64,000 nt of DNA, from positions 2,354,001 to 2,418,000 of the forward strand of contig NZ_CP118747.1 of NCBI RefSeq assembly GCF_030996345.1, given 5' to 3'. Both the position numbers and the translations under genes were made by a program. The notes under the pieces are model-generated. The model did no database searches and had not been told where the DNA came from. It saw only the letters and a list, made by a program, of their open reading frames with translations. This stretch comes from Acidithiobacillus sp. AMEEHan. Lineage in GTDB: Bacteria > Pseudomonadota > Gammaproteobacteria > Acidithiobacillales > Acidithiobacillaceae. How positions within the stretch are numbered: position 1 is the stretch's first letter; each line of letters opens with the position of its first letter. This document shows positions 1-64,000 of the stretch, piece by piece.

Positions 1-1726
1 CGACCCGAGCCTGTAGGCGTTCCTCCATCTTCAAGAGCTTTTCTTTCTCCCCTTCCAGCATCTTCGCTACCGGAATGCCGGTCCAGCGGGCAATGACCTC
101 GGCAATCTCCTCCTCTCGCACTTCCGTGCGTAGCAAGGTCGGAGCCTTGCGTGCGGCCCCCTCCTCCTGCTGCTCCGCCTGTCGCAAACGCGCCTCAAGC
201 TCCGGGATCAGGCCATACTGGATTTGTGCCATGCGGTCGTAATCGGCTGCACGCCGGGCATTTTCGAGTTCCACACGCAGGCGATCAATCTCCTTCTGGA
301 TTTGCGAGGTACCTTCGATGGCGAGCTTCTCGGCCTTCCAGACCTCCTCCAATTCCTGAAATTTACGCTCCAACTCGCTGATTTGCTCTTCCAACACTTC
401 CAGACGCTTGCGGCTGGCCTCATCCTTCTCCTTGGCCAAGGCAACCTTTTCGATGTTGAGCTGGATCAAGCGACGCTCGAGTTCATCTAGAGCTTCCGGT
501 TTGGAGTCAATCTCCATCTTGATCCGCGACGCCGCTTCATCGACCAGGTCGATGGCTTTGTCGGGCAGGTTGCGGTCGCTGATGTAGCGGTGCGAGAGTT
601 GCGCTGCCGCGACCAGGGCGGGATCGGTGATACGGACCCCATGATGCGCCTCGTAGCGCTCCTTCAAGCCGCGCAGGATGGCAATGGTGTCCTCCACCGA
701 GGGTTCGTCCACCAACACACGCTGAAAACGACGCTCCAGGGCCGCGTCTTTTTCGATATACTGGCGGTACTCGTCCAGGGTCGTGGCGCCGATACAGTGC
801 AGCTCGCCACGCGCCAGGGCGGGTTTGAGCATGTTGCCGGCGTCCATAGCACCCTCGGCCTTCCCCGCCCCGACCAGGGTATGGATTTCATCAATAAAAA
901 GAAGGATCTGCCCTTGGCTTTTGGCAAGATCGTTGAGCAAAGCCTTCAAGCGTTCTTCGAACTCACCGCGGAATTTCGCACCGGCAATCAGCGCGCCCAG
1001 ATCCAAACCCAGCAGGCGTTTATTGCGCAAGGATTCCGGCACTTCACCGTTGATGATCCGTTGCGCAAGGCCTTCGACGATAGCGGTCTTGCCGACACCC
1101 GGCTCACCGATCAGTACTGGATTGTTCTTGCTGCGCCGCAACAGAACCTGGATGGTACGGCGAATCTCGTCATCGCGACCGATCACCGGGTCCAGCTTGC
1201 CCTGCGCCGCCCGCTCGGTGTAGTCGATGGTGTATTTCTCCAGGGCTTGGCGTTGTTCCTCGGCATTGGCATCGTTGATCTTTTCGCCGCCATGCAGTGC
1301 CGTGATCGCGGCTTCGAGGTCCTTGCTGGTAGCACCGCTCTCCTTGAGCAGACGACCCGCCTCGCCCTTGTCCTCCATCAGGGCCAGGAGATAATGCTCG
1401 GTAGAGATATACCCATCCCCACGCTTTTGCGCGGTCTTGTCAGCGAGATTGAGGAGGTTGACAAGATCCCGGCCAAACTGCACTTCGCCCGGCTGCCCGC
1501 CTTGCACCTTCGGCAAATTGTTGAGGGCGCGGCCGAGTTCGTTGCGCAGGGCATCGACGCGCACGCCTGCCTTGCTCAGCAGAGGACGGGCAATGCCGCC
1601 ATCCTGGTCGAGGAAGGCAATGAGAAGATGAATAGGTTCTATCTGCTGTTGATCACTGCCCAAAGCGAGGCTTTGTGCCTCCTGCAGGGCCTGTTGAAAC
1701 TTGGTGGTGAGCTTGTCACTGCGCAT
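1..1726 (-). CDS. clpB: ATP-dependent disaggregase ClpB (C-terminus outside window)
   Basis: ClpB is a cytoplasmic hexameric AAA+ chaperone that works with DnaK to pull proteins out of aggregates. The reverse strand gives about 575 codons of the usual ~860, so the second ATPase domain lies beyond base 1. Visible are the N-domain (opening [10 protein letters not shown], typical of ClpB), the first Walker A GEPGVGKT near residue 205, and the coiled-coil middle domain. At the edge is the [19 protein letters not shown] linker that precedes the second ATPase domain. The ATG at 1726 has a GGGAG-like ribosome site just upstream. It is the last gene of the minus-strand operon, 42 bp after the MFS gene. 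The frame is open throughout. The long ORF on the opposite strand (590-1816) is its antisense shadow. Confidence 0.97.
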
Positions 1727-1768
1727 CTGGCGACTCCCATGTCGGATGATGCTTGGGAGATGGGCGCT

Positions 1769-2938
1769 TCAGACCCACTTTTCAAGAGCGGAATGCGGAC
1801 GAAACATGCCCAGTAACAAGAGGGTCGCCACGGCGGCAAGGACGCCGGCAACGAAAAAGGTGAAGCTACCTCCCCAGTGGGACCAGGCCCAACCCGCTGC
1901 CAATGCGCCCAGCCCCCCGCCCAGGCCGTAGACCAAGCTTGCATACAGGGCCATGCCACGGGGCCGCAGGGCTTGCGGGAAGCGTGCAAAGACCCAGTGG
2001 ATGGCAGCTAGATGAAAAGCAGCATAACTGGCCGCGTGCAGGGTCTGCACAAGGACGATCCAGACGAAGCCTGGCCACACGGCGATCACCATCCACCGCA
2101 GAGCGGTGAGCAAAAAGGCACTGACAAATATGGTCATCGTCCCCCAGCGCTGCAGGATGCGATCGCCAAACCAGAAGAACAGCACCTCGGCAAGGACGGC
2201 GAGGGCCCAGAGCAGACCGACGGTGGTGCTGTCGTAGCCATGGGCCTCCACGTAGATGGAGTAAAAAGCGTAATAGACGCCGTGACTGGCCTGTTCCAGA
2301 ATGCCGGCGGCAAGAAAGAACCACAGGCGGAAATCTCGCAGTTCCGGCAAAAAGGCGGGAAGTGTCGACGACGCAATAGTCTGTGGTTCACTGTCAAAAG
2401 GGAGGAAACGACTGGCCCACCAGGTCAAGAACAAAAAGAGTGCAATGCCGGGCAAGAAGCTACGGAGCCCCCATTGGCTCACCAGGACGCCCATAGCCAA
2501 GGACAGGGCGATGAAACCGATGGACCCCCAGAGACGAATGCGTCCGTAGCGACGCCCCTGCCGCTCCGCCCAAGCCATACTGATGTTGTCCACCAGCGGT
2601 AAAGTGGCCGCCCAAAAGAAAGAAAACAGCAGGGTAATCAGGAGCAGAGCCAGAAAATGGCCGCCCGCCCAGAATAACAGCAAAAAATTTAGGGCCGCAG
2701 CCAGGCCACCGGCTCCGATCAACCATCGCATCGATGCATGGTGCAGGAGCCAGCCCCAGACATTGGGGGCGAGCACCTTGCTGAACTGTACAGCAGCCGT
2801 CAACAGACCAATGGCGAAGGCATCCTGGCCCACACTACGCAACCAGGGTCCCCAGTAAGGCATGAAGGCGCCGAGGGCACAAAAATAGAAAAAATAAAAC
2901 GCAACGAGGGCTTGCCCCTCGTGACGCGCCTTCAGCAT
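1769..2938 (-). CDS. MFS transporter, HcaT/LacY-like (3-phenylpropionate-type) family
   Basis: A 389-residue inner-membrane protein with about 12 hydrophobic segments. It opens [19 protein letters not shown] and carries the loop [17 protein letters not shown] between TM4 and TM5. Both resemble the PPP/HcaT and nucleoside-symporter branch of the major facilitator superfamily, whose members import small organic acids or nucleosides with protons. The substrate cannot be read from sequence. Its start overlaps the aroC stop by 7 bp, so it is translated with aroC and folE2. The context (shikimate and folate enzymes, then clpB) gives no clear substrate hint. Family assignment is firm; function is open. 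Confidence 0.85.
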
Positions 2939-4029
2939 TGGCCGGGGATAGGCGCTACCGGTGGCGTGACATCCGCGTTTTGCGCGCGATGGCGCAGATA
3001 ATGATCCATCAGGGTGATGGCCAACATCGCCTCGACGATGGGTACGGCACGAATGCCCACGCAGGGATCGTGACGGCCGGTGGTAACGACTTCGATCTCT
3101 TCGCCCTGCAAGTTGATGCTGGGCCTGGGAATGCGGATGCTGGAGGTCGGTTTGATGGCAACCGAGGCCCGCAGATCCTGGCCGCTGGAGATGCCACCGA
3201 GCACTCCACCAGCATGATTGCTGGCAAAACCGGCAGAAGTCAGCGCATCACCATGTGCGCTGCCGTGTTGCTCGACCACGGCGAAGCCATCGCCAATGGC
3301 CACTGCTTTCACCGCATTGATACTCATCAGCGCCTTGGCGACGTCGGCCTCGAGGCGATCGAAGACCGGCTCCCCGAGGCCCACGGGCATGCCCGTAACC
3401 CGCACGTCGACGCGCGCACCGATGGAGTCGCCGGCCTTGCGCAGCGCATCGAGGTATTCTGCCATGCGCTCGGCCGCCTGGGCGTCCGGGCAGAAGAAAG
3501 GATTCTGATCGATTTGTGCGTCGTCGAACTGGACCGCGTGAATGGGGCCCATCTGCGCCAGCCAAGCCCGGATCTGAGTGCCCAGACGCTCGCGCAGGTA
3601 TTTGCGGGCAATGGCACCGGCGGCCACCCGCATGGCGGTCTCGCGCGCGGAAGAACGCCCGCCACCCCGATAGTCCCGCACGCCGAATTTTTGCAGATAG
3701 GTATAGTCGGCATGCCCAGGACGAAAGCTATCTTTGATCTTGCTGTAGTCCTGCGAGCGTTGGTCGGTATTGCGAATCAACAAGCCAATCGGCGTGCCGG
3801 TCGTGACGCCCGCGAAAACACCGGAAAGAATCTCGACCTGATCCGCCTCCTGCCGTTGCGTGGTGTGTCGCGACTGCCCGGGCCGACGGCGATCCAGCTC
3901 GACCTGGATATCGGCTTCCGTGAGCGTTAGCCCGGGGGGGCAGCCATCGACAATAGCGCCAATTGCCGGTCCATGACTTTCGCCAAATGTGCTGACGCGA
4001 AACAGCTCACCGATGCTGCTGCCTGCCAC
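2932..4029 (-). CDS. aroC: Chorismate synthase
   Basis: Catalyses the last shikimate step, EPSP to chorismate, using reduced FMN as a catalytic cofactor in the cytoplasm. The 365-residue length is normal. Family signatures are present: [19 protein letters not shown] near the N-terminus, [15 protein letters not shown], and the central [12 protein letters not shown]. The start is a GTG at 4029, preceded by a GGGGGAGAA ribosome site; the next in-frame ATG would remove the conserved N-terminus. folE2 ends 3 bp upstream and the MFS gene overlaps the 3' end, so the three form a translationally coupled unit. Confidence 0.97.
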
Positions 4030-4032
4030 GGA

Positions 4033-4827
4033 TCAGTTCTCCCCCTCGATCAGGGCATAGGCGGAGTGATTGTGGATCGACTCGAAATTCTCCGAGGCGA
4101 CGGAATAACGGCGGATCCTTGCATCGCCCTGCAAACGAAGCGCGACATCGCGCACCATGTCCTCGACGAACTTGGGGTGATCGTAGGCATATTCCGTCAC
4201 ATATTTTTCATCGGGTCGCTTGAGGACGCCATAGAGCTGCGAGGAGGCCTCACTTTCCACCAGATCGATCAGATCCTCGATCCACAAGGGACTCCGTGCC
4301 TCCACCTGCACGCTGACCCTCGAGCGCTGATTGTGCGCACCATATTCGGAGATGCTCTTGGAGCAGGGACAAAGGCTGGTGACCGGCACATGCACCAGGA
4401 GTTGCGAGCGGATCTCGTCGCCTGAGATTTCGCCAGTCCATTCCACTTCATAGTCGAGATAGCTCTCCACTCCGGAGACCGGCGCCTTTTTCCGCACGAA
4501 GTAGGGGAATTGCAGTTCAATGCGGGCACTCTCGGCTTCCAGACGCTCCTGCGTCAGCACGAGTAAGCGATCGAAGCCATCAACCCGCAGGGCTTCCTCT
4601 TGCTCTTGCAAGATCTGAATGAAGCGCGACATGTGGGTGCCTTTCAGATGTGCTGGCAAGGCGACATACATATTGCAATAGGCCGCCACCTGCTGCTGCT
4701 TGCCTGCACGGTCCACGATGCGCAGGGGGTGGCGCACCGCTTTGACACCAACCCTCTGAATGGGAATGGCACGCGGGTCGGCGCGCCCCTGTACATCTTC
4801 CAGCGTTTCTGCAGCGCAATCTCTCAC
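4033..4827 (-). CDS. folE2: GTP cyclohydrolase FolE2 (type IB)
   Basis: Converts GTP to 7,8-dihydroneopterin triphosphate, the first step of folate synthesis and also a precursor for queuosine. FolE2 is the metal-flexible isoenzyme often used when zinc is scarce. The 264-residue product has the family's VGVKAVRHPLRI opening and the central VPVTSLCPCSKSISEYGAHNQRS motif holding the metal-binding cysteine. The C-terminal ENFESIHNHSAYA is also typical. The start is a GTG at 4827, chosen because the conserved VQGRADPRAIPIQRVG block follows directly. No folE1 is visible. queF, a later enzyme of the queuosine branch, lies 9 kb away. It sits 42 bp after dxs and 3 bp before aroC. Confidence 0.95.
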   Translation of the reverse strand: MRDCAAETLEDVQGRADPRAIPIQRVGVKAVRHPLRIVDRAGKQQQVAAYCNMYVALPAHLKGTHMSRFIQILQEQEEALRVDGFDRLLVLTQERLEAESARIELQFPYFVRKKAPVSGVESYLDYEVEWTGEISGDEIRSQLLVHVPVTSLCPCSKSISEYGAHNQRSRVSVQVEARSPLWIEDLIDLVESEASSQLYGVLKRPDEKYVTEYAYDHPKFVEDMVRDVALRLQGDARIRRYSVASENFESIHNHSAYALIEGEN

Positions 4828-4869
4828 TACATTGAACCTCGTCGAATGCTTGACTGATTTGGTCAGATA

Positions 4870-6738
4870 TTACGCGCCACAGCCAGTGCCAGCAAGGCGG
4901 GCAAGCAGTTCCTCACCGGCGCGACGAATTCCATCGGCGTCCAGACCCAGTTCCGCAAGCCATAGCGACGCCTCACCGTGTTCGATGAACTGATCGGGCA
5001 AGCCGAGAATCTTGACTAGCGGCCGCTGCCCTTGGTCGAGCAGGTATTCGGCCACGGCACTGCCGGCACCACCCATCCGCACCCCCTCCTCTACCGTGAG
5101 AAAGGCTTCATGCTTGACGGATAAATGATCGAGCAGGGCATGGTCCAGCGGTTTGACGAAGCGCATATTGACCACCGTGGCATCGAGCTCTTGTCCTGCT
5201 TGCATAGCAGCTTCGGCGCGGGTGCCAAAGGCAAGAATGGCCAAGCGTTTCCCCGCGCGCAGGATTTCGCCCTTGCCGATGGGGATCTGACGCTGCAAGT
5301 CTGCAGCGTCGATCACTCCCGTTGCGGCGCCGCGCGGATAGCGGACAATGGCGGGGCCGGGATAGGCATAGCCGGTGTTGAGCATATCGCGCATTTCCTG
5401 CGCGTCTTTGGGGGCCATAATGACCAGGTTGGGGATACAACGCGCGTAGGCCAGATCGAAAGCGCCCTGATGCGTCGCACCATCGGCGCCGACCAGACCA
5501 GCACGGTCCACGGCAAAGAGGACAGGCAAATTTTGAATTGCCACATCATGCAATAGCTGATCGTAGGCGCGTTGCAGAAAGGTCGAATAGATGGCCACGA
5601 CCGGATGGAAGCCCTCACAGGCCAGACCGCCGGCAAAGGTCACCGCATGCTGCTCGGCTATGCCCACATCGAAGTAGCGCTCGGGATAGAGCTGTTCGTA
5701 GCGCACCAGACCGGAACCCTCGCGCATGGCGGGGGTTATCGCAACCAGCTTGCTTTCCTTGGCTGCCTTATCGCAGAGCCAGTCACCGAAAATCTTCGTG
5801 TAACTGACCGCCGACGATTTGCGCATGGCACCGCTGTCTCGGTCAAATGGCGTGACGCCATGGTAAGCGCAAGGATCCTTCTCCGCCGGCGCGTAGCCCT
5901 TGCCTTTTTTGGTGATGACGTGCAACAGACGCGGACCACGGATCTTGCGCAGATTTTCGAGGGTCGGAATCAACGTATCGAGATCGTGACCATCGATGGG
6001 TCCGTAATAGTTGAAGCCCATCTCCTCGAAAAGGAGGCCCGGGGAGACCAGACCTTTGACACCTTCTTCCGCCTTTTTTGCCAGCTCGCGCAACGGCGGC
6101 ACCAGACTCAGGGCCTGACCGGCACCCTCGCGCACCGTGTTGTATAGAGGATTGGAAAGGAGCCGGGTGAGGTATTGGGATACCGCTCCCACATTGGGTG
6201 AAATGGACATCTCATTGTCGTTGAGCACGACCAGCAGATCGGCATCGAGAACGCCGCCGTTGTTCAACGCTTCATAGGCGAGGCCGGCGGTCATGGCGCC
6301 ATCGCCGATGATCGCCACCACCTGTCGGTGCGTATTGTCGAGCGCAGAGGCCACTGCCATGCCTAAGCCCGCACTGATCGACGTGCTGGAATGGCCAGCG
6401 CCAAAAGCGTCATGCGGACTTTCCTCGCGTTTGAGAAAGCCGGAGAGTCCATCCTTTTGACGCAGGGTGGGGAATCGTGCGCCACGCCCGGTCAGTACCT
6501 TATGAGGATAGGCCTGATGACCAACATCCCAGATCAAGCGATCCTCCGGCGTCTGGAAAACGGCGTGCAGGGCAACCGCCAGCTCCACCGTACCCAGGCC
6601 GGAGGAAAGATGCCCCCCGGTCTGACTGAGGGTTTCGATGAGAAACTGGCGCAGATGCTTGGCGACCTGCTTGAGTTCAGTGCGGGACATCCCCCGCAAG
6701 GTGTCTGGATCGGGAATTTTTTGCAGTAGAGGGTTCAT
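4870..6738 (-). CDS. dxs: 1-deoxy-D-xylulose-5-phosphate synthase
   Basis: Thiamine-diphosphate enzyme that condenses pyruvate and glyceraldehyde-3-phosphate, the entry step of the MEP isoprenoid pathway. The length of 622 residues is standard. Visible are the N-terminal [13 protein letters not shown], the ThDP/Mg motif [16 protein letters not shown] near residue 150, and the transketolase central block [15 protein letters not shown]. The C-terminal transketolase domain also aligns. The ATG overlaps the ispA stop by 4 bp (ATGA), so dxs and ispA are coupled, as in many proteobacteria. Their products feed the same pathway. Confidence 0.98.
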
Positions 6739-7640
6739 CGATTCCGCTCGACAATCAGGCGGGCCAAGGCACGCAAATGATCGGCCTCTTTGCCCCAGGT
6801 CTCCAGCGCGCCGAGGGCCTCGTCGAGCAGGCTACGCGCATAGTCCTGCGCCTGTTTGAGACCCAGCAAGGAGACAAATCCCGGCTTCTGCCGTTCACGA
6901 TCTGCCCCTTGCTTTGCCTTGCCCGTCTGCTCGATGTCGCCGATTTCGTCGAGGATGTCGTCCTGCACCTGAAAGGCGAGGCCCACCCGGTCGGCATAGC
7001 GAATCAGTGCCGATCCTTGGCGAGAGTCTTCTGTGACGCCACCGGCGGCCAGTCCGAGCTGAATGGCACAGCGGATCAACATGCCGGTTTTGAGCAGATG
7101 CATCTGTTCGAGCGCCGGTTGCGCCAACTGATGGCCCACCGCCGCCAGATCTACCGCCTGCCCACCCACCATACCGTGGGAGCCCGCTGCTTGCGCAAGG
7201 GTTGCGACCATACGAAGCTGTTGCCCGGGACTGATCCCGAAAGGTTCGGATAGCACCCGAAAGGCGTGGGTGAGCAGGGCATCGCCCACCAGAATCGCGG
7301 TCGCCTCGTCGTACGCCTTGTGGCAGGTCGGACGCCCGCGGCGCAGATCGTCATTGTCCATGGCTGGAAGATCGTCATGCACCAAAGAATAGGCATGGAT
7401 CATTTCCAGCGCCGCCGCTGGCCGGTCGAGCAAGGATTCATGCACTCCGAGCGCCGTCCCGGTGGCATAGACCAATAACGGGCGCACCCGCTTCCCACCG
7501 CCAAGCGTGCTGTACCGCATCGCCTCATGCAGGCGTGCAGGAAAGGCATTGTCCGGGGGAAGAAAGCTCTCCAGCTTCTGTTCGCTGCGCGCTACGATCC
7601 GCTCGCGGAAGGCCGCAAAAGATTCGGTGCGATCTTTCAT
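6735..7640 (-). CDS. ispA: Farnesyl diphosphate synthase (short-chain polyprenyl synthetase)
   Basis: Makes geranyl and farnesyl diphosphate from IPP and DMAPP for quinone, hopanoid and undecaprenyl synthesis. At 301 residues it matches IspA. The first aspartate-rich motif is [14 protein letters not shown] near residue 93, followed by the lid [22 protein letters not shown]. The second motif is DDILDEIGD near residue 225. It starts with ATG at 7640, 6 bp after xseB, and overlaps dxs by 4 bp. The xseB-ispA-dxs order is conserved in gammaproteobacteria. Exact chain length was not tested. Confidence 0.96.
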
Positions 7641-7646
7641 CTATAG

Positions 7647-7910
7647 TCAATCCTCTTCGGCATCGCTGGCCATGGGAGTCACCTCACCACCAAGGAGGAT
7701 TTCCACCTTCTGGCGCGCCTCGCGTAGTTGCTTTTCTGCCCGCTGGGCCAAATCCATGCCCTGTTGGAACAAACTGACAGAGTCTTCCAGACCCAACTGC
7801 CCGCTTTCCATTTTTTCGACAATCTTCTCCAAGGAGTTCAGGGTGTCGGAAAATACTTCCTGCGGGGTTTGCTTTTCTGCCGGCTGAGGGGAAACGTTGG
7901 CTTCGGTCAT
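7647..7910 (-). CDS. xseB: Exodeoxyribonuclease VII small subunit
   Basis: Small coiled-coil subunit that assembles with XseA into the ssDNA-specific exonuclease VII. The 87-residue product has the family core FSDTLNSLEKIVEKMESGQLGLEDSVSLFQQGM followed by a basic helix ending in KVEILL (given here in overlapping parts: FSDTLNSLEKIVEKME and LEDSVSLFQQGM). It is the first gene of the xseB-ispA-dxs operon, and its promoter must lie in the 126-bp gap shared with the divergent exporter gene. xseA is not in the window. Confidence 0.94.
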   Translation of the reverse strand: MTEANVSPQPAEKQTPQEVFSDTLNSLEKIVEKMESGQLGLEDSVSLFQQGMDLAQRAEKQLREARQKVEILLGGEVTPMASDAEED

Positions 7911-8036
7911 GGCCGCAATTAAACACTACCCTCTAGCCTTGGGGCAAGCCGTTGCGGGGTTCAGCAAGCGAATACCTACTAGACGGTATGCTTTCCGCCT
8001 CGTAGACTACGCCTTTCCTTTTTCACTGGGGTCAGC

Positions 8037-9251
8037 ATGTCCAGCATCATCCGCCAGGAAACTGCGGTTCGGCGGCAACCGCAGGGGGCCACGCGCTTCG
8101 ACATCCTGGGCGCCATCAGTGTCTCTCATTTTCTCAATGACAGTATTCAATCGCTGATGTTGGCCGTGTATCCTCTGTTTCGCAGCAATTTTCATCTTAG
8201 TTTCGCGCAGATCGGGCTAATCACCCTGGCCTATCAGTTAACGGCCTCGATCATTCAGCCCCTGGTGGGGCGGTACACCGATCGCCACCCCTTGCCGTGG
8301 TCCTTGCCCTTGGGGATGGTCTCCACCTTTGCCGGGCTATTACTGTTGTCCATCGCCGCGAATTACTTGGTCCTGCTTCTTGCTGCGGCCTTGGTGGGCC
8401 TAGGTTCCTCGGTATTTCATCCGGAGTCCTCGCGGGTAGCGCGCATGGCCTCGGGCGGGCGCTTCGGCCTTGCGCAGTCGATCTTTCAGGTAGGCGGCAA
8501 TGTGGGTACTGCCGTGGGTCCGTTGCTCGCAGCCTTCCTCGTCATGCCCAACGGGCAACAGAGCCTGTCGTGGTTTTCCCTATTTGCCTTGGCCGCCATC
8601 GTCATCCTGAGCTTCGTCGGACGTTGGTATCAGCATCAACACCGTCAGCCGAAGAAAACGCAGCAAACCGAGGGAGTGGCCTTGCCCAAGGCGCTGCTGC
8701 GACGGAGCATGGTCATCCTGGTAACCTTGATGTTTTCCAAATTCATCTATCTAACCAGCATCAGCAGCTACCTGATCTTCTATCTGATGCATCGCTTTGC
8801 CATTCCCGTGCGCGAGGCGCAGTTGCATCTTTTCATTTTCTTGGCGGCGGTGGCGGCAGGCACCCTGCTCGGTGGCCCGATTGGCGATCGCATTGGCCGC
8901 AAGCGAGTAATCTGGGTTTCACTGCTGGGCATTGCCCCCTTCACCCTCGCTCTACCGTACGTGGGCCTGACGCTGAGTGCCCTGCTGACGGTGGTGATTG
9001 GCTTCTTGCTTGCCTCTGCCTTTCCGGCCATCGTCGTTTATGCCCAAGAGCTGGTGCCGGGTAAGGTGGGGACGATCTCTGGTCTATTCTTCGGTCTGGC
9101 TTTCGGCCTGGGTGGCATTGGCGCGGCAGTCCTTGGGCAGCTGGCCGATCTCTGGGGCATCGATGCGGTCTATCAGATCTGCTCGTTCCTGCCCTTACTG
9201 GGAGTTCTAGCCGCTTTCCTGCCGCACCGTCCGCAGGAGCAAACGGTCTAG
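8037..9251 (+). CDS. fsr: MFS exporter, fosmidomycin-resistance (Fsr) type
   Basis: Twelve-segment MFS protein of 404 residues. The Fsr-type blocks are DILGAISVSHFLNDSIQSL at the N-terminus, then QPLVGRYTDR, GLGSSVFHPESSRVARMASGGR and FQVGGNVGTAVGPLLAA. Fsr of E. coli exports fosmidomycin, an inhibitor of DXR in the MEP pathway. The natural substrate is unknown. Here the gene is divergent from xseB-ispA-dxs, so an exporter linked to isoprenoid-pathway inhibitors sits next to MEP genes. The upstream gap holds an ATACC-N8-GGTAT inverted repeat near 7974-7991 that could be an operator. Family is firm; substrate is inferred. Confidence 0.88.
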   Translation: MSSIIRQETAVRRQPQGATRFDILGAISVSHFLNDSIQSLMLAVYPLFRSNFHLSFAQIGLITLAYQLTASIIQPLVGRYTDRHPLPWSLPLGMVSTFAGLLLLSIAANYLVLLLAAALVGLGSSVFHPESSRVARMASGGRFGLAQSIFQVGGNVGTAVGPLLAAFLVMPNGQQSLSWFSLFALAAIVILSFVGRWYQHQHRQPKKTQQTEGVALPKALLRRSMVILVTLMFSKFIYLTSISSYLIFYLMHRFAIPVREAQLHLFIFLAAVAAGTLLGGPIGDRIGRKRVIWVSLLGIAPFTLALPYVGLTLSALLTVVIGFLLASAFPAIVVYAQELVPGKVGTISGLFFGLAFGLGGIGAAVLGQLADLWGIDAVYQICSFLPLLGVLAAFLPHRPQEQTV

Positions 9252-9311
9252 GTTTGCGGGTAATCCCTGATATACTGCGCCGGGCTTTTACAATTAACGT
9301 GAGGAACCCCC

Positions 9312-10001
9312 TTGGCCCTGGCCATTTTTGATCTCGACAACACCCTGCTCGCTGGGGACTCCGATCACGCCTGGCTGGAATTTTTGAGCACCCTGGGCAT
9401 CGTCGATGGCGAGGAATTGCGGCGAGCGAACGATCGTTATTATCGCGATTACATGAATGGTGAGCTCGACATGGGCGATTTCCTGCGCTTCGTGCTGGCA
9501 CCCATGGCCGCGCATCCACGGCGCCAGCTCGATGCCTGGCATTGCCAGTACATGCAGGAGCGGGTTTTGCCCATGATTACGGATGCCTCCCGAGCATTGG
9601 TGCGCAAACATGCGGACGCTGGCGATACCCTGTTGATCATCACCGCGACGAATCGCTTCGTGACCGCGCCCATTGCGGTAGAGCTGGGGGTACCGACCTT
9701 GCTGGCGACTGAGGCGGAATGCGACGAGTACGGCGAGTTTACGGGACGCAGTTACGGCATTCCTTGTTTTCAGGAGGGCAAAGTGGAGCGTCTGCGCCAA
9801 TGGCTGGGCGCCCAGGGCTTACCTTGGGAAAACAGTCTGTCCACAGCGTATTTTTACAGCGACTCCCACAATGATCTGCCGCTACTCGAGTTGGTGGGAA
9901 ACCCCGTCGCTGTCGATCCGGACAAGATCCTGTTGGCCACTGCCCAAGAGCGAGGCTGGCCGATCCTCAGCCTGCACGGATCCTGTCATCCGCTGACGTA
10001 G
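9312..10001 (+). CDS. HAD-superfamily hydrolase, subfamily IB (SerB-like)
   Basis: Predicted cytoplasmic phosphatase of 229 residues. Motif I is FDLDNTLLAGDSD (nucleophile Asp plus the acid-base Asp). Motif II is LLIITATNRF. The C-terminal motif SDSHNDLPLLE carries the Mg-binding acids. This is the IB group that includes phosphoserine phosphatase and small-molecule phosphatases of the YfhB/CicA type. The start is a TTG at 9312 with AGGA six bases upstream; the next ATG would remove motif I. The 3' end overlaps the convergent smc gene by 35 bp. The substrate is not predictable. Confidence 0.87.
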   Translation: MALAIFDLDNTLLAGDSDHAWLEFLSTLGIVDGEELRRANDRYYRDYMNGELDMGDFLRFVLAPMAAHPRRQLDAWHCQYMQERVLPMITDASRALVRKHADAGDTLLIITATNRFVTAPIAVELGVPTLLATEAECDEYGEFTGRSYGIPCFQEGKVERLRQWLGAQGLPWENSLSTAYFYSDSHNDLPLLELVGNPVAVDPDKILLATAQERGWPILSLHGSCHPLT

Positions 10002-13000
10002 TCTCGTTCTCGGCAAGGAGTGCGGCAACATCCACGGGCACGATACTGGAAACACCCGGCTCGATCATCGTCACGCCCACCAGTTGCTCCGCTACCTGCA
10101 GAGTCAAGTGCCGATGGCTGATCAACAGGAACTGGGTTTCTTTCGCGAGCTCTCGCAACAATCGGCAAAAACGTTCGATATTGGCGTCATCGAGAGGTGC
10201 ATCGACCTCATCGAGAATACAGAATGGCGCCGGATTGAGGGCAAAGATGGCGAAGACCAGGGCAATGGCGGTCAGGGCCTTTTCGCCGCCAGATAGCTGC
10301 TGCAAGGTGCTATTGCGCTTGCCTGGCGGCTGTGCTCGCAGCAGCAGACCGGCCACAAGCGGATCACCGGCGCAAAGCGCAAGGGCTGCCATACCACCGC
10401 CGAACAGCTCGGCAAAATATTGCTGCAACCCGCGATTCACTTGTTCCAGGGTGTGTTGAAAGCGCTCCAGGGTCTCCGCGTCCATCGCCGCCATGGCGCT
10501 CTCCAGGCTGAGCAGGGCCTGATCGACATCCGCCACCTGCGCGGCTAAATCGCCCTGACGCTCCCTGAGTTCTGCGAGTTCCTCCTCGGCGGCTAGGTTG
10601 ACGTTGCCAAGTCGAACGATGGCTGCCTGAAGGCGCTGCAGCTCCGTTTGTGGAGTGCCATTTTCGGGCATCGGTCCTGGGCTCTCGCCCAGAATCGCGG
10701 CCAGTTCCTGCGCCATCTGCAAAAGCTCCTGGTGACGTTCCTCGAGGTGGGCAAGCTCCGCCTCCTGTTTGGCTCGTCGCACCTCGGTCTGCCGTTGCTC
10801 CTGCTGTCCAGCCTGGCGTTGCTGATCAAGAGTGCGAAGCTGCTCGCGCAGTTTTTCACCCGCTTCCTGTAATTGTGTCAACCGCTGCTGGGCAGCACTA
10901 CGACGGGCCAGCTGCCGGCGACGGCGCTCATCCGCGTCGGGGAGATCCGCCTGCCAGCGCTCCCGGGCGCTGTCGAGCTCAGCCAGCGCCTGCGCCGCAC
11001 GCTCGCCTTCCTCTGCCAGACTTTGCAGGCGCTCCCTGGCCATCTGCTGCTCATTTTCGAGGCGCTGCTGCTCCAGCGCCGCGCGTTGGCCCTCATCCCG
11101 CAGGCGGGCAAAACGCTGCCTCTGCTCTTGTTGCGCTCGCCGGCGATCATCGAGGCTCCGCCGAGCTTCTTCCTCCTGTTGGCGAAGCCCTGCCGCCCGC
11201 GTGCGCTCCCGCCGCAGCTCTTCGTCCAGTCGGGTATGGCGCTGTCTGAGTTGTAGCAGCTCCACGTCCAGATGCTCACATTCTTCCCTCTCGGCCGCAG
11301 CCCGTTGCCGTTCAGCCACGAGGGTGCTTTGCCACTCGGCGAGTCTTTCCCGCGCTTGCGCTAATTTCGCCTGTGCCGCTTGCGCTTGTCGGCGCAGATC
11401 CTGCTCTTGGCGGCGGGCCAGCGCCAATTCCTCGCGGCTCTTGTGCAGCGCCTGCTCTGCCTGGCTTGCTCTACCCTCCAATTCCGGCAGGTACGCGCCG
11501 ATTTCCTCCAGTTCACGGCGTACGCGCAGCCAACTGGTTGCATCCGCCTCTGTCCCCAAACGCCACAGACCCGTGGCAGAGAGCAATTCACCGTCGGGTG
11601 TAAGCCAATGCTCGCCGGCTTGCAACTCCGCAATATGCAGCATGGCACTGTTCAGGTCGGTGCAACAACGCAGGCCCCAAAGCCAAGGCAAAAGTGCCTC
11701 TTTCCAAGGGTCTTCCAGCCGCAGTCGATGCCATAGGGCATCCTCTGGTAGGGAGGCAGCTGGCTTGGTCGGAGAAACCCAGAGCCAGCTGCCAGGGCCT
11801 GGCGGAAGTGTATCCGCTTCGCTGAGCACGGCGTGCAGGCGTTCGCCCAGCACCAGCTCGACCGCCCGTTCCCATTCCGCATCTACCGCCAATATTCCAC
11901 TTAGCGCCCTGTCTGCATCACTCCGCCCCTGTTTCTGCAAGCCCCGCGCGAGACGTTCCAGGGCATCCCGCTGCGCGCGGCGACGCTGTAGCTCGTCGCG
12001 CAGCCGTTGCCAGTCCTCCTGGGCCTGCTCGACTGCCATCGTGAGTCGTGCCAGGTTCTGCTCGGTAGCCACGAGCTCAGCCTCAACCCGCTCCCGCTCG
12101 GCAGTGGCCTCATCCACCCAAGCTTGACGCCTCCCCAATTCCTCTGGCGCAGGGACTGAGCGATTCGCCAAGCGAACGCGGCGCTGTTCCATCTCCGCGA
12201 TCCGCGGCTGCAGCTCCCGCCACTGTGCTTCCTGTACTTCCACTTGGCGACGCCAGTCTTGCAACTTATCGCGCACGGCTTGCTGCACGAGTTCCGCATC
12301 ACGGACTGCCTGCTCGAGCCGATCTCGCTCCAGGTGCAACTGCTGTTCTTCCGTGCTGCGAACCTGCTCACGCTCCTGCAAGCCCTGCAACCGGGTGCGC
12401 GCCTCCTGCAACTGACGAACCCACCGCGCTTTCTCTTCCTGGATGCGCGTCTGCCGTTGGCGCTCCTCGCTTTGCCTACGCTCCAGACGTTTCCCTTCTT
12501 CCTGCAGGCGTTGCCAGTCCTGCTCGGCTAATGTTTGCTCGGCCTGCGCGGCATACTGCTCTGCTTGCGCTTCGCGCAGCTGTTCTTCCTGCTGCGCCAG
12601 CTCGTTGCGCAGAGCTTCCAGAGCAACGTGCGTCCGCAGCTCATCATCCTGCAGTGCTTGCAGTTGCATCGCGCTCGCGACGAGTTTGCCTTGCACTTGC
12701 TCCTGCTCCGCAACAATGGCTTCCAGACGCTGGACCAGTTCCCACCATTGCCAGCGCCGCTCTTCCGCACGCAGCTCCCGCAACTTGCGCGCCTGCTCGG
12801 CCTGGCGAGTCAGCCGTTGAAACTGCTGCTCCATTTCGCCATGGATATCGCGCAAACGTTGCAAATGCTCCCGAGTTTCAGCGATGCGCTGCTCGGTCTC
12901 GCGCCGTCGCTCCTTGTAGCGACTGATACCGCCCGCTTCTTCGAGCATCGCTCGCAGGTCTTCCGGCCGACTTTCGATGATCCGCCCGATGGTTCCCTGC

Positions 13001-13434
13001 TCGATGATAGCGTAGCTGCTGGCACCCAGACCGGTGCCCAAGAAGAGGTCGCCAACATCGCGCCGTCGACAGCGCGCGTCATTGATGCGGTACTGACTAT
13101 CGCCGTCGCGGGAGAGTCGCCGTTGCACGCGAATCTCTGCGGTCGCCGTCCACGGTGCCGGGGCTTTGCCGGTGGAGTTGTCAAAGAGCAGTTCCACAAC
13201 GGCTTGCTGCGCAGCCCCGCGGCTGCCGGAACCGTTGGAGATGACATCGGCCATGGCGCCACCGCGCAGTTGCCGTGCCGAAGATTCCCCTAGAACCCAG
13301 CGAATGGCGTCGATGACATTGGACTTGCCGCAGCCGTTAGGCCCAACGATCACCAGAGGATTGCGCTGCAGCTCGATGCGGGTGGCGTTGCGGAAGGATT
13401 TGAACCCGTGGAGATGGATGGCGGTGAGACGCAT
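9967..13434 (-). CDS. smc: Chromosome segregation protein SMC
   Basis: Structural-maintenance-of-chromosomes ATPase that compacts and segregates DNA as a long antiparallel coiled-coil dimer with ScpA and ScpB. The product is 1155 residues if started at the ATG at 13434 (MRLTAIHLHGFKSFRNAT), where the family begins; the frame stays open 42 codons further upstream but that part is not conserved. Walker A is VGPNGCGKSNVIDAIRWVLG near residue 30. Two Glu/Arg/Gln-rich coiled coils flank a hinge around 500-620 (LSGILAVDAEWERAVELVLG). The C-terminal head has LSGGEKALTAIALVFAIF and ILDEVDAPLDD. The neighbouring HAD gene is convergent and overlaps by 35 bp. Confidence 0.97.
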   Translation of the reverse strand: MRLTAIHLHGFKSFRNATRIELQRNPLVIVGPNGCGKSNVIDAIRWVLGESSARQLRGGAMADVISNGSGSRGAAQQAVVELLFDNSTGKAPAPWTATAEIRVQRRLSRDGDSQYRINDARCRRRDVGDLFLGTGLGASSYAIIEQGTIGRIIESRPEDLRAMLEEAGGISRYKERRRETEQRIAETREHLQRLRDIHGEMEQQFQRLTRQAEQARKLRELRAEERRWQWWELVQRLEAIVAEQEQVQGKLVASAMQLQALQDDELRTHVALEALRNELAQQEEQLREAQAEQYAAQAEQTLAEQDWQRLQEEGKRLERRQSEERQRQTRIQEEKARWVRQLQEARTRLQGLQEREQVRSTEEQQLHLERDRLEQAVRDAELVQQAVRDKLQDWRRQVEVQEAQWRELQPRIAEMEQRRVRLANRSVPAPEELGRRQAWVDEATAERERVEAELVATEQNLARLTMAVEQAQEDWQRLRDELQRRRAQRDALERLARGLQKQGRSDADRALSGILAVDAEWERAVELVLGERLHAVLSEADTLPPGPGSWLWVSPTKPAASLPEDALWHRLRLEDPWKEALLPWLWGLRCCTDLNSAMLHIAELQAGEHWLTPDGELLSATGLWRLGTEADATSWLRVRRELEEIGAYLPELEGRASQAEQALHKSREELALARRQEQDLRRQAQAAQAKLAQARERLAEWQSTLVAERQRAAAEREECEHLDVELLQLRQRHTRLDEELRRERTRAAGLRQQEEEARRSLDDRRRAQQEQRQRFARLRDEGQRAALEQQRLENEQQMARERLQSLAEEGERAAQALAELDSARERWQADLPDADERRRRQLARRSAAQQRLTQLQEAGEKLREQLRTLDQQRQAGQQEQRQTEVRRAKQEAELAHLEERHQELLQMAQELAAILGESPGPMPENGTPQTELQRLQAAIVRLGNVNLAAEEELAELRERQGDLAAQVADVDQALLSLESAMAAMDAETLERFQHTLEQVNRGLQQYFAELFGGGMAALALCAGDPLVAGLLLRAQPPGKRNSTLQQLSGGEKALTAIALVFAIFALNPAPFCILDEVDAPLDDANIERFCRLLRELAKETQFLLISHRHLTLQVAEQLVGVTMIEPGVSSIVPVDVAALLAENETTSADDRIRAG

Positions 13435-13488
13435 GGGCGCCAATTTTGCTATGATGGTGGCCGAATGAGCGATCTTGAGGAGATTTTG

Positions 13489-13914
13489 ATGCCCAGTCAA
13501 CCGAGCCGTGCATTGCAGAGTTTTCCGAACCCCAATCCCGAGCGAGATTATCTGGTGCACATGGACCTACCGGAATTCACCTGCCTCTGCCCGCTGACCG
13601 GCCAACCCGACTTTGCCCATTTTCTTCTCGATTTCGTTCCCGACCAGCGCAACGTGGAGCTGAAGTCTCTCAAGCTCTACCTCTGGAGCTATCGCAACGA
13701 AGGCGCCTTTCACGAGGCATTGACCAATCGGATCGCCGATGATCTGGTGCAGTTGCTGGAGCCGCGCTATCTACGTCTGCTAGGACGCTGGTATGTGCGC
13801 GGCGGCATCAGCACCGATGTGCTGGTGGAGCACCGGCAAGCCGGCTGGGACAATCCTTCCCTGCTGATGCAGTTGGGGCCGGCGCCTTGGACGCGCCACC
13901 AGCCGGGGCTGTGA
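13489..13914 (+). CDS. queF: NADPH-dependent 7-cyano-7-deazaguanine reductase QueF
   Basis: Reduces preQ0 to preQ1, the last free-base step before queuosine is put into tRNA. The 141-residue product is of the short (unimodal) type. FTCLCPLTGQPDFA carries the catalytic Cys and the Asp. The QueF motif is ELKSLKLYLWSYRNEGAFHE, which binds NADPH. The chosen ATG at 13489 has GAGGAG seven bases upstream; an in-frame ATG at 13465 has a weaker site. It is divergent from smc (55 bp apart), and its last 107 bp overlap the convergent dipeptidase gene. Confidence 0.95.
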   Translation: MPSQPSRALQSFPNPNPERDYLVHMDLPEFTCLCPLTGQPDFAHFLLDFVPDQRNVELKSLKLYLWSYRNEGAFHEALTNRIADDLVQLLEPRYLRLLGRWYVRGGISTDVLVEHRQAGWDNPSLLMQLGPAPWTRHQPGL

Positions 13915-14653
13915 CCCGTCCGTAGCGCGCCTGCGCGGCACCCAGACGCCAGGCCCAGAGTTGGTCCCCCAAGGAAAAATGCCACCACTCGCCGGGGTGC
14001 TGGACAAAGTCTTGCGACGCCAGAACTGCGCGTAGTAGCTCACGATGGCGATGATAGTCGGCTGCGGTGGATCCCGCCGGGGCCTTGGCAAAGTATTCCG
14101 GCACGGCGCGGTCGCTGAAGTCATCTACGGGGCCGCCCATGGGCACCAAGGCCCCCTCGGCGTCCAACAGGGTGCAATCGAGAGCCGCTCCGGTGCTGTG
14201 CGGCGGTGGGCGGGCAGGATCGGGATTCGGTACTCCCCAGAAGCGATAGACCCGTGGCGCCAATCGCTGGTAGAGCTTCGGCTCCTGCGCACACAGGGCG
14301 CTGGGGGAGTCATAGGACTGCAGATGGGACAAAGCGCCGTCCGCCGTGGCCTCCTGCAAGAACTGCCGCCAGACCATGTACGCCTGTACTTCGAGGGGGC
14401 GCCAGGCATCAAAGATCGCAATCCGCCAACCCGGCCATTGCCGTTGCAGCTCCGCCTGGGCCTTCTCCAGCGCCAGCAGTACGCCGCTACGCAGGAACCA
14501 CGGGGAATGCCCCGCATAGGGCGCGCCTGCTGCCACATAGGGGTGGGGCTCCAGACGTGGGAACAGGGCCGGAATGGCGAGCAAGGCTTCGCCGCAGTCG
14601 CAGATGGGGACTTGGCCGTAGGCGGGATGGATGCCTTCGCTCGTATCTATCAT
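13808..14653 (-). CDS. ddpX: D-alanyl-D-alanine dipeptidase (VanX/DdpX family)
   Basis: Zinc dipeptidase that splits D-Ala-D-Ala. In non-resistant bacteria it serves cell-wall peptide salvage. The 281-residue frame shows FDAWRPLEVQ (transition-state Arg), the zinc ligands in PPHSTGAALD, and the catalytic Glu with the third ligand in GEWWHFS. No signal peptide is evident, so it is probably cytoplasmic as in DdpX. The ATG at 14653 overlaps the dadA stop (ATGA), so the two are translationally coupled. The last ~35 residues are an Ala/Pro-rich tail encoded opposite queF. That tail may be a recent extension after loss of an earlier stop. A longer frame upstream is unsupported. Confidence 0.92.
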   Translation of the reverse strand: MIDTSEGIHPAYGQVPICDCGEALLAIPALFPRLEPHPYVAAGAPYAGHSPWFLRSGVLLALEKAQAELQRQWPGWRIAIFDAWRPLEVQAYMVWRQFLQEATADGALSHLQSYDSPSALCAQEPKLYQRLAPRVYRFWGVPNPDPARPPPHSTGAALDCTLLDAEGALVPMGGPVDDFSDRAVPEYFAKAPAGSTAADYHRHRELLRAVLASQDFVQHPGEWWHFSLGDQLWAWRLGAAQARYGRVTAPAGGASKAPAPTASAGKDCPSRLAGAPPAHRC

Positions 14654-15900
14654 GCGAAGCGCTCGGGTCGATAGGGCCGCGGATCGACAAAGGGTTGGGC
14701 ATCCCCCTCTAGCATCTGCGCCACCAGGCGGCCGGTAGTCGGGCCCATGGTCAGACCCTGATGACAATGACCGAAGGCGAGGAAAATGCCCGGTTGTTGG
14801 CGTAACGGACCAATGATTGGCAGCATGTCGCCGGTGCAGGGGCGATGCCCAAGCCAGGGTTCTGGGTCGAGGGCGTTGCCCAGGCCGGGGTAAAGCTTGC
14901 GCGCCGCCACCTCCGCTAACTGCAGCGGGCGCAGGGAAGGTGCATCATCGCGTTGGGCAAATTCCGCGCCCGTGGTCAGGCGCAGACCATGGCGCATCGG
15001 GGCAAGTACATAACCCGCCTCGCTGTCCAATACCGGCAGCGGGAGACCAGGTTCTGTCTTTTGCGAGTAGTGCTGATGATAGCCGCGCTTGACGAAGACC
15101 GGTGGGCGATAACCCAGGGGCTTGACCCAATCGATGGTCCAAGCACCCAGGGCCAGCACCACCCACGGCGCCTCACTGTGCAGGCTTTCCCCCTGAACCT
15201 GCCAGCCTTTCCCTGCTTTCTCCAGGGTGCGAATGTCCTGCAGCACGAACTCTCCACCCTGTTGTTGAAAGCTGCGCAGGTAGGCTTGGGATAGGGCCAC
15301 GGGTTCCACCAGCGCCAGCGGTTGCGTCCAGTGAATCGCGCCGGCCAGACCCGGACGCATCATGGGCAGTCGCTTGTCGAGCTGCGCAGCATCCCAGGCT
15401 TCGTACTCGACATCGAAATGCAGACGCTTGTAGACCGCTGCTTCGATTTCCGCCTGCCAATGCTCCGCCTCCTGAAAGACCTGCACCCAACCTCCGGGGC
15501 GGTACAGTTCGCCAGCGTCGGTCAGGGCTGCCAGGGCCATGTGGTCTTCAATACAATGACGAATCAGTGCCCCATAATCCTTGGCGCTACGACGCAGGCG
15601 ATCGGGGCGGGAGGCACGCCAATAGCGCAGAAAGGCTGGTGCCAGTGGCGGCAAGGCGCGAAACCGGTACTGCGCGCGGCTGCTGCGGTTGCCGGCATAG
15701 CGCCATAGTTCCTGGATGTCGCGGGGAAACGGCTGCGGAAAGACCGCCTCGCGTTGGATCAAGCCCGCATTGCCGTAGGAGGTGCCCTCCCCCGCTGGCT
15801 GGCGATCCCAGAGCTGCACCTGCCAGCCACGCATTTGCAAATGCAGGGCAATGGACAAGCCCACCACCCCTGCCCCGACCACAATCACCGATTTCGTCAT
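14650..15900 (-). CDS. dadA: D-amino acid dehydrogenase-like FAD oxidoreductase
   Basis: Predicted membrane-associated flavoprotein that oxidises D-amino acids (typically D-alanine) to keto acids and passes electrons to quinone. The 416-residue product opens with the FAD Rossmann motif VIVVGAGVVGLSIALHL. It has the DadA-like GTSYGNAGLIQ and the C-terminal ILAFGHCHQGLTMGPTTGRL-type closing loop (written FGHCHQGLTMGPTTGRL). The ATG at 15900 was preferred to 15924 because the sequence before it is not conserved and GGGGA lies 8 bases upstream. Together with the downstream dipeptidase it forms a D-Ala-D-Ala to pyruvate plus ammonia route. Another D-amino acid substrate is possible. Confidence 0.88.
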   Translation of the reverse strand: MTKSVIVVGAGVVGLSIALHLQMRGWQVQLWDRQPAGEGTSYGNAGLIQREAVFPQPFPRDIQELWRYAGNRSSRAQYRFRALPPLAPAFLRYWRASRPDRLRRSAKDYGALIRHCIEDHMALAALTDAGELYRPGGWVQVFQEAEHWQAEIEAAVYKRLHFDVEYEAWDAAQLDKRLPMMRPGLAGAIHWTQPLALVEPVALSQAYLRSFQQQGGEFVLQDIRTLEKAGKGWQVQGESLHSEAPWVVLALGAWTIDWVKPLGYRPPVFVKRGYHQHYSQKTEPGLPLPVLDSEAGYVLAPMRHGLRLTTGAEFAQRDDAPSLRPLQLAEVAARKLYPGLGNALDPEPWLGHRPCTGDMLPIIGPLRQQPGIFLAFGHCHQGLTMGPTTGRLVAQMLEGDAQPFVDPRPYRPERFA

Positions 15901-16006
15901 CGCTGCTATCCCCAGGAAGCCCATCGAGGATCAGCGTAGCACAGTTACTACTTGTTGATGCGTGTTATTGCTCTGGAGCTGAGAGCCCGCCCCAAAAAAA
16001 TCTTGG

Positions 16007-17578
16007 TCAGACCCGCAGATCGCCGGGCTTTTGATCCCAGTCGAAAGCCGTGAGCATATCGTAGGCGTTGCGGTCTCGCTCCGTGAGCGGCGCCAGGCCA
16101 AAGCGCGTCTCGATAAATCTGAGGATGCTGGCGGTGCTCGCCAAGTGATGATCCACTAAGCCCGCGCGCGCCCAAGGACTGATCAGTAGGGCGGGAATGC
16201 GGGTGCCAAATCCATAGTCGTCCACCACTTTGGGCGGCAGAGAATCCCAGAAGCCGCCGCCCTCGTCATAGGTGATGAAAATGGCGGTCTTTTCCCAGGC
16301 TGGTCCCTCGGCAACCGCGCGCACCAGGCGCTCGACCCAGGCCATACCGACCGCCGGCGCCGAATCAGCAGGATGTTCGTCGTGGGCAGCGCTAGCCTTC
16401 AAAAAGGAAACCCCAGGAAGACGTCCCTGACGCGCATCCTCGAGAAAATCCTCAGCGTCGCGCATGTGGCCATTGCGCACGTATTCCGGCCAGTGTGGGT
16501 AGTACTGAAAAGGATTATGGTGGGCAACATACAGCTGGCTACTGTCGATGACTGCCGAACCATCGCCGGGGCCGAAGGCGGTTTTGAGCGCCCAGGGTTT
16601 GACCCGATTCCAGTTTTCGTTGTACCAGGCCCAATCCACTTTGGCGGCATCGAGACGATCGCCAATGTTGTCGTAGGTCTGCGCCGCAGGCGGCGGGCTG
16701 ATCTTCAGCACGTCGGGCTCGCCGGCATTGGTTGGCCCTTGTACTGGCGGTAGGTCGTTGACCATTACCCGGCGATGGTCGTAAGGCAAGTCAAAGAAAG
16801 CATGCTGCAACCCCGCTTCCTTGGGATCGAAGGGCGCGATATGGGCATCTGGCACTTGCGGGTTCACACAGGAACGACAGGCTGCCAAGTAGAGCGCATT
16901 GCCGGTACTGCCACCGCTCATGGCCTGATAGAAATGATCGAAAAGGACATACTCGTGGGCCATACGGTGATAGAAAGGCAGATCCACTGCCTCGTAATGG
17001 CCAATCACCGGACCACTGGGACGCGCCAAATCAAAAGCAATATCGGCAGGGCTCATCTTGCGGAATTCGTCGCGATGCAGGTGTCGGTGCGAGCTTCCTG
17101 CTAGGGCCACAAAGAGATCCATTTTGCCGTTGTTGACCTCTGCCATCATGCGGAAGAAGCGATGCTTGGGATCCCAGCGCACATTGCCGTCGGCAGGGAT
17201 GTACGGCGCCAAATGAAACGGCTGGTTGGGCAAACTCGCCTGGGTAAAACCCTCGATTTCCGTCGGCAACGGCAAATTCGCATAGGGGATCTCGGCGGGA
17301 TTTTTCTGCAGGTTGAAGAAGCGTGGATCGATCTTTCCATCCTTGTCGAGGAGATTGACCACTTGTTGCCCATTCTTCGGCCGAAAGGTGCCGAAGTAAT
17401 GATCAAAACTCCGATTTTCCTGAAAAATGACTACGACATGCTCAATCTTACTGCGCAGCATTTGTTCATTGCTGACACCAGCCGCACGGGCCACACCCAA
17501 CAGATGGGGGCCGGCAACGGCGGCACCAGCACCGAGGCCCAGTTGCCGCAAAAAAGATCTACGACTCAAACCCGCCAC
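16007..17578 (-). CDS. Tat-exported phospholipase C / acid phosphatase family phosphoesterase
   Basis: Exported phosphoesterase of the family (PF04185) that includes bacterial phospholipases C and AcpA acid phosphatase; it would release phosphate-containing groups outside the inner membrane. The 523-residue product begins with a twin-arginine signal, SRRSFLRQLGLGAGAAVAG. Family blocks follow: IEHVVVIFQENRSFDHYFGT near residue 45 and, near the C-terminus, ITYDEGGGFWDSLPP with RIPALLISPWARAG. The start is a GTG at 17578 with AAAGGAGC upstream. It is the last gene of the exbB-exbD-tonB-RNase T2 operon, 12 bp after the RNase. The shared Pho box suggests a phosphate-starvation role. Phospholipase and phosphatase activity cannot be told apart from sequence. 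Confidence 0.88.
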   Translation of the reverse strand: MAGLSRRSFLRQLGLGAGAAVAGPHLLGVARAAGVSNEQMLRSKIEHVVVIFQENRSFDHYFGTFRPKNGQQVVNLLDKDGKIDPRFFNLQKNPAEIPYANLPLPTEIEGFTQASLPNQPFHLAPYIPADGNVRWDPKHRFFRMMAEVNNGKMDLFVALAGSSHRHLHRDEFRKMSPADIAFDLARPSGPVIGHYEAVDLPFYHRMAHEYVLFDHFYQAMSGGSTGNALYLAACRSCVNPQVPDAHIAPFDPKEAGLQHAFFDLPYDHRRVMVNDLPPVQGPTNAGEPDVLKISPPPAAQTYDNIGDRLDAAKVDWAWYNENWNRVKPWALKTAFGPGDGSAVIDSSQLYVAHHNPFQYYPHWPEYVRNGHMRDAEDFLEDARQGRLPGVSFLKASAAHDEHPADSAPAVGMAWVERLVRAVAEGPAWEKTAIFITYDEGGGFWDSLPPKVVDDYGFGTRIPALLISPWARAGLVDHHLASTASILRFIETRFGLAPLTERDRNAYDMLTAFDWDQKPGDLRV

Positions 17579-17590
17579 GTGACGCTCCTT

Positions 17591-18421
17591 TCAAGGAAGA
17601 ATATGAATGTACTTGGCACAATTGCCCTTGCGCCCGGGCATAAATGCCTCTGGACGCGGAAACTCTTGCAGGCTATCGGCACGGATGGTGACCCAGGCCT
17701 CAGTAAGGATCGTTCCCTCCCCCTGCAGCTCGTGGCCGCTATGGTTGTCTTTGCTCTCGCAACGCAGTTCGAGGGACTCCGCGTTGGGAAGATGAAATGC
17801 CGTGCTATAAGCACGGAGCAGATCGTTGCGCTTGACCCATTGCCCGCGGTGCTCCCGCACATAGGCGGTAAAGCTGCTGGCATTGACGTCGCCCAACAAG
17901 CGTAGCGCCGTCTGAAAAAAGGGATCGGGCTTTTCCCCAAAACAGGCTTCATGCTTATAGTATTCGTGCCGGTCGAGACAAACCTTGCGCATGGGCATCT
18001 GCGCGCTCAACGCAGCACTTACTTTTGGCGACAGATCGAGAGGCGGCAGAGAACAGCTATCTTTTGGAGCAGTGCTTTGGTTTTGGAACCAGAAGCAGCC
18101 ATGCTCCCACCAAGTCTTGGGTTCCATGCCGCTGGCAACGAGTTTTTGCGGGCGACTCGCCCACAAGCCATGGAGACTCCACTGTTGGCTCGCCCGCGAA
18201 CTCGGCGTCAAGCCGTCGCAGGCGGCACTCACCCGTGTCCAGGTGGCACAAACGCCGGGCTGCCAGAGCATGGCGAAGGTGTAATGCTGAAATTTCAGCC
18301 CCGGCACCGCTGGGACCACGGTGGTTTCGGCCAGAACCGGCCCCACGAATGCCGTTACGAACAACGCCAACAAAAAAACCCGTGCAAGGTGTTTCAAAGC
18401 TCCCTCCAGATCGCTGACCAT
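17591..18421 (-). CDS. Secreted ribonuclease T2 family protein
   Basis: Periplasmic or extracellular endoribonuclease that makes 3'-phosphorylated products, useful for phosphate release from RNA. The 276-residue product has a signal peptide (ARVFLLALFVTAFVGPVLA, then ETT). Both catalytic signatures are present: CAS I as QQWSLHGLW and CAS II as RHEYYKHEACF. Several cysteines suggest disulfides. The ATG at 18421 has a poorly spaced ribosome site. An internal TTG seven codons on, directly after GGAGGGAGC, gives a more typical signal peptide and may be the true start. It lies between tonB (16 bp) and the phosphoesterase gene (12 bp). Confidence 0.92.
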   Translation of the reverse strand: MVSDLEGALKHLARVFLLALFVTAFVGPVLAETTVVPAVPGLKFQHYTFAMLWQPGVCATWTRVSAACDGLTPSSRASQQWSLHGLWASRPQKLVASGMEPKTWWEHGCFWFQNQSTAPKDSCSLPPLDLSPKVSAALSAQMPMRKVCLDRHEYYKHEACFGEKPDPFFQTALRLLGDVNASSFTAYVREHRGQWVKRNDLLRAYSTAFHLPNAESLELRCESKDNHSGHELQGEGTILTEAWVTIRADSLQEFPRPEAFMPGRKGNCAKYIHILP

Positions 18422-18437
18422 CCACGCTCAGGCGATA

Positions 18438-19160
18438 TTATGAATTTGCCGACAGATGGACTTCTACATCAAAGATTGTTGCTTTTTTTGGCATGTCTTT
18501 GGTGAATGGCGGATACACTCCGGCTTTCACCGCGGCGAGAGCCGCTCGATCGATGGCACCTACCCCACTGGACTGTGCCAACTTTGCCCAAACCAGGCTG
18601 CCCGAGGGCAGTAGTTCGAAGCTGATCACCGCCTTACCACTGAGGTGCATCAAACGCACCGCCTCCGGTACTCGCGCCTGCGACTGCACCTGTGCCCGCA
18701 CCAAAGCGGCATAGCGGGCGACGGCCGCTTGCGCAAGCGCCGGGCTTGGTGCCGGAGGTGGTGGAGGCGGCGGTGTGACAGGTGGCGCTGGCGGCACTAC
18801 CGGCGCCGTCGGCAGAGGCGCCTTGGCCACAAGGGGCTTTGGCGTTGGCGCGTGATGCACCACTGGATGCGGAACCGGGCGCGGAACCGGCCGAGGAATA
18901 GGCTTCGGCAAAGGTTTTGGGACCGGTTTGGGATGCACCACCGGCTTCGGAGGTGGCGGTAAGGGCTTGGGCTTGGGCGGCTGCACCATATGAATGGCGA
19001 TACGCTTCGGCTTGGGTGGCGGCGGTGGGCTTTTCTGATTGCTGACCCAGATCAGTCCTGCCACTAGGGCGATCTCGATGACGGCACCGATGATCAACGC
19101 ACGACCGAAATACCCTTTGGGCTGTGGCGCCGAGGAACGGTTAGACAAAACAGCACCCAT
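18438..19160 (-). CDS. tonB: TonB family energy transducer
   Basis: Links proton-motive force from ExbB-ExbD to outer-membrane receptors. The 240-residue product has one N-terminal membrane anchor (ALIIGAVIEIALVAGLIWV). A long Pro-Lys and Pro-Val periplasm-spanning region follows (about residues 45-140). The C-terminal TonB domain contains SGKAVISFELLPSGSL and YPPF. The ATG at 19160 follows the exbD stop by 1 base. Since exbD is broken by an IS66 copy, this gene may be poorly expressed or left without its partner, unless another exbD exists. No TonB-dependent receptor is in the window. Confidence 0.93.
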   Translation of the reverse strand: MGAVLSNRSSAPQPKGYFGRALIIGAVIEIALVAGLIWVSNQKSPPPPPKPKRIAIHMVQPPKPKPLPPPPKPVVHPKPVPKPLPKPIPRPVPRPVPHPVVHHAPTPKPLVAKAPLPTAPVVPPAPPVTPPPPPPPAPSPALAQAAVARYAALVRAQVQSQARVPEAVRLMHLSGKAVISFELLPSGSLVWAKLAQSSGVGAIDRAALAAVKAGVYPPFTKDMPKKATIFDVEVHLSANS

Positions 19161-19161
19161 C

Positions 19162-19438
19162 TCAGCTCGCCTTGGCCGCCAGGCCGATATCACTGGCACC
19201 CGCCTTTTGGCAAGTATCCATGACGTTGATGAATTTCTGGTAGGCCACCGCTTTATCTGCGGCGATGGTGATCACGGTCTTGCCTGGATCACCATCGTGA
19301 CGAATCAAATTTTCCAGGCCCGCCAGATCATAGTGCTGATTTTTGACCACCACTGAACCATCCTCTTGAATATTGATGGTCATATGCGGACGCGGCAACT
19401 GCTTGGCCTCGCTGGACTGCGGCAACTGCAGATTGAGC
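19162..19438 (-). pseudogene. exbD: exbD, 3' part (periplasmic domain) cut off by IS66
   Basis: This piece encodes the ExbD periplasmic domain: LQLPQSSEAKQLPRPHMTI, then QEDGSVVVKNQHYDL, VITIAADKAVAYQKFINVMD and KAGASDIGLAAKAS before a TGA. It has no start codon or membrane segment of its own. The matching 5' part lies at 21829-21958 on the far side of the IS66 element. Joining the halves with one copy of the 8-bp duplication gives an uninterrupted 132-residue ExbD. Apart from the insertion no damage is seen, so the disruption looks recent. Confidence 0.95.
19431..19438. repeat. Left target-site duplication of IS66 (GATTGAGC)
   Basis: Eight bases directly outside the left inverted repeat, identical to 21829-21836. 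In exbD the sequence occurs once, coding (on the minus strand) for the Gly-Leu-Asn region. Confidence 0.95.
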
Positions 19439-19465
19439 GTAACCGGTCTCCCCGCGGCGTTCTTT
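19439..19465 (+). repeat. IS66 terminal inverted repeat, tnpC end
   Basis: 27 bases starting GTAACCGGTCTCCCCGCGGC. It pairs with 21802-21828 on the other strand with about 22 of 27 identities. It overlaps the last bases of tnpC. Confidence 0.93.
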
Positions 19466-21059
19466 ATGCGGGCTTGCGGACGTGATACAGCGGAGAACGC
19501 AGGGGGTTGGCGGCGAAGTGCTCTTTCCAGAGTCTTGGGGTGAGCTGCGCCACGTCCTTGGCGGGGTGGGTGGCCACCCGTTGCAGGACATCGACGAGGT
19601 AGTCGTACGGGTCCACCCCCTGAAGCCGGCAGGTACTGAGCAGGCTCTGGATGATCCCGAGATACTCGGCGCCCAACTCGGTCCAGCAAAAGAGCCAGTT
19701 CTTCCGGCCCAGGGGAATCGGTCGGATCTGTCGTTCGATGTGGTTGCTGTCTATGGGTACGTCGGGATCTTCCAGAAAGACTTGGAGCGGACCTTTGCGG
19801 CCATGGACATAGGCCAAGGCCTTGGTGAAGAGGTTGCTCGGTAGCAGGGCGATGTCCTGGAGCTGTTGCTCTACCCAGTGGAAGAAGGCTGTCACCAGCG
19901 GCAGGGTATGTCGTCTGCGGTATTCCCGCTTGGCCTGCCCGGTGAGTTGTTTCTCCTGGATTTCTTCCTCGATGCGATAGAACTCCCGGATCTGCCGGAG
20001 GGCTTCGGCCACCCGCTCGGGCTCATGGGCCTCGGCCTTGACGAATTCTCTGCGGCTATGCGCCCAGCACTGGGCATGGACTAGCCCTTCGTTCTCTTTC
20101 TGGAACCGGGCATAGGCGGCATAGCCATCGCTCAGGAGTACGGTGCCCGGCGGCAGCTTGCCGAGTAGCTCTTCGATGTGGACCGTGCCCCGGGTGGCGG
20201 CATAGGGAAAGCAGATCTCCTGGGCATCGCCAAAGACGGGCCAGAAATACCCTCGGTGCATCTTGCCCTTCCCTGACAATCCGGCCTTGATGGGGGTTTC
20301 ATCCATGGTCAGCACCCGCGATTGGCGAATGCTCTCGAACTGCGCCGCATAAATCGGTGCAAGCAGGAAGATGGAGCGTTGCACCAAGTCCGTGAGCCAG
20401 GAGCGGCTCACCCGCAGCCCCTGCTGGGTCATGCGCTGATGTTGCCGATACAAGGGCAGATGGTAGAGGAATTTGTCGATCAGGATTCCCGCCAGGAGAC
20501 TGACGTCAGCCCGACCACCCTCCAAGACCGCGGCAGGCGCCGGGGCCTGGGTGATCTTTCCGGAGTCGCGCAGTTTCACTACGGGCCGCTCGTATTTGAG
20601 AACTACATAGCTGGCGGGCTCTTGGGCCAAGCGATAGCTGATCTTGGTGTCGATGATCTCATAGGCCGAAGGGTCCAGCCCCTGGGTCTCGGGAGCCGGC
20701 AGCACGATGGTTTCGACCGGCAGGCGCGATTCGTCGAAGAAGGGCAGGCTCTCTGCCTTCTCCTCGGGGCGCTTGGCCACCGTGCGGGTATGGGCAGCGA
20801 CGGTACGGGTAGGAACCGGCTGTTTTTCCTGCGCCTCGAAGATCTCGCCGAGACTGAGCTGCTCTATGGGAGGAGGCGGAAGACGGCGCTCGCTCTTGGG
20901 TCCGAAGAGCTGGCGGCGAAACCAATCCAGCTGGGCTTGAAGACCTTGGATCTGTGCCTGAAATTCTTCCCGCAGGGACTGGTTGAGGAGCACCTGCAAT
21001 TGCCAAGCGGCGAGGGCTTCGGGGTAGTTGCGTGGGAGCGAGGAAGTCTCTGTTTCCAT
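19464..21059 (-). CDS. tnpC: IS66 transposase TnpC (DDE)
   Basis: The 531-residue DDE transposase of the IS66 element. It has an N-terminal coiled coil and HTH segment (QIQGLQAQLDWFRRQLFGPK) and the SERR region. The catalytic core includes VLTMDETPIKAG, AYFLSDGYAAY-type sequence (here TVLLSDGYAAYARF) and HVHAQCWAHSRREF-like sequence (here HAQCWAHSRREF). DSNHIERQIRPIPLGRKNWLF and the C-terminal PYDYLVDVL follow. The frame is uninterrupted. It starts with ATG at 21059, 15 bp after tnpB. Confidence 0.96.
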   Translation of the reverse strand: METETSSLPRNYPEALAAWQLQVLLNQSLREEFQAQIQGLQAQLDWFRRQLFGPKSERRLPPPPIEQLSLGEIFEAQEKQPVPTRTVAAHTRTVAKRPEEKAESLPFFDESRLPVETIVLPAPETQGLDPSAYEIIDTKISYRLAQEPASYVVLKYERPVVKLRDSGKITQAPAPAAVLEGGRADVSLLAGILIDKFLYHLPLYRQHQRMTQQGLRVSRSWLTDLVQRSIFLLAPIYAAQFESIRQSRVLTMDETPIKAGLSGKGKMHRGYFWPVFGDAQEICFPYAATRGTVHIEELLGKLPPGTVLLSDGYAAYARFQKENEGLVHAQCWAHSRREFVKAEAHEPERVAEALRQIREFYRIEEEIQEKQLTGQAKREYRRRHTLPLVTAFFHWVEQQLQDIALLPSNLFTKALAYVHGRKGPLQVFLEDPDVPIDSNHIERQIRPIPLGRKNWLFCWTELGAEYLGIIQSLLSTCRLQGVDPYDYLVDVLQRVATHPAKDVAQLTPRLWKEHFAANPLRSPLYHVRKPA

Positions 21060-21074
21060 TGCAGAATCATAGCG

Positions 21075-21440
21075 CTAACTCCCAGTTTCCGCCAGTTTTT
21101 CGGGGACTTGGCGCTGATAGCGACGGCGTGTTTTGGCCACTTCGAGGCCCTCGAGCAGGAGTTTCAAACCGGTCCAATCCAACTCCCCCGCTGGAGGTCG
21201 CTGCCAGCTCCAGAATTGGCCGCGCTCCAGGCGCTTGGCCCAGAGGCAATACCCTGTGCGATCCCAGTAGATCACCTTCATCTGCGTGGCGCGGCGGTTC
21301 ACGAAGACGAAACAGTGCCCAGACAAGGGATCCTGCCCCAGGAACTGCCGCACCAAAGCCGACAGCCCGTCAAAAGACTTGCGCATGTCTACCGGTACCC
21401 GGCAGACGAAGACCCGGATGCGCCCCTCGGGAAAAAACAT
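21075..21440 (-). CDS. tnpB: IS66 accessory protein TnpB
   Basis: The 121-residue IS66 Orf2 protein, needed together with TnpA and TnpC for transposition. Typical blocks are DMRKSFDGLSALV, GHCFVFVNRRATQMKVIYWD and GYCLWAKRLERGQF. It begins one base after the tnpA stop. A broken copy of the same gene is found at 34482-34725. Confidence 0.95.
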   Translation of the reverse strand: MFFPEGRIRVFVCRVPVDMRKSFDGLSALVRQFLGQDPLSGHCFVFVNRRATQMKVIYWDRTGYCLWAKRLERGQFWSWQRPPAGELDWTGLKLLLEGLEVAKTRRRYQRQVPEKLAETGS

Positions 21441-21441
21441 C

Positions 21442-21741
21442 TCAGCCGCGGCGAATGGTAAGGGTGCAGCCGGCGCCCAAGTCCAGACGAATCTCCAAGG
21501 AAGAAATCCCTGTCTCCCGCTCGCTTGGCAATCCCAGCTTCAGGAACTCGGGCAAGGGGGCAACGCTGGAAGATGCCGCCGTCTTTTGGCTGGCCCCACC
21601 CCGCAGCCGCTGCCGCCAGTAGTAAAATTGCGAAAGAACCAGACCCTGCCCTTGGCAAAACTGCGGCGTTGACAGCCCGCTGGTCTCTTGTGCCGTCACC
21701 ATCTCCTGCCAATACCGCGTCTTTTCTTCCGAGCTGCGCAT
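21442..21741 (-). CDS. tnpA: IS66 accessory protein TnpA
   Basis: The IS66 Orf1 protein, a small helix-turn-helix type protein of about 99 residues from the ATG at 21741. RSSEEKTRYWQEMVTAQETS and SQFYYWRQRLRGG match the family. An in-frame ATG at 21777 would add 12 residues; the shorter start is favoured by a GGAG upstream and the usual family N-terminus. Confidence 0.88.
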   Translation of the reverse strand: MRSSEEKTRYWQEMVTAQETSGLSTPQFCQGQGLVLSQFYYWRQRLRGGASQKTAASSSVAPLPEFLKLGLPSERETGISSLEIRLDLGAGCTLTIRRG

Positions 21742-21801
21742 GATCTTACTTCTCCAAGCGTCCCAAGGAGCCATCATGCTGGCAACACAATACCCTCAAC
21801 G

Positions 21802-21828
21802 AAAGAACGCCGCGGAGCGATCGCTTAC
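21802..21828 (-). repeat. IS66 terminal inverted repeat, tnpA end
   Basis: 27 bases reading GTAAGCGATCGCTCCGCGGC on the minus strand. It mirrors 19439-19465 and abuts the right 8-bp duplication. Confidence 0.93.
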
Positions 21829-21836
21829 GATTGAGC
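21829..21836. repeat. Right target-site duplication of IS66 (GATTGAGC)
   Basis: Identical to 19431-19438. It marks the insertion point within exbD. Confidence 0.95.
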
Positions 21837-21958
21837 CCCTGATCCGGGATCATCTGGATCGTAATCATGATGAAAAACACCAGGAGGAAGAGCATGATAT
21901 CGATCATCGGAATGATCTCGATGCGGCCCTTCTTGCGTTCGAAGTAACGCCGTTCCAT
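21829..21958 (-). pseudogene. exbD: exbD, 5' part (membrane anchor) truncated by IS66
   Basis: Encodes the first 43 residues of ExbD: a basic start MERRYFERKKGRIEIIPMID with the proton-path aspartate, then the membrane helix IMLFLLVFFIMITIQM, up to PDQGLN. Translation then runs into IS66 sequence and stops near 21746, giving a 70-residue hybrid without the periplasmic domain. The ATG overlaps the exbB stop by one base. The conserved Asp and helix are intact, so only the insertion inactivates it. Confidence 0.95.
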
Positions 21959-22644
21959 CAGCTGGCCCTCGCCATCGCCACTGCCTGTGCGGCCGGTTCG
22001 CTGGGATCGGCGTCAGGATGCAACATGGGCTGTCCGTCCATGCGGTTGAGCAGCATGGTCTTCACCGAATCGAGCTGCAGCAGGATCATGCGTACCTGAT
22101 TGTTGAAGGCATTAAAAGTGAGCAGGCCCAGGATGGCAATGAACAGACCGGAAGCCGTGGCGACCAGGGCATCGGCAACGCCTGCGGTAACTTCCGTGGG
22201 TGCGTGGCCCGGCGCTGCCAGCACATGGAAGGCGTGGAACATGCCGATGATTGTCCCGAAGAGGCCGAGCAACGGGGCCAGGGTGATGATGGTATCGAGC
22301 AACCAGAGACGGCGGTCGAGTTGGGGGGCAAGCACGATCACTGCTTCTTCTAGGCGGTTGGCCAGGGCATCGCCCTTGACCTGGCCGGCGTGGCTGGCTG
22401 CCATGCGCAACAGGCTCGCCTCCGGCAGCCCACCCGCCTGTTCGGCGAGGCGGTCGAGCACGACGCGATCCAGGCGACCATGACTGGCCAGCTCATGAAC
22501 GATGGCGTCGCCGCGCGCCAAGGTGCGGCGCAGGTACCAGAAGCGGTCGACCATGACGGCAAGCTCGATCAGCAAGAGAAGCATCAGGACATAAAGAATG
22601 CCATCAGAATAGTTGGCCAGATGTACGAGGTAAGCGATGTTCAC
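21958..22644 (-). CDS. exbB: ExbB/TolQ-type proton channel subunit
   Basis: Inner-membrane subunit that with ExbD forms the proton channel energising TonB. The 228-residue product has three membrane segments: one near the N-terminus (DGILYVLMLLLLIELAVMV) and two in the conserved MotA/TolQ/ExbB region (LLGLFGTIIGMFHAF and GLFIAILGLLTFNAF). ALVATASGLFIAI carries the channel-lining Thr. The start is a GTG at 22644 with AGGAG nearby. It is the first gene of exbB-exbD-tonB-RNase T2-phosphoesterase, preceded by Pho box A. With exbD broken, the complex is probably incomplete. Confidence 0.94.
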   Translation of the reverse strand: MNIAYLVHLANYSDGILYVLMLLLLIELAVMVDRFWYLRRTLARGDAIVHELASHGRLDRVVLDRLAEQAGGLPEASLLRMAASHAGQVKGDALANRLEEAVIVLAPQLDRRLWLLDTIITLAPLLGLFGTIIGMFHAFHVLAAPGHAPTEVTAGVADALVATASGLFIAILGLLTFNAFNNQVRMILLQLDSVKTMLLNRMDGQPMLHPDADPSEPAAQAVAMARAS

Positions 22645-22690
22645 GGAAATACTCTCCTGATTTGGGAAGGCCTCAGGGTATCAGAATCGT

Positions 22691-22729
22691 GTGACACTAT
22701 GATGAAGCCTAGATGACAAAAATGTGACA
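22691..22729 (-). promoter_or_regulatory. Pho box A: four TGTCA-type repeats at 11-bp spacing upstream of exbB
   Basis: On the plus strand the hexamers GTGACA, ATGAAG, ATGACA and GTGACA start at 22691, 22702, 22713 and 22724, exactly 11 bp apart. Read towards exbB they are TGTCAC/TGTCAT repeats, the arrangement bound by PhoB dimers. They lie 47-85 bp before the exbB start in the only gap that can hold its promoter. The second unit is degenerate. Binding itself is inferred. Confidence 0.8.
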
Positions 22730-22740
22730 TTCGATGGCTT

Positions 22741-23526
22741 TTATTTCGCACGCGGAATGCTCAGGCGATAGCCGAACCCGTGCACGGTCTGCAACCAGCT
22801 CGAGGCCCCGACCTCCTCCAGCCGCTTGCGCAGGCGGTGAATCTGCGCGGCAACGGTGTTCTGTTGGATCTGCCGCTGGCTCATCGTCAGATGCTGCGCG
22901 ATCTCCATCGGTGAAAAGGCACGCTCCGACTGCTGCGCCATATAGTGAAACAAGCGGAATAAACGTTTAGTCAAGTCCAATTCCTGGTCAAAGATATACA
23001 CGCGACGACTCTCCGGATCGACACGTAGGATCCCAGGAATATCGATCACTGCCTGTTCCCAGGAATGTCCGTGACGCAGCAGCGCACTCGCCTGGGCCAA
23101 TACCAGCGCCTCGCTGGCAGGCGTCCCCACGTAGACATTGACACCCGCATCCAGAGCGATCATCGCCTCTTCGTCGCCTTCAGGGCCGAGTGCCATGACT
23201 GCTGTTCCACAATGCAGAAGCTCTCCCTGGCTTTCTAGCAAGGTGCCTGCCAGGTGGCTACCCCAGTCTGCGAAGATCAACAGCTGCGGCGACCACTGCC
23301 GCAGCTGCATGCCGAGCGCCCGGATATTCCGTACTTGCCTGGGCACGGCTCGCTGGCTCCGCAACCGCTTTTCAAGAGATTCCGCGAAGGGTCCGTTACC
23401 ATGCAGCATCACCCGCGCATGAAAGAGCGGATCGATCTCCTCCCAACGGGTGGCAGCAAGCATGGTCAAGAGCTCACGCAGGTGTGTGACGTGATGTACG
23501 CCTGCAGCGATAAGGGCATGGATCAT
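22741..23526 (-). CDS. Orphan OmpR/PhoB-type regulator with degenerate receiver domain
   Basis: A 261-residue DNA-binding protein. The C-terminal ~95 residues form an OmpR/PhoB winged helix: LDLTKRLFRLFHYMAQ, then VAAQIHRLRKRLEEVG and TVHGFGYRLSIP. The N-terminal half resembles a receiver only at its end (GDEEAMIALDAGVNVYVGTP). The usual Lys of the KP motif is replaced there (GTP instead of TKP), and the acidic pocket and phospho-Asp are not in normal positions (LLIFADWGSH). It is therefore probably not phosphorylated in the standard way. No histidine kinase is adjacent. Pho box B lies upstream, suggesting autoregulation or control by PhoB. ATG at 23526 has AGGGA seven bases upstream. Confidence 0.85.
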   Translation of the reverse strand: MIHALIAAGVHHVTHLRELLTMLAATRWEEIDPLFHARVMLHGNGPFAESLEKRLRSQRAVPRQVRNIRALGMQLRQWSPQLLIFADWGSHLAGTLLESQGELLHCGTAVMALGPEGDEEAMIALDAGVNVYVGTPASEALVLAQASALLRHGHSWEQAVIDIPGILRVDPESRRVYIFDQELDLTKRLFRLFHYMAQQSERAFSPMEIAQHLTMSQRQIQQNTVAAQIHRLRKRLEEVGASSWLQTVHGFGYRLSIPRAK

Positions 23527-23594
23527 GGCAAGTCCCTATGTATGATTGCGGTGTACGAACGAAGATACCTTACGCTGCAGTGTAACGTTTTTAT

Positions 23595-23633
23595 GTTACG
23601 TTTTTATGAATCTTTTATGACATTTTTGTGACA
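23595..23633 (-). promoter_or_regulatory. Pho box B: four 11-bp repeats between the regulator and plcP
   Basis: Plus-strand hexamers GTTACG, ATGAAT, ATGACA and GTGACA start at 23595, 23606, 23617 and 23628. Poly-T spacers separate them. Read on the minus strand they are CTGTCACAAAAATGTCATAA and so on, pointing at the regulator gene 69 bp away. A further near-repeat (TGTAACGTTTTTA then TGTTACGTTTTTA) extends it to 23581. The divergent plcP gene starts 94 bp away on the other side and may share the site. Confidence 0.82.
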
Positions 23634-23726
23634 GTTTACTGACCGATGCCGCCTTTGCCGGAATGCGAGACAAAGACTTCTCGACACGGCTATAATCCCT
23701 AGAAATCCTCGGCCAGAACATTTTCC

Positions 23727-24572
23727 ATGACCGAATTTCCACCAAGCTCATCTCCCAAAGCCAGACACGGCAACTATCGCACCATCTTTGTTTCCGACAT
23801 CCATCTGGGTAGCAAAGGCTGTCAGGCCGAGGCATTACTGGATTTCCTTCGCCACCATGAAGCCGAGCATCTCTATCTGGTGGGCGACATCATCGATTTC
23901 TGGGCCCTGAAACGGCGCTGGTACTGGCCCGTTGCGCATAGCACCGTCATTCAAAAGGTGCTGCGCCAGGCTCGGGCCGGAGTGCAGGTCACCTACGTGC
24001 AAGGCAATCATGATCCTGTCCTGAGCCTGCTGGGCTCCTTTTTGGAGGGGGACGAGCACAAACTCGCTGTAGGAGAAATCCGTATCGTTCCGCATTGTGT
24101 CCACCAAACTGCCGATGGACGCCAGTTGTGGATCACCCACGGCGACCAATTTGATCTCAGCATGCACTACGCCCGCTGGCTCACCCATCTGGGCGATCGT
24201 GGCTACAGCCTCCTATTGACCCTGAACCGATGGCATCAACGCCTCAATCGCCTTCTGGGAATCCGCAGTCATTGGTCCTTGAGCGCCTTCGTCAAACATC
24301 GTATCAAACGCGCCGTGCAGTTCATCAGTCAGTATGAGGAATTCGTCGCGCGGGAATGTCGCCGCGGAGGCTACGACGGCGTCGTCTGCGGCCACATCCA
24401 TCATGCCGAAATCAAGCGGATGAACGGCATCGAATACTACAACGATGGCGACTGGGTGGAGAGCTGCACCGCTTTGGTGGAAGACTTTGACGGCACCCTA
24501 CGGCTGGTTCGTTGGCCGGATCTGGAAACGCCTGCGCAACAAGTCATCTCATCGCGTCTGGAGACGGAATGA
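23727..24572 (+). CDS. plcP: Metallophosphoesterase, PlcP-type phospholipase C (LpxH-like fold)
   Basis: Predicted cytoplasmic metallophosphoesterase of 281 residues. The metal motifs are VSDIHLG, GDIIDFW, GNHD, THGDQFD and CGHIHHAEI. The blocks HLYLVGDIIDFWALKRRWYW and NDGDWVESCTALVED match the family of PlcP, the Pho-induced phospholipase C of Sinorhizobium meliloti that cuts membrane phospholipids to diacylglycerol. Such proteins are often misnamed UDP-2,3-diacylglucosamine hydrolase (LpxH). The adjacent glycosyltransferase overlaps by 4 bp (ATGA), the pairing expected for phospholipid-to-glycolipid exchange. LpxH activity remains the main alternative. Confidence 0.82.
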   Translation: MTEFPPSSSPKARHGNYRTIFVSDIHLGSKGCQAEALLDFLRHHEAEHLYLVGDIIDFWALKRRWYWPVAHSTVIQKVLRQARAGVQVTYVQGNHDPVLSLLGSFLEGDEHKLAVGEIRIVPHCVHQTADGRQLWITHGDQFDLSMHYARWLTHLGDRGYSLLLTLNRWHQRLNRLLGIRSHWSLSAFVKHRIKRAVQFISQYEEFVARECRRGGYDGVVCGHIHHAEIKRMNGIEYYNDGDWVESCTALVEDFDGTLRLVRWPDLETPAQQVISSRLETE

Positions 24573-25585
24573 AAATTACCCTGGTTACTGATGCGTGGTC
24601 CCCCCAGGTGAACGGTGTTGTCCGCGCCTTGCAGGCGACGGTCAAGGAGCTGCGGAGGCTGGGACATGAAGTGCATGTGCTTCATAACGGTGATGGCCCC
24701 ACCATGCCCTGCCCCAGTTATCCGGAAATTCCCCTTGCCACTCAGCCGTTCGCCCTCGTCCGACAAACTTTTCAGGAAAACCTTCCAGACGCCATACACA
24801 TTGCCACAGAAGGCCCACTGGGTCTTGCTGCACGGCTTTGGTGCGCAGGCCACCAGTGGCAGTTCACCACATCCTTTCACACCCGTTTTGCCGAATATCT
24901 TGCCGCCAGGTCCCCCGTGCCCCTCGCCTGGAGCTATGCTTTCTTGCGCTGGTTCCATAACGGCGCCGCGCACACCATGGTGTCCAATGCCGCTTTGGCC
25001 GACGAATTACGGACCTGGGGTTTTCGTAATCTGACGCAATGGAGCCGCGGCGTCGATAGTTCACTCTTTCGGCCCTGGCCTGGGCAAGACCCGCGCGAAA
25101 TTCTCCCTGGCGCGCGACCGGCTTTCGTGTATTTTGGTCGCGTGGCTGTCGAGAAAAATGTGGAAGACTTCCTCTGTCTCGACCTCCCAGGCAGCAAGCA
25201 CGTCGTTGGCGACGGACCGCAGGCCGACGAACTGCGCCACAAATACCCGGATGTGCATTGGCATGGTATGCGTCACGGTGAAGACCTGAGCCGCCACGTC
25301 GCAGCCGCTGACGTCATGGTCTTTCCCAGCCGCACCGATACGCTCGGTCTGGTGGTACGCGAGGCGAATGCCTGCGGCGTGCCTGTAGCCGCCTACCCGG
25401 TAACCGGTCCGCAGGCCAGTATCGTCGACGGACTCAATGGTTATCTTCGCGACGACTTGCGGGAAGCTGCTCTTCTCGCCCTTAACCTGCGGCGCGACGA
25501 CTGCCGCAACGTCGCCTTGCAGTATAGTTGGGATAAGTGCACGAAAGATTTTCTCGAGCACCTCGTTCCCGTGCAGGGGAACTAA
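24569..25585 (+). CDS. GT4-family glycosyltransferase, probably diacylglycerol glycosyltransferase
   Basis: GT-B fold transferase of 338 residues. It opens MKITLVTDAWSPQVNGVVRA. Further marks are FTTSFHTRFAEYL in the acceptor domain, SRGVDSSLF at the domain junction, and the nucleotide-sugar site HGMRHGEDLS followed by VFPSRTDTLGLVVREANACG. This pattern is shared by SqdX, MgtA and the Agt-type lipid glycosyltransferases. The start codon overlaps the plcP stop, so both are made together; PlcP would supply diacylglycerol and this enzyme would glycosylate it. With sqdB nearby, the donor could be UDP-sulfoquinovose (SqdX role) or another UDP-sugar. The donor cannot be settled by reading. Confidence 0.8.
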   Translation: MKITLVTDAWSPQVNGVVRALQATVKELRRLGHEVHVLHNGDGPTMPCPSYPEIPLATQPFALVRQTFQENLPDAIHIATEGPLGLAARLWCAGHQWQFTTSFHTRFAEYLAARSPVPLAWSYAFLRWFHNGAAHTMVSNAALADELRTWGFRNLTQWSRGVDSSLFRPWPGQDPREILPGARPAFVYFGRVAVEKNVEDFLCLDLPGSKHVVGDGPQADELRHKYPDVHWHGMRHGEDLSRHVAAADVMVFPSRTDTLGLVVREANACGVPVAAYPVTGPQASIVDGLNGYLRDDLREAALLALNLRRDDCRNVALQYSWDKCTKDFLEHLVPVQGN

Positions 25586-26974
25586 TCAGGCCGCTTCCCG
25601 AGCGATTACCTTGGCATCCGGCTTGCCACCGGTTTCCGGCAAGGTCTCGCCCGCCATCTCCACCCCCAGAACTTGCGTCAACACTGCGCCCAGAAGCCCG
25701 GCCGAGGCAAGGATGAGAAGCAAACCACCGACACCAAAATGTGCTTGGAGGATGGGTAACAAAAAGACACTGGTCGCGGCGCCGACTCGACTGAATGCCG
25801 TACTGAAGCCATGACCGCTGGCGCGAAGCTCGGTGGGGTAGAGCTCGGTGGGAATGATCCAGGTAGTATTGCCGGGACCAAAACTGTTAGCCACCTGGAA
25901 AAGAATCAGGCCCACTGCGACGATGGCGAAGGGAGGTTCCCCCGTCAGGGCGAAGACGCCAACCAGAGCCAGACCCACAGCATCTCCGAGGAAACCCCAG
26001 ATCTGCGTCTTGCGTCGACCAATGCGGTCAATGAGCAGAGCCAACGGTACCCAGCCAAACACAAAGCTCGCCGTGAACACGGCGTTTCCAATCACCGCTT
26101 GCTCCGGGGTGTGCAGGCCCAGATGCAAGAGCATGATCGGCAGGAAGATAGCCATGGCATATCCCATCACGTCCATGAGAAACCAAGGGATGGCCGCGTA
26201 CAGCGTACGGCGGAGATAGGTTTTGCCAAACAGATCGAACCAGTTGTGTTGCTTTGCGCCTTCCATGCTAGCCGCCAGTTCCTGCAACGCCGCTTGCCGC
26301 TCGGATTCACTGAGTTGGGGTGCGAGCCAGCTGACCACTTCATTGGCCTCCTGCAGACGACCTCGGCGGATGAACCAACGCGGTGACTCCGGCAGATTGC
26401 GCCGAAGCCACAGCACCAGGACCGCTGGAACGGCACCAGAAACCAGCATCCATCGCCAAGCATCCGGACCAGAGTGCAAGAGTGCGATTCCCACTATACT
26501 GGAGACCAAGGCACCCCCCATCCACAAGCCAAAAATCCAGGTCATGGCTGCACCCCGCGACTTTTTCGGGAGGAATTCCGCCATGTACGTGGAGCTCAGA
26601 GGGTAATCGGCGCCCACTCCCAGCCCAAGGAAAAAACGTAGCACGATTAGTGACGTGGCATCCCAGGCAAAGCCGGAAAGCAACGCCGCAAAGAAAAATG
26701 CGGCAATGTCGATCAGGTAAATCGTTTTACGCCCCCAACGATCGGCGATTGGCCCACCGAACAGCCCGCCTACCAACGCGCCCACCAGCGCCGCGGTACC
26801 CAGCCCCCCCAATTCGGACGGCGCCAGGTGCCACTGCTCCTTGAGCAGGATCAGGGCAATGGCCATGATGCTGAGGTCATAGCCATCGAGAAAAATACCC
26901 AGACCCGAGGCCCACAATATGCGCCGGTGTTTCCGCGTAACCGCTTGCCGATCGAGGACATTGACCGCATTCAT
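25586..26974 (-). CDS. MFS transporter, Pho84-like (phosphate:H+ symporter family) features
   Basis: A 462-residue, 12-segment carrier. LGIFLDGYDLSIMAIAL in TM1, LGVGADYPLSSTYMAEFLPK in TM4, and NSFGPGNTTWIIPTELYPTE in the second half resemble the Pho84/PHS group (GPN-TTF-P-E-FPT signature) and the related sugar-acid carriers. Pho box C lies 48-64 bp upstream of the ATG (26974, preceded by AGGAGCG). A phosphate or phosphoester import role fits this setting but is inferred. It ends one base from the convergent glycosyltransferase. Two relatives occur at 55995-57325 (broken) and 58719-60179. Confidence 0.8.
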   Translation of the reverse strand: MNAVNVLDRQAVTRKHRRILWASGLGIFLDGYDLSIMAIALILLKEQWHLAPSELGGLGTAALVGALVGGLFGGPIADRWGRKTIYLIDIAAFFFAALLSGFAWDATSLIVLRFFLGLGVGADYPLSSTYMAEFLPKKSRGAAMTWIFGLWMGGALVSSIVGIALLHSGPDAWRWMLVSGAVPAVLVLWLRRNLPESPRWFIRRGRLQEANEVVSWLAPQLSESERQAALQELAASMEGAKQHNWFDLFGKTYLRRTLYAAIPWFLMDVMGYAMAIFLPIMLLHLGLHTPEQAVIGNAVFTASFVFGWVPLALLIDRIGRRKTQIWGFLGDAVGLALVGVFALTGEPPFAIVAVGLILFQVANSFGPGNTTWIIPTELYPTELRASGHGFSTAFSRVGAATSVFLLPILQAHFGVGGLLLILASAGLLGAVLTQVLGVEMAGETLPETGGKPDAKVIAREAA

Positions 26975-27021
26975 GAACGCTCCTGCGAATTCTGACGAAG
27001 GTTCGAGAGTAGCACAGAATT

Positions 27022-27038
27022 ATGACACTTTTATGAAC
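27022..27038 (-). promoter_or_regulatory. Pho box C: paired repeat between the Pho84-like gene and sqdB
   Basis: ATGACA at 27022 and ATGAAC at 27033 are 11 bp apart. On the minus strand this reads GTTCATAAAAGTGTCATAA, close to the enterobacterial Pho box. It points towards the MFS gene and sits in the 191-bp gap shared with sqdB on the other strand. Confidence 0.72.
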
Positions 27039-27165
27039 GTGCCAGACCGAGACGCCAAGGATTCCCATTTGTAATAATTGCGTCATATTTCCAGCCAATT
27101 TGCCGAGCATTGCCATGGAACCAGACTCTCGTCTACTCTTGAGCAAGGAATGTTAGGAACGACCC

Positions 27166-28362
27166 ATGATGCAAAAACGAATACTGGTGTTGGGTGGTGA
27201 CGGATTTTGTGGCTGGCCCACCACCCTGCATCTCTCTGCCCACGGCCACGAGCTTTTTATCATCGACAACATGGTACGGCGCCGGCAGGATGAGGAATTA
27301 GGCGTAGAGTCCCTCACCCCAATTCGCTCTCTGTCCGAACGCCTCGAGACTTGGCGACAATCTACCGGGCAAGCAATCGGACACGCCACCTTTGATATCG
27401 CCCGCGATTACAACGAACTCAAATCGCTCATCAAAGATTGGCGTCCTGACGCCATCGTTCACTTTGCGGAGCAACGCTCTGCCCCTTATTCCATGAAATC
27501 CCCTTGGCACAAGCGTTACACGGTCGATAACAACCTCAATGCCACCCATAACGTTCTCTGCGCCATTGTCGAAAATGGCATGGAAGAGTCCTGCCATTTG
27601 GTGCACTTGGGGACCATGGGAGTCTACGGCTACAAAACTTCCAGTTTCAAGCTACCCGAGGGATACCAAAAGGTTCGCTTGCTCTCTCCCGAAAATGGCG
27701 AAGAAAGTGAGGATACGGAAATCCTCTATCCGCCGGATCCGGGGTCCATTTACCACATGACCAAAACCCAGGATCAATTGTTCTTTTACTTTTATAACAA
27801 GAATGATGGGTTACGCATCACCGATTTGCATCAGGGGATCGTATGGGGCACTGAAACCGAGGAAACCAGTCGCGATGAGCGCCTGATCAATCGCTTCGAT
27901 TACGATGGCGATTTTGGCACGGTACTGAATCGTTTTATCCTGCAAGCCGCCGTTGGGCATCCGCTGACGGTGCACGGCACTGGCGGACAAACGCGTGCCT
28001 TTATCCACATCCGGGATACGGTACAGTGCATCCGTTTGGCTATTGAACATCCGCCGGCACCGGGAGAGCGGGTGCGGGTTTTCAACCAAACTACCGAGAC
28101 TCATCGCGTACGCGATCTCGCGCGCCTGATTCACGAACTGACAGGTGCGGAACTGCAATTTGTGGATAATCCGCGCAAAGAACAAACAGAAAACGAGCTT
28201 TTGGTGGAAAATCAGGGATTACAAAACCTTGGCCTGCAACCAATAACCCTCTCCGCCGGCCTCCTCGCGGAAGTGTCGGAAATTGCCGCCAAATACCAAG
28301 ATCGTTGTCGCCGGAGCAAAATCCCCGCGCGCTCTCTATGGCGAGCGCGTAGGGACATGTAA
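27166..28362 (+). CDS. sqdB: UDP-sulfoquinovose synthase (SqdB/SQD1)
   Basis: NAD-dependent short-chain dehydrogenase-type enzyme that turns UDP-glucose and sulfite into UDP-sulfoquinovose, the head-group donor of sulfolipid. The 398-residue product follows the SQD1 pattern: VLGGDGFCGWPTTLHLS, DNMVRRRQDEELGVESLTPI and HFAEQRSAPYSM. The catalytic Thr lies in LGTMGVYG and the Tyr-Lys pair in YHMTKTQDQ. RITDLHQGIVWGTET and AAVGHPLTVHGTGGQTRAF follow. Sulfolipid replaces anionic phospholipids under phosphate limitation. sqdX is not separately present; the nearby GT4 gene is the candidate. It ends 4 bp from the convergent ppk2. Confidence 0.95.
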   Translation: MMQKRILVLGGDGFCGWPTTLHLSAHGHELFIIDNMVRRRQDEELGVESLTPIRSLSERLETWRQSTGQAIGHATFDIARDYNELKSLIKDWRPDAIVHFAEQRSAPYSMKSPWHKRYTVDNNLNATHNVLCAIVENGMEESCHLVHLGTMGVYGYKTSSFKLPEGYQKVRLLSPENGEESEDTEILYPPDPGSIYHMTKTQDQLFFYFYNKNDGLRITDLHQGIVWGTETEETSRDERLINRFDYDGDFGTVLNRFILQAAVGHPLTVHGTGGQTRAFIHIRDTVQCIRLAIEHPPAPGERVRVFNQTTETHRVRDLARLIHELTGAELQFVDNPRKEQTENELLVENQGLQNLGLQPITLSAGLLAEVSEIAAKYQDRCRRSKIPARSLWRARRDM

Positions 28363-28366
28363 CGTC

Positions 28367-29503
28367 TTAGCTTTCCCGTGGTGGCTGGAAGGGGTTGAGG
28401 TCCTGCGGGCAGGTCTCGCCATACATCACATGGGCACGACTGACGATGAGATTGTCCACCTTGCCAATCGCTTGGACATCCTTGTTTTCGTAAGGGATGG
28501 TATGCAAAAGGTGGCGCATGGCATTGAGGCGCGCCCGTTTTTTATCGTCGGATTTGACCACCGTCCACGGCGCATAAGCAGTATCGGTATGAAAAAAAAT
28601 CGTCTCCTTGGCACGGGTGTAATCTTCCCAGCGATCCAATGAAGCGAGATCCATGGGCGATAATTTCCATTGCTTCAACGGATGATGCCGACGTTCTTCG
28701 AATCGTCGACGTTGTTCTTCGCGAGTAACGGAAAACCAGAACTTGACCAAGTAGATGCCACTGTAGACCAAATGCCGCTCAAATTCCGGCGCCTGACGCA
28801 TGAACTCTTGATATTCCTGCTCACTGCAAAAACCCATGACCCGTTCGACACCGGCTCGGTTATACCAGGAGCGATCCAGAAAGACCATTTCTCCGGCGGT
28901 AGGTAGTTGCTCAACATAGCGCTGAAAATACCATTGCCCTTTCTCTTTTTCCGATGGTTTTTCCAGCGCCACCACCCGCGCCCCGCGCGGATTGAGATGC
29001 TCCATGAAGCGTTTTATGGTACCCCCCTTGCCTGCTGCATCTCGCCCTTCAAAGACCACCACCAGCCGCTGTCCGGTGTTCTTCACCCAAGCTTGCAATT
29101 TCAGCAGCTCCACCTGGAGATCGTATTTCAGATACTCATAGTCGCGACGGGTCATGCGATTTTTATAGGGATAGCCGCCACTACGCCAATCGGGGTTGAG
29201 GGTATCGTCGGTATCGGCAACCCGTTCCTTTTCGAGCTCAGCGTGGATCATACGAATGTCATCCTCAGAAACGTCGGAGGCGACGATACCCAAAGCCGCG
29301 GCAATGTTCCCGCTGCTGGCATCCAGCTGGTGTTCGGCAAGATAGCGTCGCACTGCTGCGAGATGATGTTGCTGCGCCATTTCCGTACTGTCGCTGACAA
29401 CAAAATTGCGGATTCCTGTTGGGCTCAGGTCGTCCGGGATATCGGTAACTTTCGCGGCTGTGGGATCGGCATCCTGGACCTCCACCACGGTTTTTTCGGA
29501 CAT
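28367..29503 (-). CDS. ppk2: Polyphosphate kinase 2
   Basis: PPK2 transfers phosphate between polyphosphate and nucleotides, mainly regenerating ATP or GTP from stored polyphosphate. The 378-residue product has an N-terminal extension of about 120 residues, then the kinase core. Walker A is VVFEGRDAAGKGGTIKRFME. The lid is GQWYFQRYVEQLP followed by VFLDRSWYNRAGVERVMGFC, and the C-terminal block is YAPWTVVKSDDKKRARLNAM. The ATG at 29503 has AAGGAGG six bases upstream. Pho box D lies 46-62 bp before the start, so polyphosphate use is tied to phosphate supply. Confidence 0.94.
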   Translation of the reverse strand: MSEKTVVEVQDADPTAAKVTDIPDDLSPTGIRNFVVSDSTEMAQQHHLAAVRRYLAEHQLDASSGNIAAALGIVASDVSEDDIRMIHAELEKERVADTDDTLNPDWRSGGYPYKNRMTRRDYEYLKYDLQVELLKLQAWVKNTGQRLVVVFEGRDAAGKGGTIKRFMEHLNPRGARVVALEKPSEKEKGQWYFQRYVEQLPTAGEMVFLDRSWYNRAGVERVMGFCSEQEYQEFMRQAPEFERHLVYSGIYLVKFWFSVTREEQRRRFEERRHHPLKQWKLSPMDLASLDRWEDYTRAKETIFFHTDTAYAPWTVVKSDDKKRARLNAMRHLLHTIPYENKDVQAIGKVDNLIVSRAHVMYGETCPQDLNPFQPPRES

Positions 29504-29548
29504 CGCAGCCTCCTTCTCGCACGGAAAGCCGTAGTCTAGCAGAGCAAT

Positions 29549-29565
29549 GTGACGTTTTTATGACA
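29549..29565 (-). promoter_or_regulatory. Pho box D: near-consensus PhoB site upstream of ppk2
   Basis: GTGACG at 29549 and ATGACA at 29560, 11 bp apart. Read on the minus strand the site is CTGTCATAAAAACGTCACA, which differs little from the E. coli Pho box. A TAGACT -10-like hexamer follows about 11 bases downstream, then the ppk2 ribosome site. Confidence 0.82.
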
Positions 29566-29814
29566 GGCGGCAAGCGCTTCCCCAACGCCATCACAAGCAA
29601 TCACTTAAATCATATATTATTAACCGAAATAAAATAACATCGACTTTTCATTCAGTTAAAATAATATCAGCATATGTTCATATTATGTCTTGTTTTTATT
29701 CATCTTTTTCAACAACGCATAGAAATTTCCAGATTGTATCTATAGCCGTCTGTAGGCTATAAACGACAATGTTCAGATCAAGTTGTCTCTGGATCAACGC
29801 TAAGGAGCAAATCC
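29566..29814 (+). promoter_or_regulatory. AT-rich leader upstream of cyoA with a 7-bp inverted repeat
   Basis: No gene is seen here. The stretch 29600-29710 is far more AT-rich than its surroundings. At 29741-29761 TATAGCC and GGCTATA form a perfect 7-bp inverted repeat around a 7-base loop. It lies 54 bp before the cyoA start and may be an operator for the oxidase operon. A strong AAGGAG precedes the cyoA ATG. Confidence 0.5.
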
Positions 29815-30783
29815 ATGCAAGTTCGCACCCCCTTACGCCTGGCGCGGCTAGCCTTTGTGCCCGCCATGGCCCTGAGCCTGAGCGGTTGTGCTCGCCATTC
29901 CCCGTGGTGGATCTTTGATCCTAAAGGAGTGGGCGCCAGCGCCAGCTACACGTACATGATGATCGACGTGGTGGTGATGCTGTCCATCGTCGGCATTACC
30001 GCCCTGCTCATTGTCTGGTTTCTCTGGAAATATCGAAAAGGCAACAAGCATGCCGATTATGACGGCAAATGGTCGCATTCCAATGTATTAGAGGTCGCCT
30101 TCTGGGGTATTCCCATTGCAGCGGTCGCCTTTCTCTCTTGGGCGGTAGCCATCAACGGCAGTTTTGCCGTTAATCCTTATAACCCGACCGCGATTACCAA
30201 GCAGATCAAACCCCATGGCGATCCCATCGATATCGATGTCATCGCCACAGATTGGCAGTGGTTGTTCATCTACCCACAATTCCATCATATCGCCATCGCC
30301 AATAAGCTGATCGTTCCCGCACACACCCCAGTATTCTTTAAGCTCACCTCTACCGCGGTTACTACCGATTTCTTCGTTCCTCAGTTGTTGGGAATGATCG
30401 ACGTCATGCCCGGCATGCGCACCAAAGATGCACTAATGAGTAATCAAATAGGAACATATCAGGGAATAGCTGCAGATTATTGTGGTGCCGGCACTTCCTG
30501 GATGCTCTTCAAGACGGATGTGGTGAGCAAGACGGACTTCGACCATTGGGCCAAGGGTCTTGAGAACAATCCGCAGCAAATGGATTATCAGCAGTTCAAT
30601 CGCTTTGCCGAACCCTATATCAACGTCGCAGAAAAGACGCCGGAATGGGGCCATGTAGAACCCGGCCTCTTCAATCACGTCATTTTGGAGGTGATGAATG
30701 GAAAAAAATGGCCGCTACCCATGTTCATGACCGAAAATATGTTCCATTACCTACAACTGCAGGCGGCGGAACATCGCTCTTGA
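29815..30783 (+). CDS. cyoA: Cytochrome bo3 ubiquinol oxidase subunit II
   Basis: Subunit II of the proton-pumping quinol oxidase of the inner membrane. The 322-residue product has a lipoprotein signal (ALSLSGCARH, modified Cys near residue 25) and two membrane helices. Its periplasmic cupredoxin domain ends TTDFFVPQLLGMIDVMPGMR and ADYCGAGTSWM. The paired cysteines and histidine of a CuA site are missing, which separates quinol oxidases from cytochrome c oxidases. It leads the cyoABCD operon (24 bp before cyoB). A lone cysteine in YCGAGTSWM replaces the usual YSGPGFSGM and is worth noting. Confidence 0.96.
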   Translation: MQVRTPLRLARLAFVPAMALSLSGCARHSPWWIFDPKGVGASASYTYMMIDVVVMLSIVGITALLIVWFLWKYRKGNKHADYDGKWSHSNVLEVAFWGIPIAAVAFLSWAVAINGSFAVNPYNPTAITKQIKPHGDPIDIDVIATDWQWLFIYPQFHHIAIANKLIVPAHTPVFFKLTSTAVTTDFFVPQLLGMIDVMPGMRTKDALMSNQIGTYQGIAADYCGAGTSWMLFKTDVVSKTDFDHWAKGLENNPQQMDYQQFNRFAEPYINVAEKTPEWGHVEPGLFNHVILEVMNGKKWPLPMFMTENMFHYLQLQAAEHRS

Positions 30784-30807
30784 TCCGCAAAACAATGGAG
30801 AAACGCT

Positions 30808-32952
30808 ATGTTGGTTAACGTACCTGGACCCTGGAGTCCATTATTGGGACGCTTGGCCCTGTCTGAGGTTCCCTATACAAACCCCATTCTTGCGCCTTTG
30901 TTCGTAGTCATCGTCATTGTTGGCATCGCCTTGGTGGCTGGAATTACGTACTACGGTAAATGGACTTATCTGTGGAAAGAATGGTTTACCACCGTCGACC
31001 ATAAAAAGCTCGGCGTTATGTATATCATTCTCGGTTTGGTGATGTTGTTTCGAGGTTTTATCGATGGCCTCATGATGCGCACCCAGCAGCTCCTCGGCGA
31101 CGGCCCTGGAGACAATGGCATGAAGGTGATGGGCGCCATTCATGGCTATCTGACGCCGTTTCATTTTGGTCAGATCTATAGCGCCCATGGCTTGATCATG
31201 ATCTTGCTCGCCGCCACGCCATTATTGGTAGGGATCATGAACATCATCGTGCCGCTGCAGATTGGCGCTCGCGATATGGCGTATCCCTACCTCAACGCCT
31301 TGGGCCTGTGGATCACTGCCGCCGCCGTGGTTCTGATCATGGCGTCTCTGTTTCTGGGCGACTTTTCCCACAATGGTTGGTTCGGTTATGCGCCCATTTT
31401 TGAACTCTCTTACAGCCCGGGAGTAGGCGTAGATTATTGGATTTGGACCTTAGAACTCGTCGCTCTGGGAACCACCCTCGGCAGCATCAATTTTCTTGCC
31501 ACCGTCGTCAAAATGCGCGCTCCCGGCATGACCTGGAGCCGTCTGCCGGTATTCACCTGGTCAGCCGTATCGGCCAACATCATCGCCCTCACCTCCTTTC
31601 CCTGCCTGCAGGTCGCTCTGGCCTTGGTAGGTGCCGACCGCTACCTGGGCACGCACTTCTTTACCGCCGGCTTCGGTGGCAACTTGATGCTCTATACCAA
31701 TCTCTTTTGGCTCTGGGGTCATCCCGAGGTGTATTTTGTCATTTTGCCCGCCTTTGGCATGCTCTCGGAAATCATTCCTGCGTTTTCGGAAAAGCCGATC
31801 TTTGGCTACACAGCGATGGTTTTGGCAACTTTTGCCATTGCCGGAGTGTCCTGGATCGTGTGGTTGCACCACTTCTTCACCATGGGCATGGGTCCCTATG
31901 TAAGTACGGAATTCAGCGTCGCAACGATGTTGGTGGGTATCCCGACCGGCGTAAAAGTCTTCAATTGGGCTTTTACCATGTATAAGGGACGCATCACCAT
32001 GAGCGCCGCCATGCTCTGGGCGGTTGGCGCATTGTTCTTGCTGCTGATTGGTGGTCTGACCGGCATGATGCTGTCCATTCCCGCCATCAATTACATGGTC
32101 CATAACAGTGTATTCGTGGTTGCCCATTTCCACATGATGCTGTTGTGCATCGTGTACGCCGTTTTTGGGGCGGTGATTTTCTGGTTTCCCAAAGTCTTTG
32201 GCTTCCGGCTCAGCGAATACTGGGGAAAGATGATGTTCTGGCTCTTTACCGCCGGAACCGCTCTGGTGTTTTTCCCGATGTTCATGCTCGGCTTCATGGG
32301 CGAGACCCGACGCCTCGATTGGCCTTTCAATCCGCAGTGGGCGGGCTGGTTTGCGGTGCAGGAAATTGGCATTGCCGTGTATTGCCTTTCTGTTCTCGCA
32401 TTTGTGTGGATGCTCTATGTCAGTATTCGCGATCGTGTAAGAAATCGCGTGCACAGCTGCGATGCTTGGAATACCTCCCGCAGCCTCGAGTGGCTCACCG
32501 ATACTCCGGTGCCCTTTTACAACTTTGCCATGGTTCCCCACGTCAACGCCCGAGACGAAGCGGCCTGGCGGCGGGAGCATGGGCTAGAGGGGACCCGTCC
32601 GGACCACTTCAAAGCCATCCATATGCCTAACAATACCGGCATCGCCGTCTACATCGGCGCGATGACCTTCCTCGTGGGCTTTGGACTGACCTGGAGAATC
32701 TGGTGGTTGACGGTAGCGGCTCTGGTCGCAGCAGTACTGCTGATGATCTATCGCTCGGCCAAGGGAGATCCCGGCTATATTATTTCCGCAGAGGAGATGG
32801 AGCGTCTGGATCGGGAATCGCGAGAACGCATGTTGGGGAACACCCAGTCCGAACCCATACGCGGTGGCTATCACGGGGGTACGGCAACAGCCTACTCACC
32901 ATTGAAGTCAGAGCAGACCGGCACGCCGCCGAGTTCACGGGATTCCTTTTGA
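30808..32952 (+). CDS. cyoB: Cytochrome bo3 ubiquinol oxidase subunit I
   Basis: Catalytic haem-copper subunit, 714 residues with the ~15 membrane segments of quinol oxidase subunit I. It reduces oxygen to water and pumps protons. WGHPEVYFVILPAFG holds the CuB-ligand His and the cross-linked Tyr. HHFFTMGMG supplies the two further CuB histidines, and VAHFHMMLLCIVYAVFGA has the two haem-ligand histidines. HSAHGLIMI-type sequence (here YSAHGLIMILLA) holds the low-spin haem ligand. Together with the absence of CuA in CyoA, this is a bo3-type oxidase for the quinol pool. No cyoE follows, so haem O synthase must lie elsewhere. Confidence 0.97.
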   Translation: MLVNVPGPWSPLLGRLALSEVPYTNPILAPLFVVIVIVGIALVAGITYYGKWTYLWKEWFTTVDHKKLGVMYIILGLVMLFRGFIDGLMMRTQQLLGDGPGDNGMKVMGAIHGYLTPFHFGQIYSAHGLIMILLAATPLLVGIMNIIVPLQIGARDMAYPYLNALGLWITAAAVVLIMASLFLGDFSHNGWFGYAPIFELSYSPGVGVDYWIWTLELVALGTTLGSINFLATVVKMRAPGMTWSRLPVFTWSAVSANIIALTSFPCLQVALALVGADRYLGTHFFTAGFGGNLMLYTNLFWLWGHPEVYFVILPAFGMLSEIIPAFSEKPIFGYTAMVLATFAIAGVSWIVWLHHFFTMGMGPYVSTEFSVATMLVGIPTGVKVFNWAFTMYKGRITMSAAMLWAVGALFLLLIGGLTGMMLSIPAINYMVHNSVFVVAHFHMMLLCIVYAVFGAVIFWFPKVFGFRLSEYWGKMMFWLFTAGTALVFFPMFMLGFMGETRRLDWPFNPQWAGWFAVQEIGIAVYCLSVLAFVWMLYVSIRDRVRNRVHSCDAWNTSRSLEWLTDTPVPFYNFAMVPHVNARDEAAWRREHGLEGTRPDHFKAIHMPNNTGIAVYIGAMTFLVGFGLTWRIWWLTVAALVAAVLLMIYRSAKGDPGYIISAEEMERLDRESRERMLGNTQSEPIRGGYHGGTATAYSPLKSEQTGTPPSSRDSF

Positions 32953-33009
32953 TTGGCACGCTGCCGGACCGATCCGGCACCGTCCGCCTACCCCATGTAA
33001 GGAGTACTT

Positions 33010-33648
33010 ATGAGTAGCACACACGATGTTTCCATCGACCCCAGCCAGGCGACCCTGTGGTCCGACGACTACGAAGGGCATGACGTTATTTCCACTCGGA
33101 CCTTCGGCTTTTGGATGTATGTATTGAGTGACGGCATGCTCTTCGCCACCCTCTTTGCCGCGTATGGTGTGTTGAGTTACAGCCACAGCTATTATACCGG
33201 CCCGACTCCAGCGCAGTTCGTTGCGCCCTGGTACACTTTCATTCAGACCATGGCACTTTTCTTGAGTGTGCTCGCTTACGGTTTTGCGATGACAGCTCTC
33301 AAGCAAGGCAACAAAACTGGCGTCATCAATGCGATCATTGCATCGATGGTTTTGGGCATTGTTTTTCTTGGCCTTGATATCCATGATGTATTGCGCATGA
33401 TCGGCATGGGGGTCACCCCAGAAGTCAGCGGCGGCCTCTCCGCTTTCTACGCTCTCACCCAAGTCCATGCCGCACATATCTTTGTTGGATTGCTATGGAT
33501 GCTGGTCATGCTGTACCAGATTGTGCGCCAAGGTTTCAGCGAAGATGTCGTTGGCAGATTGCTAAGTCTCCGTATGTTCTGGAAGTTCCAAGCAGTCATG
33601 TGGGTGTTTATTTATGTCTTCGTTTATCTGTGGGGGTATATGTCATGA
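33010..33648 (+). CDS. cyoC: Cytochrome bo3 ubiquinol oxidase subunit III
   Basis: Five-helix subunit III that stabilises the oxidase, 212 residues. RTFGFWMYVLSDGMLFATLFA and THVHAAHIFVGLLWM-like sequence (here LTQVHAAHIFVGLLWM) match CyoC. An AAGGAGT site sits nine bases before the ATG. Its stop overlaps the cyoD start (ATGA). Confidence 0.96.
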   Translation: MSSTHDVSIDPSQATLWSDDYEGHDVISTRTFGFWMYVLSDGMLFATLFAAYGVLSYSHSYYTGPTPAQFVAPWYTFIQTMALFLSVLAYGFAMTALKQGNKTGVINAIIASMVLGIVFLGLDIHDVLRMIGMGVTPEVSGGLSAFYALTQVHAAHIFVGLLWMLVMLYQIVRQGFSEDVVGRLLSLRMFWKFQAVMWVFIYVFVYLWGYMS

Positions 33649-34010
33649 GTCATGGACACTCTGATCCTATCCATCATCCCGAAGTTCAGATGGCCAGTAA
33701 GTCCCATTACGTCACGGGCTTTGCTATCGCTTCCCTGCTGATGCTGGCGGCTACTATCCTGGTCAGCGGCCACGTACTACCACCATTTGCCCTGCTCCTC
33801 GCGATTGTTGGTTGCGCTGGCCTAGCGATCATCGCGCAGGTCTATTTTTTGTTGCATATCGACATCTCCGAACACAACATCTGGAATACCGTGGCACTTG
33901 TCATGTTCATCCCCCTCTTCGTCATTACCATTGGCCTAACTTGGTGGATGTTCTCGCAACTCTACCTGCGCACTATGCCGATGATTCCCGGCATGCCAGG
34001 AATGCACTGA
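33645..34010 (+). CDS. cyoD: Cytochrome bo3 ubiquinol oxidase subunit IV
   Basis: Small three-helix assembly subunit of 121 residues. SKSHYVTGFAIASLLMLAAT, QVYFLLHID and a third helix ending MFSQLYLRTM agree with CyoD. It begins at the ATG that overlaps the cyoC stop; a longer open frame upstream only reads through cyoC. The Met/Pro-rich end (MPMIPGMPGMH) is unusual and not seen in E. coli CyoD. Confidence 0.94.
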   Translation: MSHGHSDPIHHPEVQMASKSHYVTGFAIASLLMLAATILVSGHVLPPFALLLAIVGCAGLAIIAQVYFLLHIDISEHNIWNTVALVMFIPLFVITIGLTWWMFSQLYLRTMPMIPGMPGMH

Positions 34011-34019
34011 GCAAGCACC

Positions 34020-34039
34020 GGGGGGTCACCTGATCCCCC
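34020..34039 (+). other. GC-rich hairpin between cyoD and the small membrane ORF
   Basis: GGGGGTCA pairs with TGATCCCCC (one bulged T) around a CC turn. No T-tract follows, and the ribosome site of the next ORF starts a few bases on. It may dampen read-through or protect the cyo transcript end. Confidence 0.45.
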
Positions 34040-34057
34040 ACCCCGAAGGAGTTTATG

Positions 34058-34231
34058 ATGCACGCGGAAATTCCCATCGCCCTGGCCATCTTATTGATCC
34101 TCTTCGTGCTTGCCCTTATCAGCGCCATGATCCTCCTGCGCTACCTGATACATATCGACGCGCAACAACAGCGCCTGGATCAGAAGGCCTCAACGCCAGC
34201 GCAGCAGCCGCACCTAAAGTCTCAAACATAG
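34058..34231 (+). CDS. Small single-span membrane protein after cyoD (57 aa)
   Basis: An ATG at 34058 (another directly before it at 34055) follows AAGGAG by six bases. It encodes 57 residues: a short start MHAEIPIA, one strongly hydrophobic helix (LAILLILFVLALISAMILL), RYLIHIDAQQQ and a polar Gln/Pro tail. Length and topology resemble the CcoQ/CydX class of small oxidase subunits, but no family match is recognised. It lies 47 bp after cyoD on the same strand with no clear terminator between, so it may be an extra subunit or assembly factor of the oxidase. A role in the complex is a guess from position. Confidence 0.6.
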   Translation: MHAEIPIALAILLILFVLALISAMILLRYLIHIDAQQQRLDQKASTPAQQPHLKSQT

Positions 34232-34241
34232 CTACGGCCGC

Positions 34242-34270
34242 TTGGTAAAAAGTCCGCCCGCCCCTATAAT
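34242..34270 (+). promoter_or_regulatory. Sigma-70 type promoter of tRNA-Thr
   Basis: TTGGTA at 34242-34247 and a perfect TATAAT at 34265-34270 are separated by 17 bp. They lie 11 bp before the mature tRNA 5' end. Confidence 0.75.
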
Positions 34271-34281
34271 CCGAGAACCGT

Positions 34282-34357
34282 GCCGGCATAGCTCAGCAGG
34301 TAGAGCAGCTGATTTGTAATCAGAAGGTCACGAGTTCGATTCTTGTTGCCGGCACCA
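34282..34357 (+). tRNA. tRNA-Thr (anticodon TGT)
   Basis: The acceptor arms GCCGGCA and TGCCGGC pair fully, and ACCA is encoded. The D-arm has AGCTCAGCAGGTAGAGC, the anticodon loop is centred on TGT between CTGAT and TCAG, and the T-arm is GAGTTCGATTC. It closely resembles E. coli thrU. Transposon relics start within 150 bp of its 3' end, and an AT-richer accessory region follows, so it may have served as an integration site. Confidence 0.97.
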
Positions 34358-34481
34358 ATTAAAACAACTAGTTAAGATAACATCTTGCACTCTTTTTTTC
34401 CGTCTTTGGCTACAGTTCTGCCAAATTTCACTGCTCGCGTTGAACCTCAAGGACAATAGAGCAGAGGTCGTTCAGCCACCC

Positions 34482-34725
34482 TCATGGGAATTCTGGCTTA
34501 CCTCGGGCTTTTTTATGAGCCAAAGAAGACATGGTCCGACCCCAATAGACCCCCTTCATCTGCGTGGCGCGACGGTTCACGAAGAAGACAAAGCAGTGCC
34601 CAAGGGATCCCACCCCAAGAACTGCCGTACCAAAGCCGACAGCCCATCGAAGGGCTTGCGCATGTCTACCGGTACTCGGCAATTGAAGCCCGGATACGCC
34701 CTTCGGGAAAGAATAGGAGCTACGG
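34482..34725 (-). pseudogene. IS66 tnpB relic next to tRNA-Thr
   Basis: Reading the minus strand in changing frames gives FPEGRIR, VDMRKPFDGLSALV and HCFVFFVNRRATQMKGVYWG. These match the intact IS66 TnpB at 21075-21440, but frameshifts and stops break them. No tnpA, tnpC or inverted repeat is left. The rest of the gap 34358-34759 shows nothing recognisable. Confidence 0.85.
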
Positions 34726-34759
34726 TAAAGAATGGTGTATGAGGATTTGCTGACATGAT

Positions 34760-36020
34760 TCAGGTGGCGTCCTGTTGAGGGTCCGCCAGGGTTTCATAAG
34801 CCGGTACCCAATCGATAAAGATCACCCCGGCAAAGAGGTCGCTGAGCCTCTGGGGGTGCTGAATGCCTCGCCACCGTTTCTCGGCCTCCTGCAGGAGCTT
34901 GAAGCTCAGCCCGAGAAAGCTGCTGCGGGAAACACAATTCTTGGTGCGGCTAGTCCGCTGGCGACCCGTGGCACAGGTTGACTCGATGGCATTGCTGCTG
35001 CGGATGTGCTTCCAGTGCTCCGCCGGGAAGTCATAGAAGGTGAGGAGTACGTCGCGGTCTTTCTGCAGCTTCTCCACCGCCTTCGGATACTTGGCCTGGT
35101 AGTTCCGTACAAAGGCTTGCCAAGCCTGCTCTGCCGCTTCCCGGGTCTCGGCCATCCAGATGTCCTGCAAGGCGGCCTTGGCCTTGCTCTGCAGCCGCTT
35201 GGACAGCTCATTGAGGATGTTGGCGGTCTTGTGTACCCAGCAGCGCTGGTGGCGGGTGTCCGGATAGATCTCGGTCAAAGCCGACCAGAAGCCTAGCGCA
35301 CCGTCCCCAATGGCCAGCAACGGCGCTTCCTGCACGCCCCGGTCGCGCAGATCCCGTAGTACCTCCAGCCATGACGCTTTGGACTCGCGCAGACCGTCCG
35401 TGACCGCCACGATTTCTTTTCGTCCCTCTGCGGTCACGCCAATGATCACCAAAAGGCAGAGCGCGGGTCATCCTCCGCCCGCAAGTTGGTGTAGATGCCA
35501 TCGGCCCGCCGGCATGCGTAGCGTTTCCCCCGTAAAGATCGGCGCTGCCACTCGGCGTGCTCCTGCGCCCACTCGGCTTTCAGGCGCCCCAGCGCGACCG
35601 GGGACAATCCCTGCGCCTGCTCGCCCAAGAAGGCCACCAGGGCACTGCGCAGGTTGCCGGAAGACACTCCGCGCAAACACAGCCAAGGCGGAGCGGCAGC
35701 AATGGTCTGAGAACGGCGGACATACGGAAGCACCAGGCGTGAGCGAAAGCCAAACCCCGAACCCGAGCGGTCGCGTGTCTTGGGTACCAGCACAGGCACA
35801 GGGCCTAGGCGGGTGAGAATCTCGCGCTCTGGTTGGTAGCCATTACGCACCACTGCCTGCCGACCATCCCGCGTGCGCACCGTGCGCAGCTCCTCCAAGG
35901 TGGCCGAAAGCTCGGCTTCCACCGCCTGCTGAATCAACTTCTTGGCCCCTGTAGCAGAATCTCTTCAATGCCCACTCCAAGCTCTGCCCATTCTCCCGCT
36001 ACTTTGCTATCTTCTTTCAC
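34760..36020 (-). pseudogene. IS256-family (mutator) transposase, frameshifted
   Basis: The gene starts near a GTG at 36020 (KEDSKVAGEWAELGVGIEEI) and shows IS256 blocks: LIQQAVEAELSATLEELR, RRADGIYTNLRAEDD, IIGVTAEGRKEIVAVTDG and LAIGDGALGFWSAL. HQRCWVHKTANIL and IRSSNAIESTCATGRQRT follow. Two frame breaks are seen: one missing G in the run near 35943-35948 and another near 35455. Between them the product would be split into three pieces, so it is inactive. Clear terminal repeats were not found. Confidence 0.9.
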
Positions 36021-36172
36021 GGCGCATTCCTTTGTTGCTGATCGGATCTCGAAACCCTGTTCTAGCAACAGTGCGCCACCCCCTCAAGTCAGCTGTAACC
36101 GGCCCGTACACCAGATTCGATCATAGCTCCGGCATGACCGACAACCCGCAACAAAGTGCGGACGTTAGATTC

Positions 36173-37078
36173 TTACGTCGATTCTTCAAGCGAGAAGCGG
36201 TGCAACAAAGATCGAGAGAGCTGCGCCAGATACTCTGAAAACGCATCGCCCACTTCCGGGTGTCTTTGCGCAAAGGCGATTGTGGCCTGTAGATATCCTA
36301 ATTTGTCGCCACAGTCATATCGTTTTCCGTTGAAGAGATAGGCGAGGACTTGACGCTCGCCAAGAAGACGGGATATTGCATCCGTGAGCTGCAATTCACC
36401 ACCCACACCAATTTTTGTTGTCTCCAGAAAATCAAAAATCCTAGCGGGAAGGATATAACGGCCAACCACACCAAGGTTGGAGGGGGCCTCTTCCGGACGC
36501 GGTTTTTCAACGATCGCGCTAACTTGGTAGATGCCTTTTTCCCATGGACGTGCGGCGACCACACCGTAGCGATTGCTGTGCTCGATAGAAATCTCTTCTA
36601 CTCCCACAATGACCGTCTGATATCGCCGATACTGATCCAGCATCTGGCTTAAGACTGGGATTTCCGCAAGCATCAGGTCATCTGCGAGAAGAACGGCGAA
36701 AGGCTCATCACCGATCACTGGGCGGGCCGTAAGCACGGCGTGGCCCAGACCTAGAGGATATGGCTGTCGCAAAAAAATGGTGCTCACGTGCTTAGGAAGG
36801 ATAGACCGTACCTGTTCCAATAGCTTATTCTTGCTCTTCCTTTCCAATTCCACTTCCAGCTCGTAAGAAACATCGAAATGGTCCGCTATTGCGCGTTTAC
36901 CTCTGCCAGTTACGAAAATCAATTGATCACATCCTGCCGCGATAGCTTCCTCAACAGCATATTGGATCAACGGTTTGTCCACCACTGGCATCATCTCTTT
37001 CGCACTCGCTTTTGTCGCCGGTAGAAAGCGAGTTCCCAGGCCAGCAACAGGAAACAATGCCTTTCTGATCTCATTCAT
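36173..37078 (-). CDS. galU: UTP-glucose-1-phosphate uridylyltransferase
   Basis: Makes UDP-glucose from UTP and glucose-1-phosphate. The 301-residue product has [20 protein letters not shown] (nucleotide loop), [34 protein letters not shown] and [13 protein letters not shown] 37078 follows GGGAGGAC. UDP-glucose is the substrate of the neighbouring cellulose synthase, of sucrose-phosphate synthase further right, and of UDP-sulfoquinovose synthase on the left. It is transcribed in the same direction as the bcs genes but 140 bp after bcsZ, so it may have its own promoter. Confidence 0.96.
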
Positions 37079-37218
37079 ACAGTCCTCCCAGTTGATTCCT
37101 AATTTCCAACACTAGCAACGCGCGTTAACTAACCTATTGTTGTCTCAATGCAACCACAAATGTGACTCCATAATTTTATCTTCGTCGTGCCCAGGAAAAT
37201 TTAAAATGTTCGGACATA

Positions 37219-38655
37219 TCAAGGCGCGTTCAACTCGTCCCACAATACTACATGCGGAGATTTTGCTACATCGCCAAGGTTTTTTTTCTGCTGCATAGCA
37301 GTTGCTCTGGCGATAACCACGTTGGGCCCAATCACTTGTGGAGACCCAACCAGTCCTGGCGAGAGGGCGTGGCCGTCCGCTATATCATCCCTTACAGCGC
37401 GGACATACTGCAGTTCCAGCGAGGGAGTATCACGACCCGAATTTTCGGTGCTCAAATGATCGGGAGACCACCATGTCTCTAACTCCCCGTGTCGCGAAAA
37501 ACGGAAAGCATGAGAAAGATAGCCAAAAGCGAAAAGCGCGAGGTTCTGATCGTAATAGTAAGCGGGCTTCCCTAACAAGCCAGACTGACGGTCAAAACTA
37601 TGTTGCAATCGTTCCGTTTGCCTTGCTACTGCTCGAATATCGTGAGTAGCCACGAGAAATGGAAGAACCGCTGCGGAAAATCCCGCCGGCCCTTGTCCTT
37701 GTGGCTGACCAGTCAGACTGTTCGCTGCAACGGGCGGGTAGTTCTGCTGGTGCAAATAAGCGGCCATGCCAAAGAGACTCTGCATTAACTCTTGGGCGAA
37801 AGGTTTTTCACCTTTTGACATTCCTGCCCAAAGGTAGACCCTTATCGCGTTATAACTGCCCTCGTCACCTTGCGGTGGAACAAAAGTCCGACCATCAGCA
37901 TCTAACCCAATCCAATCCGGTGCGAAACCTTTCGGACTGATCATACGCATAAAATTGGGAAGCTGCGATGCCATCACTTGCCAAGGGCCTGTCGAGTCTG
38001 CCTGAGCCAAGCCCAACAGCAGCGGCAATGGCATGTAACTGGGGTTAAAAACATATCGGCGATACCCTAGGGAAAATCCATAGGAGCCAGGCAAAAGCAT
38101 TGGCGTCGAGCTTAGCTTCATAGTGCGAGCATTCACTCTGCGCGCGAACGAAATGTTGACCACCTCCTTGTTGGCGATAGTTTGCGCCAGCCGTAACCCC
38201 AATGCTCGATATGCGGGACGATGCCACAGACGCCCCGCTTGTATGAGCGTGTACGCTAACCAGAGATCGGCGTCAGAAGCAGAGTGCGCGCTAAGTAGTG
38301 TCCATTTTCCCGGGGATTTTTTTCCCCAGAGCCAACCTGGCAATTTTACTCCCAACTGACCTGCCGCGAGATTATCGTTCGTCCAAGAAAGGATTTCGGC
38401 GAAGCGGCTAGGCTCATTGGCAACTAGGGAAAAAAACAGGGCGTAGGACTGTCCCTCAGAAGTACTGATTCCTCCTCGGTGGATATCAATCACACGCCCT
38501 TGCGGGTCCAGGAAATGCCTGGAGTATGCCTGCCAATAGACAACCCACTTTGCCACCGTATTCGGTAGGAGTTCGACTGCCAAGACTGCATCGCTGCTCA
38601 TCAATGCCCCCAAACACAGTAGCCCTACCATCAGCAACCTGCCTGGATTTGCCAT
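37219..38655 (-). CDS. bcsZ: Cellulose-synthesis endoglucanase, GH8 family (BcsZ-like)
   Basis: Periplasmic endo-1,4-beta-glucanase that trims nascent cellulose. The 478-residue product has a signal peptide (MVGLLCLGALMSSDAVLA). GH8 motifs are GGISTSEGQSYALFFSL (acid Glu) near residue 65 and HSASDADLWLAYTLIQAGR (base Asp). GSYGFSLGYRRYVFNPSYM and LDADGRTFVPPQGDEGSYNA follow. It is about 100 residues longer than E. coli BcsZ at the C-terminus, and that tail has no recognised domain. It lies 63 bp after bcsS in the bcs operon. Confidence 0.92.
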   Translation of the reverse strand: MANPGRLLMVGLLCLGALMSSDAVLAVELLPNTVAKWVVYWQAYSRHFLDPQGRVIDIHRGGISTSEGQSYALFFSLVANEPSRFAEILSWTNDNLAAGQLGVKLPGWLWGKKSPGKWTLLSAHSASDADLWLAYTLIQAGRLWHRPAYRALGLRLAQTIANKEVVNISFARRVNARTMKLSSTPMLLPGSYGFSLGYRRYVFNPSYMPLPLLLGLAQADSTGPWQVMASQLPNFMRMISPKGFAPDWIGLDADGRTFVPPQGDEGSYNAIRVYLWAGMSKGEKPFAQELMQSLFGMAAYLHQQNYPPVAANSLTGQPQGQGPAGFSAAVLPFLVATHDIRAVARQTERLQHSFDRQSGLLGKPAYYYDQNLALFAFGYLSHAFRFSRHGELETWWSPDHLSTENSGRDTPSLELQYVRAVRDDIADGHALSPGLVGSPQVIGPNVVIARATAMQQKKNLGDVAKSPHVVLWDELNAP

Positions 38656-38718
38656 ATATTACCCTTATTACATTCACCAAGGTCGCAAGCCAGAGCAAGT
38701 TGGAAGAAGGCACAAAAA

Positions 38719-39450
38719 TCAGAAAGTCTTGCTCAGAGAAAGCGCCGCGTAACCAACATTAGCTAAGCCATCTTGTTGCTGCATTCCGCCATCCAAGGTT
38801 AGCCCCCAGCCCTGTGACAAACTGACATCGACATACGCACCATATTGCCGGATCTGGTAATTACGTCCACCAGAAGGAATGAATTCAGGGCCACAATGCC
38901 AGCGCGCACCCAAGGGGATTCCGAATCTCAGTCTGGACCAGTATGAATCCTGGCCAAAAGCATAACTACCAATGCCTGACAGATAGAATCCATGACTCAG
39001 AGGAAGATGCAATTGCACCTGGGGAACAAAGGTAAAACTAGACCGATAGGGTCCACCTGCTGGAATTGCCGGTTGCAACGAAAAATACTGATAGCCAAAG
39101 CTACCGGATATATTCACCTGCAGCACACCAACAGAAAATGCATAACCGAGCCCAAGGGAAACCCCGGGGACCCGTGCTTGCACCAGTACTGGTGCGTCAC
39201 CCACACTACTAGAATAGTGAAAGGTAAGATAGTTGAGAAAAATTTGTCCATAAAGTCCACGCCCGAGAGCGCTGCCGACGAACGGTTGAATCCAGCCAAG
39301 GTAGTCATATGAGCTTTGTGCGGATTGCTGAACGCCAACAAGCGCAAAATTTTCGCCCATGGCCGGCTTAGCAAAAATGCCAAAGAGAAGCACGGTTAGA
39401 ACGAAAGATCGAAAGCCGTACGATAGGATAGTAGGATGAGGGAATCTCAT
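38719..39450 (-). CDS. bcsS: Cellulose biosynthesis protein BcsS-like outer-membrane protein
   Basis: A 243-residue exported protein: signal peptide SFVLTVLLFGIFAKPAMG, then alternating aromatic and hydrophobic strands ending in a C-terminal Phe (ALSLSKTF), as in outer-membrane beta-barrels. WIQPFVGSALGRGLYGQIFL and GLTLDGGMQQQDGLANVGYA resemble the BcsS family found in some cellulose operons. The ATG at 39450 overlaps the bcsB stop; the longer frame upstream only shadows bcsB. As no bcsC is seen, it may help export the polymer. That role is inferred. Confidence 0.75.
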   Translation of the reverse strand: MRFPHPTILSYGFRSFVLTVLLFGIFAKPAMGENFALVGVQQSAQSSYDYLGWIQPFVGSALGRGLYGQIFLNYLTFHYSSSVGDAPVLVQARVPGVSLGLGYAFSVGVLQVNISGSFGYQYFSLQPAIPAGGPYRSSFTFVPQVQLHLPLSHGFYLSGIGSYAFGQDSYWSRLRFGIPLGARWHCGPEFIPSGGRNYQIRQYGAYVDVSLSQGWGLTLDGGMQQQDGLANVGYAALSLSKTF

Positions 39451-41657
39451 TTTGTCCTGCCTTGGACACCATCCAAAACTTGACTCTCCGCTGGTAAACG
39501 CCGATATCGACTGCGCACTCGGGTATAGATCAGCACGGACATCGCCAACGCAAGTGCGAAAAATAATGCAATAGCAAGCCATACGTGTCTGCTTACCCAC
39601 ACGCCTATTCCACCACTGGCGCCAAAGGCGAAAAAAGGAATGTCTTCCATTGCCACAGCGTGTACGCTCTTGCCGCCGGTTTGCCACCAATCGGTAAAAC
39701 CCCGAAGTTGAGGCCAAAGATCAAAGCCGATCAATGAATCCACGCCCCCTTCCAATGTGCCTGGCTCGACAGCAGAAAACACGATCAGCGGATGTTCGTG
39801 GTAGCTCGAGCTCAGCGCCAGGGTTTGTTTTTGCAAATGAAAATCATAAACTGTTAGACTGTGTCCGCTTCCGGGCTCTATGTTGCGCAACATCCGTGTA
39901 AGCTCCCAAGTACCTCCTCCCGTATTGCTCGATTTGATTCCCACTGAGCGTCGGAGGGTGCTTGGTAATTGTGACAAAGGTGCTATGGCAAGTATTGGGC
40001 CATCGTGCAGATCGTTGCCGAAACTTACATGAACGGGAAAAACCTGCCCGTAAATCTGGGCGATCTTACCAAGTAATGTCACCATAGCCGATAACGTGTC
40101 TGAGCCGCTATGTTCTGGTAAAACCAAGTTCACTTGCTGTCCGGGTCGTAGCCCCAGCATCCCTGCGGAACTAAGTGCGGTCAGATCGAGATGGCGTAGA
40201 ACACTCCCCCCTTGCCAAGTAAACGTCGAGTCGGAAAATACACTCAGTTGAAGATTGTCCCGCTCCACGTTGTACAGAAAATCATGGCTAGAGGCAGGAA
40301 TCAGATTGGGCACCAGGGTTAAAGTATTCCATCCTGACTTTGCTACAGTGCTGGGGATGCTCACCGCATACTTTAGGTATTTACCGCCTGTAGGGGAGTT
40401 AAGAGGTATCGAACCTTCCAAAGCACCATTAAAAAGAACGTTTAGATCAGCAGTACCCGACATCCCGGCAGAGTAAATTAGGTTTAGCCGGAGTTCACCA
40501 TCGCGCTGCCACCCACCGTTCCAGATCCGCACAGATATAGGCCCACTAAACCCATTGAGAGTTGCTGTCTTGAATCCTGCCGCTGACAATGGAAAAGTGG
40601 AACGCGCAAATGGCGTCACGTTTACCGGTAGGGTCTCGGACTTGGAATCAGAACCTATTTCTTTCTGTAGACTCAAGCTTGAAACTGGAGGGAAGTGCAA
40701 ATGTTGATCGGCGAAGGTCTCAGCAGCCTGGAGGACCTGGTCTTGATCCCTCCCGGTCAAGATGAGTAGATAATGGTTAATATGGTTAGGGAATTGTCGA
40801 ATAAAAATTGATGTTTTGGTTACCTCGCTAATGCCAACCTGCTTAAGAATTTCTCCTATCTCATCAGTCGTTCCTACGATAATCGCTATGCGACTATTTT
40901 CTGGCAACTTGTGAACTATGCTGTCGAAGCCATAATCAGTGCGATTGACTTGCAACATATGCCACTGAATTTTTACGGGTAAGAATTGATAACGCAAACC
41001 TATGCCTTGCGCCACGTAACTTATCGCCTGTAGATTATCTTTATTCGGTGGAGAATAGACCGCCACTTTTGGTGCATAATTCAGGGCTGCCCTATCGAAA
41101 AACCAATCCATGTGATCGAGAAGCGCGGGAATTGGTTTGGGAGTAGTCAAATACGCAAAATCAGAAGCGCGAGGGTCCAGTTGGACCCAATTTAGTTCCG
41201 AGTCGCCGGTGACCCCAACCAGCTTCAAGATCAGACTGTGAAAGCCGGGGTCGAGATGCTGCGTGGGAATTGCAAATTTTTTGTCTACATCTTTACCTGA
41301 TTGTACGTCTAACTGAGCAATGGTTTCCCCATCAGATTCCGCCTCTAACAGAGCCGAATTAGCCAAGCTGCGGGATACGTGTCCGTAAATATGCACATTG
41401 ATCGAGTTGACCTTCTCTCCAAACGGGATAGAAAAAGGAATGCGAACAGTCGCGCCATGGCCTTGGAGGATAATCGGCGCCTTGCTACCTATCGTGGTAG
41501 CGAAGGCCAGCTTAACCATCTTTTCATATGTTGGCTGATTCACGTTGTCACTTTCAGAGACAGACCCATCCGAGGCAGTTGCTATCAGACCAGAGTCCGC
41601 CCAAGTCCAACTGGGCCAGAGAAAGACCATGAGGAAAGCCAGTGCCGACCACTTCAT
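39447..41657 (-). CDS. bcsB: Cellulose synthase periplasmic subunit BcsB
   Basis: Membrane-anchored periplasmic partner that guides the growing glucan out of BcsA. The 736-residue product has a signal peptide (LAFLMVFLWPSWTWA). Repeated carbohydrate-binding-type and flavodoxin-like beta domains follow (VRIPFSIPFGEKVNSINVHI; PISVRIWNGGWQRDGELRLN; KYLKYAVSIPSTVAKSGWNT). A single C-terminal helix ends it (HVWLAIALFFALALAMSVLIY). Its start overlaps the bcsA stop by 4 bp. AT-richer than the core genes. Confidence 0.93.
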   Translation of the reverse strand: MKWSALAFLMVFLWPSWTWADSGLIATASDGSVSESDNVNQPTYEKMVKLAFATTIGSKAPIILQGHGATVRIPFSIPFGEKVNSINVHIYGHVSRSLANSALLEAESDGETIAQLDVQSGKDVDKKFAIPTQHLDPGFHSLILKLVGVTGDSELNWVQLDPRASDFAYLTTPKPIPALLDHMDWFFDRAALNYAPKVAVYSPPNKDNLQAISYVAQGIGLRYQFLPVKIQWHMLQVNRTDYGFDSIVHKLPENSRIAIIVGTTDEIGEILKQVGISEVTKTSIFIRQFPNHINHYLLILTGRDQDQVLQAAETFADQHLHFPPVSSLSLQKEIGSDSKSETLPVNVTPFARSTFPLSAAGFKTATLNGFSGPISVRIWNGGWQRDGELRLNLIYSAGMSGTADLNVLFNGALEGSIPLNSPTGGKYLKYAVSIPSTVAKSGWNTLTLVPNLIPASSHDFLYNVERDNLQLSVFSDSTFTWQGGSVLRHLDLTALSSAGMLGLRPGQQVNLVLPEHSGSDTLSAMVTLLGKIAQIYGQVFPVHVSFGNDLHDGPILAIAPLSQLPSTLRRSVGIKSSNTGGGTWELTRMLRNIEPGSGHSLTVYDFHLQKQTLALSSSYHEHPLIVFSAVEPGTLEGGVDSLIGFDLWPQLRGFTDWWQTGGKSVHAVAMEDIPFFAFGASGGIGVWVSRHVWLAIALFFALALAMSVLIYTRVRSRYRRLPAESQVLDGVQGRTK

Positions 41658-44161
41658 GCCGCGCCTCCTTCAGGCTCCAGCGTTGACGGAACGACCCACA
41701 TAGCATCGAGATCCGAAATACTCCGAGAGGAGGGTGGTGTAGGGGCCACGTTTTGTGGAACTGGAGACATCGTCGGCGTCCGGAAGTCGTGACTGCGACG
41801 TATCCATACCACTGAAAGTGGAACCTGGCAGACGCGCTGAACCAGATCCGTTATTGGCATATCACGCAACAAATGCCAAACATGCTTGCCACCAAAAACC
41901 AGCGCAAGGCGCATGAACAGCATTAACGCCCCTAAAATGCTCCGTGATCGCCGACGCTCGCGCGCCAAACGCAAAAGATCGTTGCTGGAGCCATAGGCAA
42001 TGTTGACGGCGGTTATGACGTTCTCCACATCACTATGATCAAACAGTACAGACAACAAGATCTGTTTTCCGGGAACCGCATCACGCATCCCACTAACCCT
42101 TGCACGCAGCACTTCGCCTGCTCCAAAATCCAGGGAAATGTCAGACCCAAGATGGATCGATCCCACTTCATGATCGATAGCCACGGAAGCGCCTCGCCAA
42201 GAAATATCCTGGGTATTTCCAAGCACCGGCTTCTTGTTCGTACCGAAATTTATCGCTACCTGTTTCCTCAATGGAACTCGGGCAGAAGTGCGACGCTGAG
42301 GCTTCTCATGGGCAACCCCAAGAACAGCGAGTAGAAAGAGAGTGTCAAGCACTGCCCAAAACATGACAAAGCCAATCGCATCAACTTGAGCTCCAACTTG
42401 CTGAATGAGCTCTACACCAGATAATATGGCAGCGATATTTACCAACAGCAACACATAAAAAGGCCAGGACAGCACGGAAATAAAATGGCGGTCAAGATAC
42501 TCGCCTTTTGGTGTAACTTTAAAGTTTGGAGATTTTGGGCTCCAGAAAACTTTTGTCATCGCCGTAGCTATGAATACGCTCTGCAGGGTTTCATATACCT
42601 GCGAGATGAATGGCCAACGCACGCGACGATAGTAATGCTGCGCAACGATCAGTGAACTAGCTAAATAAGGGACTAGGTACACCAGAAGCTGTTTAGGTGT
42701 CGTATGACAGATAGTGATACCAAAAATCAAGTATGCTGGAGGTGCCATTAGCAATATGAGACGCGAATATGCGAACAGCCAATAGACAATCAGATTGGTA
42801 TAGAGCAGCTTTTGTACTGTTTTCAACCCCTTCTGAAACCAAGGATTCTTTAACAGAAATATTTGTAGCATCCCTGTTCCCCAACGTACCCGCTGGACGA
42901 CCATCCCCGTGACGGTTTCCGGCTGCAAACCACTCACCATAGCTTTATTCAAATAGAGGGTACGATATCCCAGGCGCATCGCATCAATGGTTGTTTCTGC
43001 ATCTTCCGTGATCGTTTGACCGGCGATCCCCCCAAGCGATTTCAATACAGGCTCACGTAAAACCGCAGCCGATCCGCAAAAGTAGGAAGTGCCCCAAAAA
43101 TCTAGTCCGGGCTGCATGACGTCATAGAATAACTCGTTCTCTCCCGGTCCGCGCGGCAACAACAAGTTTTTTTCGACCGGGTCTTGTGTTACGAAATTAT
43201 GAGGAGTCTGAACTAGGAATAATTTATCATCGTGCAAGAAGAACGGTACTGTGCTGCGCAAAAAATCACGGGTCGGAATATGATCGCAGTCCAATATCGC
43301 AACTAAATCTCCCGCTGAAACCTCCAAGGCATTATTAATATTTCCTGCTTTCGCATGAGAGTTATCCCTCCGGGTCAGGTACTTTGCTCCAAATCTGTCA
43401 GCCAAAGCATGCAACTGATCCCGACGCTCTTTGGCGCTCGCTGCTTTCTTTACATCTGGCTGCTGGCACTTCTTTTCGGTACCGCCGTCATCCAAAAACC
43501 AAACTTGGAATTTGCTCTTCGGATAGTCGAGGTTCACCGCTGCTGCCAAGGTGGGGACGATTACATCCAGATCTTCGTTGTAGGTAGGTATAAAAACATC
43601 CACAAACGGCAGTTCCAACTCAGCTTTAGGCAATTCTGGTATGCGGTGGTCAATTGGATTAATGTTCACCAAGTGATTAAACATTAGCATAATAAAACCG
43701 TAAGACTCTGCTAAGAATAATAACCAGCCAGCTATCTCACTATCCAGTCCATAACCGATGGGCATGGTCTCCGTTGCTCGCCAATAAAGGTAACGCCACC
43801 CGAAATATGCGCTCGCAAAGATAATCGCGTAGCGAGCAAGTAATTTACTAACTGCACTTTTCCGGTGCAGATCCCAATTGTATAAAACTAGCATCGCACC
43901 AATCAGGAAACACGAGACGTATATCTGTGCTGATAGAGGCGCCTGCACCTCTGCAACTTCTGCTATAATGAGGCATATGAGTGCCACGAGAGCAAAATCG
44001 AAAAAATTGCGTGGTTGCCAACTACGATTCGCAAAATACAGTGAGACCTTACGAACAAATACGTTCCGAAACGTTCTTTCCGTAGCAATATAGAATGACA
44101 TATAACTTCGAAAAGCACCAGCAAAGACTGCTGAAAGGGCCGCTACGTATCGCATAATCAA
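41654..44161 (-). CDS. bcsA: Cellulose synthase catalytic subunit with PilZ domain
   Basis: Processive GT2 enzyme that polymerises UDP-glucose to beta-1,4-glucan and moves it through its own membrane channel. The 835-residue product shows the GT2 motifs VWFLDDGGTEKK, VAILDCDHIPTRDF, ITEDAETTIDAMRLG and VVQRVRWGTGM. A PilZ domain near residues 640-740 has RRTSAR and DISWRGASV, the c-di-GMP contact motifs, so activation by c-di-GMP is expected. The TTG at 44161 sits close behind GGGAG; an ATG two codons on (44155) is equally possible. It heads the bcsA-B-S-Z operon. Confidence 0.96.
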   Translation of the reverse strand: MIMRYVAALSAVFAGAFRSYMSFYIATERTFRNVFVRKVSLYFANRSWQPRNFFDFALVALICLIIAEVAEVQAPLSAQIYVSCFLIGAMLVLYNWDLHRKSAVSKLLARYAIIFASAYFGWRYLYWRATETMPIGYGLDSEIAGWLLFLAESYGFIMLMFNHLVNINPIDHRIPELPKAELELPFVDVFIPTYNEDLDVIVPTLAAAVNLDYPKSKFQVWFLDDGGTEKKCQQPDVKKAASAKERRDQLHALADRFGAKYLTRRDNSHAKAGNINNALEVSAGDLVAILDCDHIPTRDFLRSTVPFFLHDDKLFLVQTPHNFVTQDPVEKNLLLPRGPGENELFYDVMQPGLDFWGTSYFCGSAAVLREPVLKSLGGIAGQTITEDAETTIDAMRLGYRTLYLNKAMVSGLQPETVTGMVVQRVRWGTGMLQIFLLKNPWFQKGLKTVQKLLYTNLIVYWLFAYSRLILLMAPPAYLIFGITICHTTPKQLLVYLVPYLASSLIVAQHYYRRVRWPFISQVYETLQSVFIATAMTKVFWSPKSPNFKVTPKGEYLDRHFISVLSWPFYVLLLVNIAAILSGVELIQQVGAQVDAIGFVMFWAVLDTLFLLAVLGVAHEKPQRRTSARVPLRKQVAINFGTNKKPVLGNTQDISWRGASVAIDHEVGSIHLGSDISLDFGAGEVLRARVSGMRDAVPGKQILLSVLFDHSDVENVITAVNIAYGSSNDLLRLARERRRSRSILGALMLFMRLALVFGGKHVWHLLRDMPITDLVQRVCQVPLSVVWIRRSHDFRTPTMSPVPQNVAPTPPSSRSISDLDAMWVVPSTLEPEGGAA

Positions 44162-44880
44162 TTCACTCCCTTATGTCAAGGCGTCGGCACACTAAATTCA
44201 CTTTTACTCGCTATTCACACTCCTGCACTGTTCAGAAGGGCGCTGCAATCGCGTTTGGGCTCTACCACGATCATGAGTGATCTGGCCAACAATCGCTAAC
44301 TTGACGCCCAATTTCATAAAGCAATATTCGTTCCGCACAATACTTGCTACCGACAGCGCCAACGTCTCAACTATTTTCATGATTTGGAATATGATTAATA
44401 CCTCCCTCTCATGTTGCAGAAAAGGAGATTTTGTGGTGCAGCCTGCCCATCGTTGGTGCGCATCGCGATTCTTCGCACCGGCGTGGTGCGGAGCCACATA
44501 GCTGCGATGTTTGCAGAATGACGGATGCCCTGGAGGATCAGAATTATCGCGCCACTCATGTAAGCTTGAAACATGTTTAGTTGTCGTGCGGTAACAAAGG
44601 CGGTGGCTGATCAATCAAATTCGGCAAGAAACTTTACGTAAATGTAAAACTTTTGTTACAGTCAAGCTGTCGGACGGTTATTGGGAAAAGCCGATTGAGT
44701 TGAATCCATCGTCTGCTTGGAGTACTTAAAAACTCCATTTCCGACGCGAGTGAGAATTTGCGACTTGGCAGGACCAAAGCAGAGGCCGCACTGAAAAATC
44801 AGCGAACGAATGGAAGTGTGAGGTGCCCTGAGCGGCGAGCTTTTGCTTCTTTACGATCAATAATGTCGTAGCGCTGCTGC
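44162..44880. other. 719-bp gap upstream of bcsA without a convincing gene
   Basis: Open frames here are short, biased and lack ribosome sites. The gap must hold the bcs promoter. A 10-bp palindrome TTTACGTAAA lies at 44633-44642, followed by TGTAAAAC and TTTTGTTACAG in an AT-rich patch; it is a plausible operator. Nothing else is recognised. Confidence 0.5.
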
Positions 44881-45195
44881 ATGAACCAATTCCGTCTCCC
44901 CGCCGATGATCTTGAGTATGAAGTGTTCTCCGCTCTCTGGGAGCTTGGCGCTGCCTTTGTGCGCGAGTTGCACGATGAACTTTCGGCGCGTGTGCCACGG
45001 GGGTTTACGACCACTGCCAAGGTAGTGGATCGAGAGCGGTCGCGGTCGCGGAATCTTTTGTCTCGCTTCGTAGGCGCAAACCCGCAGTATACCGTCGCAG
45101 CCTTGGTGCAGGCGGCAGAAGAACTTGATCCCTCCCCCCTCGAAGGACTCGGAAGGGCCATTCTTGAGCACAAGAAATCCACGGGGCAGGAGTGA
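44881..45195 (+). pseudogene. BlaI/MecI/CopY-type repressor with internal deletion
   Basis: The 104-codon frame begins like a BlaI winged-helix repressor (LEYEVFSALWELGAAFVRELHDEL, GFTTTAKVVDR, shown in parts). The stretch that normally forms the wing is missing: after VVDR it jumps to RSRNLLSRFVGANPQYTVAALV, the C-terminal dimerisation part. About 30 residues are lost in frame, so DNA binding is doubtful. A piece of the usual partner, an M56 (BlaR/MecR1-like) membrane peptidase, follows directly. Together they are the remains of a two-gene sensor-repressor unit. Confidence 0.65.
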
Positions 45196-45199
45196 TCCG

Positions 45200-45420
45200 A
45201 TGCTGATGATATTCATCCTGCTTTTCGGTGGGTTATCGCTGCATTTTTTGCCTCTCTACCTACGGACGACTAGATCACTCTGTTGATGGCTCTGGAGAAG
45301 AGGCGCTTGCTCTACACCACACCCGGCAAGGACGCAGCGGCCTTTGCCCGTTTCGCAGAGGATCTCCAAGCCCATATTGGTCACGCTGAGCACATCACCG
45401 GGGTTCAATGTGACCCCCTG
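45200..45420 (+). pseudogene. M56 peptidase start fused to an ISL3 transposase fragment
   Basis: An ATG at 45200 gives MLMIFILLFGGLSLHFLPLY, the usual first helix of BlaR/MecR1-type M56 peptidases downstream of blaI. It stops at 45286. From about 45275 the DNA matches an internal piece of ISL3 transposase (KRRLLYTTPGKDAAAFARFA, EDLQAHIGHAEHITG), diverged from the intact copy at 54.6-55.9 kb. The match fades near 45415. The gap to 45561 has no gene and should contain the promoter of the sucrose cluster. Confidence 0.7.
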
Positions 45421-45561
45421 AAGCGATGTTGCCACCCCCCCTTCAAATGGATTCAATCGGGAGATTTCATCATCGAGGGAACCAAACTGTCTCTAGGCAT
45501 TCACAATACTTATGGGCTTTGGAGTCACGTTAACCACTCGCCACCTGCCAGGAGGGGTTCC

Positions 45562-46974
45562 ATGACGGATGCTAAGCGCGGTACCTTTCGATCATTTCGC
45601 GAAGAATGGGTCATACAACGTGTCCGCCTGATGGAGGAGCGGATGGCGCGCCTCCGCCAGGTGTTGGGTGAACCGCGACGCTGGATTTCCATATGGTTTC
45701 TCGCGTATGCACTCCTGGGCGCTGTTTCATCAGGCTTACTGCCTATCTTACTGCCACTGATGATTGTTGGGGTCACCCATCATCTCAGCTGGGTTGCGTA
45801 TGTTATGGGGGGATTCAATCTCGGACTCCTCACCTCACCCCTGTGGGGCGTTATGGCGGATCGTTACCGCCTTTATCGCCCAATTTTTTATGCCGGCTTC
45901 TTAGTCTTAGCCGCGTCCTTGGCAATCATGCCCTTTGTACCGGGCATCATCCCTTGGACGGCGCTGTCCTTCCTGGCGGGTGCCGGCACATCGGCGGCGG
46001 CGACGATGGCGAGCCTCTTCGTCGTCGAATTTGATCCGCAAAATGACTGGGAGCCCCGGCTTGGATGGTTGCAAACGCTGAATGGAGCCGGACAGGTGAT
46101 GGGACTGTTGGTCGCCGGCATATTCGTGGCGAATTTTACCGTGGGACTCCTATGCTCCGCAGCGATCATTCTCCCGGCCCTTTGGCTCGGCGCTAAGGGG
46201 CTTCCCAGTAAATCGGAGATTGATTGGAGGGTGCAGGTGGGTCAGCGTATGCGGCGGGATCTGGACTGGCGTTTCCTCGCCATCTTCGGCAGGCCCGAGC
46301 TTCTAGCTGGTGGGATTTCGCGCTTTTCCCATCACCTCTCGCTACAGGGCGTGAGGCGTCTTTCGGAAGTGTTGGGCAGTCGCTTTGGCCGATTTTTGTT
46401 CTCCTGGTTTATCGTCGCATTTGGCGTGGCAGCATTCTTTGCCTACTTCCCGGTCGCCATGCAGCATGCCTACCACGTCGCGCCCGCTCTTACCTCCAGT
46501 ACCTACGCCGTTACTGCCGCGATTGCCCTCGTGCTGTACTCTGTAGGGGCGAGATTATCCGGGAAATATGGTGCTGGACGCGTCTATCGCTGGTCATTGC
46601 TACTGCGTTTTCTTGGCTTCTTGTTATTGCTGAGCGTTTTCTATTTGCCCATTCCAAAGGCCGTCATCGCGCTCATTGGCTTTGCCTTGATCATTCTTGC
46701 GTGGCCGTTGCAAAGTATTTCCGGAATGACATTGACTGCGCGTTTGACGCCGTTTAGCCAAGGGTCAGCCATGGGATTGTTCAACGCCAGTGGGGCGATT
46801 GCGACGGTACTGGGCACCTTTTTGGGTGGGCCTTTGGTGGCAAGCATCGGCTACCCAATTCTATCCATCCTGGCGTTGGTGGGCATACTCTTGGGTTGGA
46901 TGAGTGGACAAAACTTGCAGCCAGAACAGGTCGTTCGGGAAAGTTTGGAGAAAATCAGCATGGAAACCACATGA
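45562..46974 (+). CDS. MFS transporter heading the sucrose cluster
   Basis: A 470-residue inner-membrane carrier with about 12 segments. Motif A-like GVMADRYRLYRPIFYAGFL and the helix pair LAYALLGAVSSGLLPILLPL are visible, with a central soluble loop. The ATG at 45562 follows AGGAGGGG; the open frame upstream belongs to the ISL3 fragment and spacer. Its stop lies one base before the kinase start, and invertase and sucrose-phosphate synthase follow. It may move sucrose or its hexoses, but the substrate is inferred from context only. Confidence 0.82.
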   Translation: MTDAKRGTFRSFREEWVIQRVRLMEERMARLRQVLGEPRRWISIWFLAYALLGAVSSGLLPILLPLMIVGVTHHLSWVAYVMGGFNLGLLTSPLWGVMADRYRLYRPIFYAGFLVLAASLAIMPFVPGIIPWTALSFLAGAGTSAAATMASLFVVEFDPQNDWEPRLGWLQTLNGAGQVMGLLVAGIFVANFTVGLLCSAAIILPALWLGAKGLPSKSEIDWRVQVGQRMRRDLDWRFLAIFGRPELLAGGISRFSHHLSLQGVRRLSEVLGSRFGRFLFSWFIVAFGVAAFFAYFPVAMQHAYHVAPALTSSTYAVTAAIALVLYSVGARLSGKYGAGRVYRWSLLLRFLGFLLLLSVFYLPIPKAVIALIGFALIILAWPLQSISGMTLTARLTPFSQGSAMGLFNASGAIATVLGTFLGGPLVASIGYPILSILALVGILLGWMSGQNLQPEQVVRESLEKISMETT

Positions 46975-47853
46975 ATGGACGGTTGGATTTTTGGTGAATG
47001 CCTGCTGGATGACTTTGGGGATACGCAGCGGGTTGGTGGAGCTCCCTTCAATGTTGCGTGTCACCTTTGGTCGCTGGGCAGTAACGTACGCTTTATCAGC
47101 AGATTGGGAAAGGATCCTTCCGGCGCCCGGATCCGAAACCACCTCCAGCTTTGGCCGGACGCCCGGGCAATCTTGCAAGAAGATGCGACACTGCCGACAG
47201 GGAGGGTACTCGTCCACGATTTAGGGCACGGTGAGCACCGTTTTGAAATTTTGCCCCATCAGGCCTACGACGCGATCCAATATGACAAGCCATTGGTTGA
47301 CGCTACACGTAACCAATCCTTTTGGCTCTATCACGGGACTCTGGCTCTGCGCGAAAACGGTCCCAGCCGAAATACATGGCGCCAATTGGCTTCGCGTGCA
47401 AATTGGCGCTTCGTGGATATCAACTTGCGTGCTGGCAATTGGGAAAAGAACACTCTCGAGGAGTTTCTGACTGGGGCTTCGATATTGAAATGCAACCATG
47501 AGGAACTTGCCCTATTGGGAAAAGAATTTTGTCTGCAGGGAGCCGATTTAGCTGACACTATGGCGGCCCTGGGCCAGCGTTTTGCCGTAGCAGAGATATT
47601 GGTAACGGCTGGCGCCCAGGGCGCGGCGTATTGGGACGGTAGATCTCTCCATCAACATCCTGCAGTACCGGTACAAATTCGGGACACCGTTGGTGCAGGA
47701 GATGCCTTCAGTGCAGGATGGATATACGCGCGACTACAGGGACGTGCCTTTACCGAGTCCTTACGTTTGGCGAGTCAGTTAGCGGCGCAGGTATGCGCCC
47801 TGTCGGGAGCCCTACCGAGTAATCCCAAGGAATTTTATTGTAAGCTTGACTAG
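46975..47853 (+). CDS. PfkB-family sugar kinase, probably fructokinase
   Basis: Ribokinase-fold kinase of 292 residues. VGGAPFNVACHLWSLG binds the sugar, and the C-terminal RDTVGAGDAFSAGWIYA holds the anion hole and catalytic Asp. It starts directly after the MFS gene and precedes the invertase. Phosphorylation of fructose released from sucrose is the natural role. The N-terminus is short, beginning with DGWIFGECLLDDF. Other hexoses are possible substrates. Confidence 0.87.
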   Translation: MDGWIFGECLLDDFGDTQRVGGAPFNVACHLWSLGSNVRFISRLGKDPSGARIRNHLQLWPDARAILQEDATLPTGRVLVHDLGHGEHRFEILPHQAYDAIQYDKPLVDATRNQSFWLYHGTLALRENGPSRNTWRQLASRANWRFVDINLRAGNWEKNTLEEFLTGASILKCNHEELALLGKEFCLQGADLADTMAALGQRFAVAEILVTAGAQGAAYWDGRSLHQHPAVPVQIRDTVGAGDAFSAGWIYARLQGRAFTESLRLASQLAAQVCALSGALPSNPKEFYCKLD

Positions 47854-47905
47854 GCGCATTTGATGCGCCACCGTCAGACAACAGACAGGTTGAAGGAGAA
47901 TTTCG

Positions 47906-49339
47906 TTGATCCCGTCAGAGCCCTGTTTTTCGTACCCGCGTTACGCAGGCGCCAGCCCAGCACTAGACGATGCTTACCAATTAATCGAGGATGCGAAGGT
48001 ATTTTATCGTGGGCAGTTGGTAGGCACGGTTGCTAGCGTCGATCTCAACGCGCCAGCAAGCAACTACGCCGACTGTTTTGTGCGGGATTTCTTTCCGGTT
48101 GGTCTGATCATGCTATTGGAAAACCGGGAAGACGTAGTTCGATCCTTTCTTTATCTGATCATGCAGTTGCGGGGGCAGCAAGAAGATCTCGAAGGCCAAC
48201 AAATTGCGCCTGGAGTTCTACCGGCCTCCTTTCGTGTGCAGCATGATGAGTCTGGCAACGAGCGAATCATTGCCGATTTCGGCGATCGAGCCATTGGCAG
48301 GGTGGCGCCAGTGGATTCAATGATGTGGTGGTCGATATTGCTGCAAGCATATGTACATTACACCGGTGATATTGCTTTTGCGCACGGCCCGGAAATTCAG
48401 CGGATGCTGCGGATGATCCTGAGTTTGTGTCTGCAGAGTCGTTTCGAGGTCTTTCCAACCTTGCCGGTCCCCGACGGCTCCTTCATGATCGATCGGCGCA
48501 TGGGAGTCTACGGCCACCCTCTCGAAATTCAGGCCCTATTTGACAGTACGTTGCGTGCTGCCTCTTTGTTACTTCCAGAATCTGGGAGCCATTGGTTGTT
48601 GAATATGGCACAACGGCGGCGCGAAATTTTGCGTTCCTATGTGCAACGATATTATTGGTTGGATATGGACGTGCTCAACCGGATTTATCGTTTTGAAACG
48701 GAAATGCTTGGTGAGAATGTAGAGAATTTATTTAATATTCATCCCGAAACGATTCCCTTGTGGGTACAGGATTGGCTTCCGGATGATGCCGGGTACTTCG
48801 TTGGCAATTTGGGACCCGGAAGAATGGATTTTCGGTTTTTCGCGCAGGGTAATCTGCTGATGTTGGCAACTGGTATGGCTACCGCGAATCAGCGCGTGGC
48901 GTTGACCAACCTGATCGAACAGCGTTGGACCGACTTGATTGGGCGCATGCCCATGAAGCTGGTTTACCCCGCTATCGAAGGGGATGAATGGCGACTGATT
49001 ACTGGCTCGGATCCAAAAAACATCCCCTGGTCTTATCACAATGGTGGGCATTGGCCGGTGCTGATTTGGCCTCTGGTATCAGCACTGCTGAAAAGCGGGC
49101 GAGCAGACCTCGCGGGAATGGCCTGGAATTTGGTCGAAAAGCGCTTGATGTTAAATCGGTGGCCAGAATATTACGATGGTCGTTTAGGTCGATTGGTAGG
49201 GCGACGCGCCAATATCGGGCAAGTGTGGAGTGCGGCGGGATTTCTTCTTGCGCGCTATTTCTTGGATGATCCTGGGTTGTTGCTTCGCTTAGGTATTGAC
49301 GAACCTAGCCCTGCTGAGGTTAGCGAGGTGAATTCTTAG
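47906..49339 (+). CDS. Neutral/alkaline invertase, GH100 family
   Basis: Cytoplasmic sucrose hydrolase related to cyanobacterial InvA/InvB and plant neutral invertases. The 477-residue product has NYADCFVRDFFPVGLIMLL, APVDSMMWWSILLQAYVHYT (acid Asp), RMGVYGHPLEIQALF and the second catalytic acid in WPEYYDGRLGRLVG. No signal peptide is present. The start is a TTG at 47906 with AAGGAG six bases upstream; no nearby ATG keeps the N-terminus. It lies between the kinase and sucrose-phosphate synthase, so synthesis and breakdown of sucrose are encoded together. Confidence 0.93.
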   Translation: MIPSEPCFSYPRYAGASPALDDAYQLIEDAKVFYRGQLVGTVASVDLNAPASNYADCFVRDFFPVGLIMLLENREDVVRSFLYLIMQLRGQQEDLEGQQIAPGVLPASFRVQHDESGNERIIADFGDRAIGRVAPVDSMMWWSILLQAYVHYTGDIAFAHGPEIQRMLRMILSLCLQSRFEVFPTLPVPDGSFMIDRRMGVYGHPLEIQALFDSTLRAASLLLPESGSHWLLNMAQRRREILRSYVQRYYWLDMDVLNRIYRFETEMLGENVENLFNIHPETIPLWVQDWLPDDAGYFVGNLGPGRMDFRFFAQGNLLMLATGMATANQRVALTNLIEQRWTDLIGRMPMKLVYPAIEGDEWRLITGSDPKNIPWSYHNGGHWPVLIWPLVSALLKSGRADLAGMAWNLVEKRLMLNRWPEYYDGRLGRLVGRRANIGQVWSAAGFLLARYFLDDPGLLLRLGIDEPSPAEVSEVNS

Positions 49340-49342
49340 CCC

Positions 49343-51505
49343 ATGACCGTAGACAAGCAATTGGTAGAACCGGCGGATCATCCGCAAGAAAAGGGCTCGC
49401 CGTTGCTTTACTTGGTGCTTATCAGTATCCACGGGCTCATTCGTGGCCAGAACATCGAGCTTGGGAGGGATGCAGACACCGGAGGTCAGATACTTTATGT
49501 ACTTGAGCTACTTCATGCTCTGGCGGCACATCCGAAAGTTTCACGAGTTGACCTGCTGACCCGTCAAATCATCGATCCTAGAGTGAGTGATGACTATCAA
49601 CAAGAACAGGAAATTCTGTCGGATGAGCCGAAAGCACATATCATTCGACTCCCTGCCGGGCCCGAGGAATATTTGCCAAAAGAGTCGCTTTGGCCGTATT
49701 TGGATAGTTTCAGCGATCATGCGATTGAATACTTACGCAAGCAGGCACAGGCGCCAAGTGTCATACACAGTCACTACGCCGATGCCGGTTACGTAGGCAT
49801 GCGCTTGGCATTACAGCTTGGCGTCCCGCTGGTGCACACGGCTCATTCCCTGGGCCGCAGCAAGCGGCAACATTTGCTGGCTTTTGGCGAATCCGAGACA
49901 GTCTTGGAAGAGAAATACCGATTGTCCCATAGAATCCACGTAGAGGAAGAAATTCTTTCCACGGCTGCTCTTGTCGTGGCCAGCACCCAAGACGAGATCG
50001 ATAGCCAGTACGGGATGTACGATCGAGCTAATCCTGAGCGCATGCGCGTAATACCGCCGGGGGTAGATCTCTCCCGATTCGCACCAGTTTCCCGTCCAGC
50101 GCCACCGATTGTTGAAGAGTTAAAACGCTTTCTACGAAATGCGAAACGGCCGCCAATTCTCGCTTTGTCCCGCCCAGATGAACGTAAGAACATTGCCGGC
50201 CTGATTCACGCTTATGGGAAAAATCCAGAGCTACAAGCCCGCGCAAATTTGGTCATTATTGCTGGAAATCGGGAAGATATACGTGATATGCCGGCAGGCC
50301 TCAGGCAAGTGTTAACAGAAATGTTATTCCTGATTGACTGCTATAACCTCTATGGGAAAGTTGCCTACCCACGGCAACATTCTCCCGAGGATGTCCCTGA
50401 CCTGTATCGTTGGGCGGCTGATTTGGGAGGGGTATTTATCAATCCGGCGTTGACTGAACCCTTTGGGTTGACGCTGATCGAGGCGGCGGCTTGTGGTCTT
50501 CCGGTCCTGGCAACGGAAAACGGAGGCCCGAAAGACATTATCACCAACTGTAATAATGGCCTGCTCATCAATCCGTTGGACACGGATGAGATGAGCAGCA
50601 AACTGCTGGCCATTCTCAACGACGCAAGGAATCGGCGGCACTACGCGCAAAACGGGGTCGCCGCTGTGCGCCGCCATTACACTTGGCCGGCGCATGTTGA
50701 ACAATACTTGGAGGCACTCAGAGAATGCCCGATGAATGCTCCCTCTACACCAGATATTTTGACCCCAAGAGAGCCTCGCGTTACCTCCAAACGACTGCTG
50801 TTCCTTGGTGTTCGTCTTTTGGACCAGTATCCGATCGGACCGGCGGATTTGGCGGCACAGTTATTTTCGCGGAAGCAGCGGGTAGCCCTGGGACTGGTGA
50901 CCATGCGCCCCCTCTCCGAGCTTCTGATGCTTCTCAAAGAACGCGGCTTGGGGGTCCCCGAACTTCTCATTACTGGCGCCGGTACCTATATCCATTATGG
51001 CACAAGCCTGACTCGAGATCAGGCATGGAGCCGTCACATAGCAGTGAATTGGCAAGGTGACCGCGTCTACGATCTGCTTGCTGAAACAGCCGGCGTCCAT
51101 TTGGCAAGCAGGAGTAGTCAAGGCATGTATACGGTGCATGGTTTCATTCATAGTGGCTCCGATTTTGGCGGTATCACGGCGTTAGATAGTCAATTGCATG
51201 CCCAGGATATCCCCGCTCGTGTCGTGGCAATCAATCCACAGGAGTTTTTGGTCATTCCGCAACGCGCATCTCTCGGTTTTGCCGTTCGCTATGTCGCCGA
51301 TCGGCATGATATTCCCCTCGAGCATGTTCTGGTCGTTGGTAGCCCACAAGCTGACCTCGAATTATTGGGGGGAAATATTCTTGCGGCGCAAATAGGCGGA
51401 GGAAGCGAAGGGGCGCGATTGTCCGATGACGTTTATTCCTGTCAATCTGAGGGTCTAGCGGGGATCTTGGAAGCAATTTCCCACTATCAGTTTTTGGATA
51501 TGTAA
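49343..51505 (+). CDS. sps: Sucrose-phosphate synthase (GT4 with C-terminal phosphatase-like domain)
   Basis: Transfers glucose from a nucleotide donor to fructose-6-phosphate. The 720-residue product has ISIHGLIRGQNIELGRDADT with the GGQ glucose site, HSHYADAGYVGMRLAL, HTAHSLGRSKRQHLL, VIPPGVDLSRF, ALSRPDERKNIAGLI and NPALTEPFGLTLIEAAACG. These are the full GT4 set of SPS. From about residue 480 a HAD-like domain follows (LLFLGVRLLDQY), but it lacks the DxDxT nucleophile, so it is presumably structural. A separate, frameshifted phosphatase gene lies 13 bp downstream. Confidence 0.94.
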   Translation: MTVDKQLVEPADHPQEKGSPLLYLVLISIHGLIRGQNIELGRDADTGGQILYVLELLHALAAHPKVSRVDLLTRQIIDPRVSDDYQQEQEILSDEPKAHIIRLPAGPEEYLPKESLWPYLDSFSDHAIEYLRKQAQAPSVIHSHYADAGYVGMRLALQLGVPLVHTAHSLGRSKRQHLLAFGESETVLEEKYRLSHRIHVEEEILSTAALVVASTQDEIDSQYGMYDRANPERMRVIPPGVDLSRFAPVSRPAPPIVEELKRFLRNAKRPPILALSRPDERKNIAGLIHAYGKNPELQARANLVIIAGNREDIRDMPAGLRQVLTEMLFLIDCYNLYGKVAYPRQHSPEDVPDLYRWAADLGGVFINPALTEPFGLTLIEAAACGLPVLATENGGPKDIITNCNNGLLINPLDTDEMSSKLLAILNDARNRRHYAQNGVAAVRRHYTWPAHVEQYLEALRECPMNAPSTPDILTPREPRVTSKRLLFLGVRLLDQYPIGPADLAAQLFSRKQRVALGLVTMRPLSELLMLLKERGLGVPELLITGAGTYIHYGTSLTRDQAWSRHIAVNWQGDRVYDLLAETAGVHLASRSSQGMYTVHGFIHSGSDFGGITALDSQLHAQDIPARVVAINPQEFLVIPQRASLGFAVRYVADRHDIPLEHVLVVGSPQADLELLGGNILAAQIGGGSEGARLSDDVYSCQSEGLAGILEAISHYQFLDM

Positions 51506-51518
51506 GGGGATTCAGGAA

Positions 51519-52426
51519 ATGTCAGGAAATGATCAAGACCCCGAATGGGAGACCGGTAGCATGGATAGACCAGAGAAAGAAAGGCAGTCGGTATTGCTGT
51601 GTTGCGATCTGGATCGAACGTTGATCCCAAATGGCATTTCTTTGGAAAGCCCAGAGGCACGACCCCGTTTCCGGGGTCTGTGCGCGCATTCTGCAGTGCA
51701 GTTGATCATGGTGACCGGGCGTCATTTGGACCTCGTCACGGAAGCCATCGACTACTGGCAGCTACCCATGCCACAGTTCATCATCGGTGATGTAGGAACG
51801 AGTATCTACGCCTTGACGGATGACAAATGGCGTCCATGGCAACATTGGGCTGCGGAAATCGCTCCAGATTGGGGGGGATGACCCATGGTGATATCACCAA
51901 AGAGCTTGCCAACATATCTGCCATCAGCCTCCAACCAACGGCACAGCAGGGTATGTTCAAGGTAAGTTATTATCTAGCTCTTGACCTGGATTATGCGGCT
52001 CTCGAAGAGGAAATTTTGCAAAGACTTTGGGGCTTGGGCGTAAATGCCAAGCTGATTTGGTCCGTCGATGAACTGGCTAATATACGTTTGCTGGATATCC
52101 TACCTTGCAGCGCCAGTAAGCTGCACGCCATAGAGTTTCTCGTCCACCAACACGGATATTCTATAGATCAAACAGTTTTTGCGGGCGATTCAGGCAATGA
52201 TTTGGAGGTTTTGGGTAGTCATATCAACTCAGTCTTGGTGGCCAACGCCCACCCTGATGTTCGGGAACAGGCGCTTCGGTTGGCATCAGCCTCCGACCTA
52301 CGCGATACCCTCTACCTTGCCAAGGGCGGATTCCTGGGAATGAACGGGAATTACGCCGCTGGTATTTTGGAAGGCATTGCTCACTACCTCCCGAAAACAG
52401 CAGCATGGATGGAACCGATAGCCTGA
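51519..52426 (+). pseudogene. spp: Sucrose-6-phosphate phosphatase, frameshifted at a G7 tract
   Basis: The first frame (51519-51881) opens with MSGNDQDPEWETGS and LLCCDLDRTLIPNG, the DxDxT motif of sucrose-phosphate phosphatase, then stops after PDWGG. The rest continues in another frame (THGDITKELANISAISLQP, KLHAIEFLVHQHG, FAGDSGNDLEVL) to 52426. The break is at a run of seven Gs, 51871-51877; eight would join both parts into one ~302-residue enzyme of normal length. It may be a true mutation, a switchable repeat or a sequencing error. The frame is otherwise well preserved. Confidence 0.9.
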
Positions 52427-52487
52427 ATAGAGCCCTAACCCAGGATCTTGGTGTCGAGCAGTCATCTAATTCTATGGATTCATAGCC

Positions 52488-53174
52488 TTGCGTAGATCAT
52501 TACGATATTTTCTCCTGGCACTTCTGGCTCTTTCTTTGACAGCCTGTGCACCCGCTTCCTTTTCCGCAAGAAATCCCTTATCTTCGAAGCTTTATGATCC
52601 AGCTGGGTTACAGGCCACTACCGGGAAAGAAATACATATCTTTGTGCTCGATACTGGCTGGCATACTGGGTGGGCAGTTCCGGCCAAGTCATTTCTCGAA
52701 GTTGCTCCGGTACTGCAGCACTGGTTTAGCTCCGATCAAGAGCTCTTGATTGGATGGGGAAACCGTAGTTTTTATATGGCGCAAAACCCCGGAGTTTTGA
52801 CCGGACTTTCTGCGTTACTTCCGTCCAAAAGCGTGGTCTTGATTCAAGGACTTCGTTCTCCGGATTGGCCTACGCAATTGCTTCCTCAGGTTCGCTTATT
52901 CCCATTACAGGTCAGTCACGCCCGCTTTTTACGCTTGACTCAGTATATTCTTGGTTCCCTCGACGAGCCGCTTCATGCGCATGGCTTTCCCAAGAAAGAG
53001 CCCTGGTATCCGGGAGGTGAGTTTTTTCGCTCGTGGCGGACTTATGACGCGCTACACACCTGTAATACGTGGACGGCAGGGTCCTTGCAGTACATGGGAT
53101 TTCCGGTGTCCCCAACAGGCATTCTCTTCGCAGGGCAGGTGCAATCTCTCATGCATTCTCTCCATCGCGGCTAA
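52488..53174 (+). CDS. DUF2459/TIGR02117-family lipoprotein
   Basis: A 228-residue protein of unknown role. The N-terminus is a lipoprotein signal (LALLALSLTACAP, lipid-bearing Cys near residue 20). The body has FVLDTGWHTGWAVPA, LIGWGNRSFYM, WYPGGEFFRSWRTYDALHT and CNTWTAGSL. The His, Asp and Cys within these blocks are conserved in the family and look like a cysteine-protease or amidase-like arrangement, but no activity is known. It seems to start with TTG at 52488, though the ribosome site is weak. It follows spp by 61 bp. Confidence 0.82.
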   Translation: MRRSLRYFLLALLALSLTACAPASFSARNPLSSKLYDPAGLQATTGKEIHIFVLDTGWHTGWAVPAKSFLEVAPVLQHWFSSDQELLIGWGNRSFYMAQNPGVLTGLSALLPSKSVVLIQGLRSPDWPTQLLPQVRLFPLQVSHARFLRLTQYILGSLDEPLHAHGFPKKEPWYPGGEFFRSWRTYDALHTCNTWTAGSLQYMGFPVSPTGILFAGQVQSLMHSLHRG

Positions 53175-53492
53175 TGGCACGCCGCTGGTAATCAGTCTGC
53201 TTGCCGCTAGTTTTTTGGCAGATCCACATCCTCCTGACAGACATCGCAATCTCTGGTTATCACCTGTCAAAATCCGTTGCGCTTCAGTCTGACAGGTTGC
53301 AGAGAAACGGTGGCGGGAAGCTATCTCGCACTGAGGTTCCTTTTGTGACGGTCTGTTACTCGATCCCAGAAGTATAGTGCTACGTTACTCATAGGAAGAA
53401 CAAATACAAAGACGCCAACGGTGATTCCGAAAATCTCTGTAACTTGAGAGAATATATTCATAGAAGCACAGGTACCATTTGTCTTTATTCTG

Positions 53493-53597
53493 CTACTTGC
53501 TCGAATCTTCTTTGGCATAAGTGCTTTTCATTCCGGCGAACATGGCGGCAAACCAAAGTAGTGGAAGGATGATGAACAGGGCATAAAATAAAAACAT
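53493..53597 (-). CDS. Possible 34-residue membrane peptide
   Basis: An ATG at 53597 with GGAG six bases upstream opens a frame coding for one hydrophobic helix (FLFYALFIILPLLWFAAMFAG) and a short charged tail (KSTYAKEDSSK). No family is recognised. The ribosome site and the clean hydrophobic helix argue that it is translated, but chance cannot be excluded at this length. Confidence 0.35.
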   Translation of the reverse strand: MFLFYALFIILPLLWFAAMFAGMKSTYAKEDSSK

Positions 53598-53726
53598 TCC
53601 AGTCTCCGTGATCGCATGATTCCGTTGCTTGGGACAAGTCGAATTCCGGAAAGTTCAGCTCGTTTCCAATCTTCTCCAAGATAGGATTGGAATACTCTAC
53701 TTGCAAGACCGTGCGTGGAGGCTGCC

Positions 53727-53900
53727 ATGACCAAGAGTACAAAGAGGAACCTAGATCAACCCCTAAAAATCAGAGCTAGCGTGGTGACAACGGCGCACGA
53801 GGCAAGGAATGGCCGTTTTGCGGAACTTTTCTTCCTTGCTTTGGGCTTTTTAGCCCAAACACCTGGACTCTGGGCGCATTACGCCCCCAGTAAAGGCTAG
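53727..53900 (+). CDS. Possible 57-residue small protein of unknown function
   Basis: An ATG at 53727 follows GGAGG by five bases. The predicted product has a basic start (TKSTKRNLDQPLKIRAS) and a hydrophobic stretch (FAELFFLALGFLA). The second half is encoded across hairpins that could instead be a structured RNA or terminator, so coding status is doubtful. Confidence 0.3.
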   Translation: MTKSTKRNLDQPLKIRASVVTTAHEARNGRFAELFFLALGFLAQTPGLWAHYAPSKG

Positions 53901-53919
53901 GCGGCGCACGTTGTACGCC
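53840..53919. terminator. Cluster of tight hairpins, possible bidirectional terminator
   Basis: TTTGGGCT and AGCCCAAA form an 8-bp stem around TTTT (53840-53859). CTGGGCG pairs with CGCCCCCAG (53870-53890), and a weaker GGCG...CGCC follows (53903-53919). Their spacing suggests a structured RNA end. There is no long T-tract after the first stem. Confidence 0.45.
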
Positions 53920-54020
53920 ACGACCATCCTGCCCAGAGGCAATGTTCGTGGCAAAGCGTTTTGACAGTTTCCCATAACTCGTAGTAGGGTTCCAATTTCG
54001 GTCGTAAAAACGGAGATGCA

Positions 54021-54305
54021 ATGGCTGCCATCGATAATCAGCAGGATGATTGCCTGGATTTCTCTCTTGGCAAACGCGATACCCTTGTCATTGATCGTCG
54101 TTACGAAACATTAAGTATCGTTAACGATTTCATAATTGGTTTCTTATTTCTGATTGGTAGTATTTTCTTCTTTTACTCCGCGACAGAAACAGCTGGCGTC
54201 TGGCTTTTCGTCATCGGCAGCGCGCAATTGTTGATTCGCCCGTCGATTCGACTAGCGCACAATATTCACATCAAAAAACTCGGTGGAAAAAACTGGGATA
54301 TGTAA
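54021..54305 (+). CDS. YrhK-domain small membrane protein
   Basis: A 94-residue protein with the YrhK domain: LVIDRRYETLSIVNDFIIGF, then two membrane helices (LFLIGSIFFFYSA and AGVWLFVIGSAQLLI) and RPSIRLAHNIHIKK. The family is widespread but its function is unknown. The ATG at 54021 lies eight bases after a GGAGA. It stands alone between the hairpin region and transposon remains. Confidence 0.8.
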   Translation: MAAIDNQQDDCLDFSLGKRDTLVIDRRYETLSIVNDFIIGFLFLIGSIFFFYSATETAGVWLFVIGSAQLLIRPSIRLAHNIHIKKLGGKNWDM

Positions 54306-54442
54306 GCTTAAGAAGGATAATTGACATATTTTTATTTACCCATGAAAAAGGTTTATTTCTCAGCTTTCTAAAGAGCATCACCTTTTTTCGAGCATCCCCA
54401 AGAAGCCATAGAAAACGCTTATTGTAATCTATAACCAAGCCC

Positions 54443-54565
54443 GCCGTAGCAGTCGCCGTCGGCAGCAAAGGAGACTCCTACGACATCCCGTTCGCTGAGA
54501 CCGTCAACGGACTCTACAAATTGGGGAGGTCATTCATCACCGTGGACCATGGAAGACACGCTCCT
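54443..54565 (+). pseudogene. IS3-family transposase (OrfB) remnant
   Basis: AVAVGSKGDSYDIPFAETVN followed by GLYK matches the DDE-core end of IS3-type OrfB (usual GSKGDSYDNALAETINGLYK-like pattern). After a frame change IHHRGPWKT continues the same protein. Nothing else of the element remains. The rest of 54306-54629 shows no gene. Confidence 0.75.
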
Positions 54566-54621
54566 CTCAAGAAACGGAAGATGGCCTCCACTAATCCGGG
54601 GGGATTCGTCTACGCCATGCC

Positions 54622-54629
54622 CATGCTTT
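54622..54629. repeat. Left target-site duplication of ISL3 (CATGCTTT)
   Basis: Identical to 55934-55941, directly outside the left inverted repeat. Confidence 0.92.
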
Positions 54630-55933
54630 GGTTCTTCGATGTTTCATGTGGGTAGCCTGAGATCCAGTTTACCGAGGATCAGGTAGGCCATGTTGATAAA
54701 GTTCTTGTGGGTACGGTAGCCACGGGCTTTTGCCTTGGCGGACTGGAGGAGGCTATTGAAGCCTTCCAGAATCCCGTTGGTGATCTGGCTCTCGAACCAG
54801 CGGAGCACACCATCCCAGTGATTCATGACGGTGTAGGCGACCTTGACCATTGGCGGTAATCCGCTGTCCTTGACGTTTTCCACCCAGGCCTTGAGCAGGG
54901 TGGCGCCCTGGTGGCGATTCTGGACGGTGAAGATTTCTTGGAAGGTCAGGCGAAGCTGATAAGCCTGTGCTGTCTTGAGGTTCTGGTTCTTGAGGATCTC
55001 CCGGAGCCTGGCGCTTTGCTTGGCGGAGAGCTTTCCCGGGTTCTTGAGCCAAAGCCAGCGGCTCTTTTTCAGGTCTGGTTGGGAGAGGGCTTCCCCCTTG
55101 CGTACGGCATCTACGGCCTCATTGACGAGCTTCATGAGGTGAAAGCGATCGAAGGTGACCTGGGCGTTGGGCAGGTGTTCTGCGGCCCCTTTTTGGAAGG
55201 CTGGCGAGAGGTCCATGCTGACCTCCGTAATGGCCTCGGCGCTGCCGCCATGGGCCTGCAGATCTTCGGCGAACTGCGCAAAAGTCTCGGCATCCTTGCC
55301 GGGTGTGGCAAACAGCAGGCGCTTCGCCACGAGGTCCACAAACAGGGTGATGTAATCATGGCCGCGCCGGCTGCTCGTCTCATCGATACCGACGGAATGG
55401 ACCTCTGACATGTCCGCGGCCTCGCGGGCCTTGGCGACGTAATGATCGAGCACCCGCCAGAGTCGCTGGTCCGTCTCCCGCACTAGGCGGGAGACCGTCA
55501 ACACGGGCATCTCCCGGACCATGGCCATGACTAGAGCCTCAAAGAGCAGCGTGAATCCCGAGCCTTCCCGCGCCCAAGGGACGGATACCAAATGCACGCC
55601 GTGTTCCGGGCAATGGACCCGTGGTACGCGGGCATGGAGATAAGCCGCATGCTGGAAGAAGTCGAGGTGACGCCAGACCTTCTCCTGGGTGTCATAGACC
55701 GGGCAGTCCTGGCCGCAGACCGGACAGGGAAACTGACTACCCCTTGGGAAGTTCACATGCAGGTCCAGGCGCTTTTCCTCCACCGTGAACCGCACATCGT
55801 CCACCATCCACGGCGGAACCAACCCCAACGCCAGAGTGAACAGTTGATTACCTTGGTCCATCCTTATCCTCAGCTCGCTGCCCTTCCCATAAAGCAATCA
55901 TACCGCCTTACCCACTCAATGTGTCGAGGAGCC
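54630..55933 (-). mobile_element. Complete ISL3-family insertion sequence (1304 bp)
   Basis: The ends pair as imperfect inverted repeats: 54630-54655 starts GGTTCTTCGA and 55908-55933 starts GGCTCCTCGA on the other strand, both followed by GTGGGTA (16 of 25 matching). The element is flanked by the 8-bp duplication CATGCTTT and holds one intact transposase gene. It sits between an IS3 relic and a frameshifted MFS gene and separates the latter from any upstream promoter. Confidence 0.93.
54644..55861 (-). CDS. ISL3-family transposase
   Basis: A 405-residue transposase from the ATG at 55861 (12 codons longer if 55897 is used). An N-terminal zinc-finger-like part has FPCPVCGQDCPVYDTQEKVW and RVHCPEHG. 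The DDE core has VHSVGIDETSSRRGHDYITL, LSPAFQKGAAEHLPNAQVTF and FDRFHLMKLVNEAVD. ESQITNGILEGFNSLLQSAK and KARGYRTHKNF close it. The frame is open. A diverged internal piece of a related gene lies at about 45275-45415. Confidence 0.95.
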   Translation of the reverse strand: MDQGNQLFTLALGLVPPWMVDDVRFTVEEKRLDLHVNFPRGSQFPCPVCGQDCPVYDTQEKVWRHLDFFQHAAYLHARVPRVHCPEHGVHLVSVPWAREGSGFTLLFEALVMAMVREMPVLTVSRLVRETDQRLWRVLDHYVAKAREAADMSEVHSVGIDETSSRRGHDYITLFVDLVAKRLLFATPGKDAETFAQFAEDLQAHGGSAEAITEVSMDLSPAFQKGAAEHLPNAQVTFDRFHLMKLVNEAVDAVRKGEALSQPDLKKSRWLWLKNPGKLSAKQSARLREILKNQNLKTAQAYQLRLTFQEIFTVQNRHQGATLLKAWVENVKDSGLPPMVKVAYTVMNHWDGVLRWFESQITNGILEGFNSLLQSAKAKARGYRTHKNFINMAYLILGKLDLRLPT

Positions 55934-55941
55934 CATGCTTT
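55934..55941. repeat. Right target-site duplication of ISL3 (CATGCTTT)
   Basis: Identical to 54622-54629. Confidence 0.92.
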
Positions 55942-55994
55942 TGTGTTACAACAACGGCCCTCGCCATAAGCATGGCGCCAACTGGTAGTCGCTC

Positions 55995-57325
55995 ATGTCT
56001 CGCTATTCCAGTACCCCACATCAGGATGTTGGCGTGCGTCGTGCTTTGGGCGCAGCAATGCTGGGCATGCTTCTGGATGGCTACGATCTCAGCATCATGG
56101 CTGTAGTGCTTCTGCCGCTGCACAGTGCTTGGCACCTGCATGCCGCAGAAACCGGACTGCTCATGGGCATGGCCCTGATCGGCTCGTTGCTCGGGGGATT
56201 GTTTGGCGGATTTTTCACCGACCGCTTTGGACGGCGAGGACTCCTCACTCCAAATATGCTGCTGTATATTGGCGGGGCCTTGCTCAGCGCCCTGAGCCCC
56301 AACCTGAGCATGCTCTTCGCCGGACGCCTGCTCACCGGCATCGCCATTGGTCTGGACTATCCTTGGTCGCCACCATCGTCGCCGAATATACTCCGTCGGC
56401 TCTGCGCGGAAATCGCTTCGCAAGGGTGAACATGGCCTGGTACGTGGGTGCTCTGTTGTCCACTGCCATTGGTTGGTCATTGCTGTTCATCGGCAGCGAC
56501 TCCTGGCGCTGGATGTTGGGCAGCGCTGCCCTACCCGCCTTGGCGCTCCTTTGGCTACGGCGCGGGCTACCGGAGTCGCCACGTTGGCTGGTGCGCCACG
56601 AGAGGATGCCGCAAGCGGACCTGGCTCTGCTGCAACTGCACCCAGAAAGTACTACCGCGGAACGACAGGCGATGCTGCGGGATTTTGCTGCACCGTCCCG
56701 TTCCTGGCGGATTCTGATACAGAAGGCGTGGTTGCGTCGCCTGTTTCTGAGCATCTTCCCGTGGTTCTGTCTGGATGTGGTCGGACTGGGGATTGGACTG
56801 TATTTCCCTCTGGTGCTGCGCAGCAGCGGCTTTGCGCCGAGTGACGCGGCAGCAGCGGCCATCAACGCCGGCATCCTCTGTATCTCGCTGCTGGGCATCG
56901 GCTATATGATGCCCCGGATCGACCGTTGGGGCCGGGTTCCGCTGCAAAGCACCGGGTTTCTCTTCATGACCGCCGGCCTGTTGTTGTTTGCGCTGGCCGC
57001 CGCGCAGAACTGGCTGAGCGGCATCTACGTAGCCTCTGCGATCTACGCCCTAGGGGTGGGAATCGGGCCTGGCGTCACCGTCTTTGCTTTCGCCACAGAG
57101 CTTTTTCCCACCGAATACCGCGCCAGCGTCGCCGGCCTGGCCACGGGGATCTCCCGTGCCGGCGCCCTCCTCTCCGCCCTTCTCTTCCCCTCCCTGGAGA
57201 AAACTTGGGGTCTCCCCCGCCTGCTGGTTCTGCTAGCGGCTATTTCTCTTCTTGCGGTCTGGGTGACCTGGCGCTACGGCGTCGAACCCCGGCAAAAAAG
57301 TCTGGAGGATCTGGAAAAAGTGTAA
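55995..57325 (+). pseudogene. Pho84-like MFS transporter with a 1-base frameshift
   Basis: The first frame (from ATG 55995) gives LGMLLDGYDLSIMAVVLLPL and GRLLTGIAIGLDYP. Then the reading shifts, and the second frame continues LVATIVAEYTPSALRGNRF to LEDLEKV at 57325. The break is at 56361-56364; one extra C would restore DYPLVATIV, as in the relative at 25586-26974. Joined, it would be a normal ~443-residue carrier with GIGPGVTVFAFATELFPTEY. The ISL3 element 54 bp upstream probably also removed its promoter. A sequencing error at one base cannot be excluded. Confidence 0.88.
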
Positions 57326-57370
57326 GAAAGCAGCGACGGCAGCCGTAGACATTGACTTTTTCTTCTTTTG

Positions 57371-57391
57371 TGATAATCATTCGCGTTATCA
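57371..57391 (+). promoter_or_regulatory. Fur-box-like palindrome upstream of the Nramp gene
   Basis: TGATAA and TTATCA are arranged as an inverted repeat around nine bases (TGATAATCATTCGCGTTATC plus A). This agrees well with the 19-bp Fur consensus built from GATAAT units. It lies 29 bp before the transporter start, where it would block transcription under iron-replete conditions. A different metal repressor could use the same site. Confidence 0.7.
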
Positions 57392-57419
57392 TTTCTACGA
57401 TAGAAGAGGTTCGCAGAGC

Positions 57420-58676
57420 ATGGCAATCGCACAGAGCGGTCTACCCCTCCCCAAAAAACACCGATTAGGCACCTTTCTTGCCGTGCTGGGACCCGGGCTG
57501 GTGGTGATGTTGGCGGACACCGATGTGGGAAGTGTCATCACTGCGGCGCAGAGCGGTGCGCAATGGGGCTACCGACTGCTGCTCTTGCAGTTGATTTTGA
57601 TGCCCATCCTCTATGTGGTACAGGAGCTGACGGTTCGCCTGGGGATCTTTACCGGCAAAGGTCATGGGGAGCTGATCAGCGAGACCTTTGGCAAGCACTG
57701 GGCTTATGTTTCCGTAACCGGACTGAGCATTGCCAGCGCTGGCGCTTTACTTACGGAATTTTCTGGTCTGGCGGGGGTAAGTGAGCTGTTTGGCCTACCG
57801 CGAGCGTTGGGGGTGGTTCTGGGCGCCAGCGCACTGTGGTTGATCGTGATTACTGGCTCGTACCGCCGGGTAGAGCGAATTGCCCTGATTTTTGGGGCCT
57901 TTGAAGTGGTCTTTTTTGGTATCGCCTGGGCCGCCCATCCCGATCTACAGAGCCTGTTACACGGCCTCACCCAAGTGGAGCTCGGCAACCGCAATTACAT
58001 GATGCTGGTGGCAGCGAACATCGGCGCCGTCATCATGCCTTGGATGATCTTCTACCAGCAATCGGCCGTTGCCGACAAGGGGCTACGCCCGATGGACTAC
58101 CCTCATGCCCGCTGGGATACCGCCATCGGTTCGGTAATCACCCAGCTGATCATGGCCGCGGTATTGATCGCAACCGCTGCAACTATTGGCATGTCCAATC
58201 CCAATGCCTCCCTGAATACCGTGCAACAGTTGTCAGAGGCCATTACGCCCTTTCTCGGGACGGCCTGGGGACGCATCGTCTTCTCTTTGGGCATCGTCGG
58301 CGCCGGCATGATTGCCGCCATCGTTGCCACCCTGGCGGCGGCCTGGGGCTGGGGCGAAGTCACGGGCTTCAAGCATTCCCTCGAGCATCATCCCAAGGAG
58401 GCACCCTGGTTCTATGGCACCTACACCCTGGTATTACTGGCGGGTACCATCGCGGTGATCTTCATTCCCGATCTGGTCAGCCTGGATATCGCGGTAGAGG
58501 TCATGAATGCGCTTTTGCTCCCGCTGGTGCTGGGCTTCCTGATTGCTCTGGCGTTCAAGGCGCTCCCCGACGAGCATCGCCTGCGCGGCTGGTATTTTTG
58601 GGTGGTTCTGGTTTTAGGCGGCGCCAGCGCCGGACTTGGGGTCTACGGCGGCATCACCAGCATTCCCGGCCTCTAG
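57420..58676 (+). CDS. Nramp-family divalent metal transporter with non-canonical motif
   Basis: Inner-membrane metal carrier of 418 residues with about 11 segments. In helix 1 the classical DPGN is replaced by DVGS (LGPGLVVMLADTDVGSVITA). In helix 6 the usual MPHN is MPWM (GAVIMPWMIFYQQSAVADKG). Metal-ligand Asp and Met are kept but Asn is not, which places it in a divergent branch whose members may prefer other ions than Mn or Fe. A Fur-like box precedes the gene, hinting at iron control. Annotation as plain MntH would be premature. Confidence 0.85.
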   Translation: MAIAQSGLPLPKKHRLGTFLAVLGPGLVVMLADTDVGSVITAAQSGAQWGYRLLLLQLILMPILYVVQELTVRLGIFTGKGHGELISETFGKHWAYVSVTGLSIASAGALLTEFSGLAGVSELFGLPRALGVVLGASALWLIVITGSYRRVERIALIFGAFEVVFFGIAWAAHPDLQSLLHGLTQVELGNRNYMMLVAANIGAVIMPWMIFYQQSAVADKGLRPMDYPHARWDTAIGSVITQLIMAAVLIATAATIGMSNPNASLNTVQQLSEAITPFLGTAWGRIVFSLGIVGAGMIAAIVATLAAAWGWGEVTGFKHSLEHHPKEAPWFYGTYTLVLLAGTIAVIFIPDLVSLDIAVEVMNALLLPLVLGFLIALAFKALPDEHRLRGWYFWVVLVLGGASAGLGVYGGITSIPGL

Positions 58677-58718
58677 TCTCGCATTGCCGACGCAGGGAGT
58701 GCGCCGTATGCTCCCTTC

Positions 58719-60179
58719 ATGAAAGAGGAACGCGTCACCGAAGTCCATCCATACCATCAAGCAATGGCAGGGATCCTCGACCAGGCCCACCTGTCATCGC
58801 GACATTACCGCCTCTGGCTGCTGGCAACCGCCGGTCCGCTACTGAGTGGCGTGAGCATGATGGTACTCGGCATCAGCCTGCCGCTGTTACACACGCCTTT
58901 CCATCTTCATCCCAGCAGCATGGGCCTGGCAGCGGCGAGCCTGATGGGGGGCACGGTCATCGGCGCGTTGCTGAGCGGGCACTTGGCCGATCGTTTTGGC
59001 CGCCGGCCGCTGCTCATCGCCAATGCCTTGGGCCTCCTGCTTGCAGGGATCTGGCTCAGTCTCGCGCCTAACGCCACTCTTCTGCTTCTGGGAGAGCTGG
59101 TTCTCGGGATTGCCGTGGGCGGCGATTTTCCGGTAGGGAGCAGCTATATTTCTGAGTTCATGCCGCAACACCATCGCGGGCGCATGCTCGCCGCGTCAAT
59201 GGCTCTGCAACCCTTGGGCATGCTGCTCAGCGCCGGGATCGCCCTGCTGCTGATAGACGGCAGCGGTACCGCCTGGCGTTGGCTCATGGCTTGGCAGGCC
59301 GCCATCGCCCTGCCCTACTTTTTGGGTCGGTGGCGACTACCCGAGAGCATACGTTGGTTGATGGCGCACGGCCACAATCAGATCGCCGTAGCGGAGCTTA
59401 CCCGTTTTGCGCCACAACGCGCCACAGAATTACAGCGGATGGGCAGAGAACTGGGCCATCGTATCCATGAGGTAAGCAAGACTCCAGTCGCTGCCAAGCC
59501 TGCCTGGCAGATATTGTTTACCAAGGAATATCGTCGGCGCAGCTCACTGGTCACTCTTCCCTGGTTTCTGATGGATATGACGACCTACGGGATCGGCCTG
59601 TTCACTCCGATCCTGCTTGCCTCGATGAGCTTCCTGCCGCCGGATCTTTCGGCCTCCCAGAGAGACTGGGTCAACACCCTGCACACGGCAGAGGTGGATT
59701 TCTTTCTCCTCGCCGGCGCCGTGGCTGCCCTCTGGCTCGTCCCCCGTTTTGGACGGATGCAGATGCAGATCCAGGGTTTTTGGGGGATGACCCTGGGCTT
59801 GCTGCTGCTCTGGCTGGCGACGACGGCGCACTGGTCCTTTGTTGCGCTGTTTCTGGGCTTTGCCGTCTACAATTTCACCATGACCGTCGGGCCCAATGCG
59901 ACCACCTTCATCTTGCCTACCGAGATGTATCCGACCCAGGTCCGCGCCCTTGGATCGGGCTTTGCCGCTGCCTTCGCCAAAATCGGGGCTACCCTGGCCG
60001 TCTTTTTGCTGCCCATACTGCAACACGATCTGGGCGTAGAGCTGCTCCTGCTCGGGCTGGCGCTGCTCAGTCTGCTCGGGGGAATTTTGACCTATACTTT
60101 CCGCGTGGAAGGCCACGGTCTGACTTTGGAGGAGCACCATGGAAGCCTGCCATTGCGCTCACGTCAGCTGGAAGGCTGA
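58719..60179 (+). CDS. MFS transporter, Pho84/sugar-type
   Basis: A 486-residue, 12-segment carrier. Motif A is SGHLADRFGRRPLLIANALG; AVGGDFPVGSSYISEFMPQ lies in TM4, and VGPNATTFILPTEMYPTQVR in the second half resembles the Pho84 GPN-TTF-P-E signature. It follows the Nramp gene by 42 bp on the same strand. Substrate unknown; phosphate, organic acids or sugars are all possible. Third member of this subfamily in the window. Confidence 0.82.
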   Translation: MKEERVTEVHPYHQAMAGILDQAHLSSRHYRLWLLATAGPLLSGVSMMVLGISLPLLHTPFHLHPSSMGLAAASLMGGTVIGALLSGHLADRFGRRPLLIANALGLLLAGIWLSLAPNATLLLLGELVLGIAVGGDFPVGSSYISEFMPQHHRGRMLAASMALQPLGMLLSAGIALLLIDGSGTAWRWLMAWQAAIALPYFLGRWRLPESIRWLMAHGHNQIAVAELTRFAPQRATELQRMGRELGHRIHEVSKTPVAAKPAWQILFTKEYRRRSSLVTLPWFLMDMTTYGIGLFTPILLASMSFLPPDLSASQRDWVNTLHTAEVDFFLLAGAVAALWLVPRFGRMQMQIQGFWGMTLGLLLLWLATTAHWSFVALFLGFAVYNFTMTVGPNATTFILPTEMYPTQVRALGSGFAAAFAKIGATLAVFLLPILQHDLGVELLLLGLALLSLLGGILTYTFRVEGHGLTLEEHHGSLPLRSRQLEG

Positions 60180-60226
60180 AATGCTCAAAGTAGGGGAGCT
60201 TATTGGTGAGCACATCGGAGATTCAC

Positions 60227-61144
60227 ATGCCGTTTTCTCATTTTGACGCGATCTTGCAGCAGGTAGCGCCGCTCGACGACATTCCGGTGGCGGTGGTGGA
60301 TGCCGGCCAACGGGAAGTATTGGAAGCGGCCTGTGCCGCCAGGGCACAAAGCATCATCGAGCCCATTCTGTTGGGTAGCGCGCAACAGATCCGTGCATTG
60401 CTGGAGAATCTGCGACAGGAGACTGGTAACTGTCCATCGTTTCGCATTATTGACGTCCCAAGCAGTGAGGCGGCAGCGGAAGAGGCGGTACAGATGGTCG
60501 AACGCGGCGAAGCGGCGGCCATCATGAAAGGCCACATCCACAGCGATGCCTTTCTCCATCCCATCCTCGCCAAACTGCGCACCGATCGCCGTTTGTCCCA
60601 CATCTTTGTCGCCGAGCTGGAAAGCTACCACAAACCCTTGCTCATCACCGATGCGGCGATCAACATCAGCCCGGACCTACTCAGCAAGGCAGCGATTCTG
60701 CAAAACGCCATCGATCTCGCCCGGATCCTCGGTGTCGAGCAGCCCAAGGCAGCGGCGTTGTCCGCAGTGGAGACGGTGAATCCCGCCATCGCTTCCACCG
60801 TCGATGCCGCCTGCCTGGCCAAAATGGCAGAGCGTGGGCAGATCCAGCACGCCATCGTCGATGGGCCCCTGGCCTTCGATAATGCCATCTCCGCCCATTC
60901 AGCCGAGGTCAAAGGAATCTCTAGTCCGGTCGCTGGCGAGGTGGATATCCTGCTCGTGCCGGATCTGGTTTCCGGCAACATCCTCGCCAAGGATCTGGAA
61001 TATCTGGCCCATGCCAGCCTGGCGGGCATTGTCATGGGGGCCAAGGTGCCGATCATCCTCACCTCACGTGCCGATCCCCCGCGCGCACGCCTGGTTTCCG
61101 CCGCCCTGGCCGCCCTCCTGCACTATGCCGAGAAGTCCAAATGA
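60227..61144 (+). CDS. Phosphate acetyl/butyryltransferase family protein
   Basis: Exchanges phosphate and CoA on short acyl groups. The 305-residue product has AAAIMKGHIHSDAFLHPIL, HIFVAELESYHKPLLITDAA and AALSAVETVNPAIASTVDAA. HAIVDGPLAFDNAIS and VPDLVSGNILAKDLEYLAHA follow, the Ptb-type form of the Pta family. The ATG at 60227 has GGAG six bases upstream; TTG 60203 and GTG 60206 in the same frame are alternatives. It overlaps the kinase gene by 4 bp and begins a four-gene carbon operon. No acetate or butyrate kinase is adjacent. Confidence 0.87.
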   Translation: MPFSHFDAILQQVAPLDDIPVAVVDAGQREVLEAACAARAQSIIEPILLGSAQQIRALLENLRQETGNCPSFRIIDVPSSEAAAEEAVQMVERGEAAAIMKGHIHSDAFLHPILAKLRTDRRLSHIFVAELESYHKPLLITDAAINISPDLLSKAAILQNAIDLARILGVEQPKAAALSAVETVNPAIASTVDAACLAKMAERGQIQHAIVDGPLAFDNAISAHSAEVKGISSPVAGEVDILLVPDLVSGNILAKDLEYLAHASLAGIVMGAKVPIILTSRADPPRARLVSAALAALLHYAEKSK

Positions 61145-62109
61145 GCCCGCAAAACGCCGAGTGCCATCCCTGTGCCAACATCGTCACCCTGACCCTGAAT
61201 CCGGCGGTGGACGTCAGCTATGAATTTGCGCAGTTGCTCCCCGATCAAAAAACCCATGCCAGCAGTACTCGCTTCGATCCCGGTGGTAATGGCATCAACG
61301 TTGCGCGTGCCTTGAAAGAGCTCTTCGTCTGTGCGCACAGTTGCTGCGTGGTCGCCGGACATGTGGGCCGCCTCCTGCAAACGTTGTTGCGCCACAGCCT
61401 GGACGATCCCCACTGTGTGGAAGTGATCGGCGAAACGCGGATCAATGCCACCCTACTGCAACAAGACCCCGCGGTGCAGTACGAGGTGACGGGACAGGGT
61501 CCGCTGCTTTCCTCCTTGGTTCTCGAAGAGGTGCGCAGCAAGGTCTGCAGTCTGGCCGACATTGGCATTGCCGTGCTCACCGGTTCCCTGCCCCCCGGCG
61601 TGCCGGCGGATTTTTATGCGCAGCTCATCGAACAGCTGCGGCAGCAAGGGGCCAGGGTCATCCTCGACGCCAACGGCGAAGCCCTGCAACGGGGCATCGC
61701 CGCCAAACCGTTTCTGATCAAGCCCAACGCCCATGAATTGCGCCAACTTAGCGGCAAAAGTCTGAGCACTCGCGAGGAGATGATCGCCGCGGCCCGCCAG
61801 GTACAACAACAGGGCATCGATTACGTCTGTGTCTCCCTTGGTGGCGAGGGCGCCCTGCTCATCGGCTCCGAGCAGAGCTTCTTCGCCAATGCGCCACGCA
61901 TCCAAATCCGCTCCACCGTTGGCGCTGGCGATTCAATGGTCGCCGGGCTGGTAGCGGCTTTCGCGCAAGGGCAACGTCCGGAGGAAGCCCTGCGCCTTGC
62001 CGTCGCCTGCGGTAGTGCGACGGCGGCACAGCCGGGCACCAGCATTTTCACCCACAACGATCTAGACCCACTTCTGCGGCAGATCGAGGTGGAGAATCTC
62101 GTACCCTGA
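61141..62109 (+). CDS. pfkB: PfkB-type phosphofructokinase
   Basis: Ribokinase-family ATP-dependent phosphofructokinase (or hexose-phosphate kinase), 322 residues. TLTLNPAVDVSYEFAQLLPD and FDPGGNGINVARALKEL are the substrate-side motifs of the PfkB/LacC/FruK group. VLTGSLPPGVPADFYAQLIE and the C-terminal STVGAGDSMVAGLVAAFAQG follow with the catalytic Asp. It overlaps the phosphotransacylase stop (ATGA) and precedes the fructose-bisphosphate aldolase, which supports a 6-phosphofructokinase role. Tagatose-6-phosphate is an alternative substrate. Confidence 0.9.
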   Translation: MSPQNAECHPCANIVTLTLNPAVDVSYEFAQLLPDQKTHASSTRFDPGGNGINVARALKELFVCAHSCCVVAGHVGRLLQTLLRHSLDDPHCVEVIGETRINATLLQQDPAVQYEVTGQGPLLSSLVLEEVRSKVCSLADIGIAVLTGSLPPGVPADFYAQLIEQLRQQGARVILDANGEALQRGIAAKPFLIKPNAHELRQLSGKSLSTREEMIAAARQVQQQGIDYVCVSLGGEGALLIGSEQSFFANAPRIQIRSTVGAGDSMVAGLVAAFAQGQRPEEALRLAVACGSATAAQPGTSIFTHNDLDPLLRQIEVENLVP

Positions 62110-62121
62110 AAGGAGAACGCC

Positions 62122-63039
62122 ATGCAACAGCAACGCAAAGCTCCCATTGGTATCAGCCGGGAGGCCAGCCGACGCTGGCAGGAAAACTATGAACGGATTA
62201 CCCAAGGCTCCGGCCGATTGTTCCTGATGGCTGGTGACCAGAAGGTCGAACATCTGAATGATGATTTCGTGGGCGGTAACGTCGCCGCCGCGGACGCCGA
62301 TCCAGAACATCTTTTTCGCATTGCCAGCCAGGCGCCCATTGGCTGCTTCGCCACCCAGCTCGGACTGGTGGCGCAGTATGGAGGGGACTACCCCGAGATT
62401 CCGTACCTGCTCAAGCTCAACAGCAAGACCCATCTGCTTTCCGGCGCCGAACACGATCCCCGCAGTCGTCAGTGGCAAAGCATGGCGCAGGTCAAGGAGT
62501 TCATGCAGCATGCCGGGGTGACGATCGTGGGTGTGGGCTACACCATCTATCCTGGCTCGGAATTTGAAGCGGAAATGTTGACGGAGGCCGCGCAACTCAT
62601 CCACGATGCCCATAGCCTCGGTCTGTTGGCGGTGATCTGGGCCTATCCGCGCGGAAGAGCGGTGGGTAAACGGGAACACGATCCACATCTGATTGCCGGG
62701 GCCGCTGGGCTGGTCGCCTGCCTGGGTGCGGATTTCGTCAAGGTCAACCCACCACTGAATGCCCAAGGTGAGGCCGAGGCCAAGCTATTGGGCGAAGCGG
62801 TTGCCGCCGCCGGACGCACGCAGCTGGTCTGTGCCGGGGGCTCGGAAGTCAGCAGTGCGGACTTCGTCCGCCGTCTGGACGAGCAACTGCGCGACGGGCA
62901 CACGGCGGGCTGTGCCACTGGCCGCAATGTCCACCAACGCAGTCAACCAGAAGCTGTCGCCCTGTGCCGGGCCATTCACAGCTTGGTGGTCGAGGATCGC
63001 GGCCTGGACCATGCCTTGGCATTGTTGCACGAGGGCTGA
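62122..63039 (+). CDS. Fructose-bisphosphate aldolase, DhnA (archaeal-type class I) family
   Basis: Schiff-base aldolase of 305 residues, splitting fructose-1,6-bisphosphate. GRLFLMAGDQKVEHLNDDF near the N-terminus is the phosphate-pocket region, ADFVKVNPPL holds the Schiff-base Lys, and VCAGGSEVS and GCATGRNVHQR form the second phosphate site. An AAGGAGAACGCC precedes the ATG. Its place between phosphofructokinase and pyruvate kinase fits glycolysis or gluconeogenesis. Members of the family can also act on other ketose phosphates. Confidence 0.9.
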   Translation: MQQQRKAPIGISREASRRWQENYERITQGSGRLFLMAGDQKVEHLNDDFVGGNVAAADADPEHLFRIASQAPIGCFATQLGLVAQYGGDYPEIPYLLKLNSKTHLLSGAEHDPRSRQWQSMAQVKEFMQHAGVTIVGVGYTIYPGSEFEAEMLTEAAQLIHDAHSLGLLAVIWAYPRGRAVGKREHDPHLIAGAAGLVACLGADFVKVNPPLNAQGEAEAKLLGEAVAAAGRTQLVCAGGSEVSSADFVRRLDEQLRDGHTAGCATGRNVHQRSQPEAVALCRAIHSLVVEDRGLDHALALLHEG

Positions 63040-63045
63040 GCGCGC

Positions 63046-64000
63046 ATGGGTCATCTGCCGCGCCAGAAAAGCAAGATCGTCTGTACCATCGGTCCGGCCT
63101 CTGATCGCGTCACCGTCCTCGAGGCCATGCTGCGGGCCGGCATGGACGTCGCACGCATCAATCTCGCCCATGGCAGCATCCCCGAGCATGCCCAACGCAT
63201 CCAGCGCATCCGTAGCGCCAGCGCGCGGATCGGCAAACGGGTAGCCATCCTCGCGGATCTGCCGGGGCCCAAGATTCGCATCGGGGCATTGCCGCAGCCC
63301 CTCCAGCTCAAAAAAGGTCAACGTCTGCGTCTGGGGGCGGGACCCTACCACGAAGAGCAGGGGCAGGCCTATTTGCCTCTGGAATTGCCGGAACTCGCGC
63401 GTCCTTTGCGCAAGGGAGATGATGTCTTCCTGGCCGACGGCTTCCTGCATTTGCGCGTCGAAACAGAGGAACAGGGGATACTGCACTGCCGCGTTGTGGT
63501 GGGCGGCGAGTTGCGCTCCCACAAGGGCGTCAATCTGCCCGGCTTGCTGCTCGCCGGCACTGCGCTCACGCCGCACGACCAGGACTTGTTGCGCGCCATT
63601 CTGCCTCTGGAGGTGGATGGGATCAGCGTTTCCTTCGTCGAGTCGGCCGCCGAGCTGGAGCAGGCCCGTCGTATAGCCGCGCAACAGGGTCAGGAGCCGT
63701 TTCTGGTGGCCAAGATCGAGCGTCAGCGCGCCCTCCGCAATCTGCCAGAAATCCTCGCGGCTTGCGATGGGATTATGGTGGCGCGCGGCGATCTGGGGGT
63801 GGAGATCCCGATCCAGAGCATTGCCCGACAGCAGAAAGAACTCATTCACCGTGCCCGCGCTGCCGGCAAGGCAGTCATCACCGCCACACAGATGCTGGAG
63901 TCGATGGTCAACAACCCCCGTCCCACCCGCGCCGAGGTGAACGACGTCGCCAACGCCATCCTCGATGGCAGCGACGCCGTGATGCTCTCGGAGGAGTCGG
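63046..64000 (+). CDS. pyk: Pyruvate kinase (C-terminus outside window)
   Basis: Transfers phosphate from phosphoenolpyruvate to ADP. About 318 codons are visible of the usual ~470. [76 protein letters not shown] and [14 protein letters not shown] match the family. The substrate-binding block reads RINLAHG where RLNFSHG is usual. It begins 6 bp after the aldolase gene and closes the visible operon. Confidence 0.96.

Follow-up and report, generated by a model that had tools for sequence, protein, structure and literature searches.

In the Acidithiobacilli, Osorio et al. 2008 (PMC2631029) described a FecA3-ExbBD-TonB-SLP-PhoD cluster that lies downstream of PhoB-like regulators and was read as a system for Fe(III) uptake; the main text of that paper does not use the term 'pho box'. 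The cluster resembles the locus described here in that a receptor, ExbBD-TonB and a phosphatase follow a PhoB-like regulator, and the two are probably the same cluster in related genera. Unlike in that account, a Pho-type promoter is present here across the compared loci, and exbD is split in our strain. The PUMA3-linked exbB2D2-tonB4 genes of P. aeruginosa likewise encode ExbB, ExbD and TonB behind a PhoB-bound pho box, but according to PMC4971064 their transcription additionally needs the sigma factor VreI, whereas the box found here is followed directly by an extended -10, to judge from the promoter sequence. In Flavobacterium (PMC8115612, parts on PusCD), TonB-type transporters that are induced by phosphate depletion are encoded together with phosphatases and phosphodiesterases, similar to the present arrangement; these are SusC/SusD-type complexes, whereas the receptors scanned here consist of a plug and a barrel and are accompanied by co-operonic ExbB, ExbD and TonB. 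Receptors of the PhoB regulon were also proposed to import alternative phosphate donors in Caulobacter crescentus (PMC11208175), an account that includes no Pho-controlled ExbB-ExbD-TonB operon in the parts describing the receptors. The main texts of three further papers on this class (PMC11021618, PMC8528912, PMC8886135) do not mention TonB, and we found no report of Pho boxes before Acidithiobacillus TonB genes in a search that covered mainly openly accessible main texts.

The window analysed here is a stretch of 64,000 nucleotides from the genome of Acidithiobacillus sp. AMEEHan. A domain scan of its minus strand gave the gene order ExbB, ExbD, TonB, RNase T2 and PF04185 phosphoesterase (Table 1), with joints between a 1-nt overlap and a 16-nt gap, the insertion aside. 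The first-pass annotation had described these genes as an operon; its gene order holds, but exbD is split by an IS66-type element. This element is flanked by exact 8-bp duplications (GATTGAGC), ends in inverted repeats of ca. 28 nt that are 86% complementary, and carries three transposition ORFs; its gene layout and the 8-bp duplication are what lead us to take it for an IS66 member, by the usual criteria of that family. Its 8 full-length, 100% identical copies in the genome suggest a recent insertion. When the flanks are joined in silico, an ExbD frame of 132 residues results. The operon is thus interrupted in this genome and its exbB, exbD and tonB set is incomplete, so that the function of the Pho-TonB system in this strain is probably impaired, to judge from the gene sequences; a stand-in for the split exbD is conceivable, since three further ExbD-family genes and four further TonB_C genes occur elsewhere in the genome. 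The PF04185 protein matches the acid phosphatase model TIGR03397 and the phospholipase C model TIGR03396 below their cut-offs, and both this enzyme and the RNase T2 are predicted to be exported. RNase T2 enzymes yield nucleotides rather than phosphate. Of the two secreted phosphate-releasing enzymes originally proposed, the PF04185 protein is therefore left as the only direct phosphate-releasing candidate.

Table 1. Features of the TonB operon and its surroundings (positions in the window)
Feature	Position	Strand	Remarks
PF04185 phosphoesterase (acid phosphatase / phospholipase C superfamily)	16007-17578	minus	N-terminus SRRSFLRQ, which we take to be Tat-like
RNase T2 family	17591-18421	minus	hydrophobic N-terminus, HGLW and EYYKH motifs
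tonB	18438-19160	minus	TonB_C over cut-off
exbD, 3' part	19162-19438	minus	
IS66-type element within exbD	19439-21828		2,390 bp; target duplications 19431-19438 and 21829-21836
ORFs of the IS66-type element (three)	21442-21777, 21075-21440, 19464-21059	minus	
exbD, 5' part	21829-21958	minus	holds one copy of the target duplication
exbB	21958-22644	minus	MotA/TolQ/ExbB family, GTG start
Extended -10, TGATACCCT	22675-22683	minus	6 nt past the last Pho unit; TGnTAnnnT in 19/19 loci, spacing identical
Pho box	22690-22729	minus	four 11-bp steps: TGTCACATTTT TGTCATCTAGG CTTCATCATAG TGTCACA; units kept in 19/19 loci
PhoB-like regulator	22741-23526	minus	degenerate receiver and PhoB-type winged helix; overlooked in the first-pass annotation
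Second Pho box array with TAnnnT	23579-23644	minus	before the regulator gene
Calcineurin-like phosphoesterase	23727-24572	plus	
GT4 glycosyltransferase	24569-25585	plus	
MFS transporter	25586-26974	minus	phosphate:H+ symporter model, below cut-off
Weaker Pho box, with extended -10	27006-27049	minus	22.9 bits; before the MFS gene
UDP-sulfoquinovose synthase-like (SQD1-like)	27166-28362	plus	below family cut-off

The repeat lies in the gap between the regulator gene and exbB and has the properties of a Pho-type promoter: TGTCA-type cores recur as direct repeats about every 11 bp, ahead of a -10. In minus-strand orientation, its last unit TGTCACA is separated by CGATTC from TGATACCCT, in which TACCCT (22675-22680) is the proposed -10 hexamer of exbB. 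Positions 22691-22729 (minus strand) match the four-unit pattern with 11-bp steps without a mismatch. With up to 3 mismatches allowed, this pattern has two matches in the window, the second at 23595-23633 with 2 mismatches, and none of 100 shuffles reached two. The textbook pattern CTGTCATNNNNCTGTCAT with 3 mismatches gave 10 matches vs 4.63 expected and is too loose to decide. A first matrix of 29 nt is circular, because the exbB promoters themselves supplied its sites; its maximum on 40 simulated windows was 16.0, with 21 matches of at least 10. The deciding test for the site in the window was instead a 44-nt matrix for which only other genomes supplied the sequences (29 distinct receptor promoters), the training sites being chosen by the first matrix plus a TAnnnT match. 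With this matrix the exbB site scores 40.9 bits and the one ahead of the regulator gene 42.7, whereas none of 40 simulated 64-kb windows exceeded 10.1. The four-unit repeat at exact 11-bp spacing noticed at first pass is therefore real. Its conservation together with the -10 in all loci compared, and the lack of Pho boxes further down the operon, give strong sequence support to phosphate control of the TonB genes.

Upstream of tonB, RNase T2 and acpA (the phosphoesterase gene), nothing above -6.9 was found with the 44-nt matrix in any locus scored, so the unit has just one Pho promoter, at its head. A generic promoter scan placed two sites on the operon strand, in exbD (21921-21894) and within the phosphoesterase gene (16541-16514); the 4 promoter-like sites between 15700 and 24000 correspond to chance frequency (2.9 expected), and weak internal promoters may exist. 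Terminator-like sites in the same interval (7 vs 7.9 expected) are uninformative.

For comparison, 12 to 20 kb around the regulator orthologue was taken from 18 related genomes, and the gap between regulator gene and exbB was compared in 19 loci including the window. All 19 have the three 11-bp steps and, exactly 6 nt past the last unit, TGnTAnnnT, although near-copies among them (L044-L046; L048-L052) mean that the loci do not represent 19 independent events. The order regulator-exbB is found in all 18 related loci. A whole exbD follows exbB in all 16 relatives whose sequence extends that far (those of L050 and L052 stop short of it), with a length of 132-133 residues in 15 and an unresolved start in L043. 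Further downstream, RNase T2 is present in 10 of 13 loci, being missing from L044-L046, and acpA is found in 12/12 loci that extend far enough (L041 ends about 170 nt past the RNase gene). Six loci (L041, L042, L043, L047, L048, L049) carry a gene of ca. 800 codons between exbD and tonB; three of these genes, scanned in full, encode plug and barrel receptors, and barrel matches cover the other three. A TonB-dependent receptor thus occupies this interval in 6 of the 15 loci that show both genes, and in L051 a receptor follows exbD on a contig that ends ahead of tonB. The interval holds no receptor in the other nine (five congeneric loci, L044-L046 and L053), and the operon in the window likewise contains none. 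Between tonB and RNase T2, both L041 and L042 encode an ABC transporter similar to 2-aminoethylphosphonate transporters, with all matches below cut-offs. Six loci of genus g2 (L047-L049, L051-L053) possess a second ExbB homologue about 5.8 kb from the first exbB and 41-43% identical to the ExbB of the window; it is accompanied by exbD in all six and by a tonB match in five, and in G015, G008 and G016 of this genus the receptor scored near it has its own Pho box.

The suggested search for Pho boxes before TonB-dependent receptors turned out positive. The set of 97 receptor genes comprised 96 of 112 family matches and one gene from G023. A Pho box of at least 15 bits was found upstream of 35 of them, whereas 970 shuffled upstream regions, which preserve base composition only, reached at most 14.9. 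Another seven receptors belong to exbB operons that have a Pho box. A further row represents the 3' fragment of a receptor that is split in the present genome and has a Pho box at its 5' part. Among the 35 boxed genes, TAnnnT occurs at the offset of the exbB promoter in 29 (in the extended form in 22); none of the other 25 of 26 offsets tried had more than 6, in a count for which the Pho sites were selected without use of the -10. A receptor tree of 94 rows (three fragments below 640 residues left out), made by a quick method and with long-branch warnings, contains one clade of 23 rows with support 99 in which all members are Pho-linked, 16 by their own boxes and 7 through operons. The Pho labels require 16 changes on the tree vs a shuffled mean of 33.9, and 0/200 shuffles were as low; Pho-boxed receptors also occur outside this clade, so the link was gained or lost several times. 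Small remnants of receptors of this clade exist in another genus member (G003:C1:1087123-1087576), which suggests repeated loss. In locus L114, a receptor, an OprD-like porin and a complete SBP_bac_6-type ABC transporter are consecutive and in one direction, suggesting a whole import route from the outer to the inner membrane.

In the genus of the window, members of this receptor family are encoded at other places in the genomes, and many of these genes have a Pho box of their own. The present genome has five receptor matches, three of them with Pho boxes (C1:153957, a whole frame; C1:435659-439295; and the match at C1:1704932), whereas C1:1190399 and C1:332270 have no Pho box upstream. The receptor at C1:435659-439295 is split by a transposase-bearing insertion that has 4 identical copies in the genome, and the one at C1:1704932 by an insertion, with at least 19 identical copies, at the position of residue 587 of its G007 relative. 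This last receptor is part of a second cluster, receptor-exbB-exbD-tonB, that has a strong Pho box (L148, C1:1701000-1709000), and a 100% identical copy (1,241 bases) of the element that splits it lies in the window at 54661-55901 (C1:2408661-2409901). Three different elements thus interrupt exbD and two of the three Pho-boxed receptors, which may point to relaxed selection on the system in this strain. Three insertions in about 13.5 kb of Pho-TonB genes seem unusual, with a Poisson probability of 0.0006 to 0.03 for assumed rates, which is not proof, as size and rates are estimates and the question was posed post hoc.

A pattern search of the whole genome for Pho boxes with up to 2 mismatches gave 9 matches, which fall on 8 places because two overlap in register, and the reversed-pattern control gave none. 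Further Pho boxes are found in front of pst-like genes and an MFS transporter. They also occur before an OprO/P porin that has a phytase-like gene behind it, before two OprD-like porins (an SBP_bac_6 ABC transporter accompanies one), and before a GNAT gene, presumably of the OlsB type; the box at C1:539720 (L101) has no certain gene attached. In the window, positions 44617-44660 (minus strand) score 15.7 with the receptor-promoter matrix vs the null maximum of 10.1. Beside the operon, lipid-remodelling and phosphate genes are clustered at 23579-29565. We assume that the calcineurin-like phosphoesterase is PlcP-like and the GT4 glycosyltransferase Agt-like. The best Pho box in plcP's own direction scored 11.0 among 8 loci (L038), barely over the null maximum, and 0.3 in the window; for the UDP-sulfoquinovose synthase gene the best of 6 loci was only 5.8. 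A PPK2-type gene, named from its reading frame, has a weak Pho-like site at 29537-29565 (12.3 in the window). In marine bacteria, plcP-agt pairs are described as lipid-remodelling genes with predicted Pho boxes.

We read the locus, as it occurs in the Acidithiobacillaceae, as a phosphate-starvation TonB module for a putative phosphorus ligand, with a probability of roughly 0.6. On phosphate shortage a PhoB-type activator, either canonical PhoB, the adjacent PhoB-like protein or both, would bind the 11-bp repeats and recruit RNA polymerase to the extended -10, and exbB-exbD-(receptor)-tonB-RNase T2-phosphoesterase would be transcribed as a single unit. ExbB, ExbD and TonB may then energise outer-membrane receptors under Pho control, through which a phosphorus-bearing ligand would enter. 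The RNase and the phosphoesterase, if exported, would degrade nucleic acids and phosphate esters. The first-pass proposal of TonB-driven uptake of a phosphorus compound gains from the Pho control seen in the 19 promoters and at the receptors; for the cargo, phosphorus is a candidate. Against it we count the receptor missing between exbD and tonB in most loci that show both genes, the split exbD in this strain and several iron-like resemblances.

These resemblances feed the main rival, PhoB-controlled uptake of Fe(III), in which the receptors would import Fe(III) complexes and phosphate released by the enzymes would serve as an iron chelator, a role proposed by Osorio et al. 2008, or the supplies of phosphate and iron would be coupled. 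The receptors match profiles of siderophore and heme families, in every case below cut-off; one receptor searched by sequence against solved structures gave no match at E 0.01, and an AlphaFold model (mean pLDDT 25.8) was unusable. Some receptor neighbours have a redox or iron flavour (cytochrome b561, multicopper oxidase), L041 has a sub-threshold match to a ferrous permease, and the binding proteins resemble ferric-binding proteins in sequence. For the SBP_bac_6-type protein near a Pho-boxed receptor, the best solved relative is 4r72, titled as an Fe3+ system component, which we take to be the sugar-phosphate binder AfuA. Paired tyrosines of the FbpA/HitA type bind Fe(III), but the YY of the HitA motif NNYYWY aligns with no tyrosine in the binding protein of this genome, nor in that of L041, which has one tyrosine nearby; the ABC binding protein thus lacks the pair. 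The feature conserved in the promoters is the Pho box, and a scan with the Fur consensus, though weak, showed no conserved site in the 19 exbB promoters (the lowest-ranking, L039, was equalled in 9/200 shuffles). In the receptor upstream regions the same weak scan gave a mild excess, with at least 13/19 matches in 8/97 vs 34/970 shuffles. Moreover, the enzymes of the operon act on phosphorus compounds. The reading of the FecA3-ExbBD-TonB and phosphatase cluster below a PhoB-like regulator as phosphate-associated Fe(III) uptake (PMC2631029) speaks for iron, as does the direct PhoB regulation reported to ease iron limitation in Synechocystis (PMC11126600, the main text of which mentions neither exbB nor TonB). 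On balance we consider import of iron as such unlikely, though a serious competitor.

Less probable still is control of the operon not by PhoB but by the adjacent pseudo-receiver protein, in answer to a signal other than phosphate. This regulator has 261 residues with a C-terminal winged helix of the PhoB type; its model (mean pLDDT 79.1) matches 1gxp, the PhoB effector domain on pho box DNA, with a TM-score of 0.83 by target length and 35% identity. The N-terminal half is receiver-like, with an aspartate at the phospho-acceptor position in only 7 of 14 aligned orthologues and N, G, E, S or P in the others, so that the conserved aspartate expected of a PhoB orthologue is missing; against the NCBIfam PhoB model it scores 80.1, with a cut-off of 296.2. 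Besides the degenerate receiver, its constant position next to exbB and the homologues beside Pho-boxed receptors in L117, L185 and L200 argue for such a role; in these three loci the paralogue is divergent from the receptor, behind which lie a surface-protein-like gene and cytochrome b561. On the other side, pst-like and phosphate-transport-like genes show the same design of box and -10 upstream, a Pho box lies before the gene of the regulator itself in 12/19 loci, and a canonical PhoB is encoded at C1:2225994-2226659 (300.9 bits vs the cut-off of 296.2). The regulator may act as a phosphorylation-independent partner of PhoB. That the TonB genes just ride along in an enzyme operon for phosphate scavenging and power receptors in general, without a phosphorus ligand of their own, would fit the operons lacking a receptor (the window, the five congeneric loci, L044-L046 and L053) but is very improbable given the Pho-boxed receptor genes elsewhere in genomes of the same genus and the receptors inside the operon in other genera.

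TonB-driven uptake through the outer membrane is generally taken to serve iron, and a phosphate-starvation TonB module for a phosphorus ligand would bear on an older question. The many iron uptake systems of Acidithiobacillus ferrooxidans, with eleven putative TonB-dependent receptors, were called surprising in view of its iron-rich water (PMC2621215, in the sections on these systems). One rather speculative extension, which we hold to be doubtful, is that in acid iron-rich water the receptors import phosphate in the form of ferric-phosphate or ferric-organophosphate complexes, and that many proteins annotated as siderophore receptors in the Acidithiobacillaceae are phosphorus receptors switched on by phosphate starvation. 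If a large share of such receptors responds to phosphate instead of iron (among the 97 studied here, 35 have a box of their own, 7 lie in Pho-boxed operons, and a split gene has a box too), the puzzle of the iron receptors would become directly testable and many annotations as 'ferri-siderophore receptor' would need revision. The operon itself would join the few ExbB-ExbD-TonB operons under phosphate control that are known elsewhere, here in a chemolithoautotroph.
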